Source: Zygnema cylindricum
Lineage: Eukaryota; Streptophyta; Zygnematophyceae; Zygnematales; Zygnemataceae
Reading direction: 5' to 3'
Assembly (NCBI GenBank): GCA_037447655.1
Contig: JBBHKE010000834.1
Coordinates: 642,499-706,498, forward strand
Length of the DNA stretch: 64,000 nt
Below, one piece after another: positions 1 through 64,000 of this stretch. Under the pieces are notes generated by a model. The model saw nothing but the letters and a program-made list of their open reading frames with translations, ran no database searches and was not told the origin of the DNA. The stretch's first letter is position 1. Each line of letters starts with the position of its first letter. The position numbers were made by a program, and so were the translations under genes.

Positions 1-101
1 CCGTTTTGGTCGATATCTTTGTGTGACGGCGTCACATATTTTCCTACCGTCAAAATAATTCCGGAACCGTCACTTAACTCATAGACCGATTGGATGAGAC
101 C
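1..101 (-). CDS. ctpA: ctpA exon 11 (partial at window edge)
   Basis: Acceptor ttgacag at 102-103, then GLIQSVYELSDGSGIILTVG-KYVTPSHKDIDQNG, in frame with exon 10. The reading frame is still open at base 1, so the C-terminal helical part of the protease lies outside the window. Confidence 0.92.
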
Positions 102-2363
102 CTGTCAACAAGAAAACAGAACAGCAGAAAGATTGAAAAAGTTTAAAAAAGTTGAAAAGTTTAAAAAAGTTGAAAAGTTTAAAGAAAGTTTAAATTTTTT
201 TAGTACTTATTGGTGAGTTGTAAAACATAACAAAAGTAGATTATCACAATCATTTTTCTTCTCTTTTCACGCCAATTTCCACTCACACCCGTTATCTTTT
301 TTCAGCCACCTTTCCGATTCCATTTTCGGATTTTCAATACTTATGGCTTTACCGCGCTCTTTTCATTTGTTTTTAACCAAAACCCAGATATGGTTTCTCA
401 CTCCTTACCACACTCAAGGATAAGTTTCCATGACGACAAAATTGAGAGGTTCTTGACTGGTATAGCTAACATTATATCGGTTTTGACAATATTCAGAACA
501 AGTTACAGAAATTCTGTTCAACGCCTCTCTCCCTCTCTTCACCCTCTCCCTTCCCCTCTCCCCCTTCTCCCCTCTCCCCCCTTCCCCCTCCCTCCCCCTT
601 TTATAGCGTTGCAGTTTATCATCCACTCTTTTATTCCCCTACCACCACACCATCCTCTCTCCCTCACTTCTCTCCTCCCTTCAACATCATATTCTCAACA
701 TTACTTAAGGTTTATACATCACCTTCCCAAAAGTTCGACCCCCGACCAAAACCGCCCGACAGTTGTCGTGAAGGGCAGCTGCCACCTGTTCATATAAGAA
801 GACCCAAATAGTAAAAACAGTGACAATAATAGTTTCAATCCACCAAAAATAGTGTGAAAAAACTCCCATAGCACGGCGATGCACTGTACTCCACACTAAA
901 CTACAGAAGGACAAAAAAGAGTGGCACTTGGTGGATCGAATGGGAATGGAATGAAACACTTTTTTTTTTTTTTGTTTTCTATTGTTTGCAGAAACTGCGA
1001 AAAATCATGCCTTTTATTTCAAGTACTAGGCGAGGTACAGGACTCACAATGAATAGTGAGGATAGACTAATAAATAAACATATTGGTACGGGGGAAAATA
1101 GTATATCCACACATAAATGGGACATAAGTTAACACACCCTTTTTTGTTCTTCTAAAATACTACTGGAATATAATGCTGTTTGGTAGAACTAGTAATTAGT
1201 ATGAGACCACCGACAGACAAAAAATTATCGAATTCGATTCATCATAATGGGGCACTTAAAAATTGATTAGTCCATAGCAAGTATAGTGAGATGCATAAAA
1301 ATCTCATGCAAGTTCATTTTTACACGATCATTTAACCAAAGGAAAAAGGAGGGGGAGAGGGGGAGGAGAAAAGACAGGGGATGGGATGTGGTGGGGGGAG
1401 GGAGATGGGCAAGGGAAGTGGAAGGAGAGGGGCAAGAGGAGGAGAAGGGGAACGAGGAGGAATGGGGTAGAGAGTGGCCCATAGAGAAGGGAAGGGGAGA
1501 GGGATGGGAAGGGAGAAAGGAGATGGAAAGAGAGAAAATGTAATAAAGAGGGTTGCAGAAATCCTCACAATCTCACTAGCACTGGCGGTCCGGTTGTTCA
1601 CCAAAACCTGCAATCATCATACACACCAAAAATGGTACATAAATGTTACTAATTCAGATTATCATAATTTATAACCTTTCTTCTTTTTCAAGTTTTTGGG
1701 GTTATTTCGATAACTCAAGGGCGCTTTTAGGACCTTTCTTCTTCTTTTAGTATGCTTAATTTCCGGTAATTCAAAGGTGTTTTTTGGATCTTTCTTCAAT
1801 CCTCTGTCTTTCTTTAAAACATTATTTTCTACTTCAGGGCTTTGTCATCAAATGGGGATTTCTTCCAGAAACTTTTTGGGTCCTCTTCGCCTGTTTTAGT
1901 GTTTTCCAATGTAACTATTAGTTATTCCATTAAGGGATTTAAGGTCCTAAAAGGGTTTTTCAGAGACTCATTGCCAAAAAAAGCATATCAGACGGATTCT
2001 ACTTTTCATTCGGTTGATAAGTACAAATTTTTGACATTGAAATTTTGCAAAAAAACTACCTTCCTATTAACTTCGTTGAAGAAAAAGAGTTGGAATAAAA
2101 ACCAATGTACAAGATTTTTTTCCAAGATTAGAGTGGATTTCAGAGTGGATATACAACATCAGCAATTCACAACAATTTCTGTATGAACAAGAAAAGGACT
2201 GGCTTGACGTTTGGACTCTATACAATTACTTTTCACGAAATTATGGTGGAATCAATCATTTATCTGCGGGAGGGGGGGAGAGAGGGGGGTGGGAGGGATG
2301 GAAGGAGCGAGAAAGGAGGATGGACGGAAAGAGGAAGGACAAAGAGCGAGTGAGAGAGAGAGA

Positions 2364-2406
<43 letters not shown>

Positions 2407-5400
2407 AAAGAGAAAGGGTAGAGTTGGGATTGCGGGATGTGAAGAGGGAGGGAAAGGAGGAGACGGGTTTCTTACAGTGAGAGGAGCCGTAGTAATCTCC
2501 TGTCCTGTGGCTGTTATGCTGCGAGACATGGCTGGATCTCTCCCATCTGTGTAAATCACCTGAGACAAAACCCAGGTGAAAACAGAAGAAAGCATAAAAC
2601 AAAAAGACAAAAGAGAAACAAAAAGAAAGAAGAAACAGCACACTGCAATTGTTTCCACTTTGAATCAAGCATGACGAGCGATTTCGCATCAAACAGCTCC
2701 GGATTCTCTTCTCTCTGTTGTGAACCCTTCGATCATTCTTATATCCCTTTGTATCTCCTTCCAATTGACAAAGTCAAAATCCTCATGGATCACTTTGAAA
2801 CGAGCAAACAAATTTCAAGTTTCATTATACTATCGAACCACAAATGTAAAAGTAAAATGAAACCCCAACGATAAACCAAGATTATATCATGTAATTTTTC
2901 CCCATGTTACACCCCATTGTCTAAAAAACACTTTACCGTTGAGCCGTGTTTCAGAAAAAGACGAGCAATTTCGATTCCTGCCTGTTTCCAGACCCCAAAT
3001 CCATATCAGTCACTGGACAAATGAGAGGGAAAGGGAGAAAGGGAAGACCAATCCCTCAGAATCATGAAAACAACGTGAAAAAGTAAAACCAAAATGTAAA
3101 AATGGGAGAGAACAAGAAGAAGAGGCTTGGCAAAACCCTTTTCATCTCTGAAAAGATCCTTAAATTCAATTGAAAATTACGAAATCTCACCTGTACCAGA
3201 CCTCCTGGATTGTCCTGTAGGTCCAGAGTGAAGGAGGTGGCCCCTGCCTCCTGCAGCCGTCCCATGGCTGTGGCACACAACAGGTTCCGTTGAAAGCTTA
3301 GAATTTTCTGTTAAGCTGTACTTTTAATTCACATATTTTACAGTTCCAATTTTCGTTACAATTTCATTTGCGCTGTTTCAAATTGCAAAAGCTACAGTTT
3401 CAGTTTCCGTTACAGTTTCAGTTTCCGTTACAGTTTCAATTGAAGTATTAAGTCCCAAATTTCTGCAAATTCAGTTTTATGTCACGGTTTCAGTAAAGTT
3501 GCAAGTTCTACAACTTCAGCTTCACCACAGATGGAAGTTCAGTGGCAGTTGAAACTGTAAGTTTTACATCTTTGGTTACATTGAAGTTTGAGTTTCAGAT
3601 AACGTATTTGTGGTTTCAGTTCCAGATTTAATTGCAATTTCAATAACAGCTGATACAGTTCCAGTTTTTAAGCTTTGATAGCAGTTTAACTCGAAGTTTC
3701 TACATGCAATTTCCATAACTTAAAAATCGATTGCGATGCCAGTTCTGCCTCCAGTAGCCTAGTGGGCACAACAGTTTCCGTTTCAATTTCAAGGAACAGC
3801 AGAAAGACCATTGAATACAATTAACCTTCTAAATTTTCGGTAACATTGGAAAGATATCAATTGGTCACTATTGCCGTTGACGACACTGTTTATGAACTAA
3901 GTTTATCGACTGAATTTGAGGTTTAGCACAAAACTTGAGCTAATCAATACCAGTGTGGGTATTAACAATGGCGACAGAATCATAAACTTGATAACAACCG
4001 GCACCAGCAATTACGCATGTTTTGTGAGTAAATGGGTAACTTACTGGCATAATTTATAAGGACATTTGTTCAATTCAATACGCAACTTCAGTCACACTTT
4101 TGCCATGAGATACTGACGAGCATTGTATAAATGAGAAAGGACAGCGAAATTATAACGACGAGGAAATTATATTCCTATGTGCAAATCGAGATTAATCACA
4201 TTACTCAATGATGTGACCCAATCTACTCCTTCAATTTGGTGAAGGATTTTGGTGTAATTCACCATCAGTATTTTTTGCTTCGACAATTTAACTTCCGTTA
4301 CCATACTGATGCCAACCAGGGCAAAGAAAAAAAATCTCACCAGTGACCAAATCTCTTTTGGCACGTGCATTAAATTCCCGAAGTCGAATATACCCAACCA
4401 CCTCCGGAGTTTCATTTCCCGTGGAAGGCATTCGATCCAATCTGTAGTAGACAGGTGTCTTCACATCAACGGTCCTTTCCAAAGTGACTTCCTCCACAGA
4501 ACTACACGATGGGTGTCGAAACTACACAAATCAAAGGATTCAAAGGAGTCAGCTCAAGGCATGTTGCAACTTTTAATGCTATCGTTTGAGCATTCGGACC
4601 ATTCTGATGATAAGTTGAGACCATTTGCACCACTTTAACAGTAGTTTTAAAACGTTTGTCACACTTCCGACGTTATTTTTAAGTAATTTACACCACATTG
4701 GTGTAAAATTCACCAAAACTTTAAAGACCATTTGCAACATTTTTCTTAAGGTTCAGCACCCATTTGCTTGATTAATAACATCATTTGTACCTCTTTCTAA
4801 CTCCATGGAATATTTTTGCAGTGTACAAAACTCAACCCAAAAAAACTGAAGAGAAAGTATAAAATCAGAAAAATCCTGCTAAACGGTTTTTTTTGAAATC
4901 AATTTGAAAGTTATCTCAAATCATCCTTTGTTACAATGGTTTACCCATATATTCCTGTGAATTTTATGGTCGATGCTGTCTACAACAATGCTGGGAATTC
5001 ACAATGATGTATGATGACATGCAACAACAAATACAAGTTTCTAGACTAAACAAATCCCAAGAATATATAAAAAAAAAACTCAAAGAATGGCCCTGAATAT
5101 ATAAATTGTTGGAATGTCTCAGACTTTCAGGATAAACCAGAGATTTCTAAAAAAAATACACAGATACGTCTGAGGATTTTAATTTCTGAATAAGTCTACT
5201 ATCATGACCTGACATCTTAACGGAGAAGAGTTTGAGAGTGAGAACAAACCCTTTCGAGTTGAAAAAGAAAGTGAAGAGAATAGTAGTCAATTTCAGATTT
5301 TTTGAAGATAACTATCGGAACTGTTTTGACCAAAGTCATGATTCCAGCTTCTTAACCTTGGTTATGAAATTATGAACTTCACACCTTCCTGAAGATGATT

Positions 5401-5978
5401 GTTATGCTTGCAAAAAAGAATACAACGCTCAAACAGAATGTTGTAAAAAGATAGAAAGTAATAACCAGCTTAAACAAATAAAATAAGGTAAAATGAGATC
5501 AGCAAAAGATCAGCAGAATGTGAAAATTAAATAGAACTAGAGGAATAAACATTATTTTACCTGAATAGTAACAGGCAAATCTTTAGGTCCCTGGATAAGG
5601 GAGGCCGCTTCAAATGCTGACTTGCCCACCACACTATTGCCATTCACTGCCAGGACTTCATCGCCCTGGGAGGGAGCGAGGGAGAGGGAGCGAGGGAGAG
5701 GGAGAGAAAGAGGAAGAGAGAGAGAGACGACAAGGGAGAGAGACAGAGGGAGAGAGTGAGAGGGAGAGCACGAACAAAAACGAAAAGGAAGATGGATGTT
5801 TCGCAGGTTATATTTTGCAGAAAAAAGAAACGTTTACCAGGGTTGTTGAAGTTGCTGCCACCAGGCCCCATAGTCTTGGGAGAGAGGGAGGGAGGTAGGG
5901 AGAGAAGGAAGAGGAGAAAGAGGGAAAGAGGGGGAGAGGGAGGGAGAGCGACAGAGAGAAGAGAGACGAAGAAAAAGG

Positions 5979-6014
<36 letters not shown>

Positions 6015-6033
6015 AGAGAGGGAGGGAGAGAGA

Positions 6034-6099
<66 letters not shown>

Positions 6100-9000
6100 A
6101 GGAGAGGCGGTAAGGCAAGATCTGCTGCCTAAGACACCGCGAACAATCGCACGGCGAAAATCGGGGAAACATGAGCACCATTGAGGATGGCCATTAAACT
6201 ATTCCTTTCCTGCCTCTCTCCCTTCCTCATCTCCTTCCCCTCCCTCCTCTCCCTCCCTCCCTCCCTCCCTCCCTCCCTCCCTCCCGCCTGCCACTCCCCA
6301 AATCAACAATCGGGTACAAACTATACACTTGAAGGTCAGAGAAAACAGAATTATAGCTTTCTGAACCAAACAGACAAGGACTTCCCATTTGAAAAATACC
6401 GGCCACCTGCAAAGTCAATCCCAACACAGCTACGAGGATCGAAAACACCCAACAAGATTGAAAATAAAATCAATTTCCACCCCAGAGAACAAAAAACTGA
6501 CTTTTTTATAGTAGAAACAATTTTTTTTTGAACAGAAAACCGACTTTTTCTGAACAAAAACTGACTTTCTCTGAACAGAAAAGTGACTTCTACTGAAAAA
6601 AAGAAAGAATAAGCCGCGCTCACCTGTCGAACTCCCGCGAGTTGAGAAGGAGATCCCAACACGATTCCCAGGACTTTCAGTCGAGGCGGTTCTCCTTCCT
6701 TTCCCATCTCCTCTCCAATGTTGAGCCCAACTCCCGTCACGTCATACTTCGAAAGCTGGGCAAACTGTCTCCCCCGACAAAAGATGAATTGGCGTCGGAT
6801 CAGCAGATGGCTTCACAGAAAAATATCTCCTCCTCCTCTGACCGAACAAAGCTGGAGGGAGAAGCCTCACTTATTGAAAAGAAGGACAGCAGAGAGAGGA
6901 GGAGGAATTCGCCTGCACCCTCCTCCAAGAGATGAGGAAAATTTGTAGACCTCAGAATCAGCTGAAATGATGATTCTAACTAGGTTGGCCTCTTAACTTA
7001 CACAAACTTTCCTCCTCTCTCCCATCTTCAAACGCTAAAGATTAACAAACTCACTCCATCTTTTTCTCTCGCTTTTTATTAACACTTTCAAAAATAAAAC
7101 GTGCTTCCTCTCGCAGATTTTGGTGCTCTAAAATTGTAAACAGACTCGCTCCCTTTTTTCTGATACTCTAAACATTATACGCAAACTTTCCTCCACCCTC
7201 TCTCTCCTACCCTCCCTCTCCCTCTCGCGCATGCTCTTTATCTCTCCCTGTCTTCTCCTAATATGCTAAAATTTCCCTTGTCAAGAAAACGCGAGCACAC
7301 TACTGGTCCAATAAAGAACATTAATAACCCGAACCAATCCCAATTACCCATTTCGAGTATCACTAAAACCCTCTTTTAAACACGAAATAATGCAAGACAT
7401 CAATTAAAAATAAAGGAACTCGCTTGCCAGCTACCATAAATCACTCCAAATAAAAGCAGAATTAAACTTTCTCACATGCACTCAAGCTAGATGTGTTGCC
7501 TCTCTCACCTTCATCTAAATCCTAAAATCTTCCATTATTTATGTGCCCATAATCAACACATAAACAACAAAACATTCGAACATAACCAACCCTTAAACTA
7601 ACCAATATCCGTGATTTACCCATAATTATCCCATATTTTAACCACAGTTAGGTGTAGTTATCATATGTATACAAGCCATAATAAGCCAAAATTCTACATA
7701 TCCATAACTTTGCCAAACACACACTCATAATTGTTTCCACAAACTAAAGTATCCATGTAAAAAAAAAGGCCATAGTAGATCCTACACATAACTTACTTAC
7801 AGCCTACTTTTTCCAAAAAAAATCAGGTCTCCATGTAAGAAAAAATATTATGCTTCTAGATTCCCAAGGAAAGTATATGACCCCATAGCCCATATTTCAC
7901 CTATTATCTACCCAACATTTACTCACAATCGATTTCGCAAAGTACCTAGTCATTAAGTATGAAAAAGGAATAACATGCTTCTCAGCTCCCAAGGCAAGTA
8001 TATGAGCCTCACCTGCTGAGGAGTGAGGAATCGGCTGTACGGATCATGGAGAGTTACCAGCATTTGACTTATCGCAGAGTAGGCCGCCATGCGACTCCGG
8101 ATAGGACGTTTAAGAGCCTGTTCTCTCTGTTCCTGCTTATTTCAACAGTCGCCAAAAAATAAGCTGTGGATTGTGCTTGTGTCGTATAACAGTGACCACA
8201 ATAGGTGCGGATTTGATGGGCAATTTGTTGTAGGCAAGCAAGTGGCAAAGCACACATTCATTCAGTAAAGCAATTTTAATTCTGCGAGCGAGATATCTTT
8301 CTACTTTTTGTCTAAACAGTATTAATAAAAGTTATTAAAAAAAAAAAATGAATGGCAGTTTCCATTGATTCAATATATAGGGTTTAAAACAATAGTGGAA
8401 ACTGAATTTAACATGGAATCATGTGTTATCTCTTAACAAATTCGAGCCACAACTATTTTATTGGTTAATATATTTTAATTAGTTGTATACGGCACTCGGA
8501 AATTGATGGCGTACTTGTAGCAAGATTATGTGCATGACTATGAGGCCAAAAATATGACATAGACACCATTAAAAATAAAAAAATTATCGACAAGTCTATT
8601 TGCATGAAGATTCACATAGAGGTGTGGTATACATAGGGTGTATGTTTTTTATGGAACATACAGGAACATACAGGGGCAGACTAACTACATTAAATAGTAA
8701 GGATCAAAGGAACTGCCGTAAAATACTTCCTACTAATAATATTTTTCCCGATGTATTCCTCTAGTTTTGGCCTCCTCCCGTACTAAGCCGTACATTTGCA
8801 AAAATACAAAAACCTAAAGACATCCTAGAAGACTGCGAGAAATGTACAAACTTGGAAACCTTTAAGAGTCCCCTCAGAATTTCCCAAACAACATAGTATT
8901 TACCCCTTTAATAAACCTTTTAATATATCCCTTTAATAACATACTTTATTACTTATGTCTCTTGTTTAATGAAATAAAACGAATCTTGTAATCCTTTATA

Positions 9001-10103
9001 CGGCAACACACAACTGATAAATAGATAGGCTCCATAACAAATATTATAGTGTAAGATAAAGAAAGTCCAGATACATCAATCTATATAAAATAAAACTCTA
9101 AATAAGTAGAACAAGTTTGGAAGGTAAGCCACAAAGTGGTAAAACAAAAGAGAAATGTACAACCAATATTTTCTGAAACACAAAAAGATGTCACAAGTCT
9201 AAAAGAGGACAAAAACTAGAAAATGTAGCTTGTAAAAAGTGTCAAAATAAACCAATCCAAAATTATCCGAACCAATATTGTCCAAATCCAAATGATGAAA
9301 ATAAAAACGATGCAAAGGAGATTTTTGTATAAAATATACATTTAGATCATAAACATTATATATGTTTACATATTCCCGCTTACCTCCCAAGCTTCCAGAG
9401 TCCAGCCTTTGTGACGAGCGTCTAAAAAAGTCTCTCTCACTACCTCCCATGCTTCTTGGACGACATATTCATGGCTTCCCTCCGTCAACCATGGATCCCT
9501 CACACTCTCCGCCTCTCCACTCTTATCAGACACAGTCTTGTCTAAGATTGGACCGCAAGAATCGGAGACAGTAGCACTTGAAATAGTGGTGAAAGGGTAA
9601 GGACTGGAACAAAAAGGAGGAGATGAGGGAAAGGGAGAGGGAGAGGGAGAGGGCAAAGAGAGCGAGAAAGTTGGCGCCTGTGATGTAAGAGTGTTTTCCG
9701 AAGGAAATTCCAGAGAGAGGGAAGCAGGAGGAGAGAGGAGAAGGGAGAGCGAGAGGGCAAGGGTTCCTAGTGCCACGGGGAGAGAGGTAGGCGGAGAGGG
9801 AGAGGATGAGGGTGACGAGGGGGAAGAGGAGGATAAGGAGGAATTGGAAGCAGACACGGGGAGAGAAGAGGAGGATGGATGCGAGTGAGAGGAGGAAGAG
9901 GAAGAAGAGGGAAAGGAGAGAGAAGAATAAACTTTGGTATTTTTGACTGCCATGATGACTCCTCTCCTCTGTCCGGAGAGAGAGAGAGGAACAGGCGGCA
10001 AGAAACAAGAGGCCATGGATATGTTCATGTCCGTAAGCATGCCAGAATTTATGGCTGGATGTTGGACTCTCCTGAGAGGAAGGGTGGCGAAGAGAGACGC
10101 CAT
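1..10103 (-). CDS. ctpA: Thylakoid-lumen C-terminal processing peptidase (CtpA/D1P-type, family S41), 3' end off window
   Basis: In oxygenic phototrophs this serine endopeptidase removes the C-terminal extension of the photosystem II D1 precursor in the thylakoid lumen. I assembled eleven exons on the minus strand, all with GT-AG introns and continuous frame: 9384-10103, 8013-8132, 6624-6764, 5561-5665, 4341-4521, 3191-3267, 2937-2981, 2476-2559, 1569-1607, 723-785, 1-101. Seen in order: a long Ser/Pro-rich bipartite transit region, an N-terminal helical segment, a PDZ domain (TGVGLNIG ... GDEVLAVNG), a catalytic core (GYIRLREFN, LDLQDNPGGLVQAGIEIA), a Ser-Lys pair (TASASEI and RTFGKG, 25 residues apart counted from the first Ser) and YELSDGSG...YVTPSHKDID. 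About 559 codons are visible. The motifs match green-lineage CtpA closely. The C-terminus is outside the window. A MITE and an hAT element lie immediately upstream. Confidence 0.95.
723..785 (-). CDS. ctpA: ctpA exon 10 with the catalytic Lys
   Basis: 21 codons, phase 0, acceptor gaacag and donor AAG|gtgatg. It encodes VAAALHDNCRAVLVGGRTFGK; the final Lys is the general base of the Ser-Lys dyad. Confidence 0.92.
1569..1607 (-). CDS. ctpA: ctpA micro-exon 9 with the catalytic Ser (13 codons)
   Basis: 39 nt, phase 0, acceptor gattgcag and donor ATT|gtgagg. It encodes VLVNNRTASASEI. The nucleophilic Ser of S41 proteases lies in the TASAS motif; its Lys partner is on the next exon, so the catalytic dyad is split by an intron of 783 nt. 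Confidence 0.92.
2270..2405 (+). repeat. (GA)n purine tract in ctpA intron 8
   Basis: Purine-rich DNA grading into an uninterrupted GA run near 2372-2404. It lies in intron 8 (1608-2475), so on the coding strand it is a (TC)n tract downstream of exon 8. Long ORFs across it are low-complexity artefacts. Confidence 0.85.
2476..2559 (-). CDS. ctpA: ctpA exon 8
   Basis: 28 codons, phase 0, acceptor gtctcag and donor ACT|gtaaga. It encodes VIYTDGRDPAMSRSITATGQ-EITTAPLT, the segment that precedes the catalytic Ser strand in this family. Confidence 0.91.
2937..2981 (-). CDS. ctpA: ctpA micro-exon 7 (15 codons)
   Basis: 45 nt, phase 0, acceptor ggaaacag and donor ACG|gtaaag. It encodes AGIEIARLFLKHGST, which fills exactly the gap between the GGLVQ of exon 6 and the VIYTDGRD of exon 8 in the family alignment. 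It is too short to be found as a free ORF. Confidence 0.9.
3191..3267 (-). CDS. ctpA: ctpA exon 6
   Basis: 77 nt. Acceptor gccacag; the first two bases complete the split Ala codon left by exon 5. It encodes MGRLQEAGATSFTLDLQDNP-GGLVQ, the conserved LDL.DN.GGL core strand, and ends at CAG|gtgaga. Confidence 0.93.
4341..4521 (-). CDS. ctpA: ctpA exon 5
   Basis: 181 nt, starting in phase 0 (acceptor tttgtgtag) and ending after the first base of a codon (ACT G|gtgaga). It encodes VEEVTLERTVDVKTPVYYRL and VVGYIRLREFNARAKRDLVT, the linker from the PDZ domain into the catalytic core. Confidence 0.92.
5561..5665 (-). CDS. ctpA: ctpA exon 4: second half of PDZ domain
   Basis: Thirty-five codons, phase 0, acceptor cctcccag and donor CAG|gtaaaa. 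It encodes GDEVLAVNGNSVVGKSAFEA ... LIQGPKDLPVTIQ. The intron before it is almost pure C/T on the coding strand for several hundred bases, so the acceptor sits at the end of an extreme polypyrimidine tract. Confidence 0.93.
5666..6300 (+). repeat. Long purine/pyrimidine microsatellite block in ctpA intron 3
   Basis: More than 500 bp of GAGA/GGGA-type purine sequence (pure (GA)n around 5984-6011 and 6039-6098), then a strand switch to (CCCT)n at 6236-6286. In the gene's orientation it is a giant polypyrimidine tract ending exactly at the 3' splice site of exon 4 (5665). Such mirror-symmetric tracts can form H-DNA in principle. Confidence 0.88.
6624..6764 (-). CDS. ctpA: ctpA exon 3: first half of PDZ domain
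   Basis: Forty-seven codons, phase 0, acceptor gagacag and donor CAG|gtgagc. It encodes FAQLSKYDVTGVGLNIGEEM ... LGSPSQLAGVRQ. The TGVGL carboxylate-binding strand and the S.A..AG turn are typical of the S41 PDZ domain. Confidence 0.93.
8013..8132 (-). CDS. ctpA: ctpA exon 2
   Basis: Forty codons, phase 0 at both ends, acceptor ataagcag and donor CAG|gtgagg. It encodes the N-terminal helical segment (MAAYSAISQMLVTLHDPYSRFLTPQQ), which matches the family signature (L.TL.DPY.RFL.P) just before the PDZ domain. Confidence 0.92.
9384..10103 (-). CDS. ctpA: ctpA exon 1: bipartite transit peptide and start of mature protein
   Basis: 240 codons from ATG at 10103 to a GAG|gtaagc donor at 9383. The N-terminus (MASLFATLPLRR) is Ser/Leu/Arg-rich, as in stromal transit peptides. 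A very Ser/Pro-rich stretch follows, then a hydrophobic segment, PVALGTLALSLSLLLSPPAS, that looks like a lumen-targeting signal ending in a signal-peptidase-like site. The last ~35 residues (LTEGSHEYVVQEAWEVV...WTLEAWE) match the start of mature CtpA. The targeting region is much longer than usual and is low-complexity, so an alternative downstream Met is possible. Confidence 0.88.
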
Positions 10104-10307
10104 CTCCGTAGAGACGAGAATCCTCTCGCTGAAAACAGATGAGGAATGAGATAACAGAATTAGAGAAACTGTATAGCTGAATGTTTTTTACCGTACTTAG
10201 GTCAGTCACCTTTTAGGGTTACAACCAAGTTTACAATTTCTACAGAGTACAAAGGTACAAAAGGCAACAGACGGGCCGTGCTTTTAAGCCACGTGGCAAG
10301 CACAGAG
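10104..10307 (-). promoter_or_regulatory. Presumed ctpA 5' UTR / proximal promoter
   Basis: Only 204 bp separate the ctpA ATG from a MITE. The frame stays open just upstream of the ATG, and an acceptor-like ctgttttcag (minus strand, 10138-10129) could mark a 5'-UTR intron. No convincing TATA box was recognised. The role is inferred from position alone. Confidence 0.4.
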
Positions 10308-10309
10308 TA

Positions 10310-10839
10310 CACCGCCAATCGTTATTAGCGTGTAAGTTTTTTTAGCGTATAAAAATAATTACCGTGGTGTACGCTATTTAAGAATTTGAAAATTTTGGAA
10401 AAAATCATACATTCTAATTGTTTGGTTATGGTAATTTGGATCTTTGAAAAAAAAAATGTCGGTCGCAAACATGCTTACACTAATATAGATCTCCGTACAA
10501 AATTTGACAAATCGTACACAAATCGTACATTCACACGGTCGAAACGCGGCTGTCGGACGAATATGTGGGAACGGGATTTTTTACGACCTGGTTTTTTTTA
10601 CGCACATTCTCATGCGTCCGCGGTTACTAAAACTGATTTATTGTACTTTTTAAGTTAAAAAGGTACATTTATGTACGGTCTGACATTGACCGTACACCAC
10701 TCTATTTAAGAGACAACGTACTGAAAATAACCCTAAATAGAATAAAGAAAAAAATAGAATGAACTACACTAATGGAGAATAAAATAAAAAAAAAGCGGGA
10801 CGGAATTAGCGTACACAACGCTAATAACGATTGGCGGTG
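10310..10839. mobile_element. MITE copy A (CACCG...CGGTG, TA target)
   Basis: Terminal inverted repeats CACCGCCAATCGTTATTAGC and its complement end this 530-bp element, flanked by TA at 10308-10309 and 10840-10841. The TIR and the TA duplication resemble Tc1/mariner-derived (Stowaway-like) MITEs. No transposase is encoded. It lies ~200 bp upstream of the ctpA start codon and probably forms part of its promoter region. Confidence 0.85.
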
Positions 10840-11250
10840 TAGTGTGTCTCTTGACCAAATCACTAATAAATGTCTAAATAACCTAGGAAAGGGCTACGCT
10901 TCAGAGGTCGCAAACGGTCAACGGTCAACCGAAACCGTGACCGACCGTTAACCGACCGCCCGCGCCGGATCCGGAACGGATTCGGCTGCCAAATTTTGAG
11001 GGCCGGGCGGTTGCGGTCGGTTGATTCACCAGAAAAAAAAACGGTCGGTTACGGTCGGTCAACCAAAAAACCAAAAAAAAAAAAAAGTTTTGTACTGTCC
11101 ATACAATCCAACATTATTGTACTTTGTACTCTTTGGTATCTTGGAAGTACGTGACATCATGATTAACGTCACAAATCTGACACGGTGGTAACACTATTTT
11201 TTTGGCAAATGTTAGGGAACGCGACAAAGCGTCGCAAATCTGACACGGTA

Positions 11251-11750
11251 CACCGTGAATCGTAATTAGAGTAAATTACTCTAATTCGGTCGCTCGAAAT
11301 TTCGACTCTACCACATGAAATAGAGTAAATGATTCTAATTTTTTCATTATTCTATTTAAGGTAAAGTTTAATTAGCGTTTTTAATTCTAATATATGTTCA
11401 TTTTAAATAGTGTGGATTACGGACAACCTCCGACCGTGCAAAATTGTACTTTATTAAGTAAAAAAGTACAAATAATGATTTAATACAGGCCCTTATCATG
11501 TAACTGCGTTTTAACAAACCACGTAGTGCAAACATCATAGTGACGATAAACTGTACGTTTTGCCAAATTCTGTACAAATTCCTTATTTACAGTAGAGGAT
11601 ATTAGCGTGCCAAATTAGAGCACTTCAATAAATTAGAGTAAACTTCATAGCTGAAACAGCTCTATCACATAAATTAGCGTTCATTACTCTATTTTTTTTT
11701 TTAGTTTTTGTACTCTAATTTTTTCATTACTCTAATTACGATTCCCGGTG
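11251..11750. mobile_element. MITE copy B, nested in the hAT element
   Basis: 500 bp with ends CACCGTGAATCGTAATTAGA and its near-complement, flanked by TA (11249-11250, 11751-11752). The hAT copies at ~47.96 kb and ~61.26 kb have an uninterrupted ...gacacgg-TA-gtaacac... (minus strand) or a close variant at the equivalent point, so the empty site and a single-TA target can be read directly. Confidence 0.85.
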
Positions 11751-11814
11751 TAGTAACACTATTCATTTTCCAATCTTAGGGAACGCGACAAAGCGTCGCA
11801 AATCTGACACGGTA

Positions 11815-12013
11815 TACCGCGAATCATTATTGCACTAAAGAAATTATTAGAGTAAAGAAAAAAATAGCGTCATTCATTCAAATTAAGTGCCAGAATACGT
11901 GGCGGATTATGGTCCATGTCCTTAAATAGTGTAATTTGTTCTATTTAAGGTATCAATGTAAAAATTTTGGGGTGCCGATATAGAGTACATAAGGCTAATA
12001 ACGATTGACGGTG
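11815..12013. mobile_element. MITE copy C, 199-bp internally deleted derivative
   Basis: It has the same TIR family (one end degenerate, TACCGCGAATC; other end GATTGACGGTG) and TA flanks, at the equivalent position in a second tandem copy of the hAT-internal unit that hosts copy B. It most likely arose by duplication of a MITE-bearing unit followed by deletion, or by independent insertion at the same site. Confidence 0.7.
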
Positions 12014-12306
12014 TAGTACATTATTCATTTCGCAAATCTAAGGGAACGCGACAAATCGTAACTATTGGCTTATTCATACGTCGTACATTAGATAATTTTG
12101 TACTTTTTCGGTTACGGGCGGGCACGGTTAGTCGCGAAAAATCGAGTTTCGGTTAACTTATATTTTCGTAAACGCTGGTCGGTTAACGGTTAACAATTTT
12201 GCAGCGTGACATAACCCGGTCGGGCGTCGGTTACTTAGATTTTGAAAAAAAAAACGGTCGGTTTCGGTTATGTAAAATTTTGACTTTTGCGACCTATACT
12301 ACGCTT

Positions 12307-12665
12307 AAGCTACAGAACTAAAGGGAGCGTTCGAGTGATCGAACCGCAAACAATGTAATTGCAAGTTGGTGATATCGTAACATCAGATACTCGACTACGT
12401 TCGAATAGGGCGGAAGAAAAAATACGGAAAACTGATGATATCACAGTAGCGATACCGATATGGTTGGATGACCAACAATGGTAATCAGCGGCTCAATGTA
12501 CCGATCGGCGATGCCCTTCCAAGGAGTACAATCTATTTCCCCACAAATCTTGCTCAGGTGTACACCACTAGAAATCAAAGATATCCTTCAATAAGATCGT
12601 ACGGAGATTCTCGGTAGCCGTACATCCAGTTATTGATTAAATTGCATCTCCTAGCTATCTAAAAG
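12307..12665. other. Unassigned spacer
   Basis: About 360 bp between the hAT target duplication and the 3' end of a LINE. I see no ORF, RNA gene or repeat relationship to the rest of the window. Confidence 0.5.
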
Positions 12666-13760
12666 TTCTTTATTGCAAAAAATGCGATGGCAAAACCATC
12701 TGAGTACAAAAAGTGAAGAACTGAAAAAAAAATTGGAGACTACGAGAGTCACAAAAAAGTAATCTACTCCTAAAAACTGAAACGAAACAAAGCAATACTA
12801 ACAAGAGCAAAGAACCGAAACAAAACAACAACAAACTTAAACCGCCAACAAAATGAAAAAACCTAGACTAGACTACCCCTAGAAAAACTAAAGTCGACAA
12901 CCACGGAGATCATGGATGTGAACCGGGTCCCTTGGCGGAAGGTCTAAAGACCTTGCCCGTCCTTAGCTAGTGTGCAACGTCCAAGGAGAGCCGTAACTTG
13001 CACCCGTTGAAGTGCAATTCAGACACGTTGTCGCTAGAACACAACCAAAAGACTCGATGGAGGACTCCCTGGACCCCGGGACTGAAACGTTTTTCGCGCA
13101 CAGTGGCGAAGGAATTCATCGAAAGACTTGTCCAAAGATCAAAAAATCTCTACTGCAAATGGGACAAATTGGTCCGACGGGTCTCGGTGAACCTAGTCTC
13201 TTTCTTTTGTAGCCGCTGCGTCCCGAGCCGCCACACTTAAATGCGAAGACGCGCGAGATGAAATGTGTGCCCCACTCGGATCCGTGAGGACCACATCGCC
13301 AAGCGTCCTCCAACCACCATGAAGAAAAACCAAGTCAACCCGAGGGCTCCGAGAACCCTTAGATTGGGGCCGGGGTGGAAGTATATTGGAAACCTCATGT
13401 TTAACGGTGTAGCCTGCCTCGGCACCAATGGCAACAATGACATCTCGCACCAAATCATGCGCGATAGTTTGTTCCCCCTCATGCCAGCAACTAAGCAAAT
13501 GGATTCCCTCTGCATCAATGGGTTGGTTACAAACGCATTGAGCCCCCCCCAAAAGCGGAGGGTGAGGCTAACCCAGCTGCAAGCGTAGAGTAGAAGTAAA
13601 TTGGTGGGACGATAGACGTAGCGTCGAAAAAGTTGGTGTTGCTTGTAGCCACGCACCAGCCCCAGACTCATTGAAACTCTGAGACCTCCATAAGTCCTCA
13701 GAGTGGACAGCTTCCAAAAAGCCTCTAGGATAATCCTGACCCCTTTGTGTTCAAGCAAAA
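12666..13760 (-). mobile_element. 3' part of a non-LTR retrotransposon (LINE), copy i
   Basis: The minus strand carries the C-terminal zinc-knuckle/endonuclease-like domain (next entry), then a 3' UTR that ends in a short hairpin (complement of gatgg-caaaa-ccatc, 12686-12700) and GCAATAAAG. The same 3' end, hairpin plus AATAAAG, recurs at 41543-41590 and 57451-57480, defining a LINE family. The 5' part and RT are missing or unrecognisable. Confidence 0.7.
13193..13552 (-). pseudogene. LINE pol C-terminal domain: CCHC knuckle plus restriction-like nuclease-type segment
   Basis: Seen: GAQCVCNQPIDAEGIHLLSC ... H, a C-x-C...H-x3-4-C...H zinc-knuckle arrangement, followed by PRVDLVFLHGGWRTLGDVVL-TDP and AARDAAATKERD. 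A knuckle followed by a D...GDVV...K-x2-D/Y arrangement is reminiscent of the PD-(D/E)XK endonuclease that follows the RT in R2/CRE/NeSL-type non-LTR elements; that assignment is inference. The parallel domain in the LINE at 57.4-59.6 kb supports the family. The frame breaks upstream. Confidence 0.6.
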
Positions 13761-14019
13761 ATAACTGCCACCCTGGCAGACAAAAACTCTAACCACCTTC
13801 ACCCCTGTGAAGGCAAGACTCCCCTGAGTCGATAGCAAAAGGAATCTCTGAATTTGCTCCCCTGAGCAATAAGTTATGAAGGGTCAAAGTTGACCTTTTG
13901 TACAGAAGCTCTCTGGGAGAGAGGGTCCTATCTTCTAATTTTTCTAAGTCCTATCTCTCTCACAGACTCTATCTTCTGATGTACGGAACCAATCAGATTA
14001 CAGTTCCGTACGCAAAAGT
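13761..14019. other. Unassigned segment between LINE and TRIM LTR
   Basis: Short pyrimidine-rich stretches and a GTAC-containing inverted motif (gtacggaacc ... ttccgtac, about 13981-14011). Nothing recognisable otherwise. Confidence 0.4.
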
Positions 14020-14247
14020 TGTTGGATTGGCACGTGAAGCCGGTCCAATACGGGGTAGAATATGGAAATATCCATACTCGAGCCGCCCGTAATAAATCGG
14101 TACGGACCCGCCAGTCTCAACATCGAGCTGGTGGCACAGTGGTAGTGCGTTCGCAGCTGATTGAAAGGTCCCAGGTTCGAACCCTGGCCGGCTCAATTTT
14201 CCCAAGTGTGGGACATGCCGAATCCCGGATTTCTAGGAAATCTAACA
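14020..14247 (+). mobile_element. Solo LTR of the tRNA-bearing TRIM
   Basis: 228 bp, beginning TGTTGGATTGGCACG and ending GGAAATCTAACA, so it has canonical TG...CA ends with the imperfect inverted pair TGTTRGATT/AATCTAACA. It is homologous end to end to the two LTRs of the TRIM at 20360-20878. I see no target duplication; the right end lies 3 bp from a copia LTR. It contains a tRNA-like sequence at 14125-14194. Confidence 0.8.
14125..14194 (+). other. tRNA-like cloverleaf inside TRIM LTR
   Basis: The acceptor arms GAGCTGG/CCGGCTC pair over 7 bp. The D-arm is GCAC-AGTGGTA-GTGC, with an A-box-like TGGCACAGTGGTAGTGCG. The T-arm is CCAGG-TTCGAAC-CCTGG, with a B-box GGTTCGAACCC. The anticodon stem is damaged in this copy. 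Length is 70 nt. The loop lacks the usual T33, so it is unlikely to work as a translating tRNA; an internal Pol III promoter is plausible. Confidence 0.75.
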
Positions 14248-14250
14248 CAC

Positions 14251-15887
14251 TGTACTCACGGTATTTTCAAAACCCTAATTTTCGCTAGCCATAATATTGT
14301 TGTTTTTAAAAACTTAGTTTCGTGCGTACGCGACTTTTAGTAGGCTTGAGACGTTTCGTGCGTATATTATTAATGTGGAGGTTTGAATGGATTCACGGAT
14401 TGGGGGAGCGAACGTACGGATGAAACTAAAGTGAAGTAAGTGAGTTATTGAGTGGCGTGACTATGCTGAAAGAAATGGACGGCGGATCGCCAAGCGATCC
14501 GATTTGAAATGTACGAAACGTTGCGGCGCATTTATTTGAAACAAGAGTACTTTAAATAAGACAACACAGCTACTACAAAGCTGCGGTTATTTTTGGATAT
14601 GTCTAGGTATATGACAATGCAGCTGTGACGAAGCTGAAAATGCAGCTGCTGTTGATATGAATCAAGTCGGTGGACGAGATTCATACGAAGATCACAAGTG
14701 ACTGAACAAGATGACTTTTCGGAGATGTTAGTGTAAATATTTGGTTGGACACTGGTTTGTCATTTTGTTAATTAGTTTATTAGTGTAGATGAATTCATTC
14801 TAACATACATCGAATTATTCGGGTATACTCGTAGTAATTTAGGTAGGTGGTAGTTAATGTACGACTGGTATGCCTCCGTACATACAGTAGTGAACTCTTT
14901 GACTATTACTTGTAGGACTTTGATTATTGAGATATCACAGTCAAGTTTATCAAAGCAATGGCAAACTAGTTTTTGCATCTTTGACCTATTGGTGTGATCA
15001 CCTTGTTTGGATTTTTCATTTAAAACTTTGTGAAACTATTATATGATTCAGAATATGTATGTGTGTGCAGTTTCATTCCATACTGTTATATTTGTAATAT
15101 TCTGTGAGAGGTCTAAGCGGTTAGTTTGTGAAGATGTCAACTGTTTTTGTGGAACTTTAGAACTTATATCTTCTAAATTCCGTGGTGGATTGACTGTAAC
15201 TTTGGGAGCTTTTAGTGTCTATAGTATACTGCCTATTGGTGTAGTTTAAGGGGATTTTATTCTTTGTGGAGTAATCTGTGTTGTATGAACACAACTGTTT
15301 TTGAGGTAGTCTGTGGTGCTTCCGAGAGTAATCCATGGCTGAAATATGTTATGAATAACAAATCTAAGTGACGAAACACTAAATTTTAATGCGCTTAAAA
15401 CAAAACAGCGTGTTTCAACTATTTTCAGTTTCGGCGCCGTACAACTAATGTTGGTTTCGCTTAGTAATCGTTAATCGCGACAGTCCACCCGATTGTTCTT
15501 CAGAAGTACGGTCCACCTGGGCGCGTACAGTTGTGCTTAGTCACTTGTGGTCCCCGCACGAATCACGTCCGTAGACTTGATTCGTTAACAACGGTACTTG
15601 TTATTCCTTAAAGGTAATTGTTCCCAAATGCACGCTTTTAATTCGGCCAGTCCGAACTTGTGATTCTGCTCGTTGATAATCAACACGTGTATGTTGTTGT
15701 CGACGCTCTTCCGGAATATCTACACAAAGCTTATATATTGACGCGTGTCCTTGTAGACATACAACATACTCTGCTACAGTAACACTAATAAAAGTAAGTA
15801 TCACAATTTGACTTAGACAGAAATATTCTAAGTCCTAAAATCCCCCTCACACTATTACCTGCTAAGATCAAAGCTTTAATTTCAGCA
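14251..15887 (-). repeat. E3 3' LTR, interrupted by mini-element
   Basis: 14251-14297 plus 15361-15887 match the 5' LTR at 22055-22619 (shared motifs: TGTACTCACGGTA, CTAATTTTCGCTAGCC, AGTGACGAAACACTAAATTT, TAATAAAAGTAAGTAT). The uninterrupted copy at 22090-22100 reads GCTAGCCGT-AATCT-AAGTGACG, i.e. the pre-insertion site of the mini-element. Confidence 0.8.
14298..15360 (+). mobile_element. One-LTR copia mini-element, copy 1
   Basis: 1063 bp, starting TGTTGTTTTTAAAAACTTAG and ending ...GTTATGAATAACA, flanked by the near-identical 5-mers AATAT and AATCT; the empty site with AATCT is visible at 22.1 kb. Its 3' half is homologous to the leader and first codons of copia gag E4 (minus strand around 24240-24700): both read ...GTGGTGCTTC(C/G)GAGAGTAAT.. 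then ATGGC(T/A)GAAA. The element therefore ends within a gag start rather than in a second LTR. Confidence 0.72.
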
Positions 15888-16881
15888 CTCCCTTAAAGCT
15901 TTAGACTCAGCTAGTCATTTAGTCTAATATCATCTCTGCAAAACTGTAACTTTGGTGCAAGGAGAGCCTTGGTTAGCATGTGTGCGACCATTTTTTCATT
16001 AGCCAAATAACACAATTTGATGACTCTAGCTAGCACCTTTTCTTGGACAAAGTGTAACTTGATATCTATGTGCTCACTTTTAAAGTGATGGCTCGGATTG
16101 GAGGCAATGGCAATGGCAATGGCAGCCCGATTATTGCACCAAATGAATTGAGGTCAAAATGCATGTACCCAAGTTCTTGTAGAAGTTCCTTCACCCATAG
16201 GAGCTCTTTAAGTGCAGAGCTTGCAACCATATACTTTGACTCCATTGTTGACTGTGCCGTGACCTTCTGAAGCTTGCTGCTCCAGCAACACGTTCCATTT
16301 CTAATCTGCAAGACAAAACTAGTCGTTGACTTTCTGCTAGGCATGTCGCTATAGCTAGCATCGCTTCGAGTGTGCAACTTCACTTCTCCACCTCTGAGAA
16401 CAAGTTTGAGAGTCCGAGTCCCTGCCAGGTATCTCAGAACCCTCTTTGCAGCTTCCCAATCTGATTTCTTCGGATTATGCAAACTCCTACTTAGAACACC
16501 CACAGCAGCTGCGATATTCGGCCTTCTGTAATTCATAAAATAGACGAGGCTACCTACTACCTGCTTGTATGGTTTAGAGACCATAAACTCCTCCTGCCCT
16601 GACTCCTGACTCTCACTGAATAGAATACCAGAATGTGAGTCATCTCCCTCAAATTTATGTCTAAAATCCATAGGCGTTACACACCTGTTTACTTCCTTCA
16701 TTTCGAGTTTTTCAAGCATATTTCCTATAGCCTCCTTTTGACTTAACATGATTAGTTTCTTGTTCCTATCTCTCTCTACTTGTATTCCTAAAATATACTT
16801 GGCCTCTCCGAGGTTCTTCTTCTCAAATCTTGATTTTAAGGCTTCCTTAATGTGGTTTATTTCACTCATACATTTGCTAAT
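15888..16881 (-). pseudogene. E3 reverse transcriptase C-terminal part and RNase H
   Basis: Seen: GEAKYILGIQVERDRNKKLI, GSLVYFMNYRRPNIAAAVG, VLSRSLHNPKKSDWEAAKRV, the RNase H segment SDASYSDMPSRKSTTSFVLQ, and TAQSTMESKYMVAS. These are hallmarks of copia RT connection and RNase H. Near 16066-16140 a (GGCAAT)n expansion shifts the frame before the final SNPSHHF..., which continues in another frame to ~15890. Upstream the RT is cut by the mini-element at 16882. Confidence 0.85.
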
Positions 16882-17898
16882 TGTTGTTTTTGAAAAGTTA
16901 GTTTCGTGCGTACGCGACTTTTCGTGCGTACACAATGTTTCGTGAGTCTAGTACGCGATTTTAGTGCGTATGATATTTGGATTTATTGTGGAGGTTTCAA
17001 TAGATTTTCGGGTTGGGGGAGCAATGGTACTACTTGTTTTGGGACGTACGGAACTATTTGAGTGGCGCGAACAAACATATGAAAAGGTATAAAATGTGTA
17101 AGTCAAAGGTACGGACTAATTTGGATGAGATGACGTTACTTCGTCAAGTGAATTGTGTGAAGGATCAAGGATCAAGGATGCCGAATAAGATCTACGGACG
17201 GCGGCGCCGTCAGTTTGGTGAGGGACGCGAAATCGCGTCCATCACATGATATTTACTTTGGACTGTCCGGATTCGTTTGAGGGAATTCGTAAGAGTTGTA
17301 AATATTTGACAATGTTTTGTCCTGTATATTCATTATTAGTGTAGATCTCAGATACACTCACATTAATAGAGGTAGTTGATGAATTACGTACGGCTGGTAT
17401 GCCTCCGTACAGTTAGTAACAAGCTGTCGTGTATATTTGTAGGACTTGGACATTTTTAGACTTAGGAACATTTGGACAGAAACTGTTTTCTTCTCAATTT
17501 TGGGAATTTCATCTGAGAATTGCTCTCAGTTCTATTGGCAAAATTATCTGAAATTTTGCATGTGTGTTCCTCCTTCTATTGGCAATATTTTGGAAGATTT
17601 ACAAACTTAGTGTGTGTCTGGTTTGCTTGGGGATTCATTGTGATGTTTGTCAGATTTATCAAAGTTATGGTAGGCTGTTTTTCTGCAACTTTGACGGAGT
17701 GTTGTGATTATTCGGTTTGGTATTGTTATATGAAAATTGGTGGGAATACTAATTGGCCTAGAAAATATTTGGTTAAGTAGTTCCAACTTGTTTTGGTTAT
17801 TCTGTAGAATTCAAAGTGGAATTAAAGGAGGCTGTTTTGGGGTAGTCTGTGGTGCTTCCGAGGGTACATTCATGGCTGAAAAAGGGCTATGAACAACA
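16882..17898 (+). mobile_element. One-LTR copia mini-element, copy 2
   Basis: 1017 bp, from TGTTGTTTTTGAAAAGTTAG to ...GGGCTATGAACAACA, with a perfect 5-bp target duplication CTAAT (16877-16881, 17899-17903). It is inserted in the E3 RT just after the YVDD-type motif. Its ends (TGTTG...CAACA) are inverted repeats. Internal homology to copy 1 runs throughout, and its 3' end again coincides with the first gag codons of copia E4. Confidence 0.82.
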
Positions 17899-17903
17899 CT
17901 AAT

Positions 17904-18480
17904 AAGTAGTGGATCATCTACATATACAACAATATATAGTACTCCATCCTCCCCTTGCAATATATACACATAGCGATTTGAACTAATCCTTTTAAAACCT
18001 AGTCCAGTGAAAAACTCATCTAGCTTTAGGTTCCACATCCTAGGGCCTTGTTTTAGCCCATACAAAGATTTTAACAGTTTGCACACTAATTTCTCCTTTC
18101 CTTTTTTTTCATACATTTCAATTTGTTGCATATAAATATATTTTCTTCTAACTCTCCATGCAAAAAGGTTGTTTTGACGTCCATCTGATGGACTTCTATC
18201 TTCTCAATTGCAACTAAACTTAGCATATTTTTAACAGTTGGCAATCTTACAACCAGAGAGAGATTCTCCTCAAAATCAATTCCCTTTTTCTGATTGTAAC
18301 CTTTGGCCACAAGTCTAGCCTTTTACCATTCAATGGTGCCATCCGGGTTTAATTGTACCTTGAACACCCACTTACTCCCGATGGCTTTTCTGTTTGGAGG
18401 AATCTCCACCAACTCCCACGTTTGAGCTTTCATAATGGATTTCATCTTGTCATTTGCTGCCTCGATCCAGTGAGTTCTTT
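17904..18480 (-). pseudogene. E3 reverse transcriptase N-terminal part
   Basis: Seen: VAKGYNQKKGIDFEENLSLV, VHQMDVKTTFLHGELEENIF, KLLKSLYGLKQGPRMWNLKL, and YIVVYVDDPLLIS (catalytic DD intact). It joins across the mini-element to the RT/RNase H remnant at 15888-16881. Frameshift near 18120. Confidence 0.85.
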
Positions 18481-19855
18481 CTAGTGATGAGAAGGCCTCC
18501 CAAATGGTTAGAGGTTCCTTTGAGGCGGTAGAGCATGCAAAGTGCGATCAAGATTGCAAACGGCTGCTAGATCTCCTTCCTCTCATAAATTTTGAGGCTA
18601 AGATCGATGGATGCTGTCGTTTTTTGTCTGTCGTGGAGCGGGATGTGTGTCCTCCGAGAGTGGTGCAGCTAGCTCCGAGGGAGCCGTAAGAGGGACATAA
18701 AGGTCCGTGAACACAGTCACCATAGGTTGCTGCAGAGGAACCTGAAAGTAAATGATCTTCTTTGTGTCGAAGATGACATAATCCTGCAATTTTTCTTCCG
18801 CATGTTTATGTATCATTGTGAAATAATCAGCCGATTCTTCTTCATCTTTTATAATGATATTCCTTGACACATCTACTTTTTGTTTATCACATACCTACAC
18901 CGTATACCCCTTAGATGTATCATCATTTCCCATTAGATTACCCGGTAAGCCTTTCGGTTCCATTTTCCAATTATTTTGTGATGTGTTAAGAATGAAAGCA
19001 CTTATTGCCAAAAACTTTAAAATGACTGACCTAAGGTTTCCTACCTGTTTATAGCTCAAATGGTGTAGTGCTAAATGATCTTGATGCAATTTAATTCTTT
19101 ATATAAACTGCACAGTTAAGGCCCTCTGCCCAAAATTTCAAATCTACATTTTTGTCTGCAAGCATGGATCTAGCACTCTTTGTAACTGTTCTATTTAACC
19201 TTTCTCAAACACCATTCTGTTGAGGCGTATATGGAACCTTCAACTGCGATTAATATCTTCATCTAAAGAAACTTTTTAAATTCATTGGACATATACTCCT
19301 CTCTGTTGTTCGATCTTTATTCCAAAATCGGAACTCTATGTAATTTCTCCGCCCAAGCTTTGTAGTGTTTGAGGTGTTCGAACACTTCACTCTTCTCCTT
19401 CATAAAATAAACTTTTGTAAATCTAGAAAAATAGTCAGTAAATGTGACCATGAAGCGAAGTCCTCCTGCAACAAGCACCTGAGCCGGGCCTAAAACATCA
19501 AAATGCTGGGCCTAAAACATCAAAATGCAGGGCATAAAACATCAAAATGCATGAGTTGGAGTACTTTTTCCGAACGATAATCCGATTCCTGAGGAAACGG
19601 TAACGTATGAATTTTACCTAATGAGTATTTATCACAAGTCTTAACAAGCTAATCTGTGAGAGAAACACCTTCACCTTTGCCAGCATTTACCATTTTCCTC
19701 AAACTATCATTGTTAACATGTCATAATCTTTAATGCCACAACTCATTTTCAAAAAAAACACTAGAATAGAGAACATCATTTTCCTTAGTATTAGCCATAT
19801 CCATGCGGTACATTTTGCTTTCATCTCTAGTTCGTGTGGTGGCTACCTTTCCTAG
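18481..19855 (-). pseudogene. E3 integrase remnant (heavily decayed)
   Basis: Fragments in several frames: KMEPKGLPGNLMGNDDTSKG (integrase C-terminal domain), an EYMSNEFKKFL-like core stretch, VYFMKEKSEVF and a HRLPFPQES-type segment. Stops and frameshifts are numerous. Confidence 0.7.
19490..19556. repeat. 22-23-bp tandem repeat x3 in E3 integrase
   Basis: Three near-identical units of (gg)gcctaaaacatcaaaatgc. The sequence is single-copy in the related elements, so this is a local expansion, probably by replication slippage after the element died. Confidence 0.85.
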
Positions 19856-20221
19856 TTAACTAACAACTAGCCTATCCCCAATAAGGGTGACCTCAAATCC
19901 TTTGCTTTTAACAAGTGATGTAGAAAAAAGGTTCTTTTTGAAGTTAGCAACATACAAAACATTGTCAAGTGTTCTTTCAACTGACTTCCCTCTTACATCT
20001 ACCAGCAGAGAGACATCACCCTGAGCATTAGTTTGAACAATCATGCCACATGCATAGTCAATATTTTTTGCAGGTGTAGCCTTGAGATTAGTGAAGATCG
20101 ACTTGTTCCTTAACATGTGGGCCAATGCTCCCATGTCCATGATCCATCCGACGTCTTTTGAGCCCTCCATTGCTGCTGCCATAGCAAATAGTTTTGATTC
20201 ATCTTGTTCGTTCAAGTTCAA
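19856..20221 (-). pseudogene. E3 aspartic protease domain
   Basis: 122-residue open segment: AMAAAMEGSKDVGWIMDMGA-LAHM ... TLDNVLYVANFKKNLFSTSL ... GFEVTL. In copia elements the catalytic motif is D(S/T)GA; here it reads DMGA, which should abolish activity. Upstream it joins the gag remnant interrupted by the TRIM. Confidence 0.82.
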
Positions 20222-20359
20222 CGATTAATCCTCCTCAGTAGAAGATGAAAAAAACATAAAATTGGTTTGAACATGCTTTCCAGAGAAGCCCTGATTAATG
20301 GACTCGGCTGCCAACCCGACCTATATAGACCTGTTTCATTTGCCTTTTTCAGTTAAGGA

Positions 20360-20588
20360 TGTTAGATTTCCTAGAAATCCAAGATTCGGCATGTCCCACA
20401 CTTGGGAAAATTGAGCCGGCCAGGGTTCGAACGTGGGACCTTTCACTTCAGCTGCGAACGCACTACCACTGTGCCACCAGCTCGATGTTGAGACTGGCGG
20501 GTCCGTACCCATTTATTACGGGCGGCTCGAGTATGGATATTTCCATATTCTACCCTGTATTGGACCGGCTTCACGTGCCAATCCAACA
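20360..20588 (-). repeat. TRIM 3' LTR
   Basis: 229 bp, minus strand TGTTGGATTGGCACG...AAATCTAACA. It is nearly identical to the solo LTR at 14020-14247. It contains the tRNA-like sequence 20413-20483. Confidence 0.85.
20413..20483 (-). other. tRNA-like cloverleaf in TRIM 3' LTR
   Basis: 71 nt: acceptor GAGCTGG/CCGGCTC, D-arm GCAC/GTGC, anticodon arm TTCGC-AGCTGAA-GTGAA (one G-T pair), 5-nt variable loop, and T-arm CCACG-TTCGAAC-CCTGG with a damaged 5' strand. The formal anticodon would be CTG (Gln) but position 33 is G, not T. The A and B boxes are well kept. Confidence 0.75.
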
Positions 20589-20651
20589 CCCCCCCTCACG
20601 GGAAAGCCAGTCAAACCATCCGGTTCGGTGACATTGTGACGCCATGCTCAC
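20589..20651 (-). other. TRIM internal region (PPT side and putative PBS side)
   Basis: 63 bp between the LTRs. On the minus strand it begins GTGAGCATGGCGTCACAATG next to the 5' LTR and ends CGTGAGGGGGGG next to the 3' LTR. The G-run is a good polypurine tract. The start shows no obvious match to a tRNA 3' end. Confidence 0.7.
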
Positions 20652-20878
20652 TGTTGATTTCCAAAACATCCGGGATTCGGCATGTCCCACACTTGGGAAA
20701 ATTGAGCCGGCCAAGGTTCGAACCTGGGACCTTTCACTTCAGCTGCGAACGCACTACCACTGTGCCACCAGCTCGATGTTGAGACTGGCGGGTCCGTACC
20801 GTATTATTACGGGCGGCTCGAGTATGGATATTTCCATATTTTACCCCGTATTGGACCGGCTTCACGTGCCAATCCACA
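20652..20878 (-). repeat. TRIM 5' LTR
   Basis: 227 bp; minus-strand start TGTGGATTGGCACG, end GGAAATCAACA. It differs from the 3' LTR at several positions and by small indels, so the insertion is not recent. It contains the tRNA-like sequence 20704-20774. Confidence 0.82.
20704..20774 (-). other. tRNA-like cloverleaf in TRIM 5' LTR
   Basis: 71 nt. It has the same arms as the 3' LTR copy, with a T-arm CCAGG-TTCGAAC-CTTGG that still pairs (one G-T). Conservation of both acceptor strands, the D-arm and the B-box in three copies suggests that structure or promoter is under constraint. Confidence 0.75.
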
Positions 20879-20883
20879 AAGGA

Positions 20884-21697
20884 CAGTATCTAAAGCCATG
20901 ACCACGTTCGAAACAATAAAAACAGGTTGTGAAAGAATATCTATTTTGTCCTTGATTAAACTGTTTAAACTGATCTTGATTATGGTTAAGCTAATTCTTG
21001 GGTTGATTTAATTGATTTCTTGACTGGTTAAACTGACCTTTCGTCTCAAATTTTGTGTTAAAAGCCTAGAATTTCTTCTCTTCATTAAGAACTTATGACA
21101 TAGACTCTTCTTCCAAAATAATATTGATAGCTAACTGAAGTGTCCAACTATCTTTATCATGCTTTTTAAGTGCAACATATGCATCTTTCATACTGCTAAG
21201 GAAAACTCTAATGACCAAAGCAGCTTGCTGAAATTCAGGAAAGGTACCACAAGCACAAGCATAAGCATCAATAAGAGTTCGAAAGTTATCAGTATACTCG
21301 GCCACCGTTCCTCCCGAGTATTTGGAGTCTCAGATCTTTCCTGCCAACAAGAGTTCTTATTGAACGTTCGCCTTCTCATAAGACGCCTTAAGAGATTTCC
21401 AAATATCAATTGCTTCTTCATTTTGATTCGAGACATCGCTTGGTTCTCCGAGAGACATAGTTTTAGAGTATTTTGAGCCGGTGAATTCTTTTTCGCCCAA
21501 GTTGGATCTAATTCATCAAGTGATCCATCTAGAATCTCCATCAAACCTGCAGTTTCAAAGTACGACACAACCATATCCGCCCAGTAAGCATATTTTTGCC
21601 CATTAAAGATAGGAATTTTTGAAGACAGGCACATAACCTTTTGTTCTATGACTACCGATTCAGGTGGAGCTGCACCAGTAGATGTAGAAGTAGACAT
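20884..21697 (-). pseudogene. E3 gag
   Basis: Starts MSTSTSTGAAPPESVV, followed by LSSKIPIFNGQKYAYWADMV and LDGSLDELDPTWAKKN; then (frameshift near 21400) MAEYTDNFRTLIDAYACACG, FQQAALVIRVFLSS and LAINIILEEES. The CCHC zinc knuckle CFYCFERGHGFRYC is intact around 20890-20935, directly next to the TRIM target site; the reading frame meets a stop after CP. Confidence 0.82.
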
Positions 21698-22054
21698 GTT
21701 TTTCCACACACGCTAACAAGAAACCCTTCCAAACAACATTTTTCTAAACACTACAGAATGAGACTCACAACTCCAAATACAACCAAAATTTGAAAACAAA
21801 TAGATCACCATGCACATTGTCAATTCCCAAATTTGCAGCAAACACAGTCTAGTAAACTATAAGATATGGAAATAAGAAGTTTCCCAAAAATTGCCTCAAA
21901 GTTTCTATATTCTCAAAACTGGATGATACATTTTTTCTAATTCCTAAGCTTTATAGACTCGAAGTATGTCTAATCTGACTAACTAATCAACAACTAACAC
22001 TTGGCGTTATCGTATTGCACTACAAAATGACAAGGTACCGGAATTGTACGTCAT

Positions 22055-22619
22055 TGTACTCACGGTACTTTCAAAACCCTAATTTCCGCTAGCCGTAATC
22101 TAAGTGACGAAACACTAAATTTTAATGCGCTGAAAACAAAACATTGTGTTTCAAATATATTCAGTTTCGACGCTGTACAACTAATGTTGGTTTCGCTTAG
22201 TAATCATCATTCGCGACTGTCCACCTGATTGTTTTTCAGAAGTACGGTCCACTTGGGCGCGTACAGTTGTGCTTAGTCACCTGTGGTCCTCGCACAAATC
22301 TCGTCCGTCGACTCAATTCGTTACCAACGGTACTCGTTATTCCGTACAGGAAATTCCCAAAATGCGCGCTTTTAATTCCGCCCGACTGATCCTGTGATTT
22401 TGCTCGTTTGATAATCAACGCGTGTATGTTGTTGTCGACGCTCTTCCGTAATATCTGCACAAGCCTTACATACCGACGCGTGTCCCTGTAGACATACTAC
22501 ATACTCTGCTACTGTAACACTAATAAAAGTAAGTATTACAATTCGACTTAGACAAAAATATTCTAAGTCCTAAAATCCCCCTCACACTATTATCTGCTGA
22601 GAACAAAGCTTTAATTTCA
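22055..22619 (-). repeat. E3 5' LTR
   Basis: About 565 bp, plus-strand TGTACTCACGGTACTT ... AAAGCTTTAATTTCA, matching the split 3' LTR at 14251-15887. It interrupts the gag of copia E4 on its right side. Boundaries were set by where the two LTRs stop matching. Confidence 0.75.
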
Positions 22620-24252
22620 ACGGTTTCTTCTCTAATTGGTTTCACTGTAATCTATATCTTCTTTTTGTTTTCTTACTACATTCTGGTCTCCTCATAGACT
22701 TTGTGCTTTTTCCATAAGTTGCCTCCCCATTACTTCTATAAAGTGTGATCCTTCTCACTAACTTTTGATCTTTTTCCGTAGTTTTACCACTTCTTTGTAG
22801 AGTTATCATTTTGATTCCATTGCACTTCAATGACACTATTCTCTTTCTATTTTCTATTTGTGTTTTCCCGTTTTGTGCCAATCCACCATTTTCTCTCTCA
22901 TCATTCTCCTCCCTGACTCTAATTTTCTTATCATTGTCTCTCTGTCTTTCTTTCAGTTTTGTTTTCAGTTTAGTAAATTCTATATCTAAAGAATATTCTG
23001 CATCCAATTTTAAGTGCACTACACTTTCTTTTACTCCCATTTTCTTATGAATCTCATCCCCTTGTAAGTCATTTTCACCCACCAATCTATCACAAGAAAG
23101 ACTTACAAAAAACGAGTCTTTTATACTCTCTTTTTTCTCCACACTATCTTCAGTAATAACAATTTTTTTTGTCCCTTCTACTTCCACTTCCGTGTGCTCC
23201 TCACTTCCTTCAACTTCCTTTACTTCAATAACCTTTTCTTTTTGTAAGTTTGTGTCACTCACCAATCTGTCATCGAAAACATTGACAGTAATTAATTCTT
23301 TTTCTGTTACTTCTTCCTTCACTCAATTTTCTCTGGCAGCAAACCTTCCCTTTCCTTCTTCTTTCACCATATTCCGAAATCATAAACAATCGGCAAGTAA
23401 ACGAATTTGTCGACCAAAGGTGTGGGCTTTTTTTCAATGGTTGAGGCTTGTCCCTTGCTCATGAAAGCATTTGGTTCCCTCCTTGTTGGGGGTAGAACTC
23501 GGTTGTTGTCCCATCCATCTCTGAAAATTCCTGTAACAATTGCAATTTTATATGATGGACATACCTTGAAGGTATGTCATAAATCATTACAGTAAAAACA
23601 ATTTTTAGGTCCATTTCCGCTATTACTTTTAATTTTCTGAAACTGAGACTTAGAGACCTCCATATTCCCTTCAAAAACCTTTTTCCAATCTTCTTCATCT
23701 AAAACAAATCTTCTTGCTAGAGTAAAAATCCATTCATTTTTATCAATTAATGTTAATCTATCTAATGCACTTTTATATTCTTTAGGTAGGCTTCTCATTA
23801 ACAAGAGACCTTGTTGAGCATCTATAAAGTTTCCTCCTGCCAAGTCATTTTATACAAACAATAATTCTAGGTCAATACAATGTTTCTCCATACTACCTCC
23901 TACATACTTGTATTCAACTATTTTGGTAACACTACTAGCCAATGATATACGGAAGTCTTTGCATACGTACATTCTAAGCACTTCCATAATTCAGCTGCAT
24001 TTTTTAAACTTAGGAATGACATTACTAGTTTCTCAATCAATGAGTTATTGATAACCCTTAGACACTCATGGTTCTTCTTTTTCCATCCATTTGATGTTTC
24101 GGCTAAAGTACCATCCACCACATCTTTTAGCTCCATCATCTCGAACTAGATCTCGAGCACACACTTCTAGTATTGATATTTAGATCCATCAAATATAGGA
24201 AGCCAAGGGTGTGGGCCCATAACCTGTTGTCCATAGCCTGTTTCTGCCATAT
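22620..24252 (-). pseudogene. Copia E4 gag remnant with acidic C-terminal linker
   Basis: Minus strand from MAETGYGQQVMGPHPWLPIF (24252; two stops soon after), through MMELKDVVDGTLAETSNGW and a NAAELWKCLECTYAK segment, then LLLMRSLPKEYKSALDRLTL and the start of a CCHC knuckle (CFYCNDL; frame breaks there). Downstream, 22642-23322 is an open, highly charged stretch with two diverged DRLV...NDLQ-type units, unlike the other gags here; it may be a lineage-specific linker or a pseudo-coding run. E3 cuts it at 22620. Confidence 0.7.
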
Positions 24253-25505
24253 ATTACTCTCCGAAGCACCACAAACTACCCTCCAAAACAGGTGTATTTA
24301 AGAAACCAGAGATTGCTCCACAATAAACAAAAGCAACTGAAACTGCAACAATATTAAGTAGGTTCTAGACAATGTAGCCTCCTAAAGTTACAGCCAAATA
24401 GATCAAGGCAATCAAAAGTTACGAGCTGCAGAGTTTCGTAAAAACATCTGGCAACTTACCAAACGAACCAAATAGACTCCTCACAGAATTCTCTAGAAAC
24501 ACCAGAACTGAATGAATCTGCACACAAATATAGTTCTAGATGATAGAATACATTCAAAAAGTTTCACGTAAAACTAATAATCAGAGTGATAACACTTACA
24601 GGTCAAAGTTGCAGAAAAATAATCTGCCGTATCTTTGATAAACTCAGTTGTGATGCTAAAATAAACTAAGTCCTACATGTTTATACTCACAAGGTTATCT
24701 ACTGAGCCTTAAACTAATAAAATAGCTACACGTGAAATTAATTACTATACTCAAATAAAGAGAATGTACATCAAAGGTACATCGACTGTATCGGAGGTAC
24801 GTCCAAACCCTAATTATGACTTTTATCTAATTTCACAATTGCAACACTAAAATATTAATTCATTACATACAAATTAATGTTGTTTCAGATATTTACAAAT
24901 AGGAGCCGTACATAAATTGTGTCACTTGCTTAGTTAGCAATTGGCTAATTCGTAGAAGCGTCACTATAAGTCAGCTCCAAATTTGCGGATCGCCGTTAGA
25001 TGTAAAGTAAATTCCCCGTGGACGACACGCGTCCAGTCACTATCCTAATGTGGTCCCATTTCGAATCAGGATTTTGTTGACTCGATTCGTATCCGCCGTT
25101 CATTCTTTGTCGTGTATTTTAGCATAGTTTATATACGTCCAACCAACTGTTGTTGTGCGGAATAAAGCACCTGAGTGCGTACTGCGTGTTTCGTCACTCT
25201 TGGTCCCGCGCGAATTGCGTCCGTCGACAGGATTTGAATCAACGTTTCATACTGATTTCGAATTGTATTTTTTCCAGATGTCCGCTCTACATTTCGTCCG
25301 ATTCTGCGAATTTGCTCGTTCGATATTCGACACGTGTATGTGAGTGTCGGGGCCATTCCAAAATACCTGCAAAGTCCTCATATGCCGACGCTTATCCTGT
25401 AAAATTATTGTACACTCTTTTGTCCTTATACTACTGTAACGGTATTAGGGGTCAATATTGAAGTGTTTATACTAAAAAATATCCTAAGTACTAATCCCTC
25501 TCTCA
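24253..25505 (-). repeat. E4 leader and 5' LTR
   Basis: The LTR starts (minus) TGAGAGAGGGATTAGTACTTAG at 25505 and runs to somewhere near 24740. It is related to the E3 and E7 LTRs by the region around ATTGCGTCCGTCGACAGGAT and CAC(G)TGTATG. The leader at 24253-24740 is homologous to the 3' halves of the mini-elements at 14.3 and 16.9 kb. The exact LTR/leader border is not resolved. Confidence 0.6.
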
Positions 25506-26745
25506 CTGACCCATTTGATGAGTACTTAAGCTTTCTAATCTCAACAATAGTGCCAACGGATCTAGAAGCAATTTTGTTCTCAATATAAACAACACAGTTC
25601 AGTGTTTCAACCCAGAATTTCAAATCTAGCCTTTTATTTGCAAGCATGGACTTAGCACTCTCCGTCATTTTCCTCTTTAACCTCTTTGAAAAACCATTTT
25701 GTTAAAGAGTATATAGAAATGTAAGATTATGATTGATAACTTCCAGAAGGAGAAACTCTTTGAATTCCTTTGATGTGTATTCTCCCCCATTGTCCGACCT
25801 CAGAGCCAAGATTGGAACCCCATGAAGCTTTTGCGCCCACGCTTTGTAGTGTTTGAAATGAGTTAACACTTCACTTTTATGTTGAATGAAGTAAACTTTG
25901 GTGAACCTCGAGTAACCATATAGTGGACGCCTCAAGCGGAAGCCACTATTGAAGGACTGAGAACATCAAATTCTATTAGCTGCAAAACTTTGTTCGTTAT
26001 GTGGTCCGTTTCCTGGGGAAATGGCAATTCGTGGATCTTGCCAAGTGAACAACCATCACATGATTTTATAGGGTGAAAAGTGAGGGAAAATCCATCAACT
26101 TTTCCTAAATTCGCCATTTTTCTTAGACTATCATAATTCATATATCCTAATCTTTTATGCCACAACTCATTATCAGTTTGGACACTGGAGTAGGCAAAAT
26201 CATTTTCTTTATATTCGACTATGTCCATCCGGTACATTTTGTTAGCATCTCTAGTTTTTATGAGTGCTACTTTCCATTTTTTGCTAACAATGTGTCTACC
26301 TTCTTTCGGAATGACTTCAAACCTTTGCTCTCCACTAAGGATGTAGAAAAAAGTTTTTTTTTAAGTGTAGAACACACAAAACATTGTAAAGTGTTCTCTC
26401 TAATGGCTTTCTCTCCACATCTATCATCAAAGATAAATCACCTTCAGCCGAGGTTTGAACCCTCATGCCACAAGCATGGTTGATACTCTTTGAAGATTAT
26501 TGCTGCAGATTGGTAAAAGCCGCTTGTTCCAGCACATGTGGGCCGATGCTCCTGTGTCCATGATCTAACCTGATTCATTTGGACCCTCCATTGCTGCTTC
26601 CATAACAAATAAATCAGCCTCCTCTTGCTTAGTGAAACTCAGAGACTAGTCTGCATCAACTGTAAAAGCTAAAAATAGAGTAGGTCTGTTGTGCTACAAC
26701 CACCGGTGCCGGTGGAGGAGTAGCAGTAGTAGTAGAAGTAGACAT
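25506..26745 (-). pseudogene. Copia E5 gag-pol remnant (gag mostly deleted, truncated in integrase)
   Basis: Minus strand: a few gag codons at ~26745 run straight into a protease region (an MDTGASAHMC-like stretch with stops around 26520-26570), then MYRMDIVEYKENDFAYSSVQ, the HHCC knuckle (WHKRLGYMNYDSL ... CDGCSLGK), LRSDNGGEYTSKEFKEFL and MTESAKSMLANKRLDLKFWV, ending at ~25530 where E4's LTR begins. Many frameshifts. Confidence 0.78.
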
Positions 26746-27013
26746 GATACACTCTCAGAAGCTATCAAGAATCCTACCAAACAGCTGTTCTTAAGTGCTC
26801 ACCACTTCTTATAGAAGCATCGAAACCTCACAAAACTGTATCAGAATATAGAGTAGAATAAACACTGATAACTCCCTAAGTTATAGCACAATTGACCCGA
26901 CAACACTCAAGATATAATACTCAGAAGTTTCCCAAAAACTGTTGCAGTTTTACTACTTGGAAGTCTGGATACATAATATGTTATGAGTCCTAAGTCTTAT
27001 ATTTGTGTTGAAC

Positions 27014-27487
27014 TGGCAACACCAATGTACTTGAGAGGTACATCAAACCACCAAGCTACCACTAATCTGTCAAGATACCATTGAGCTATCACTAAGATAC
27101 CACTGAGCTATCACTAAGCTAACTAGAATCGTATCTATCGCAGTTGCTCTATCCTGTACAGAATCACATTAAGAATATTAGACGTTGCGTTGTCCGTACG
27201 GACCATATCAAATATAATCGTGGTTGCCTTGTCCTGTCTGTGATGCAGCTTCGCTGTTGGGCTGCTCTGCTGCTGCGCTGCTCTGCTGTATAGCAGCAGC
27301 TCTGCTGGATAGCAGCTGCTTTGCTGTATAGCAGCAGCTCTGCTGTATAGCAGCAGCTCTGCTGTATAGCAGCTGCGCTGCTCTGTTGTATAGCAGCTGC
27401 GCTGCTCTGTCTGTATAGCAGCTGCGCTGCTTCGTCTGTAAAGCAGCTGCGCTGCTCTGAGACTGAAAGCTTTCCAAAAAAACCACA
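27014..27487 (-). repeat. Copia LTR shared by E1 (3' LTR) and E5 (5' LTR)
   Basis: About 474 bp, plus-strand TGGCAACACC...CCACA, matching 32145-32560. On its right lies a polypurine tract (minus CTTTAGGGGAG) and the E1 RNase H end; on its left lie E5's leader and gag ATG. One LTR therefore serves two internal regions, as after LTR-LTR recombination. It contains the CAGC hairpin minisatellite. Confidence 0.7.
27236..27465. repeat. GCTGCTCTGCTGTATAGCAG minisatellite in LTR
   Basis: About ten imperfect units containing GCTGTATAGCAGC, each self-complementary, so the array can fold into serial hairpins. The sister LTR (32380-32540) has fewer units, so copy number varies between LTRs of one element. 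Confidence 0.85.
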
Positions 27488-27649
27488 CTCCCCTAAAGCT
27501 TTAGACTCAGTATCCCGGCGCAGCTGTGGTGATAAACTAGTGCAGCACTGCGGTAAAGCAGTATAGCAATTAGCAAATCACCCAGTCCCAGTATATATCT
27601 TAATGGTGGATTTATCGCAGAGTGACAGTATAGCAGTGCATCAATTCAA

Positions 27650-28652
27650 CTATTCACTTAATCCCACTGCGTCCCTACAATACTTCAGCTTAGGAGCAAG
27701 AAGAGCTTTAGTGAGCATATCAACAATCATTTTTTCATATGGTAAATAACATAATTTAAACACTCTAGAGAACACTTTTTCTCTTACAAAGTGTAATCGT
27801 ACATCCATGTGCTTGCTTTTGAAGTGATGACTTGGGTTAGAAGCAATGGGAATGGCAGCCTGGTTATCACACCAAATCACTTGTGGACCAGCTTGCATGT
27901 ATCCTAGTTCTTGTAACATGGATTTTACCCATAAGAGTTCTTTGAGGGCCGAGCTTGCTGCCATATATTTTGACTCCATTGTCGACTGTGCTGTAACCTT
28001 TTGAAGTTTGCTGCTCAAACAGCAAGTACCGTTCCCAATTTGTAGAACGAATCCCGTGGTGGATTTCCGGCTTGGCATGTCGCCATAGCTTGCATCACTC
28101 CATGTTTGCAGCTTGACTTCTCCTCCGCCTAGAGTGAGTTTGAGATCTTTAGTTCCTGCCAAATATCTTAAGACTCTCTTTGCTGCATCAAGATCAGATT
28201 TTCTCGGATTTTCTAGACTCCTACTCAGTACCCCCGACTGCTGCAGCAATGTCAGGACGGGTACAGTTCATGAAGTATATTAAGCTTCCCATTATCTGTC
28301 TATAAGGTATAATTGTCATAGGATCATTCTCCCCTGATTCTAAATACTCGCTAACAATGACACCTGGTTCTGTCTCTTCTCCCTCTAACTTCTGTCGAAA
28401 CTCCATTAGAGTTAAACATCCTTTTGCCCCCCGCATTCGGTACTTATCTAACATGTTTCCAATAGCCTCTTTTTGAGTCAATTTTATTATTTTCTTATTT
28501 CTGTCCCTCTCTACCTGGATACCCAAAATATATTTTGCCTCACCGAGGTCTTTCATCTCGAACTGTGAGTTTAGAGCAGTTTTGATTTTGTTAATTTCAG
28601 CCATTGATTTGCTAATTAATAGCGAATCATCTACATATACTGCTATATACAC
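27650..28652 (-). pseudogene. E1 reverse transcriptase C-terminal half and RNase H
   Basis: MYIAVYVDDSLLISKSMAEI (YVDD catalytic motif), then GEAKYILGIQVERDRNKKII, GSLIYFMNCTRPDIAAAVG; frameshift at ~28245 into VLSRSLENPRKSDLDAAKRV, SDASYGDMPSRKSTTGFVLQ, TAQSTMESKYMAASSALKEL, IWCDNQAAIPIASNPSHHF-KSKHMDV and MLTKALLAPKLKYCRDAVG. The RNase H acidic residues are present. Confidence 0.88.
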
Positions 28653-29155
28653 TTTCCATTTTCACCCTTTAAAACGTAGACAGAGTGATCAGAACTTATC
28701 CTTTGAAATCCTAGACTAGGCAAGAATTCATCAAGCTTTATATTCCACTGTCTGGGGGCCTGTTTTAGGCCGTACAAAGATTTTAACAACTTGCATACTA
28801 AGTGCTCTTTTCTTAGTTCCACATACTTTTCAGGCTGCTGCATGTAAATGGTCTCTTCTAGTTCTCCATGCAAAAAGGCCGTTTTTACATCCATCTGATG
28901 AATTTCCATATCTTCTATAGCAGCTAGGGACAGCAAAATCCTAACTGTTGGAAATCTTACAACCGAAGAAAATGTTTCTTCAAAATCGATTCCTTCCTTT
29001 TGATTGTACCCCTTCGCCACAAGTTTGGCCTTATAGCGTTCAATGGTGTTATCGGGATTTAACTTCACCTTGAATACCCATTTGCTGCCGATCGCTTTTC
29101 GGTCCGGAGGAAGGTCCACGAGCTCCCATGTTTGAGCCTCCATGATCAACTTCAT
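28643..29155 (-). pseudogene. E1 reverse transcriptase N-terminal half
   Basis: MKLIMEAQTWELVDLPPDRK, WVFKVKLNPDNTIERYKAKL, VAKGYNQKEGIDFEETFSSV, IHQMDVKTAFLHGELEETIY and KSLYGLKQAPRQWNIKLDEF. The A-box Asp of RT (MDVKTAFL) is present. A one-base shift at ~28650 separates it from the YVDD half. Confidence 0.88.
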
Positions 29156-29287
29156 TTCGTCGTTTGCCGCCTCAATCTAGTGATTCCGCTCTGGTGATGA
29201 GAAGGCCTCTTGGATGGTTAAGGGCTCCCCTGAGATTGCAGAGTAGGCAAAGTGAGAGCTTGCTTGTAGGCGACTGCTTGATCTTCT

Positions 29288-30550
29288 TCACCCCGGAAAT
29301 TCTGAGGCTGAGATCGTCGGATGCCGCGCATTGCGCTGATTGCGCTGATTGCGCTGGTGGCGATCTGTGTCTTCCTGATTGCGCTGGTTGCGATCCGTGT
29401 GCTCGTGATTGCGCTGGTTGCGATCCGTGTGTATTGACTGCTCTTGGTCCGTCTGGACCCGAAGTTGGTGAGGAAGTTGGAGAGAGTCTGACGCTGGAGT
29501 CATAATCGGAGATTCTGGAATCTGCGGGACAATTTTCTGCATGCAATCTAAGATGACATACTCCTGTACTTTTTGTTGCTTTTGCTGCTCTGTCATTTGA
29601 AATAAATCTATGGAGTCTAGTTCATCCTTAACAATGATGTTTCTAGCTACAACTCTTTTCTGCCTTTCAAACACAAAGACTCTATAACCTTTCGAGTGAT
29701 CATCATATCCTAATAGAATACGCGGTAATCCTTTCGGTTCCATTTTCCATCTATCTGTAGACGTATCCAATATAAAGCATTGACTACTTAAGACCTTGAA
29801 ATGGCTAACATCTGGTTTGCTACCTGTCCAGATTTCGTAAGGAGTTGTTTCTACTGATCTTGATCCTATTCTATTTTTAATATAAACTGCACAATTTAGA
29901 GCCTCAGCCCATAATTTCGCATCCACATATTTATCTGCGAGCATAGATCTAGAGCTTTCCGTGAGAGTTCTATTCAGTCTTTCCGACACCCCATTTTGTT
30001 CCGGTGAATATGGAACAGTCAATAGATGACTAATGCCTTCCTCGAGTAAAAAGGTTTCAAATTCTTTCGATGTATATTCACCACCATTGTCTGATCTGAG
30101 CTGTAAAATAGATGTATTATGAAGTTTTTCAGCCCATGCTTTATAGTGTTTGAAGTGACTAAACACTTCACTCTTCTCCTTCATGAAGTAAACTTTTGTA
30201 AACCTGGAGAAATCATCTGTGAAGGTGACCATATATTTCATCCCTCCGGCAGATGGAACCTTCGCCGGACCAAAGACATCCGAATGAATTTGTTGTAAAA
30301 GTTTCGTTGACCGATGGTCAGACTCCTTAGGAAATGGCAATCTGTGGATTTTGCCTAAAGCGCAACCATCGCAAGTTTTGACCGGCCCATCTGTGATTGA
30401 TACACCCTCTATTTTTCCAGCAATGACCATTTTCCTCAAACTATCATAATTAACATGGCCTAATCTTTTATGCCACAACTCACCTGAGTGCAAAACACCG
30501 GAGTACAAAACATCATTCTCCTTGGTATTAGCCATATCCTTGCGATACAT
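29288..30550 (-). pseudogene. E1 integrase
   Basis: 420 residues open. The HHCC zinc finger (WHKRLGHVNYDSLRKM ... CDGCALGK) and the catalytic D,D,E triad are intact: IHSDVFGP, LRSDNGGEY and SPEQNGVSER. The C-terminal domain has KMEPKGLPRILLGYDDHSKG. The tail carries a young repeat of (T)DRNQRN(xx)-type units encoded by gcgctgattgcgctg-like DNA at 29335-29430. A frameshift joins it to the protease ORF. Confidence 0.9.
29320..29440. repeat. Short tandem repeats (TGATTGCGCTGGTTGCGAT) in integrase tail
   Basis: Perfect and near-perfect units of 12-30 bp (tgcgctgattgcgctgattgcgctg; tgattgcgctggttgcgatccgtgtg twice). They encode a Gln/Arg/Asn-rich tail absent from E6. Confidence 0.8.
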
Positions 30551-30918
30551 CTTGCTTCTATCTCTAGTACCTGTAACCGCACCTTGCCATTTTTGCTAAC
30601 AACTTGCCGACCATTTTTCAAATTAACCTCAAAGCCTTTGCTCTCTACCAACGACGTAGAAAACAGATTTTTCTTAAAGTCAGGCACAAATAAGACATTG
30701 TGAAGAGTTCTTTCAATTGCTTTTCCTTCTACATCAACTAGTAAGGACACATCACCCACAGCACGAGTTTGGACACTCATTCCACAAGCATAGTAAATAT
30801 TTTTCTCCGGCGTTGCTTTCAGATTTTTGAAGATGGCCTTGTTCCAACACATGTGGGCTGACGCTCCATTATCCATTATCCATCTGGGGTCCTTCGCGCC
30901 CTCCATTGCAGCCGCCAT
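30460..30918 (-). pseudogene. E1 aspartic protease domain
   Basis: MAAAMEGAKDPRWIMDNGAS-AHMCWN, then YACGMSVQTRAVGDVSLLVD, RTLHNVLFVPDFKKNLFST and GFEVNLKNGRQVVSKNGK. The catalytic motif reads DNGA where copia proteases have D(S/T)GA; with DMGA in E3, this family appears to vary or lose the residue after Asp. Confidence 0.85.
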
Positions 30919-30936
30919 AGCGAATAGATCAGTATC

Positions 30937-31875
30937 CTACTCTGTAGAAACCGTCAAAGTCTCGTCTTGGAGAGACGAAGAAGCCGAAAATAGTGCATTT
31001 CCACGAGGTGTAGTCCCCGTGAAGTCTTTGTAAAAATGGCTTTGTTGCCATCCCAGCTGGTATAAACTTGTATCGTTAGCTCTTTGTAGCTTAGGACAAA
31101 ATTTGTATCCATGACCTCTCTCACTACAATAAAAGCATGCATTGTTGGATTGTCTATTTCCACCTTGATTAAAATGTCTGAACTGATTATACTGATTTTT
31201 TTGCTGATTAAACTGTCCTTTTTTCTCAAAGTGTGAATTAAAAGCTTCCACTTGCTCAACATTGAGAATATTAGATGGAGCTTCCTCCTCTAGTAAAATG
31301 TTGATGGCTAACTGTAAAGTCCAGCTAGCTTTATCTTTTTGTTTGAGCATGTCAGATGCTGCTTTCATACTACGAGGGAGACCGCTCATGAGCAATGCTG
31401 CTTGTTGAAAAGGAGGAAACACCCCACCTGCACAAGCATGTGCATCTACAAGGATACGAAATTTGTTAGAGTATTCAGCCATTGTATCGCCAGTGTACTT
31501 ATAGTCCCCTATTTTTCCAACCAATAGAAGCTCTTTCTGGACATTCGCCTTTTCATAATCACTTTTAAGAGATTTCTAGATATTAATTGCTTTTTTCATC
31601 TTTATCCGAGTCATAGCTAAGTCCTCAGATATACAAAATTTCAGAATAGACCGAGCTTGCATATTTTTCTTAGACCATGACGGATCAGATTCATCCAGCG
31701 AACCATCCAATATATCTAAAAGATCGATATTTTCAAAATGTGTTTCCACCATATCCGCCCAATAAACAAACTTATCCTCGGAAAAGATAGGAATTCTTGA
31801 TGACAGGCCCATAACCTGTTGTCCTACAACCACCGGTGCAGGTGGAGGAGCAGCAGTAGTAGTAGAAGTAGACAT
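30937..31875 (-). pseudogene. E1 gag with CCHC zinc knuckle
   Basis: MSTSTTTAAPPPAPVVVGQQ to a stop at 31576, then KSDYEKANVQKELLLVGKIG, YSNKFRILVDAHACAGGVFP, FQQAALLMSGLPRSM, LAINILLEEEAPSNILNVEQ, a Gln/Asn-rich stretch and the CCHC knuckle CFYCSERGHGYKFC. One in-frame TAG near the middle is the only obvious defect. Confidence 0.88.
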
Positions 31876-32144
31876 GATACACTCTCAGAAGCTATCAAGA
31901 ATCTTACCAAATAGCTGTTCTTAAGTGCTCACCACTTCTTATACAAGCATCCAAACCTCACAAAACTCTATCTGAATATAGAGTAGAATAAACAGTGATA
32001 ACTCCCAAAGTTATAGCACAATTGACCCGACAACACTCAAGATATAATACTCAGAAGTTTCCCAAAAACTGTATGCAGTTTTACTACTTGGAAGTCTGGA
32101 TACATAATATGTTATGAGTCCTAAGTCTTATACTTGTGTTGATC

Positions 32145-32560
32145 TGGCAACACCAGTGTACTTGAGAGGTTCACCAAACTATTAAGCTACCACTAATCTG
32201 TCAAGCTACCATTGAGCTATCACTAAGATACCAGTGAGCTATCACTAAGCTAACTAGAATCGTATCTATTGCAGTTGCTCTATCCTGTACAGAATCACAT
32301 TAAGAATATTAGACGTTGCGTTGTCCGTACGGACCATATCAAATATAATCGTGGTTGCCTTGTCTTGACTGTGTTGCAGCTTCGCTGCTGCGCTGCTCTT
32401 GCTGTATAGCAGTTGCTCTGCTGGATAGCAGCTGCTCTGCTACATAGCAACTGCTCTGCTGTATAGGAGCTGCGCTGCTCTATCTGTAAAGCAACTGCGC
32501 TGCTTTGTCTGTAAAGCAGCTACGCTGCTCTGAGACTAAAAGCTTTCCAAAATGACCACA
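32145..32560 (-). repeat. E1 5' LTR
   Basis: About 416 bp, plus-strand TGGCAACACC...GACCACA; minus start TGTGGTCATTTTGG. It is highly similar to 27014-27487, with fewer minisatellite units. On its right it abuts the truncated gag of E7. Confidence 0.72.
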
Positions 32561-33456
32561 AGGTCCACGGGTAGGATTCCCATAAAAGCCTTTGTGATAT
32601 TAGCTTTTTTGCCAGCCCGGTCTATATAAATATTTCTCATTTGCCATTTTCAGCTTAGGGAAATACTTGTATCCATGTCCCTTCTCAATGCAATAAAAAG
32701 AATGTAATAGAAGATGGCCTATTTAGCCTTTGATTAAATTGATTAATTTGATTTTGATTCTGGTTAAAGTGATTTCTATTCTGATTAAACTAATTTCTTT
32801 TATCAAAGTCTATTGCAAATGCCTCTACCTGGCTTTCTCCATCAAGAAGCTTAGTGTTAGACTCTTCTTGCAATAAAAGATTATATGCTAACTGAAATGA
32901 CTAGCTAGCCTTATCATGATTCATTAACTGAACCAAGACCCCTTTCATGTTACTAAGCGCATTTCTAACAAGCAAAGCAGCCTGTTGAAACTCAAGAAAA
33001 GCTCCACCTGCAGAAGAGTGTGCATCAATTTGTGCTGGAAAATTGTCATAATACTAGACCATAGTCCCCCCCCAAGTATTTGTACCCCCAAACTTTTCAA
33101 GCCACCATGAGCTCTTCTTAGACATTCGCTTTCTGAAAAGCACATTTCAGTGATGTCCAAATCTCGCTCACCTTCTTCATTTTCAGTCAAAACATGACCA
33201 GATTTTTTGAAATACAAAAAATGAGATTATTCATCGCCATTTAATTTTTTTTCGCCTAACTCGGATTTGTTTCATCAAGGGAGCTATCTAAGACCCCCAA
33301 TAAGGCAGCAGTTTCAAACGAAGATTCATCCATTGCAGCCCAATACGCATACTTTTGGCCATTGAAGATAGGGATTCATGACGAAAGGCCCATAACGTGT
33401 AGTTCTACAACCACCGTTGCAAGAGGAGAAACAACAGTAGTAGTGGAAGTAGACAT
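32561..33456 (-). pseudogene. Copia E7 gag remnant
   Basis: Begins MSTSTTTVVSPLATVVVE at 33456, with stops and frameshifts throughout; IPIFNGQKYAYWAAM, VLDSSLDETNPS and an FQQAALL-like segment can be made out, and a broken knuckle near 32700. E1's LTR cuts it at 32561. Confidence 0.75.
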
Positions 33457-34345
33457 GAAAAATTACTGAAGTTATCAAACACCTACTCAACTGCCAATTT
33501 TCAGCTTACACAATATATGACTCAAGACGCCAATATCCCTTCAATTTGCCACATTGATACACAACACAATAAACTGACAATTCCCAAAATTGCAGCCCAA
33601 ATGACTCACTAAATCATAAGATATGATGCCTAGAAGTTTCCCAAAAACTGCCTTTAGAATATTATAATCCCAAAACTGGATGATTCAAAATTGGCTAAGT
33701 CCTAAACTACATACTTATAGTGAGTATCTATTGGTAACACTAATTGGGGTGACTGTACTACAGTACTATCTTGACTTACGACAAAGTATCCAACCAGTTC
33801 GTTACTGTTTCGTGAGTACTTCCAAAACCGTAATTAATTCTTTCCACAACTAATTAATGAAACACTATTTTTTATTGCGCTAAACTACAAAATACTATTC
33901 TCCAAATATTTAGACATAGTGGACCGTACAATAAATGTTTCGGGTGCTTAGTCAGCGGTGGTTGCTAAAGTCCCGCTGACTATGGTAGTTCAGTATGAAG
34001 CACTTGGGTGTCTACGATATGTTTTTTCACCTGTGGTTCCACGTGAATCGCGTCCGTCGACACGATTTGAAACAACGATCATAATGAATTTCTGTACCAT
34101 ACATCTCCGAAATATCCGGTCCAAAATCCGTTCGTCTGATCGGTGAATTCGCTCGTCTACTTCAACACGCGTGTAATCAGTTGTCGGCGCCACTGCGTAA
34201 AACTTGCATAATCTTTTCTTTGCGACGCGTGTCCTTGTAGCAATACAATACACTATATTGTACTTCTGCTACTGTAACACTAATAATGGGTAAGTATTAC
34301 AACAAAAGATTTATAAAATATTCCAAGTCTTTTAGTCTCCTCTCA
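33457..34345 (-). repeat. E7 leader and 5' LTR
   Basis: Leader 33457-33723. LTR about 33724-34345, plus-strand TGGTAACACTAATTGG ... GTCTCCTCTCA. It shares CGTGAATCGCGTCCGTCGAC and TGTAACACTAATAATG-type segments with the E3 and E4 LTRs, so E3, E4 and E7 belong to one LTR clade. Confidence 0.65.
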
Positions 34346-35810
34346 TAGCCCTATCTACCGAATTAAAGATTTCAATTTACAACAGTATTTACAATCCACT
34401 AAATAAATTACAGAACGCTAAACCAAAGTACTAGACTTATAGCATAGCAATTAAGACTCTAAAAGTATGTAGAGAATAATAAGTAGTGTAGAATGCTTTA
34501 AGTGTGTTCCAACAGAGAATGCCAATTCTCCTCTCGCTGCTGTAACTGAGGAAATGATGGTTCTCACATTGCAACTGGAATCTCTTTCGGCACATCAAGT
34601 GCTCCGGAGCCTCTCTTCCTCTCCCTCTATATCCCTCGTCTTTTCCCTCTTCCTTTTTTCTTCCTCTATCTCTCTCTCGCTGTTACTTTCCTCTTCCCCC
34701 CCTCCCCCCACCCCTACTCCTTCCCTGCCCCCTTCCTCTCCCCACTTTACCGGCTAATCAGAACTCCTCTAAAAGTGGTGGTTAAAGTCGAGACATAACC
34801 ACATTTTTCTTCTTTTTTCATTTTTTCTTCTTGAACATTATCGCTTCTTTATAAATTGTTATCGATGTACGCCTTATACCGATTTTGGAGTTAGTGAGTT
34901 ATTAGTGTTGAAGCAGATTTATCGTTAACCACATTAATTATGTTCCGCCACGTGGCTCATTTTGGGCCAGCCAACTAAACAGTGTTATTGTCATTTGTTA
35001 GTTATTCTCATTTTGGGTAAACCAAAACACGCACTTAAATTAGTGTTGTTAATTCCAATTCATGATTGTGGGTAAAAATAAAAACGATCGAATGAGAGTT
35101 ATAAACTCTATATGATTGTTTTGTGTAAAAAATACACACTCTTAATTTAGTGCTATTGACTATAATTTATGGTTTTGAGTGAAAAAAAAGCCGCATTTGA
35201 ATTAGTGTTATTAACTCCAATTTTTGATTTTGGGTCAAATAAACTCGACTTCAAACATTGGTATCCACACTATTTAATGATTTTGGGTTATGAACTTGCA
35301 CTCGAATTATTTTTATTAGCTCTTACAGTGATGTAACGTGTACAATTTTGTTGTTAATAGCCAACCATATCTAGTGAAATATATCATGTTATAATATAAA
35401 ATATGTTAAAAAAAGGGGCAAATAGAAACCAACCGAACAAAAGGACAATGTCTTATTGTCAACACTCTTTCTCTTAGTCCATTTGTACCCAAAATTGTTT
35501 CCTAATGGCTTAGTCTTCCATACATTTACTTGTAGTAGAGGATAATGGAGCGATAACTACTTAAAAGACATGCACATGTAAAAATGATAAGCTGAAATCA
35601 TAAAATTTTCTCGAATATTTTAAAACATTTCATGCATGTCTTTCGCTGTTTCTTTCTCTCTCTCTCCCTCTCTATTTCACTCTCGCGCTCTTTCTCTCGC
35701 GCTCTTTTTCTGTTTCTATCACTCACCCTCTCTCTCTTTCTCTTTCACTCTCTCTTGCTATATGTTAAAGCTATTTTATATGTAGTTTATATAAAATGCC
35801 TCTACCTAAA

Positions 35811-36012
35811 TATACATATATATATGTATAAATTTATGTGTGTGCAAATATTAGTATATATATCCGTTTTACTTGTGTTCTCATACACATAAATATATAT
35901 ATATACATATATATATAGATATATATATATATGTATTCATATATATACATATATAAATATACATATATATATACATATATATATACATTTATATGTATAT
36001 ATAAAAATATAT
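35811..36012. repeat. (TA)n / TATATACA microsatellite
   Basis: About 200 bp of alternating TATA with interspersed C and G, followed by (TG)n at 36016-36027. Apparent Tyr/Ile-rich ORFs are artefacts. Confidence 0.9.
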
Positions 36013-37296
36013 ATATGTGTGTGTGTGGATATATAGGTATATATATCCGTTTTACTTGTGTTTTCATCCGATACCAGTGATAGGGTGGACTACCGCTCTC
36101 CTCTCCCCATTGGCGAAAAACCTGAACAAAATACCCCTTTCCTATTTATACCCCATTACCGTTATCTCCGACACCTGGATCTTAGCCTTGGATGAAGTCA
36201 TCCACTTCGTCCTTTTCCTCATCCTTAGGGCGTCCCTCCTCCCTTCCCTCTTTCCCCAAATACCTCACCTTCACGCCCTCCCCCATCAAAGCCCTTCCCT
36301 CCATCCCCATTCTAAAGACAGGCCATTATCCCCCCCTGATTCTTCTTAGCTGTTGCGATGACATACCCAATTCCCATCCCCGCCTATCCATGCTTTTCCA
36401 TACTAAAGCAGGGCTCCCCCGCCCCATTTTTCCCCGTGAAATTCGCTTAGATTTTGTCGTTTTCTGTAAATAATTCATTCGAGAGGCGGCGGGTGCTAAA
36501 CTTCATAAAGATGGTAGCATTATTCCCGGAAATGGTCAATAAAATAATAAAGCGGGAACAAATAATAAACTATAAGGACGGACGAACTCCTTCCCTACCT
36601 CCTCCTCCTCCTCCTCCCATCCGTGCAAAGAAGTAATCTCCTCCATTAGTCCCTCCGTTCGCCACCCTATCCGACGCCTTTTCAACCCCACTTCCATGCC
36701 TCCCCTCCCCCCCTCTCACCCTCCCCTCTCCCATCCCCTTCCCCCCCCCTCCGTCTTAGAAATTTTATTCTTATTTCATTTTATTTTTTCTACTATTTAT
36801 TTCTCCGAATTCCTTCCTCCTCTCTTCCTTCCTCCTTCCTTCTCCTACCTCCTCCTTCCTTTCTCCTCCCTCTTCCTCCCTCCTCCCTCCGTCTCCCTCC
36901 TCCTCGTTATGGTGGGACTAATTAATTAAGAAGCAAAGATGTAGCATACATTTATGTTTCTGAAAAAAAAAAAAATGTGGGTTATTTTATTTTACTGAAT
37001 TATTTTATCAAGCGGTTTAATTTTTTTGATTGATTTTTTTTTTTTGAATAGTATTTTTTACTGAATTCTTTTTTTAACTCATTTGTTTCACTTTATTAAA
37101 AAATCTCATTTTACTGAATAGTAAAAGTTTTGTTTTACTGATTAATATTATTATTATTTTGTTAACTGAACTGAACTGATTTTTGGGATCCATATGAGTG
37201 GGTGTGTGCAGAAAACTTTACTATTGTTAAATTACAAAACAAACGACGTTTTCGAGTGACTGGTGGATAAAGGTTTTTAAATATTTAGCCTTTCAA

Positions 37297-37324
37297 AAAA
37301 AAAAAAAAATGAAAAGAAAAAAAA

Positions 37325-37391
<67 letters not shown>

Positions 37392-37445
37392 AAGAAAACG
37401 GAAAAAAAAAATAAACAAGAAAATGGAAAAAAAAAAAAAAAAAAG
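37297..37445. repeat. Poly-A block (~150 bp, few interruptions)
   Basis: Almost pure A with scattered G, in a region that is T-rich on the other side. Such length is hard to sequence and its true size is uncertain. It could be a decayed retroposon tail, but no retroposon body is recognisable beside it. Confidence 0.85.
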
Positions 37446-38483
37446 ACGGGGGTATTTTTTATCGGATTTCTAATCCAAAATCTTTACAAGGAAAAAGTAA
37501 TAAAAAAAAAGAAAATAAAAAGAATAAAAATATTAAGAAAGCTGTGTAGGGACAAAAGATATTTTTATTTTTGTTATTTTTTTCTTCCACCATTTACCTT
37601 TTTTCTTTCCTTTTTTTTCAAGGGTGGGTTCTTTACAAGTTTTTATATTTTATGTTTTTTTGTATTTATCTATTTTTAATTTACATTTATCTTTTTTTTT
37701 GTCATCATGTAAAAAGTGCCTTTACATTTGTTTTTTTGAAAGTTATTATATGAGTTTTTTTTTTTTTTTTTATGTTTGCATTTTTTTGTGTGTTATTTTG
37801 TATTTTTTTGTAATTTTCATTTGTGAACTTTTTTTATTTTTGTTAGGTAGTTTTTTTCCGAGTTTTTTGTAATTTTTTCTTTTGAGTTTTTTAAGGTTTT
37901 TTTGTTTTTTTTTTATTTGTTTTTATTATTGTTTACTTTTTATCAAATTGTCCATATCGAATTTTATGAGGCTTATAACCGTGAGGATATAATTTATTAA
38001 ATTAATTATTTTTTTTTTTTTGGTTTCGTTTTACCTTTTCCTTCATAATTTGTTCTTCTTTCAAAAATGAACGATGACAGACTCCCCTCCCCTCATTTCC
38101 TCCCTCCCTCCCTCCCCACCTCTTTCCCAACCCTCCCTCCCTCTCTCCTTGTAGATTATTCTTATCTAAGAATTAGGAATCCCTTCCCTCTATTGTTTAT
38201 CTCTTTCTCCGCCCTTTTCCTCTCCCACCACCCCTTTCCCTCTTCTTCAACCTCTTTTCTTCTCCCTCTGCCCCTTTCCCTACGTCTACACCCTTTTCCT
38301 CTCCCTCTGCCTCCCTCACTCTCCTCCTTCCTCCCTCTATCCTCTAATCCAGCGATTTTTTGCTCCATTTTGTTGAACCCCCCCTATCCCCTAAATAACA
38401 AAAACCCTAAATACGTTTACGCTATTAATGTATATCAATATTGTATAAATATAATTAATATGCATAATTAAATGTATTATATG

Positions 38484-38508
38484 TAAATATATATATATAT
38501 ATATATAT
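38484..38508. repeat. (TA)n microsatellite
   Basis: About 12 uninterrupted TA units. Confidence 0.9.
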
Positions 38509-39282
38509 ATTACACACTCTGTACCACATTACAACAGAGAGCCTCCCACAACGCATCCCTCCGCACACCATTTTATGTTTAGACTAGTACTTCTGTAAAT
38601 TTGTACTTTCTGTTATGCTTCGTTGCGTTGTTCGATAAACGCACATTTGCACGTTTAATGTACGGGAGGTATTGAAGAGTTGTGAGGACTGTAGAATTTT
38701 AGTCAAGTATTTGAGTGGCGTATGTGGAGTAATCTCTTGTGTGGTTGTACATTGCTTCCGCTCAGTTTTATTTTTGCATTATGTTTGTGTCGATCCCATC
38801 AAGACTTATGCTTTTCAATGTACATTTGGGCACCTTATATTCTAGGGAACCACCATAAGCATGCAACTAAACAAAACATACCAAGTTTTAAAGCTTAAAA
38901 AAAGGTTGAAGTTACGCTCTCCATATACATAGCGACATCCCATCATTGTGATACAAAAGTGAACAAATGATCAACATCCTTCAAAAAACTCGAGACATTT
39001 TAAAATCCTTTCAATATTATAAACCCTTTCAAACATTTTTAAAAACTTTTAATTTCATCTCCTTATCTAATCCATACTTATCACAAACATTCACAAATTC
39101 CCAACATCAAATTTTGCCTTCAAACATCCTCCCCATTCAACACCTAAAATATTCTATCTCCACCCCTAAAATTAAACACAATAAGTAGGAATATAGACCA
39201 TAGTCTATGTCATATAAAAAAAAAAAAACTTCTCCTTAGAGCACAAAATGTCCAAAAGCTAACCCTAGAAGGGATGAAAACG

Positions 39283-40391
39283 TTACGCTGGTAGACATTT
39301 GCCCCCTACCATAATATATGAAGGTTTACAAACGCATATGGCCTTGCAGTTTCTAACGACACAAATATAAGGGGCTGGACATGCGTTCAATCGGCACGAT
39401 TCACACGGGGGAGGGCGAGGGGAGGGAGGTGGGGGTCGGGGAGGAGGGAGAGGAGGGGAGGGAGGGCGAGGAGGTTTCACCGGTTTTGGTGGAAGACATT
39501 TTGTCCCTACCAATTTGTTCGGAAATAGACAAACGCAGTAGGCCTTACAGTTTCTACTCACACAAGTAAAGAATGGTGGACATTTGATTTTTGCGCATGG
39601 ATTGCACGGAGGGGGAGGAGCGGTTGTAAGGGGAGAAGGGGATGGTGAAGGGGGGGGAGGGAGCGGAGGTGAAGGAGGGGGCGAGGGGGACGGAGAAGGT
39701 GGGGGGGGTGGTGACCTAGACTCGTTTAATGGTGGGGGTGGCGGCCAATTTAAATCGCTTATTGGTGGGGGGGGAGGCGTCCTTGAATCGTTTATTGGTG
39801 GGGGGGGAGGTATCTTTGAATCGATTATAGGTGGGGGGGGAGGGGTCCGTGAATTGTTTATTGGTGGGGGAAGAGGCGTACTTGAATCGTTTATTGGTGG
39901 AGGGGGAGGCGTCCCTGAATCGTTTAATGGTGGGGGGGAGGTATCTTTGAATCGTTAATTGGTGGTGGGGGAGGCGTCCTTGAATCGTTTATTGGTGGGG
40001 GGGGAGGTGTCCTTGAATCGTTTATTGGTGGAGGAGGAGGTATCTTTGAATCGTTTATTGGTGGGGGTGGAGGCGTCCTTGAATCGTTTATTGGTGGAGG
40101 GGGAGGCGTCCCTGAATCGTTTAATGGTGGTGGGGGAGGCGTCCTTGAATCGTTTATTGGTGGGGGAGGAGGTATCTTTGAATCGTTTTTTGGTGGGGGG
40201 GGAGGCGTTTTTGAATCGATTATTGGTGGTGGTCGCGATGGATTTTTTTTCGGAGGTGGCGGAAACACACACCGTCTATCTTGTAGAAAAGAAGGAGGTC
40301 TACAAATACATGAAGCTTTGCACTTTATGTTTTGGCAAATGTATCCTGGAGGACATTTGGTATTTGCACATGGGTTGCATAGAGGTCCCAT
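39283..40391 (-). CDS. Cys-module / proline-rich repeat protein (HRGP-like), one frameshift
   Basis: Not a named family to me. Minus strand, three Cys modules: module 1 CNPCANTKCPPGYICQNIKC...CIC...C (~40370-40260), module 2 CNPCAKIKCPPFF-TC...C (~39600-39490), module 3 CESCRLNACPAPYIC...C (~39410-39290), all fitting C-x2-C-x4-C-P-x4-C-x4-5-C-K-A-x-C-x-C...C. Between 1 and 2 lie ~16 copies of an 11-residue unit INDSRTPPPPP plus SPSPSPP-type sequence; between 2 and 3 a PPSPPLPPPRPPPPSPRPPP linker. Such Pro/Ser-Pro tracts are hydroxylated and glycosylated in algal wall proteins. The CPPG...C-x-C pattern vaguely recalls follistatin-N domains. A 7-C instead of 8-C run at ~39930 breaks the frame; both halves are otherwise open. 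An acceptor-like tctaaacag just before the ATG hints at an upstream signal-peptide exon. Confidence 0.7.
39715..40240 (-). repeat. 33-bp coding tandem repeat (INDSRTPPPPP x ~16)
   Basis: Units of 33 bp, e.g. plus strand gaatcgtttattggtgg followed by G/A-rich sequence. Unit types alternate (SRT, SKI, SGT), suggesting expansion in blocks. One unit has lost a base in its C-run (7 instead of 8), producing the frameshift near 39930. Confidence 0.9.
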
Positions 40392-40399
40392 TTTAATTT

Positions 40400-41540
40400 C
40401 TGTTTAGAAGAAACAAATGGACCAATAATAAGTATGGATGTAAATTGGTTACAAAAATCGGTAAAAGGCAAACCACAACAATTTCGTTAATACTCCAAAA
40501 TAATTATAAGGGTACGGTTCACAACATAGCGGTTTTTACGAGAATTTGAGACCTTGAAGTATGTTTTCTATTGATAAATTGAATGTTTCATTCCTACATT
40601 TTATTTCTCTCACATAAAGAAAACAATGGTGAAGAGAAAGAAAATAATAAAAAAAAAACAATTCAAACAATAGAGCGCCCAATCCGGTCCACTTTTACGT
40701 GTTTTTGTTTTTTAACAACATCTTCAACAACTAATCCTTAAACTGTTTAGCTTTTCCTTTTAAGTCACTTAGGAAACCAAAAGGCGTATTTTTAAGGTTG
40801 TAAATTTCTTAAATAAAAGGACTCAGCGTGAGATAACGCGAAATTATTCATCACACAATAGTCAAAATGTAGGAAATAGAAAATAAATCAAAAGCTTAGA
40901 AGAAATAGGGACTAAACAGGGACAAGGTTGAAGCCAAAAAATTAACAAAATGAGAATGGTCCTAACCACTAAATGCCACTAGTTTAAGAAACAATCATTA
41001 GTATACATTTTGTCCGCAGTAGTTTCGGAAAACCTGCAAAATAGTGAGGTGTACAGTGTTTTCTTTTGAAAAGGATCGTTTGTTCGTGAAGTTTGGATCG
41101 AATCGGTGTATCGGCGTGCAGACGATGCAACACGTGTACTGTTCAGTCGTGTACGGTTCATCCGTACGCATCGGCTTGTATTTTAATTTGGCCGTAATTT
41201 GCGGCTGGTTGATAGCGGAAAGGTTTTAGTGCGTCCTTTGATCGCGCACGTTTTCTTAAAGCGCGTCTACTTTAGTCACACGTCCTGTACTGTACTGTAC
41301 GTACGGATGGCTGTGCAGATACTGTAGCAGAAAGTAGGATTCGGTAGGATTTGGGCGGCAGTACTGTACTGTCGGCTAGCGGCAGTCTATGGTTCATCCG
41401 TACAGTACTGCAGCTCAGTTAGGGGAGTCAGATTGGGCGGGAAAGTCCTTTAGGTGACAGCTGTCACAATATCCGATCGATGCGTGAGAGTTTTAAAATT
41501 CAACTTCTGGTCTGGACTTGGATTATAAAAAAAAGTGTAA
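40400..41540. other. Spacer, no gene seen
   Basis: AT-rich to 40980. 41040-41420 is unusually rich in GTAC and CGTAC with short inverted motifs (ctgtactgtactgtacgtac at 41286-41305). No ORF of substance. It would contain the upstream exon and promoter of the Cys/Pro protein gene if they exist. Confidence 0.5.
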
Positions 41541-41542
41541 AA

Positions 41543-41600
41543 CTTTATTGCATTAAGTGCGATGGAAAAATCCATCGAGGTACAAAAGGGGTAAAAACAA
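41543..41600 (-). mobile_element. LINE 3' terminus, copy ii
   Basis: Minus strand: hairpin GATGG-ATTTTT-CCATC (41576-41561), then GCACTTAATGCAATAAAG, matching the 3' ends at 12.67 and 57.45 kb. The body upstream (to about 42500) is GC-richer, but I cannot recognise LINE coding motifs in it, so the length of this copy is unknown. Confidence 0.6.
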
Positions 41601-42429
41601 GAAAAATGGGCAGTTTTGAAAAAAACACAACCAGTTCATCCAAAATATGAAAAAAATGTTTAGTGCGATGCAAAAAATAATCATATCAAAACAGATCGAT
41701 GGCAATGTTGAAAAAAAAAAAAAACCCTAACAACACTAGATTCTCGCAGAGAGAAGAAATAAACAGATTTTCATAGCGCTATTCGTAAAAAAGAAAGGAA
41801 AAAGAAAGCGGTTCGAGTTCTTTGAGTGCCTGCCTTCCAGGAAACGGTTCGCTACGACCGGCGTTGCAAACATTTGCAACGTGGCAAGCAACAGAGTGGG
41901 CAGCACAGAGACAAACAGCGCCACGTGTCGCGCCATTTGAAAAATCCTCCAACGGATATGCTGGAGGGAAGAAAGCGGCGCCTGTCGGTTTTCGCTTCCT
42001 TTCGAACCCTCCACTGAACCCCTCGCGTCTGAATTGGACGAATTACAGTCGACGGAAAACGACTTCCTTTGACGCTTTCAGTTGTTGCCTTCCTTTTGGT
42101 TATATACTTATAAACCCCGGCGTTTAACGACTTCCTTTGACTCGCAGTTTTTAACTTTTCGCCTCCTTGGGCTATACGCATGCGCAGGTACAAAAATTCT
42201 TCACCGTCGCGTACGATTTTTTTGTCTTTGGCCGCGGCGGACTTGACTTTTGTCGACCCATTTTGATTGGCCAAGTTTGCGACGAACTGCCAGCTTGTTG
42301 CAAATGACGGCTGCCTCGTAAGATTCATCACTGTACGGCCGATTTTCCACCAGCGAAAAGTCGCGTACTTTATTGACTTCAGTTCTTTTTTGTACAATCC
42401 GTACTGTTTCGCTTTTGTCAAGATTGACC

Positions 42430-42810
42430 AAGGATCCTGGTGCCAACACTGGCCGTTCGATGTCGTTTTGCTCCTCAAACCGTCCTCAAGGTGGACGATG
42501 GCGACAGTGGCTTCACATCATAAAAATAACGGCTGCCACGCTGGAAAAGTCAATGAATGTCTTTCACGAGCTGTACGGGAATATACCAGAATATTCCAGA
42601 AAATCTTTTACGGAGTATATCCCGTTTCTCGCCCTTTGTCTGGTGCAAACACTGGCCGTTCGATGTCGGTTGGAAAGTCAATGAATATCTTTCGCGTGGC
42701 AGTTGTATCGTGCCAGCGGATGAGCTGTACGGAATATACTACAGTAGAATATACCACAAAATCTTTGACGGAGTATATCCCGTTTCTCGTCCTTTGTCGG
42801 TCCTTGACCT
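42430..42810 (+). repeat. Imperfect ~210-bp direct repeat
   Basis: AACACTGGCCGTTCGATGTCG occurs at ~42435 and ~42648; AAAGTCAATGAAT(G/A)TCTTTC at ~42546 and ~42675; GGAGTATATCCCGTTTCTCG at ~42614 and ~42771. These are two diverged tandem units of non-coding-looking sequence, and the unit lengths differ by internal deletion. Confidence 0.75.
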
Positions 42811-42879
42811 CAGTGGCTTGCCAGGCTTTTTCTTGTCTTTAGGTTGCCTTCCGTTAGCGCAAAAGTGGGGTTGTTTACT

Positions 42880-42908
42880 GAGGTCCGTACCGTTTCGTAC
42901 GGTACCTC
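42880..42908. repeat. Short perfect-stem palindrome
   Basis: GAGGTCCGTACCG-TTTC-GTACGGTACCTC forms a hairpin with ~12 bp of stem and few mismatches. Function unknown. Confidence 0.6.
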
Positions 42909-43080
42909 ACCGTTTTTTTTTTTTAAAGGAAAACATCTTTACGCCAAAATTCCCATTGTTGTAGGCGTAAAAGATGACCGTCGGATGCCATTACCCTTTT
43001 TATGTGAGACGCCACGTCGGCAACCCTACAGTCTGTGGCGACCGTGCATAAAAATTGAATAGAAATTGTTCTGAAACCCT

Positions 43081-44491
43081 GAAATGAATAATCAGTACCG
43101 TGTCAGATTTGCGACGCTAATCATGATGTCACGTACTTCCACGATACCAAAAGTACAAAGTACAATAATTTTGGAAAAATAAGTACAAAATTTTCATTTT
43201 TTTTGAATTTTTGGTTAACCGACCGTAACCGACTTTTTTTTTCTGGTGAATCAACCGACCGCAACCGCCCGGCCCCCAAAATTTGGCAACCGAATCCGTT
43301 CCGGATCCGGCGCGGGCGGTCGGTTAACGGTCGGTCACGGTTTCGGTTGACCGTTTGCGACCTCTGATTCACGGTGTACAGTCCTGTACATATCAATATG
43401 GTCCGCGGGTATCGTTTCGCGAATGGGAATATCACTAATAAGATACGGTGTGATCTGGCATAAGCGCCTCCACACTACACAGTGAATCGCTATTAGCGTA
43501 ATGAAATAGATAGCGTAATGAAACAATTAGCGTTATTTACGTTAATTGGGAATGTCGTTTTTTTTGGAAATAATTTTTATTCTAATTTTTCGTACACTCT
43601 AATTTGCAAACTGCTTTGTAAAAAATTTCGGTGCAGAATATCTCCACACTAAAATATGTGCATGTACGAAATTGTTCAGATCGTACGCCGTCGCATTTTT
43701 TTTTCATCCGCGAATGCCGGAAAATATTTACGCAATTACATGTTAGCGCGACTACGGGACAGCGTGGAAATCTTTTCTCTACTTTTCTACTTAAAAAAGT
43801 ACAAAAAAGTACACCTCTGACAAACCGTACACCACACTATTTACGATGGCACTATATTAGAGTCATGAATCCTATTTTATGGAACACCTCAAATAACGTG
43901 TAGGAACATTTAGAATGTCTAATTCTATTTGAGAATTTGCCCAAAAAAACAGGGTACCTCAATTAGCGACCAACACGCTAATAGCGATTCACGGTGTACC
44001 GCTGTATCGTTCATCGATGTTCTTCAATACTGATGACGATATTCCAGCGCGCTGTCGCGAACCGAGCGTAGATAGAAGACTGCGGAAAATCTATTCAGAG
44101 TATAGTGTCACTTTCACGACGTCAGACTGAATTTGAATTGGTTTGGGACGGCAATGCACATGCAGGGTTACAGTATTCTGCCGAGAAAACACCGACACCA
44201 AGTATCGCTATTAGCGCTGATGTTTTTTCACTGCAGAGAAACATCTTTCTACGTGCACACTTCCATGAATTTTAATAACAAATGTCGGCCTTACAAGCTG
44301 ACAAGTGTGCACGGATAAAATATGTCTTAAGTGGCGGGCAAAACATTAACATTGATTAGAGAATTAGCGTTGATTGGAGAAAAATCAGCGACAACTGTCG
44401 CACTCAAAGAAACGGCAACTTCCTCCGAAACCCTAAATACTAGAACGGAAAATGTTGAAAATGAGGATCCTTCTCTTATGGACGTTTCAAA
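43081..44491. repeat. Duplicated block D1 (partner D2 at 47953-49375)
   Basis: About 1.41 kb, nearly identical to D2, beginning at gaaatgaata and ending at gacgtttcaaa. It holds the right-hand part of an hAT element (to 43366) and MITE copy D (43478-43996). Beyond the right border the two copies diverge abruptly. Confidence 0.9.
43478..43996. mobile_element. MITE copy D
   Basis: 519 bp, CACAGTGAATCGCTATTAGC ... GCTAATAGCGATTCACGGTG, TA at both sides (43476-43477, 43997-43998). Same family as copies A, B, E and F. A separate MITE end, ATTCACGGTGTA, at 43367-43378 abuts the hAT end and may be a remnant of another copy. Confidence 0.85.
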
Positions 44492-44494
44492 ATG

Positions 44495-44690
44495 AAATCA
44501 CGCGCACGCCGAATATCGCGAACGCGTGCACGATATCGTGCGCGTGGACACAATATCGCGTGTGCGTGCACCGTATCGTGCACGCATGCAGAATATCGCG
44601 CGTGCGAGCACAATATTCTGCGTGCGTGCGCGATATCGTGTACGCATGCAAAATATTGTGCACGCATGCGTCCGATACCATGCGGCATGA
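44495..44690. repeat. GC-rich ~21-bp palindromic minisatellite
   Basis: About nine imperfect 20-22-bp units such as GCGTGCACGATATCGTGCGC, each nearly self-complementary and rich in alternating purine-pyrimidine (GCGCGTGCAC). The array starts exactly at the right border of D1 and is absent after D2. It can form cruciforms and possibly Z-DNA. The 7-residue-periodic ORFs on both strands are artefacts. Confidence 0.88.
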
Positions 44691-44767
44691 CAAAGGAAAG
44701 AGGGAAAAGGAACTAAGACTATGAGAGGGAGAGGGAAAAAGGAGAGATTGACAGATTGCACCCAAAG

Positions 44768-44845
44768 AAAAATGACAGAAAGAACTGAAAGAAAAATGAC
44801 AGAAAGAACTGGAAGAAAAATGACAGAAAGAACTGAAAGAAGAGA
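44768..44845 (+). repeat. 24-bp tandem repeat x3
   Basis: Units of atgacagaaagaactgaaag plus aaaa. Confidence 0.9.
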
Positions 44846-44859
44846 AAGCAGAAAGAAAG

Positions 44860-46135
44860 GGATTTAGTGGAAGTATATTTTTTTTTTATTTTGCAGAGGA
44901 AAATGAGTTTTTCCTCCGTCGAAGTTTGTTTTTTCTTTATTTATGTTATTTTTTTTGTTAGTTCAAACTTTTTTTTTCTTAAATTATTTGGCATTCTCAC
45001 CAAATTCACGTTTTTATTTCTTTTTTTTTGTCCATTTAGTTCGCAGCGTTAGAGAATCGGCAAATGCCGGTTTTTTTTTTTTTTTTCCGATGTCGTTTCC
45101 TTTTTGATAGGCTAGAAGTGAAGAAGGTTACCGAGGTGACAGAAAACACACTTTTTTTTTTGTATCATAATCTTTTTTCATCGTCCAATTCCAATGCGAA
45201 TAAGTTAATTTTCTTTTTCACTTTTGTTTTCTTTCACTTTTGCGACCTGTGCCTATTTAGTTTCATTTGTTATGAATGTTGTAAATCTCAATTTCTGTTT
45301 CTAGTTTTCTTTTTTCTGTTTTTTGTTTATGTTATTGTTTTTTTCTGTTTTTATAACTTGGAGTTTTGGCTTCCTATCTGTAATGAATGGTGGAAATCAT
45401 TATAATCACCATATCTTGAAATATCATTTTTCTTTCTCCACTTCTTGTCCTATTCTTTACAATTGAAAATGATGCGGCTGAAAAGTTTGGCAAATGGACT
45501 ATGTATGGAATGGAAAGGTTGTGAGATTTTTTTTACTAGCATGTAATGGTGGAGGTTGCGAGGTTTTTTTTATTAGTATGTAATGGTGGAGGTTGTGAGG
45601 TTTTTTTGTTAGTTTTGCATTTGCGACAGGTTCTCCGATTTTGCGGTTTTTCCATCCCGGAATGTCAAAAAAAGTTCTCGAAAGCGATCGCGGTTTCAAA
45701 GTATTTCTGCTCGGGGTTTTGTTATTTTTCGAAAGCAGACCTTAAGGTTGTTTTTTCTGAAGTACCTTCTCTTATTTGGGTCTGATTTCTTTCAAGTACC
45801 TTTTCCTGTTTGAGTCTTATTTGCCTTAAGGTTGTTTTTTTTGAAGTACCTTCCCTTTCCTTCTCTTCTTTTTTGGGTGTGATATATGTAGCATTTATTA
45901 TCCTTTGGTGTTTTGCTGCCCATATGGGATTGAGCCCTCAGACTTCCCATTGAGCGTCCCAAGAGTATGACTTTGCAGTGGATCGAGGAATATGCCCAAA
46001 AGTAAACCATGGCAGCTTGAAGGGAACCGTTGCTTCTGTCCCTTATTAAGTCTTGGTCACGTAAATCGGTCGGTTGTATAACGTTTGTTTGTCGAAAAGC
46101 CCACGATGAAGGCTCAAAATTTCTGTTGTTTGGTT
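44860..46135. other. T-rich spacer
   Basis: Long T-runs, a ~38-bp repeat (tgtaatggtggaggttgyga plus a T-run) at 45540-45608, and no recognisable gene, exon or RNA. Confidence 0.55.
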
Positions 46136-46137
46136 CC

Positions 46138-48250
46138 ATGGAAATAAAGTTTTTTGTGTGCCAAAGACAAAGATAAAACATATATGGTTTCGATGAGAAA
46201 CGTTAGGTTTAACCGAAACCTTGAGATCGATAATATTTGGTTTCACAAATAAGTGAAGGTTTGTTTACAGTTTGACTAAGAATTTTAGATTTTAACCAAA
46301 ATTTAAGAATCACAAGTATAACTAAGGCACTATACTCGAATGGGGAAGTTAGTAGGGATTTTCGAGTTTAAAAGCCAACAATCAAAAAGATAGGCTTAGT
46401 TGTTGGTTTTTATGGGATATCCTAACTTCATGTAAAACCTTGTGGAGGGCCTTTAATTAATTTTCACAAATTGACCATTTTTTAGGTATGAGTTGACCAT
46501 GAGTTTGAATATGTGTACGGATGACTGGAATGTGACAAGTTATCGAGTGGTATCGCACGACTATTATATTTACACAACTGAAAACATTATATTAACATCA
46601 TAGTGGACTCGTTTTTGAGCTGTGAAAGTTTGTTTAAAAGGAAAATGTGACTTTTTTTTGGGAGAAAGATTTGGCTTACTGATGTGCGGAGTTATTTTTT
46701 AGGGCATAATGCTCTATTGGTGGTCAAATCAGTTAATAACAGATTTAGGAACTTTATATAGGTGGTTGATTTAATTCATAGTTCAAAAGGAGGCGTTTTT
46801 ATGGTAGGCCTTTGGTCGGCGCCTTTATCGTAAGTTGTGTTATGGGCTTTCATGTGATCTTCTTAGATCGTTACTTTGATCTGCGACCGTCCGATCGTCC
46901 GAATCTGACGGTGTAAATAAATTTTTTTGGTCCAAATGTTTTAATTGGTCCGAAATAGGTCAGAATACAATATGGGTCTTGAGGTCATGTTGTATGTTTT
47001 GCATACAATTGGCATATTGTATGAGCCTACTTTCACCTACTTTTGAACTATGTTTTAATTGACCGTATAAATTGTAAAATCACTTTTGTAGTTCGACTAT
47101 TGGCCATGATGATGTAACATCAAGACTGCCTACCCATGATTTACTCAGTTTTACAAAATTACTGCATGTTAACATTTTTGTCTGGACGTGATTTAGAGGC
47201 AACTACATCTGTAAAAGTGACATCACCTTGTATGCCACGTGGCGTAGCGCTAACGGACAATGGCACGAGCCACTTTGTTCGCACGCGCCAAATCCCTTGC
47301 CATTGTACCGTACTCTTTGACGGGTAATTACAGTTTGTACGGATTAAATATTTTTTTGTGGCAAGAAGCACGGCTCAGTTTCATTTGGCATTTTGTAATG
47401 ACATCATGCCACTCCATTTCCGCAAGATGCGCCTGGCAGGGGGAATGCCGTACGGTGGGGGTTCACCATCCAATGAGGAAATAGTGATATTTTTACCACT
47501 ATCTAGAAGATTGCGTACTAATCTGCTAGGGTTGTATTTTTTAATGATAAGCGATTTATACTTTTTTTGACCTAAAGATGACCGATATTTCGGTTACGTA
47601 GTATCTCGTACGTTTTTGTACTAAGTATAGCAGTCCGTGACTTCCAAGCAGAGGTCGCAAAAGTCAAAATTTTACATAACCGAAACCGACCGTTTTTTTT
47701 TTTTCAAAATCTGAGTAACCGACGCCCGACCGGGTTATGTCACGCTCCAAAATTGTTAACCGTTAACCGACCGGCGTTTACGAAAATAAAAGTTAACCCG
47801 AAACTCGATTTTCGCGACTAACCGTGCCCGCCCGTAACCAAAAAAGTACAAAATTACAACGCTCATTGTTATTAGCGTTAATGTACTTTGCAATAATGTA
47901 CAACGTATGAATAAGCCAATAATTACGATTTGTCGCGTTCCCTAAGATTTGCGAAATGAATAGTGTTACTACCGTGTCAGATATGCGACGCTAATCATGA
48001 TGTCACGTACTTCCAAGATACCAAAGAGTACAAAGTACAATAATGTTGGATTGTATGGACAGTACAAAATTTTCTTTTTTTTTTGGTATTTTGGTTAACC
48101 GACCGTAACCGAATTTTTGTTTTTTTCTGGTGAATCAACCGACCGCAACCGCCCGGCCCCCAAAATTTGGCAACCGAATCCGTTCCGGATCCGGCGCGGG
48201 CGGTCGGTTAACGGTCGGTCACGGTTTCGGTTGACCGTTTGCGACCTCTG
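46138..48250. repeat. Duplicated block S1 (partner S2 at 57286-57417 + 59557-61550)
   Basis: From atggaaataaagttttttgt to the end of the hAT copy. It is closely matched by S2, except that S2 contains a LINE after ...gtttgtttaca. S1 shows the uninterrupted target (gtttgtttaca-gtttgactaag, 46259-46279). No coding content is recognised in 46270-47640; it may be the body of a larger non-autonomous transposon. Confidence 0.88.
47649..48250. mobile_element. hAT element, 602-bp deletion derivative
   Basis: Ends CAGAGGTCGCAAAAGTC and (complement) CAGAGGTCGCAAACGG; subterminal ACCGACC repeats as in 10902-12298 but inverted in orientation. The flanking 8-mers CTTCCAAG and ATTCACGG do not match, so one flank was rearranged. 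It carries the empty TA site that MITE B occupies in the 10.9 kb copy. Confidence 0.82.
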
Positions 48251-49375
48251 ATTCACGGTGTACAGTCCTGTACATATCAATATCGTCCGCGGGTATCGTT
48301 TCGCGAATGGGAATATCACTAATAAGATACGGTGTAATCTGGCATAAGCGCCTCGACACTACACCGTGAATCGCTATTAGCGTAATGAAATAGATAGCGT
48401 AATGAAACAATTAGCGTTATTTACGTTAATTGGGAATGTCGTTTTTTTTGGAAATAATTTTTATTCTAATTTTTCAAACACTCTAATTTGCAAACTGCTT
48501 TGTAAAAAATTTCGGTGCAGAATATCTCCACACTAAAATATGTGCATGTACGAAATTGTTCAGATCGTACGCCGTCGCATTTTTTTTTCATCCGCGAATG
48601 CCGGAAAATATTTACGCAATTACATGTTAGCGCGACTACGGGACAGCGTGGAAATCTTTTCTCTACTTTTCTACTTAAAAAAGTACAAAAAAGTACACCT
48701 CTGACAAACCGTACACCACACTATTTACGATGGCACTATATTAGAGTCATGAATCCTATTTTATGGAACACCTCAAATAACGTGTAGGAACATTTAGAAT
48801 GTCTAATTCTATTTGAGAATTTGCCCAAAAAAACAGGGTACCTCAATTAGCGACCAACACGCTAATAGCGATTCACGGTGTACCGCTGTATCGTTCATCG
48901 ATGTTCTTCAATACTGATGACGATATTCCAGCGCGCTGTCGCGAACCGAGCGTAGATAGAAGACTGCGGAAAATCTATTCAGAGTATAGTGTCACTTTCA
49001 CGACGTCAGACTGAATTTGAATTGGTTTGGGACGGCAATGCACATGCAGGGTTACAGTATTCTGCCGAGAAAACACCGACACCAAGTATCGCTATTAGCG
49101 CTGATGCTTTTTCACTGCAGAGAAACATCTTTCTACGTGCACACTTCCATGAATTTTAATAACAAATGTCGGCCTTACAAGCTGACAAGTGTGCACGGAT
49201 AAAATATGTCTTAAGTGGCGGGCAAAACATTAACATTGATTAGAGAATTAGCGTTGATTGGAGAAAAATCAGCGACAACTGTCGCACTCAAAGAAACGGC
49301 AACTTCCTCCGAAACCCTAAATACTAGAACGGAAAATGTTGAAAATGAGGATCCTTCTCTTATGGACGTTTCAAA
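47953..49375. repeat. Duplicated block D2 (partner of D1)
   Basis: Nearly identical to 43081-44491. To its left it continues into S1, so D1 looks like a partial copy of this larger arrangement. To its right the sequence continues into purine-rich putative gag DNA. Confidence 0.9.
48362..48880. mobile_element. MITE copy E
   Basis: 519 bp, CACCGTGAATCGCTATTAGC ... GCTAATAGCGATTCACGGTG, TA flanks (48360-48361, 48881-48882). Duplicated with D1/D2 rather than independently inserted. Confidence 0.87.
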
Positions 49376-50150
49376 TTGCAACGTATGGTGAAATGCCAGC
49401 TGGCAAACAGCCGCTGATCGATAAAGTATGGACAGCACAACATCGTGACAAAGAAGAGTTCTTTTTACAGCCCTACTCTGTCCGTACAGAAATTGTCCGT
49501 CCAGAATTTCTAGCTGCAGAGGACTGGAAGAAATTGAAGTTGGAAAAGCTCATGTGGAAAATCAGGATGACAAAAGTTTTCCGGATGTGCAAGAGGAAGG
49601 AGAGCGAAATCAAGGAGAGGCGAAGGAAGGAAGATATCAAAAGGAAGGAGAACAAAAGGAAGGGGTTGAGTCAAAGGGTGAGTCCATGGTCAACAAACCG
49701 ATAGGGTCAGAGAAAAATATGGCGAAAAAATATCCTAGGGCAGAGCAATGGCGTAAGCTTTTTTGTGGATGCTTGTAGGACCGCACTATCGAATTTCCCC
49801 GGAAAAACAAAAGAAAAGAAAGGAGTTGCCGTGGTTTTAACGGACTAGATAAAACAGGTTTTGCCATTGGTAATCTGTTCTGATTTCGGAATCCCGTGTC
49901 AGACTAGTGGAGCAACGACGACAACACAAAAACAAAAAGATTTACATTTGCTTTCGAAGAAAGTGGAAATGTTAAGACATTCAAAAGAACAACATGTGGC
50001 GGAAATTAGGCAATATGAGCATTGGCTGGATCAGAGCAGCTGGAAGATGGATGGATTAGTGAATAAAGCTGTCAATGGAGTTGAAAATCTGGACAATTTG
50101 CATACATTGGATGACAAATTGGAGTCTTCGGCTTCGTACAATCTTTAAAA
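49376..50150 (+). pseudogene. Possible gag-like / coiled-coil remnant upstream of gypsy pol
   Basis: Three overlapping plus-strand stretches in different frames: an ATYGEMPAGKQPLIDKVWTA segment, a Lys/Glu-rich stretch (NQGEAKEGRYQKEGEQKEGV), and a heptad-like segment (KKVEMLRHSKEQHVAEIRQY, LDQSSWKMDGLVNKAVNGVE). No knuckle or conserved gag motif is seen. Position and strand suggest the 5' part of the gypsy element, split by the antisense copia fragment; it could also be a captured host fragment. Confidence 0.35.
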
Positions 50151-50154
50151 ACCC

Positions 50155-52273
50155 ACATACAACTGATGGCCTTTCGATCCGGCGGAAGCTCCACAAGCTC
50201 CCAAGTTTGAGCCTCCATTATCGATCGCATTTCATCATTTGCCGCGGAGATCCATTGATCCTTTTCCGGGGCTGAAAAGGCTTGTTGTATGGTGACTGGC
50301 TCCATTGTGGTTGCAAAAAATAGGGCATGTTCCGCCGGTTCACCTCGCAGCCTGCTGCTTTGCCTTCTTCCCCCCGGCTTTGCCTTCTTCCCCCCGGAAA
50401 ATCTGAGGCTGGAACTGTTGGATCCCTAAGTTGCCGCCGAGGAGGAGGAGGAGGAGCTTGCTGTACAGGTTGAACAACCGGAATGACCGGAGTAGGAATA
50501 GAGAAAGAACTTGTGAAACAAGAAAGAGGAACATTTTCAAAAATTACATATTCTTGATTTTTGGCATTTTTCTCAAAATCTGTCATGCCAAAAACATCGA
50601 CCGATTGACTTTCTTCCTTAACCTGAATATTTCTAGCAACCTGAAGAGTTTTCCTGTCTAGGTTGTAAACTCTATAGCCTACTGACTCATCATCATAACC
50701 CATAAAAATTCCCGGGACAGATTTTGGATGAAGCTAAGAAATAGGAAGATTATCCAAAATAAAACATTTACTACCAAAAACCCGAAAGTGACTTACATTG
50801 GGTTTCTTTCCTGTCCACATTTTATAAGGTGTCTTTCCTTTTACCGCCTTAGTTTATATTCTATTCCTTATATAAGATGCACAAGAGAAAGCCTCAACCC
50901 AAAACTTGAAATCTATCCCTTTATCCAACATCATAGATTTTGCACTCTCTGTTAAAGTCCGGTTTAGTCTTTTGGATACTCCGTTTTTCTCCGGAGTATA
51001 GGGAACTGTGAACTGACGAGATATGCCGTGTTCCCTTAAATAATCCGAGAATGCATTCGAAATATATTCTCCCCTGTTGTCGGACCGAAGAGAGAGAATC
51101 GGCTTCCCGTGAAGCTTTTCCGCCCACGTCCGAAAATGCTGGAAGTGAGTGAACACTTCACTCTTCTCCTTCATGAAGTAAACTCGGCTGAACCGCGAGA
51201 AGTCATCCGTAAATGTAACTAGAAACCGGCTGCCACTAAGGGAAGGGACTTTAGACGGTCCCCACACGTCCGAATGAATAATTTGCAGCAAATCCGTAGC
51301 CCGGTTATCCGCGGTTTGAGGTAGGGGCAGCTTGTGAAGCTTCCCTAAAGCACAACCATCACATACATGAGAATCTTTTTGTCCTAATATGACCCCATCT
51401 ATCATTTTGTGTTTCACCATTTTATCAAGTTTTTCGTGATGAACATGACCGAGCCTCTTATGCCACAAAACATTTTCCGGAAGGACACTTGAGTATGCAA
51501 AGTCAATTTCATTAGCCAAGTCCATCCGGTACAACAAGTTTGGGCCTCTAGTTCCTACCAAAGCTACTCTCCCATCTTTGCTTACTACCTTCTTCCCATT
51601 CTTTTGCAAAATTTCAAATCCTTTCATTTCAGCCACAAAAGTGGAAAACAATTTTTTCTTAAACTTTGGAATATAGAGAACATCATGTAAGGTTCTCTTT
51701 ACAATCTGACCATTAATGTCACATGCTAACTCCACGCTTCCCTTTGCCGTAGCCTCCACACCGCTATCATCCCCGTAGTAGATTCGACGAGTCGGAATCA
51801 GAGTAAGAGTTTTGAAGTAAGCCCGGTTGCCGCACATGTGGGAAGAGCACCCAGAGTCCATAATCCATCCATTGTCTTGAGGCCCCTCCATGAGATCTTT
51901 TGCAAGGGCAAAGAACTCATCATCTTCCGATTGCGGAAATCTGACCACATCATCTTTTTCCCCCAAAGATTCATCTTGTGGCGTCTCATCAAATGCTCGC
52001 CACTCTCAGGCACATCCGTCTCAACCAGCTAGGGGGGGGAATGCATCACTAAGAAAATCTTTCCGTACCACTCTCCAAGGGACCACATTTCATTTTTTCC
52101 TCTTTCCTTCTCCAATTCCACCAGTTCCGGAAATCTCTATCTACGATTTCCTCAATCTTAGCCATATGTCCTGGTCTATTCCCACATACACGGTTGTCCA
52201 GTCTACAAGTCCCATGCATATTCCACCCACTCCTCATTGGAGTGTTGCTTTTCCAACACGCAGTTAGAATCAT
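50155..52273 (-). pseudogene. Copia E6 gag-end to RT fragment, antisense inside the gypsy region
   Basis: Minus strand: a CGNRPGHMAK-like segment at ~52190, then WIMDSGCSSHMCGN (protease, DSG intact), LWHKRLGHVHHEKLDKMV ... CDGCALGK (HHCC), IHSDVWGP, SLRSDNRGEYISNAFSD, PEKNGVSKRLNRTLTE (D,D,E), WVEAFSCASYIRNRI, the IN C-terminal part in another frame, and finally MRSIMEAQTWELVELPPDRK of RT, where it stops. No LTRs are seen. It belongs to a copia lineage different from E1/E3. Confidence 0.82.
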
Positions 52274-55200
52274 TCAGTTAATTGCCTTAAACAGACACGT
52301 GTATTTTACAAGTTAGGTCAAACGCTTATCGCAAATGAGCAGTTGGCCTTTGCACAAGCCATGGAAGCTATGACAACCGAAAATCCCGATGCTCATAAAT
52401 GGAAATTTGGCACCAATCTAACAAAGGCCGAACAAGAGTTACTGAATGACGTAGTTTTACAAAATATCAATGCCTTTGCCTTTTCTATGAATGATTTGGG
52501 TCGTCACACCGCTTATAAAATGTCGATAGATCTCGAAGATGATCGCCCTATATTTAAACCGAAACATCGTTTGTCAGAAACTGAATAGGAAATGGTAGAC
52601 AAGCGATGTGCTGAACTAGAGGAAGCTGGCCTAATCTATCGGTCAGACTCCACATTTGCAGCTCCCACTGTCATGCCTCGGAAAAAGGATTCCGATGGTA
52701 ATTTTACTGAACTTCGAATGTGAGGTGACTATCGTGAACTAAATGCTAGAACAGTTCAAGATCGCCATCCCATGCCTCTTGCCGAAGAAATATTTGATCA
52801 TGTAGGCGGAGCAAATTATTTTAGTATCCTTGACCTCTGTCAAGGATTTAATCAAATCGAGATAGAGGAAAAAGACCGGCATAAAACTGCCTTTTGGGGT
52901 AGCGACGGCCGATGGGAATGGGCCGTAATGCCATTCGGACTGAAAAATGCTCCGTCAGTATTTCAAAAAGTCATGGACTCCGTTCTTGGAGGCTGTAAGT
53001 TTGCTAGATGTTACATCGATGACCTTATCATTGCCTCGGCTACTATCGAAGAGCACGCTGCTCACATCGAATGGGTATTGACTGAATTGAAAAAGGTCGG
53101 ATTAAAATGTCATCCAACGAAATACACCTTTGGAGCCCTGGGAGTGCCTTACCTCGGCCATTTTATCTTGGCTGAGGGGATCACTCCTCTCGAAGCAAAG
53201 GTAGAGGCAATCAATAAATTGCCTGCTCCCACGGACCTCACCAGTCTGCGAGCCTTTCTCGGACTTGCTAATTATTATCGCAGGTTCGTACTCAATTTCA
53301 GCACAATCGCATCTCCTCTAAACGATCTTCTCAAGAAGGAAGTGGCGTTTATATAGGGTCCCGATCAGATTTCCGCATTTCAAAAAATAAAAACCGCCTT
53401 ATTGAGTGCTCCAATTCTCCGTCCTCCCAATCACAAACTTCCTTTTTGTATCCAAACAGATTTGGAAAACCCGGAATCGCTGCCATCTTGACACAAAGAG
53501 AGTTGAGCGGAGAGGAATACGTAGTTGCTTACGCGAGTAGAAGCAATAACCGGGCTGAATCAAATTATATTAGCTACGAAAGAGAGTGTCTAGCCGCGGT
53601 TTGGGGTGTCGTTCACTTCCGCCATTATTTGTACGGAAACCTTTCACACTCTTAACTGACCATCAGCCCTTACATTGGCTGATGACGAACGATAAGCTTT
53701 CCGGGAAGTTAGCCCGATGGGCTTTAATCTTACAAGAATATGACGTTGAAATAATTCAACGACCAGGTCTGCTTAGTCTAAACGCAGACGGAATTTCCCG
53801 AAATCCTTTGCCCCGAACAACAGATAACGGAGTTCGACAGGATTTCGATGACGTTGATGTTCCCGTCATATCAATAGGTACTTATCTTACTTACTGCCTG
53901 GCTTCTATTCCGAACCCCCGTCTCGCCACAGATCCTTGGCGTGATGGGCCTCTCATTCTTTTCCTATCCTCCCAGACCTTCTGGTCCGGCACGACCACTG
54001 ATGAAGAAGACAGAGTGAAAAAGAGGGCCAAAGGTTACCTTTGGCTCGGGGGATCTTTAGTTCGGTTGTTGGCAGACGGAAGCCATAGGCACGTTCCACG
54101 GCCTACCAAGCATCTTTCTCTCATTGAGCAGATTCACACCAAGCTTGGTCACTACGGTACCAAGCGAACGTTAAGTCTAGTTCAGGCACGATATTGGTGG
54201 TCAAGAATGCAAGCTGATCTTGCTGCTATTGTGCACAAGTGTGCCACCTGTGACCGTCTCCGAACTTCTTTTTCTAACCAGCAGACTACGCTCCAACCTC
54301 TACCTATCAGGGGTTTGTTCTATCGATGGTCAGTCGATTTAGCCGGACCTTTTCCTATCTCACGTAGGGGGAAACAATACATCATGATTATGATTGAAAA
54401 TTTCAGTAAGTGGGTAGAAGTTGTAGCTCTGCCTCAGAAGACAGCTAAGTTAACCACCGCAGCTTTTAAGGAACATGTCCTTATGAGATACGGTGCCCCA
54501 GCCGAGGTCCTTACGGACAAGGTACAGAATTTCGGGGAGAATTTCAAGAGATGCTTGATGAGGCTCTTATCGATCATCGTCGTACTAGTCGAGATCACCC
54601 CCAGGCCGATGGCCTGGCTGAACGAGCAGTCCAGACATTTAAGCGTGCCTTATGTAAGCATTGCTTAGAAAAACACATTTCAGTTTGGGACGAGTCCCTC
54701 GGTAACATTACCATGGGATATCGCATGTCGGTGCAAGCTAGTCTGGCTAATTTCATCCCGTATTATGTTTTATTTGGGCGACAACCGTTGCTCGGTCGCA
54801 ATATTCAGAAGGCCGCAAGCTTCCAACTTCCGCTGATGTTTGACACTATTTTTTTGGAAGAACTCACTCGTCGTGCTTTGCTTTTTGCCCGTGAAATGCC
54901 CATGGCTTTTGATAACCTGCAGATTGTCCAACATCGGGACACACTTCGGTTTGCCACCACTCGCAGCGGAAATTACAGGCCGCAACAAAAGCCCTATCGG
55001 GTGGGAGATTATGTTTATCTTCGCAGGCAATCTTTTGACACTTTGGACACGGATGTTTCTGCACACATCTTACGGATTATCGAGGTGGATCCGAACGGGA
55101 TGTTAGGATTACAAGGAGCAGACACGGATTTTTCGAGAGCACTCCAAGAATTGTTCTCCATGTTACTTACCAGATTTGTCGCAGGATATGGATCCTATGC

Positions 55201-55403
55201 GGATGCCGATTACGGAGGCGACGGCATGTACCTTTTGTCATCGATCGGACGGGGAAACTACCATGTTACTTTGTGATCACTGGAATCAGGGGTTTCACAT
55301 GGAGTGTTTGGTGCCACCTTTATTGGCAGTTCCGGACGATCAGTGGTTTTACCACGGATGTAGCGAGCTACCGGTCGTGTTGGCCAGCTCCTCTGCCGGC
55401 TAA
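52274..55403 (+). pseudogene. Ty3/gypsy pol: RT, RNase H, integrase, C-terminal PHD-like finger
   Basis: Plus strand. RT: YKMSIDLEDDRPIFKPKHRL, FSILDLCQGFNQIEIEEKDR, WAVMPFGLKNAPSVFQKVMD, RCYIDDLIIAS (YIDD), LRAFLGLANYYRRFV. RNase H: ESNYISYERECLAAVWGVVH, LLTDHQPLHWLMTNDKLSGK, RPGLLSLNADGISRN. Integrase: HTKLGHYGTKRTLSLVQARY ... CATCDR (H2C2), RWSVDLAGPFP, VLTDKVQNFGENF, then in another frame the Glu region DHPQADGLAERAVQTFKRAL. After PYRVGDYVYLRRQ comes a PHD-like finger. Stops near 52586, 52722 and 53354 and frameshifts show it is dead. Confidence 0.9.
55176..55403 (+). pseudogene. Degenerate PHD finger at the gypsy pol C-terminus
   Basis: ACTFCHRSDGETTMLLCDHW followed by NQGFHMECLVPPLLAVPDDQ and WFYHGC. 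Spacing fits C-x2-C...LLCD-x2-(C)...G-(F/Y)-H-x2-C-L-x-PP-L...P-x2-x-W-x-(C)-x2-C, the C4HC3 PHD consensus. Two ligands are replaced in this copy (W for Cys after LLCDH, Y for the Cys after the final W), so it would not bind both zincs. PHD fingers read histone tails; at the end of an integrase-bearing polyprotein this could direct integration, as chromodomains do in chromoviruses. Confidence 0.72.
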
Positions 55404-57283
55404 AGAGCTGGGGGGGGGAATAAACCGACCTAACCATAACCAGCTAAGTCGTTGACCTTTCTTTTTCTTCCACCTAGCCAGTTGTTGTATTTACCCATTT
55501 TTACTTTTATGATTTATTTCATTTCCGATATCTCGCTATCATTTGAGTTTAAGTTGAGCATAGCTGATGATATTGCATGCATCTTCATGTTATTTGACAC
55601 ATGCACGACAGCTGTCATGCCCCATCTCGTCAGCTATTTTAGTTGTTTATATTTGGGTGTTAGGACGGGCAGCCGCTACACTAATTTGTATTTGGGTATT
55701 ATTTGGGTTTCGCAGGACCGTACGACGTGTATCGTACGACCTACATTCTCCGTGATTTCCGGGATGGCGATTTGGATCGTACTCGCGGTCGTACCGTACG
55801 ACGTCTAATTTCCGCGATTTCTGTCGACGGTGGATTTAATTATTTCGCGTCGACCGTACGACTTACGGCGACCGGAATTCCCGCGGTCATAAATTGGACC
55901 ATACTTGCGGTCCTGCCGTACTTATTTATTTTTTCCGGATTTCTCGCCGATGATACATTTTCGAATCGCGTCGAGACAAACAAACTTACTGTACTATATA
56001 TATATTTTCCGCGATTCTCGCCGACGATAGCTTCGATCATTTAACGTCGACCGTACGACTTATATTTTCAGGAATTCGCGCGACCACAAATTGGACCGTA
56101 TATGCGGTCCTACCGTACAAGCTTTCATTTCTTTGAATCCCGGCCGACAACAAATCTTAATCATTTCGCATAGAGTAGCATCTCGGCCGTCGACACAAAG
56201 TATGCGATTTTTGTAATATCACATCAGGACCGTCAACGCAAGTGACCAACAAATCGACTGTCAATTATGACGAAGCGACGTCATTGGACTATTTTTAGTC
56301 GTGAACCATTTGGAGGTTCACGCATTCACATGTAGATAGGAAGGGTTTTAATCCGTAGGTTATAGATTCTATAACGTAGGGCATATGATTTCGGCTTCCT
56401 ATTGGCTGAATCTAAACTAGACGCAAATATTTACATAGCACGTTGTACTCTGATTGGCTTGTTTTCGCTAAGCGTAGTTTTGGTTACTTAGTTCATTTCG
56501 CATCATTTCCTGCACACAATTTTCAAGTGCAGGAATTATTCATTTGATTTATTTTCAGTATTGAGGATTCTATGCAGCCATCTTTTTATTTGTAAAATTG
56601 TCCGGACAGCTTAGAGGCGATTTTCTGCCTTTGCGTGAAGTGTCTAGTTTTTTATCACATTATCATTATCTTGTAAAGCCTTAAAAATTAATCTATACGG
56701 CTTCGGCCAAGACCTACACGGTTTCCCTTCATTTTTCTCGTCCTTTTGAGTGGATTTCGACCGCGTTCTCACTACACAAACCTCTTTTCCCGACTGGGGA
56801 TGAGATTTTATTAGTGTAGAAGTTGCATGTTGGGATATTGATTTGTTGTTTTTATTTCTTGAGATTGTGTTTTTTTTTCTATTTGGCTTATGCGCATCTT
56901 TTGAGTTTGGCTATCTAAAACTTCATAAGTGTCGTGCATATTGTCATTTTCAGTTTTTATTTATCTTTCTCGGTTGTTTATGCTTTGATTTATTCTATTT
57001 AAGTATAAATTCAGATTATCCTTGATAAGATAACTCCTGCAAGGAATATAAATAGACCGTGGGGCCTAGTGTCATCCATCGGCTTAGTAAGATAAACCGA
57101 CCTAACCATAACCAGCTAAGTCGTTGACCTTTCTTTTCCTTCCACCTTGCCTGTTGTTGTATTTATCCATTTTTACTTTTGTGTTTTATTTTATTTACGA
57201 TATCTCGCTATTATTTGAGTTTAAGTTGAGCGCAGCTGATGATATTGCATGCACCTTCATGTTATTTGACACATGCACGACAT
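55404..57283 (+). repeat. Gypsy polypurine tract and LTR region with second partial LTR copy
   Basis: The PPT CTGGGGGGGGGAA (55410-55422) is followed by TAAACCGACCTAACCATAAC. The same ~190 bp begins again at 57091 and is cut at 57283. The first unit (55423-57090) is the candidate 3' LTR, with ~130-bp degenerate repeats centred on ACCGTACGAC(G/T)T and TCGGTCCTACCGTAC-like sequence at 55710-56125. TG...CA ends were not found, so the exact LTR ends are unresolved. Confidence 0.55.
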
Positions 57284-57686
57284 CAATGGAAATAAAGTTT
57301 TTTGTGTGCCGAAGACGAAGATAAAACATATAAGGTTTCGATGAGAACTGTTAGGTTTAACCGAAAGCTTGATTTCGGTAATATTTGGTTTCACAAAGAA
57401 GTGAAGGTTTGTTTACAAAAACAAAAAAAAAAAAAAGGGGGGGGGCGGACTTTATTAACAAGCACGATGGTAAACCATCTGAGTCCATAGGAACCAAAGG
57501 AAGTAGTAGTGCTAAAACTGAAAGAACCTCATGACAAAGGGATAAACAAAAAGGAAAATCAAGGCAAAACCAACGAAAATATGAAAGGATGGCAGGGAAA
57601 TCGAAAACACCCAAAAAAGCAAAACCCAGCAAGCAAGGAAAAATCTAACACGTATAAAAAAAGAACCCCACAACATAACTAAAAAT

Positions 57687-58318
57687 CTACGAAAAGCAAC
57701 CACGTAGGTCCCCAAATCCCGGAGGAGCACGAGGAGGAAGTTCCGGAACACGCCGTCGATCCATAATGGCAAAAGACGATCGAAGTAATATAAAAGCCAA
57801 CACCCGTTGTAGGGCCACGGAAAAACGTTGATGAAAATAAGAAGTAAGGACCAAAACAAAAGGGCTCCCAGGTCCCCGCCTCTCGAACGAGCGCCGACCA
57901 CAAGTACGGAAAAACTCATCCAAAGCCACACCCAAACAACCAAATATCTCGACCGCCATCGGAATGAAGCCATCCATAGCGTCGCGACGGGCATAATCAC
58001 GCTCCTTCCTTTTAGCCGCGTCACTGGCGGCCACTCCCACATTCCGAGCCGCTTGGTTGACGACTGTAGTTGAGGTAGGGTTTGCCAAAACAATGTCACC
58101 AAATGTACGACGCGCACCATCAAGTAATACAAGGTCAATCTGACGCCAAAGAATAATGTGAGAGACCTCCCAAGGAATAGAACATCCCCCCTCAGAAGCG
58201 ATAGTAGCGATGGTGTCTTGTGCGCTTGAATTAACTCGCCCCCGTGGGAGCAACGAAGCAAATGGACCCCGTCGGGCTGGAGAACGTGGCCACAAGAGCA
58301 AACAAGTGAGCCAAGCAA
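57687..58318 (-). pseudogene. LINE copy iii C-terminal knuckle/nuclease-like domain
   Basis: VCSCGHVLQPDGVHLLRCSHGG then (shifted frame) TIATIASEGGCSIPWEVSHI, RQIDLVLLDGARRTFGDIVL-ANP, AASDAAKRKERDYARRDAM and FIPMAVEIFGCLGVALDEFF. It is colinear with 13193-13552, which shows the domain is conserved in the family. Confidence 0.68.
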
Positions 58319-58347
58319 AGGTGGGTGAGGGAGGCCAAGTCGGAACC

Positions 58348-59485
58348 TTATGGTCGTCGTGAACTGAGCCGGGGAGAAACGAAGAGTGGATTAGATAGGG
58401 ACGGCCAACAACCAAGCTCCAAAGCCATGCCCGCCACAAGACAAGAAGCGTGCACGCGAAGAATTTCGAGAAGCTGGGATGTAATAGCGGCGACAACCCG
58501 ATCAGAAATGGATTCTTGAACATGCGCAACTGATGTCGTAACAAGAGTGGAAAATATCGGCATGACCTCGATAGCAGCCGGATTAAGAGAACGTGATGCA
58601 TCCAAAAGGGACCGCTGGAAGGCGAGCTCACCATTTGAAACGCGAGGAACCACGGCTGCAAGAATAGGAGTGTCCCCAACCAAAAAACGAGAGACAATGG
58701 TGGAAGCAACAAGGACCAAACCATAATCAGTGGAGAAAGAGAGGCTACTGCTCAGAGAATAAATGGCTCTCACAAAAGGAAATATTTGGACAATCAGGGA
58801 AGGTGCGGCCATAAGCTCCAAAAAAATGGCATTCCGATCCACTGTATTAAAGGCATTAGAAACATCAACCTGGAGGACTATCCAATCCGGATGGGCATCT
58901 AACAAAGCCCGGATCCCATGGACCACGGCCTCACAACTAGTCCGGGTTGCCACTCCGAAATGATGAGGAGAGAAATAATCATGGAAAGCGGGCTGGAGCT
59001 GGATGCAGATTGCACGGGCCACCAATCGGTACAATACCTCGCCCACTACAGTAGGACGGATTCCCCCATTTGGTTTGGTGACAGCCACGAGGCGGGAGGC
59101 TGTGAGGAGATCACAAATACGAGAAGGGACAGTGCCAGCCGCTATAAGGGAAAACACTCGAAATAACATATCAAAGCCCCGAGCAACAGATTCCGGAGGC
59201 AAAACGTCGCGAAATAACTCATGAACAGTGCCCGAATGCTGAAAGATGTGGAGAAGTCGTAAGGGCTTTGATTAAAGAGTCTCGATGAAAGAGAAAGCAC
59301 TTTGTCGGCTCGAAAGTGTGAATAGAGGGGGACTGAGGGGAAGGAGCTAGTGGATGAAGAGCTCGAAGGATCTCAACAGTCGCAGCAGACCGAGGAGCAG
59401 GATTAAAAGGAGGGAGGGCCCGAACTGATCGAGAGAGCTCACCAACTCGGCCCAAATGTACCACACGACGATAGGAGAATGGCAC
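58348..59485 (-). pseudogene. LINE copy iii reverse transcriptase
   Basis: SRLVAVTKPNGGIRPTVVGE, VLYRLVARAICIQLQPAFHD, FSPHHFGVATRTSCEAVVHG, DWIVLQVDVSNAFNTVDRNA (catalytic Asp in VDVSNAF) and IFPFVRAIYSLSSSLSFST. This matches the RT of a non-LTR group common in algae and oomycetes. The usual GVRQGDPLGP and YADD motifs are not readable in frame, so the domain is decayed or frameshifted after ~58700. Confidence 0.75.
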
Positions 59486-60949
59486 ATCTGAAGTCCGAGA
59501 TGTACGGTGTGCCGTGAAAGAAGCACTCGCAACTCGATCCTCGTGCTCGGCATACGGTTTGACTAAGAATTTTAGATTTTGATCAAAATTTAAGAATCAC
59601 AAGTATAACTAAGGCACTTTACTCGAATGGAGAAGTTAGTAGGGATTTTCGAGTTTAAAAGTCAACAGTCAAAAAGATAGGCTTAGTTGTTGGCTTTTAT
59701 GGGATATTGTAACTTCATGTAGGAACTTGTGGAGGGCCTTTAATTAATTTTCACAAATTGACCATTTCTTGGGTATGAGTTGACCATGAGTTTGAATATG
59801 TGTACGGATGACTGGAGTGTGACAAGTAGTCGAGTGGTATCGCACGACTATTATATTTACACAACTGAAAACATTAGATTAATCTCATAGTGGACTCGTT
59901 TTTGAGCAGTGAAAGTTTGTTTAAAAGGAAAATGTGACTTTTTTTTGGGAGAAAGATTTGGCTTATGGATGTGCGGAATTATTTTTTAGGTCATAGTGCT
60001 CTATTGGTGGTCAAATAAGTTGACAACAGATTTAGGAACTTTATATGGGTGGTCGATTTAATTCATAGTTTAAAAAGAGGCGTTTTTATGGTAGGCCTTT
60101 GGTCAGCACCTTTATCGTAGGCTGTGTTATGGACTTTTCATGTGATCTACTTAGATAGCTACTTTGATCAGCAACCATCCGATCGTCCGAATTTGACGGT
60201 GTAAAAAAAAAAAATTGGTCCAAATGTTTTAATTGGTCCGAATAGGTCCGAATACAATATGGGTCTTAAGGTCATGTTGTATGTTTTGCATACAATAGAC
60301 ATATTGTATGGGCCTACTTTCACCTACTTTTGAACTATGTTTTAATTGACCGCATAAATTGTAATTCGACTTTTGTAATTCGACTATTGGCCATAATGAT
60401 GTAACATCAAGACAGCCTACCCATGATTTACCCAGTTTTACTGAATTACTGCATGTTAACATTTTTGTTTGGACGTGATTTAGAGGCAACTACATTTGTA
60501 AAAGTCACGTCACCTTGTATGCCACGTGGCGTAGCGCTAACCGACAATGGCACGAGCCACTTTGTTCGCACGCGCCAAATCCCTTGCCGTACCTCGGTAG
60601 CCTTATACCGTACTCTTTGACGGGTACTTACAGTTTGTACGGATTAAATATTTTTTTGTGGCAAGACGCACGGCTTAGTTTCATTTGGCATTTTGTAATG
60701 ACATCATGCCACGCCATTTGCGTAAGATGCGCCTGGCTGGGGGAACGCCGTACGGTGGAGGTTCACCATCTAATGAGGAAATAGTGATATTTTTTACCAC
60801 TATCTAGAAGATTGCGCACTAATCTTCTAGGGTCGTATTTTTTAACGATAAGCAATATATACTTTTTTTGACCTAAAGATGACCGATATTTCGGTTACGT
60901 ACTATCTCATTCGTTTTTGTACTAAGTATAGCAGTCCGTGACTTCCAAG

Positions 60950-61550
60950 CAGAGGTCGCAAAAGTCAATATTTTACATAACCGAAACAGACTATTTTTTT
61001 TTTTCAAAATCTGAGTAACCGACGCCCGACCGGGTTATGTCACGCTCCAAAATTGTTAACCGTTAACCTACCGACGTTTACGAAAATAAAAGTTAACCCG
61101 AAACTCGATTTTTCGCGACTAACCTTTCCCGCCCATAACCGAAAAAGTACAAAATTACAACGCTCATTGTTATTAGCGTTAATGTACTTTGCAATAATGT
61201 ACAACGTATGAATAAGCCAATAATTACGATTTGTCGCGTTCCCTAAGATTTGGGAAATGAATAGTGTGTTTGCCGTGTCAGATTTGCGACGCTAATCATG
61301 ATGTCACATACTTCCACGATACCAAAGAGAACAAAGTACAATAATGTTGGATTGTATGGACAGTACAAATTTTTCATTTTTTTTGGTTTTTTGTTTAACC
61401 GACCGTAACCGACTTTTTGTTTTTTTCTGGTTAATCAACCGACCGCAACCGCCCAGCCCCCAAAATTTGGCAGCCGAATCCGTCACGTATCCGGCGCGGG
61501 CGGTCGGGTATCTGTCGGCCACGGTTTCGGTTGACCGTTTGCGACCTCTG
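60950..61550. mobile_element. hAT element, 601-bp deletion derivative in S2
   Basis: CAGAGGTCGCAAAAGTC ... GTTTGCGACCTCTG, homologous to 47649-48250. Flanking 8-mers CTTCCAAG and CTCTACGG do not match. The left flank is the same as in S1; the right flank differs from S1, so the block border coincides with the hAT end. Confidence 0.8.
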
Positions 61551-61661
61551 CTCTACGGTGAGGGGTTTCGATATTTCTCTCGGGGACCAACAAAAATTAT
61601 CGCCTACAATTATCAGTTGGAGGATTTTGTCCGTACCACACTACGGAATTGTGAAACGATA

Positions 61662-62150
61662 CACCGTGAATCGCTATTAGCGTACATGACGCTAATTGGG
61701 GTACCCCTTTTTTTGGGGTAAATTCTCAAATAGAATAAAGTACGCTAAATGTTTCTGCACGTTATTTGAGGTACCCCGCTCAATGCGGTTCATAACTGTA
61801 ATTTAGTGCCCTTTTAAATAGTGTGGTGTACGAACTATCAGATCTGTACTACTCCGTACATTTTCAAATTTAAAAGTACAGAAAATATAATAATATATAA
61901 TTGCGTAAATATTTTCCGGCATACGCAGATGTCAAAAAAACGCGACGGCGTACGATTTGAGCAATTTCGTACATCTACATGTTTTAGTGTAGACATATTA
62001 TGTGCCGAAATTTTTTACAAAGCAGTTTACAAATTAGAGTACATGATAAATTAGTATCATGGTGTACCCGAAAAAACACAATTTACCGTAAAGTACGCTA
62101 ATTGTTTCATTACACTATATTTTTTATTACGCTAATAGCGATTCACGGTG
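61662..62150. mobile_element. MITE copy F
   Basis: 489 bp, CACCGTGAATCGCTATTAGC ... GCTAATAGCGATTCACGGTG, TA on both sides (61660-61661, 62151-62152). Its internal sequence is diverged from D/E, so it is an independent insertion. Confidence 0.87.
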
Positions 62151-62152
62151 TA

Positions 62153-62356
62153 GTACATAGTTATTGTGACAGAGGGGGAGGGGGGATGCTTTTGGACGTC
62201 AACTGGACCGGAATTGTAACTGTTATCTCTAAAAATGTCGTCATAGTATTAATTAATTAATTACTGCTTTACGCCGGTTATGGCTCAAGCTGTACTTGGG
62301 TTGTTAGACATTTTGTGGACAGAAGTAGTCCTCGTACTTATTGCGACTGTTGCTTA
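62153..62356. other. Short spacer
   Basis: Nothing recognised. Confidence 0.4.
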
Positions 62357-63116
62357 GGGTGGAATTCCATTAGGCCGTCCCAGTAAATGTACGGAAAATT
62401 CTACTGGCAGCGTTTACTGGAAGACTATTCCATTTTGTCGGGCCAGTAACAAACCTTCCTCAATTATGATTGGCGCCACGTAGGTTAGAGTCCAGATTTG
62501 AAAATCTTAAATAAAATCCTCAAACGGAAAGTCAGAACGAAATATCTGTACGGCCGGAGGTAGTTAATGATTCGTACGTAAAGTTTGCGGCCAGATTTTT
62601 GATTTTGAAAACGGAAATCAGAATTTCGAAACGGAATGGCAAAAAGACGCGGCAAACTTTGAAGGTCGCGGCAAACTTTGAATGTCGGTGGATGTCAGAC
62701 GGAGCGTGCGAAAAAAAAATCGGCTCACTTGCATCCAGCGTGGCAGGTGGCACATGGACCGTACGACGTAGGCACATGGCCTATACGACGTGTAGACCTG
62801 TGATCGCTTGTTCAAAGCAGATATTTTTTTTTCTTTTTCACGTGTACCAATGGTGCACGTCTAGTATCGTACAACTCTCCTCGCGAGGAGACTATCGTGA
62901 CACTGGATGATGTGCGCGATTTCTTCGCGGATCTGAAAAAGTGGAATATCCAACGGCCAGGAATTACGCCTACATCATTGGAGCTTCCCGACAGCTTTCC
63001 AGTAACGATTTTTCGTCTGACAACAAAATTTTTAAGGTACGGCGTGGTACGAATATGTACGAACTTGTACGGCGTCCAGTAACGAACCACAATTTTCTTC
63101 TAATGGAATTCCACCC
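62357..63116. mobile_element. 760-bp TIR element (GGGTGGAATTCCATTAG ends)
   Basis: 17-bp perfect terminal inverted repeats GGGTGGAATTCCATTAG, with TA at 62355-62356 and 63117-63118. An inner CGTCC(C)AGTAA motif is also inverted near each end. No transposase. Unrelated to the CACCG MITEs; it could be Tc1/mariner-like or PIF/Harbinger-like, as the TA/TTA target is ambiguous. Confidence 0.78.
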
Positions 63117-63144
63117 TAAGTTTGAAGTACATAGAGACGCACCC

Positions 63145-63370
63145 TTAGGCACTTAGCCGCAAAATATAATCTAATCGCGAACCGTTATAAATTAACGGAG
63201 GACGTAAACAATCTATAAACTCGCACGAAACTAAATGAACTTCATACAAAATCAGAAAGGGTTTTTTGTATGAAGTTAAATTCGTTTCGTGCGAGTTTAT
63301 AGATGTCGTACGTCGTCCGTTAATTTATAACGGTTCGCGATTAGATTATATTTTGCGGCTAAGTGCCTAA
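63145..63370. mobile_element. Hairpin (foldback) MITE, ~226 bp
   Basis: Two arms of ~107 bp (starting TTAGGCACTTAGCCGCAAAA and its complement) pair almost perfectly around a ~10-nt loop (TCAGAAAGGG). TA at the outer edge of each arm is compatible with a TA target. On transcription it would give a long dsRNA hairpin. Confidence 0.85.
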
Positions 63371-64000
63371 GTCAAATGTCGGTGTGTGGAGCTCACGTGA
63401 AGTGAGAAACTACGTACCTGCGCGCAGCCATTTTTATTTATATGTGGCTGCCGCAGTTTTGTTTCAGTAAACCTGCGCCGGCCGTGTGAATTGTTTTTTA
63501 TTTTATGACGGCCGACGTTCGCAACCGGGACACTTTTTTAACCGCCGTTACAACATTTCGCCAGTCAATGTTTTTTGACGGATTGACCGTCAAATCTAAA
63601 CTTAAAGGTACGTAGCTTGTACGAAAATGTACTTCAAATGTACAATTTCTGACAACTACTGTACCTGCGCGCAGCAAAAATCGTCTCTGCGATTAGCAAT
63701 TCCCTTCTAATATAACATTCATACTCGTAAATCCGTTACGCTATTCAGTATTCACACTTTATATACTTGTTCGTGTTCACGGTTACGTGCTTCCGGTTTT
63801 ACTGCAGTTTAGATTGAAGCGTGGCAACCCTATCGTTTGGGACTTACCACACACGCTCGAAGCTTTGCCGTCGGTACGGTAGTAGATTTGTCGGTGGTTT
63901 GAACAATTCTGTGCGGGTCATTTTTACAGTTTTGTACTGTTAACGACAAACAAATCTTCTTCTGTGACAAACAGTGTTAAAAGTTAAAACAGTTCGCTTT
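63371..64000. other. Terminal segment, no gene seen
   Basis: Two copies of gtacctgcgcgcagc (~63415, ~63662) and a TTTTTGACGG/CCGTCAAA inverted motif (~63570-63597). No coding or RNA gene recognised. Confidence 0.4.

Follow-up and report, generated by a model that had tools for sequence, protein, structure and literature searches.

What kind of element consists of two LTRs that each contain a tRNA-like sequence, with only 63 bp between them? The question is posed by a 519-bp LTR-interior-LTR unit on the minus strand at 20360-20878 of the window, which is the whole 64,000-nucleotide stretch of DNA analysed here (G+C content, 40.4%). The best answer is that the unit is probably a miniature LTR retrotransposon, non-autonomous and of the Helenus kind as judged against the published description of Helenus, with its tRNA-like part acting as an RNA polymerase III (Pol III) promoter; as a family it would be new. 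The parts of the unit are as follows.

20355-20359, no strand: target-site duplication AAGGA, left copy (direct reading)
20360-20588, minus strand: 3' LTR, 229 bp, TG...CA (pairwise alignment; ends as in 14020-14247)
20589-20651, minus strand: interior, 63 bp (between the LTRs)
20589-20599, minus strand: polypurine tract GTGAGGGGGGG, adjoining the 3' LTR (direct reading)
20652-20878, minus strand: 5' LTR, 227 bp, TG...CA (pairwise alignment)
20879-20883, no strand: target-site duplication AAGGA, right copy (direct reading)

An earlier, sequence-only reading of this DNA had drawn most of this outline. Its boundaries for the unit and its length for the interior proved exact, and its TG...CA ends are found on all three LTR copies in the window (the third is described below). 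The LTRs themselves are 227 and 229 bp long rather than the 230 bp it gave them, and they are 94.2% identical over 226 aligned columns. It had also placed a G-run polypurine tract immediately before the 3' LTR. The minus-strand end of the interior is indeed GTGAGGGGGGG, which abuts that LTR and contains a run of seven Gs, one of 20 runs of at least seven Gs or Cs in the window. The predicted AAGGA duplication is present and perfect around the LTR pair; by simple arithmetic, two given sites would share the same five bases by chance in about 1 case in 1000. No ORF of at least 130 amino acids (the limit for listing) overlaps the interior, which is too short for a protein of its own.

The window holds one further member of the family, so that the family is represented here by one full-length unit and one single LTR.

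14020-14247, plus strand: single LTR belonging to this family, 228 bp (alignment to the element LTRs)

This copy is 96.9% identical to the 3' LTR and 95.6% identical to the 5' LTR, and its termini match their TG and CA ends. It is not a clean solo LTR, because the five bases on either side differ: AAAGT stands on the left and CACTG on the right, with no matching 5-bp duplication. Recombination between elements, or a later change next to the LTR, would explain the unmatched flanks. The right flank consists, at least initially, of fragments that resemble the neighbouring Copia element. A 48-bp block at 14248-14295 resembles 22052-22099 (91.7%) and adjoins the single LTR at one site and a Copia LTR at the other; the 46 bp that follow it (14296-14341) match 16880-16925 at 93.5%.

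What, then, is the sequence inside these LTRs? The relevant features are the tRNA-like parts and the T runs behind them.

20412-20483, minus strand: tRNA-like part of the 3' LTR, 72 nt, with the first base of the B box altered and one T-stem pair broken (ARAGORN; Rfam RF00005, 43.3 bits)
20703-20774, minus strand: tRNA-like part of the 5' LTR, 72 nt, anticodon read as CTG (ARAGORN; Rfam RF00005, 48.8 bits)
14125-14195, plus strand: tRNA-like part of the single LTR, 71 nt (ARAGORN; Rfam, 50.5 bits)
20698-20701, minus strand: TTTT in the 5' LTR, one base away from its tRNA-like part, putative terminator for Pol III (T-run listing)
20407-20410, minus strand: TTTT at the equivalent site in the 3' LTR, putative 3' terminus of the genomic RNA (T-run listing)

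ARAGORN calls a tRNA in both LTRs of the element and in the third copy. In each element LTR the Rfam tRNA model spans the tRNA-like part end to end, with E-values for the element stretch of 6.2e-8 (3' LTR, 43.3 bits) and 1.9e-9 (5' LTR, 48.8 bits). The curated cut-off of the model is 29 bits. A default scan of the whole window listed the third copy only (14125-14195), and the two matches in the element surfaced only when a short stretch was searched with permissive filters. Matching the LTR copies to a tRNA model had been proposed as a check, and all three copies in the window match (48.8, 43.3, and 50.5 bits). A 71-nt cloverleaf had been described in each LTR. The match to the tRNA model bears this out but the length does not: only the third copy has a tRNA-like part of 71 nt, and in both element LTRs it measures 72 nt.

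The three copies differ in condition. In the 5' LTR every pair of the Rfam tRNA model is standard. In the 3' LTR the first G of the B box has become C and one T-stem pair is disrupted. The third copy has an anticodon arm one base shorter; ARAGORN finds an anticodon of four bases in this copy and gives it no tRNA type. Minimum-energy folds of the three stretches, each folded alone, give the acceptor and D stems and no full cloverleaf. Every LTR copy in the window (three of three) has the A box, TGGCACAGTGG, and two of the three have the B box, GGTTCGAACC. Of the A and B boxes claimed for each LTR, therefore, the A box stands in both, whereas the B box is intact in the 5' LTR and damaged in the 3' LTR. 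TTTT follows one base past the tRNA-like part in all three copies, and a second TTTT lies at element base 213, in the 5' LTR only. Does this sequence still make a tRNA? The base preceding the anticodon CTG is G. The usual base at this place is U, and for this reason a working tRNA is unlikely. To judge from its sequence, the tRNA-like part would be a promoter and not a functional tRNA.

TRIMs with tRNA-derived sequence in their LTRs have a name. They were called Helenus by Kojima (2024; Biology 13:119, PMC10886601), which overturns the earlier statement that no TRIM doing this with a tRNA had been described. Rust fungi have 113 Helenus families, and further ones come from a few Agaricomycetes, from six animal phyla and from one plant, Selaginella moellendorffii (PMC10886601). 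Table 1 of that paper gives Selaginella as the sole plant and lists no liverwort, and neither "Marchantia" nor "bryophyte" occurs in its main text. The lengths of Helenus elements run from 311 to 1263 bp, the screen having taken TRIMs under 1000 bp, plant and fungal members have 5-bp duplications, and solo LTRs occur (PMC10886601). The present element agrees with this description in several respects. It is a TRIM of 519 bp, with LTRs of 227 and 229 bp and an interior of 63 bp; tRNA-derived sequence with A and B boxes lies inside its LTRs (three of three copies by Rfam); the polypurine tract GTGAGGGGGGG precedes the 3' LTR; the duplication, AAGGA, is of 5 bp as in plant and fungal Helenus; and a single LTR occurs at 14020-14247. 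There are also differences. Helenus-1_SMo has an LTR of 120 bp and an interior of 85 bp, as against 227-229 and 63 bp here, and the usual Helenus box A motif, TRGCY (PMC10886601), is matched here only as TRGC.

Helenus, Cassandra, and Ajax have been grouped as TRIMp3 (PMC10886601), and the element resembles the other two as well. With Cassandra, the comparison originally made, it shares a small RNA gene with a Pol III promoter in each LTR and a predicted transcript that would run from the 5' LTR into the 3' LTR and stop there. Cassandra transcription begins within the 5S sequence of the 5' LTR and finishes within its counterpart in the 3' LTR, according to the passage in PMC10886601 that cites this work. 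The difference is that the RNA gene here is tRNA-like whereas Cassandra LTRs carry 5S rRNA. No 5S match was found at the Rfam gathering threshold in the window or at E-values up to 1 in the element; both scans gave tRNA matches only. Ajax, a TRIM of ribbon worms, is alike in belonging to the proposed class TRIMp3 and differs in its 5S fragment and its animal host.

Among the literature matches listed, judged by title and the start of the abstract, Kojima (2024) is the only paper on TRIM LTRs that contain tRNA sequences, and none reports such an element from a liverwort. Gao et al. (2016; PMC4717578) detected TRIMs in Selaginella and none in the moss Physcomitrella. Exact pattern scans of viral contigs gave no matches to the element. 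Among genome contigs, the same kind of scan picked out 10 stretches, all bacterial, that match exactly over 18 bases; these are taken as chance. The locus adds a well-bounded example, complete with an empty site (see below), to a kind of element that was named only in 2024. A further implication is that some of the tRNA genes predicted in such genomes may really be the ends of retroelements, as has been shown for rust fungi (PMC10886601).

How might such an element be copied? Pol III transcription is plausible, given the A box, the B box and the TTTT that follows the tRNA-like part. RNA polymerase III would bind the 5' LTR at its A and B boxes and initiate immediately upstream of the tRNA-like part there. 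With some frequency it would pass the first TTTT, traverse the 63-bp interior and stop in the 3' LTR, at the TTTT that follows the tRNA-like part. Both ends of such an RNA would carry the tRNA-like stretch (about 80 nt), which could serve as the R region needed for the first strand transfer. Reverse transcriptase and integrase would be supplied in trans by an autonomous LTR retrotransposon. The helper is most likely of Copia type, because the duplication is of 5 bp and because Kojima linked fungal Helenus to Copia (PMC10886601). Read-through would be needed because TTTT also stands behind the 5' tRNA-like part, where it should end much Pol III transcription early.

The primer is harder to place. 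A Helenus element should have a primer-binding site complementary to the 3' end or the anticodon loop of a tRNA (PMC10886601). The interior here starts with GTGAGCATGG, and the first TGG comes only at interior base 8; with no TGG at the start, no primer-binding site was recognised in the interior. Comparison with the 3' ends and anticodon loops of some plant tRNAs gave no convincing match. Self-priming is not supported: the 5' LTR contains no exact complement, six bases long or longer, to any part of the first 18 bases of the interior. In the window no partner has the first 25 interior bases (with up to three mismatches) besides the element itself, and inspection by eye of the ends of both Copia elements revealed no primer site in common with the small element.

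What if the R region is the entire tRNA-like gene, start site and TTTT included? In this scenario one Pol III gene would act as promoter, terminator and strand-transfer repeat, the amount of genomic RNA would depend on how often the first terminator is read through, and the tRNA-LTR element of the host lineage would have arisen independently of that of Selaginella. This is a tentative proposal, and it may well be wrong. The element would offer a testable case of a Pol III promoter that has its own terminator inside an LTR while full genomic RNA is still made.

Some observations speak against the Helenus reading with its Pol III promoter. They are the TTTT behind the 5' tRNA-like part and the second TTTT in the 5' LTR, the damaged B box of the 3' LTR, the box A match to TRGC only and the incomplete cloverleaf folds, together with the unrecognised primer site, the lack of a partner with the same interior start in the window, the presence of only one full-length copy in the window and the single LTR that has no duplication.

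Perhaps the tRNA-like part is just a passenger. The element would then be an ordinary TRIM, transcribed by Pol II, whose LTR at some time took up sequence from a tRNA or a tRNA-SINE. A full-length Pol III RNA would be hampered by the TTTT that follows the 5' tRNA-like part, one LTR has a damaged B box, and Kojima states that the Pol III activity of Helenus is unvalidated (PMC10886601); all of this suits a passenger. Yet the tRNA model still scores 43 to 50 bits in three of three copies despite an LTR difference of about 6%, and the A box and TTTT are unchanged in all three, although selection cannot be demonstrated from so few copies. On balance a Pol II TRIM with a passenger tRNA is an unlikely account of the locus.

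The other alternatives dispute that there is an LTR element at all, and the site at which the unit is inserted bears on them.

15361-22619, minus strand: Copia-type element hosting the small element, with LTRs at 15361-15884 and 22097-22619 (self-comparison)
32610-32921, no strand: paralogous empty site (alignment to the joined flanks with one AAGGA)

The LTRs of the host Copia element are 89.3% identical over 525 columns. Its DNA is related to that of an element around 27650-31524, in which ORF 29288-30550 encodes GAG-pre-integrase and integrase domains (Pfam) and is followed by reverse transcriptase ORFs identified by eye. When the flanks of the small element are joined with a single AAGGA, they align to 32610-32921 with 223 of 337 columns identical and 30 gap columns, the latter away from the junction. 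The match begins 51 bases to the left of the junction and is gap-free at and near it in two alignments. Joined flanks of 500 bases also match 30626-31558, in one stretch (979 columns, 66.6%). With 300-base joined flanks searched against 30000-34000, the matches at 30796-30927 and 31193-31335 fall on either side of the junction and do not cross it, so that 32610-32921 is the only stretch observed to cross. Because the empty site crosses the junction gap-free, the whole LTR-interior-LTR unit was inserted at once. LTR divergence is about 6% in the small element as against about 11% in the enclosing Copia element, the order that would be expected if the small element had been inserted later. What the locus contains is an LTR pair with a common tRNA-like sequence, a polypurine tract, a 5-bp duplication and insertion as one unit into a Copia element. 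The initial description, which likened the unit to Cassandra and made it a TRIM whose LTRs each carry a tRNA-like gene, is upheld by the termini that match in three of three copies, the duplication, the polypurine tract and the empty site.

Could a deletion product, or a segmental tandem duplication, mimic this structure? The window has one full-length copy and a single LTR (14020-14247) that lacks a target duplication, and both facts would be in keeping with a mimic. It would nevertheless have to combine TG and CA ends, a polypurine tract, a 5-bp duplication and an empty site, and the third copy, elsewhere, has matching ends. A mimic is very improbable. Tandem SINEs are the weakest candidate. 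SINE2 elements, which are derived from tRNAs, have an internal tRNA-like Pol III promoter as this element does, lack the LTR pair and polypurine tract, and have a 3' tail and variable target duplications. That two such SINEs lie side by side is scarcely credible: units of about 230 bp with an internal tRNA-like promoter, one of them standing alone in the window, would fit, but a single 5-bp duplication encloses the pair, the ends are TG and CA with the polypurine tract directly before the second unit, none of the three copies (14020-14247 included) has an A-rich or simple-repeat tail, and the pair as a whole is absent from the empty site at 32610-32921. The earlier argument from duplication and polypurine tract against two SINEs is supported, and the empty site now adds to it.

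The window also contains other repeats and retroelements. Two related Copia-type elements lie at 26686-32532 (LTRs of about 730 bp, 91.1%) and 15361-22619 (LTRs of about 525 bp, 89.3%), and a further stretch related to both extends over 32586-34302. For the Copia protein of the window, the named species among the best 120 of 1026 matches are angiosperms, Phytophthora and bacterial bins, with no liverwort among them. The Gypsy protein of the window has 66 matches, two of them to Calypogeia fissa, a liverwort, and one to Pseudoscourfieldia marina. A non-LTR reverse transcriptase ORF (Pfam RVT_1) lies at 58348-59202. Riccia fluitans accounts for 11 of its 19 protein matches (11 of the 12 with a named species), and one match is a Mesen1 (JGI) protein. 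The best Riccia fluitans match has 57% identity over 55% of the query, which suggests that this ORF and the proteins of that liverwort are kin, though probably not close kin.

At 39698-40232 an internally repeated stretch encodes, on the minus strand, a proline-rich sequence that follows a cysteine-rich start; ORF 39924-40391 has no Pfam match. About 230 bp at 63144-63371 match their own reverse complement at 87.9% and could form a large hairpin. Finally, dispersed repeats of 1.4 to 2 kb, with 92.5 to 97.5% identity, lie at 43081-44497, 46266-49381, and 59553-61560.
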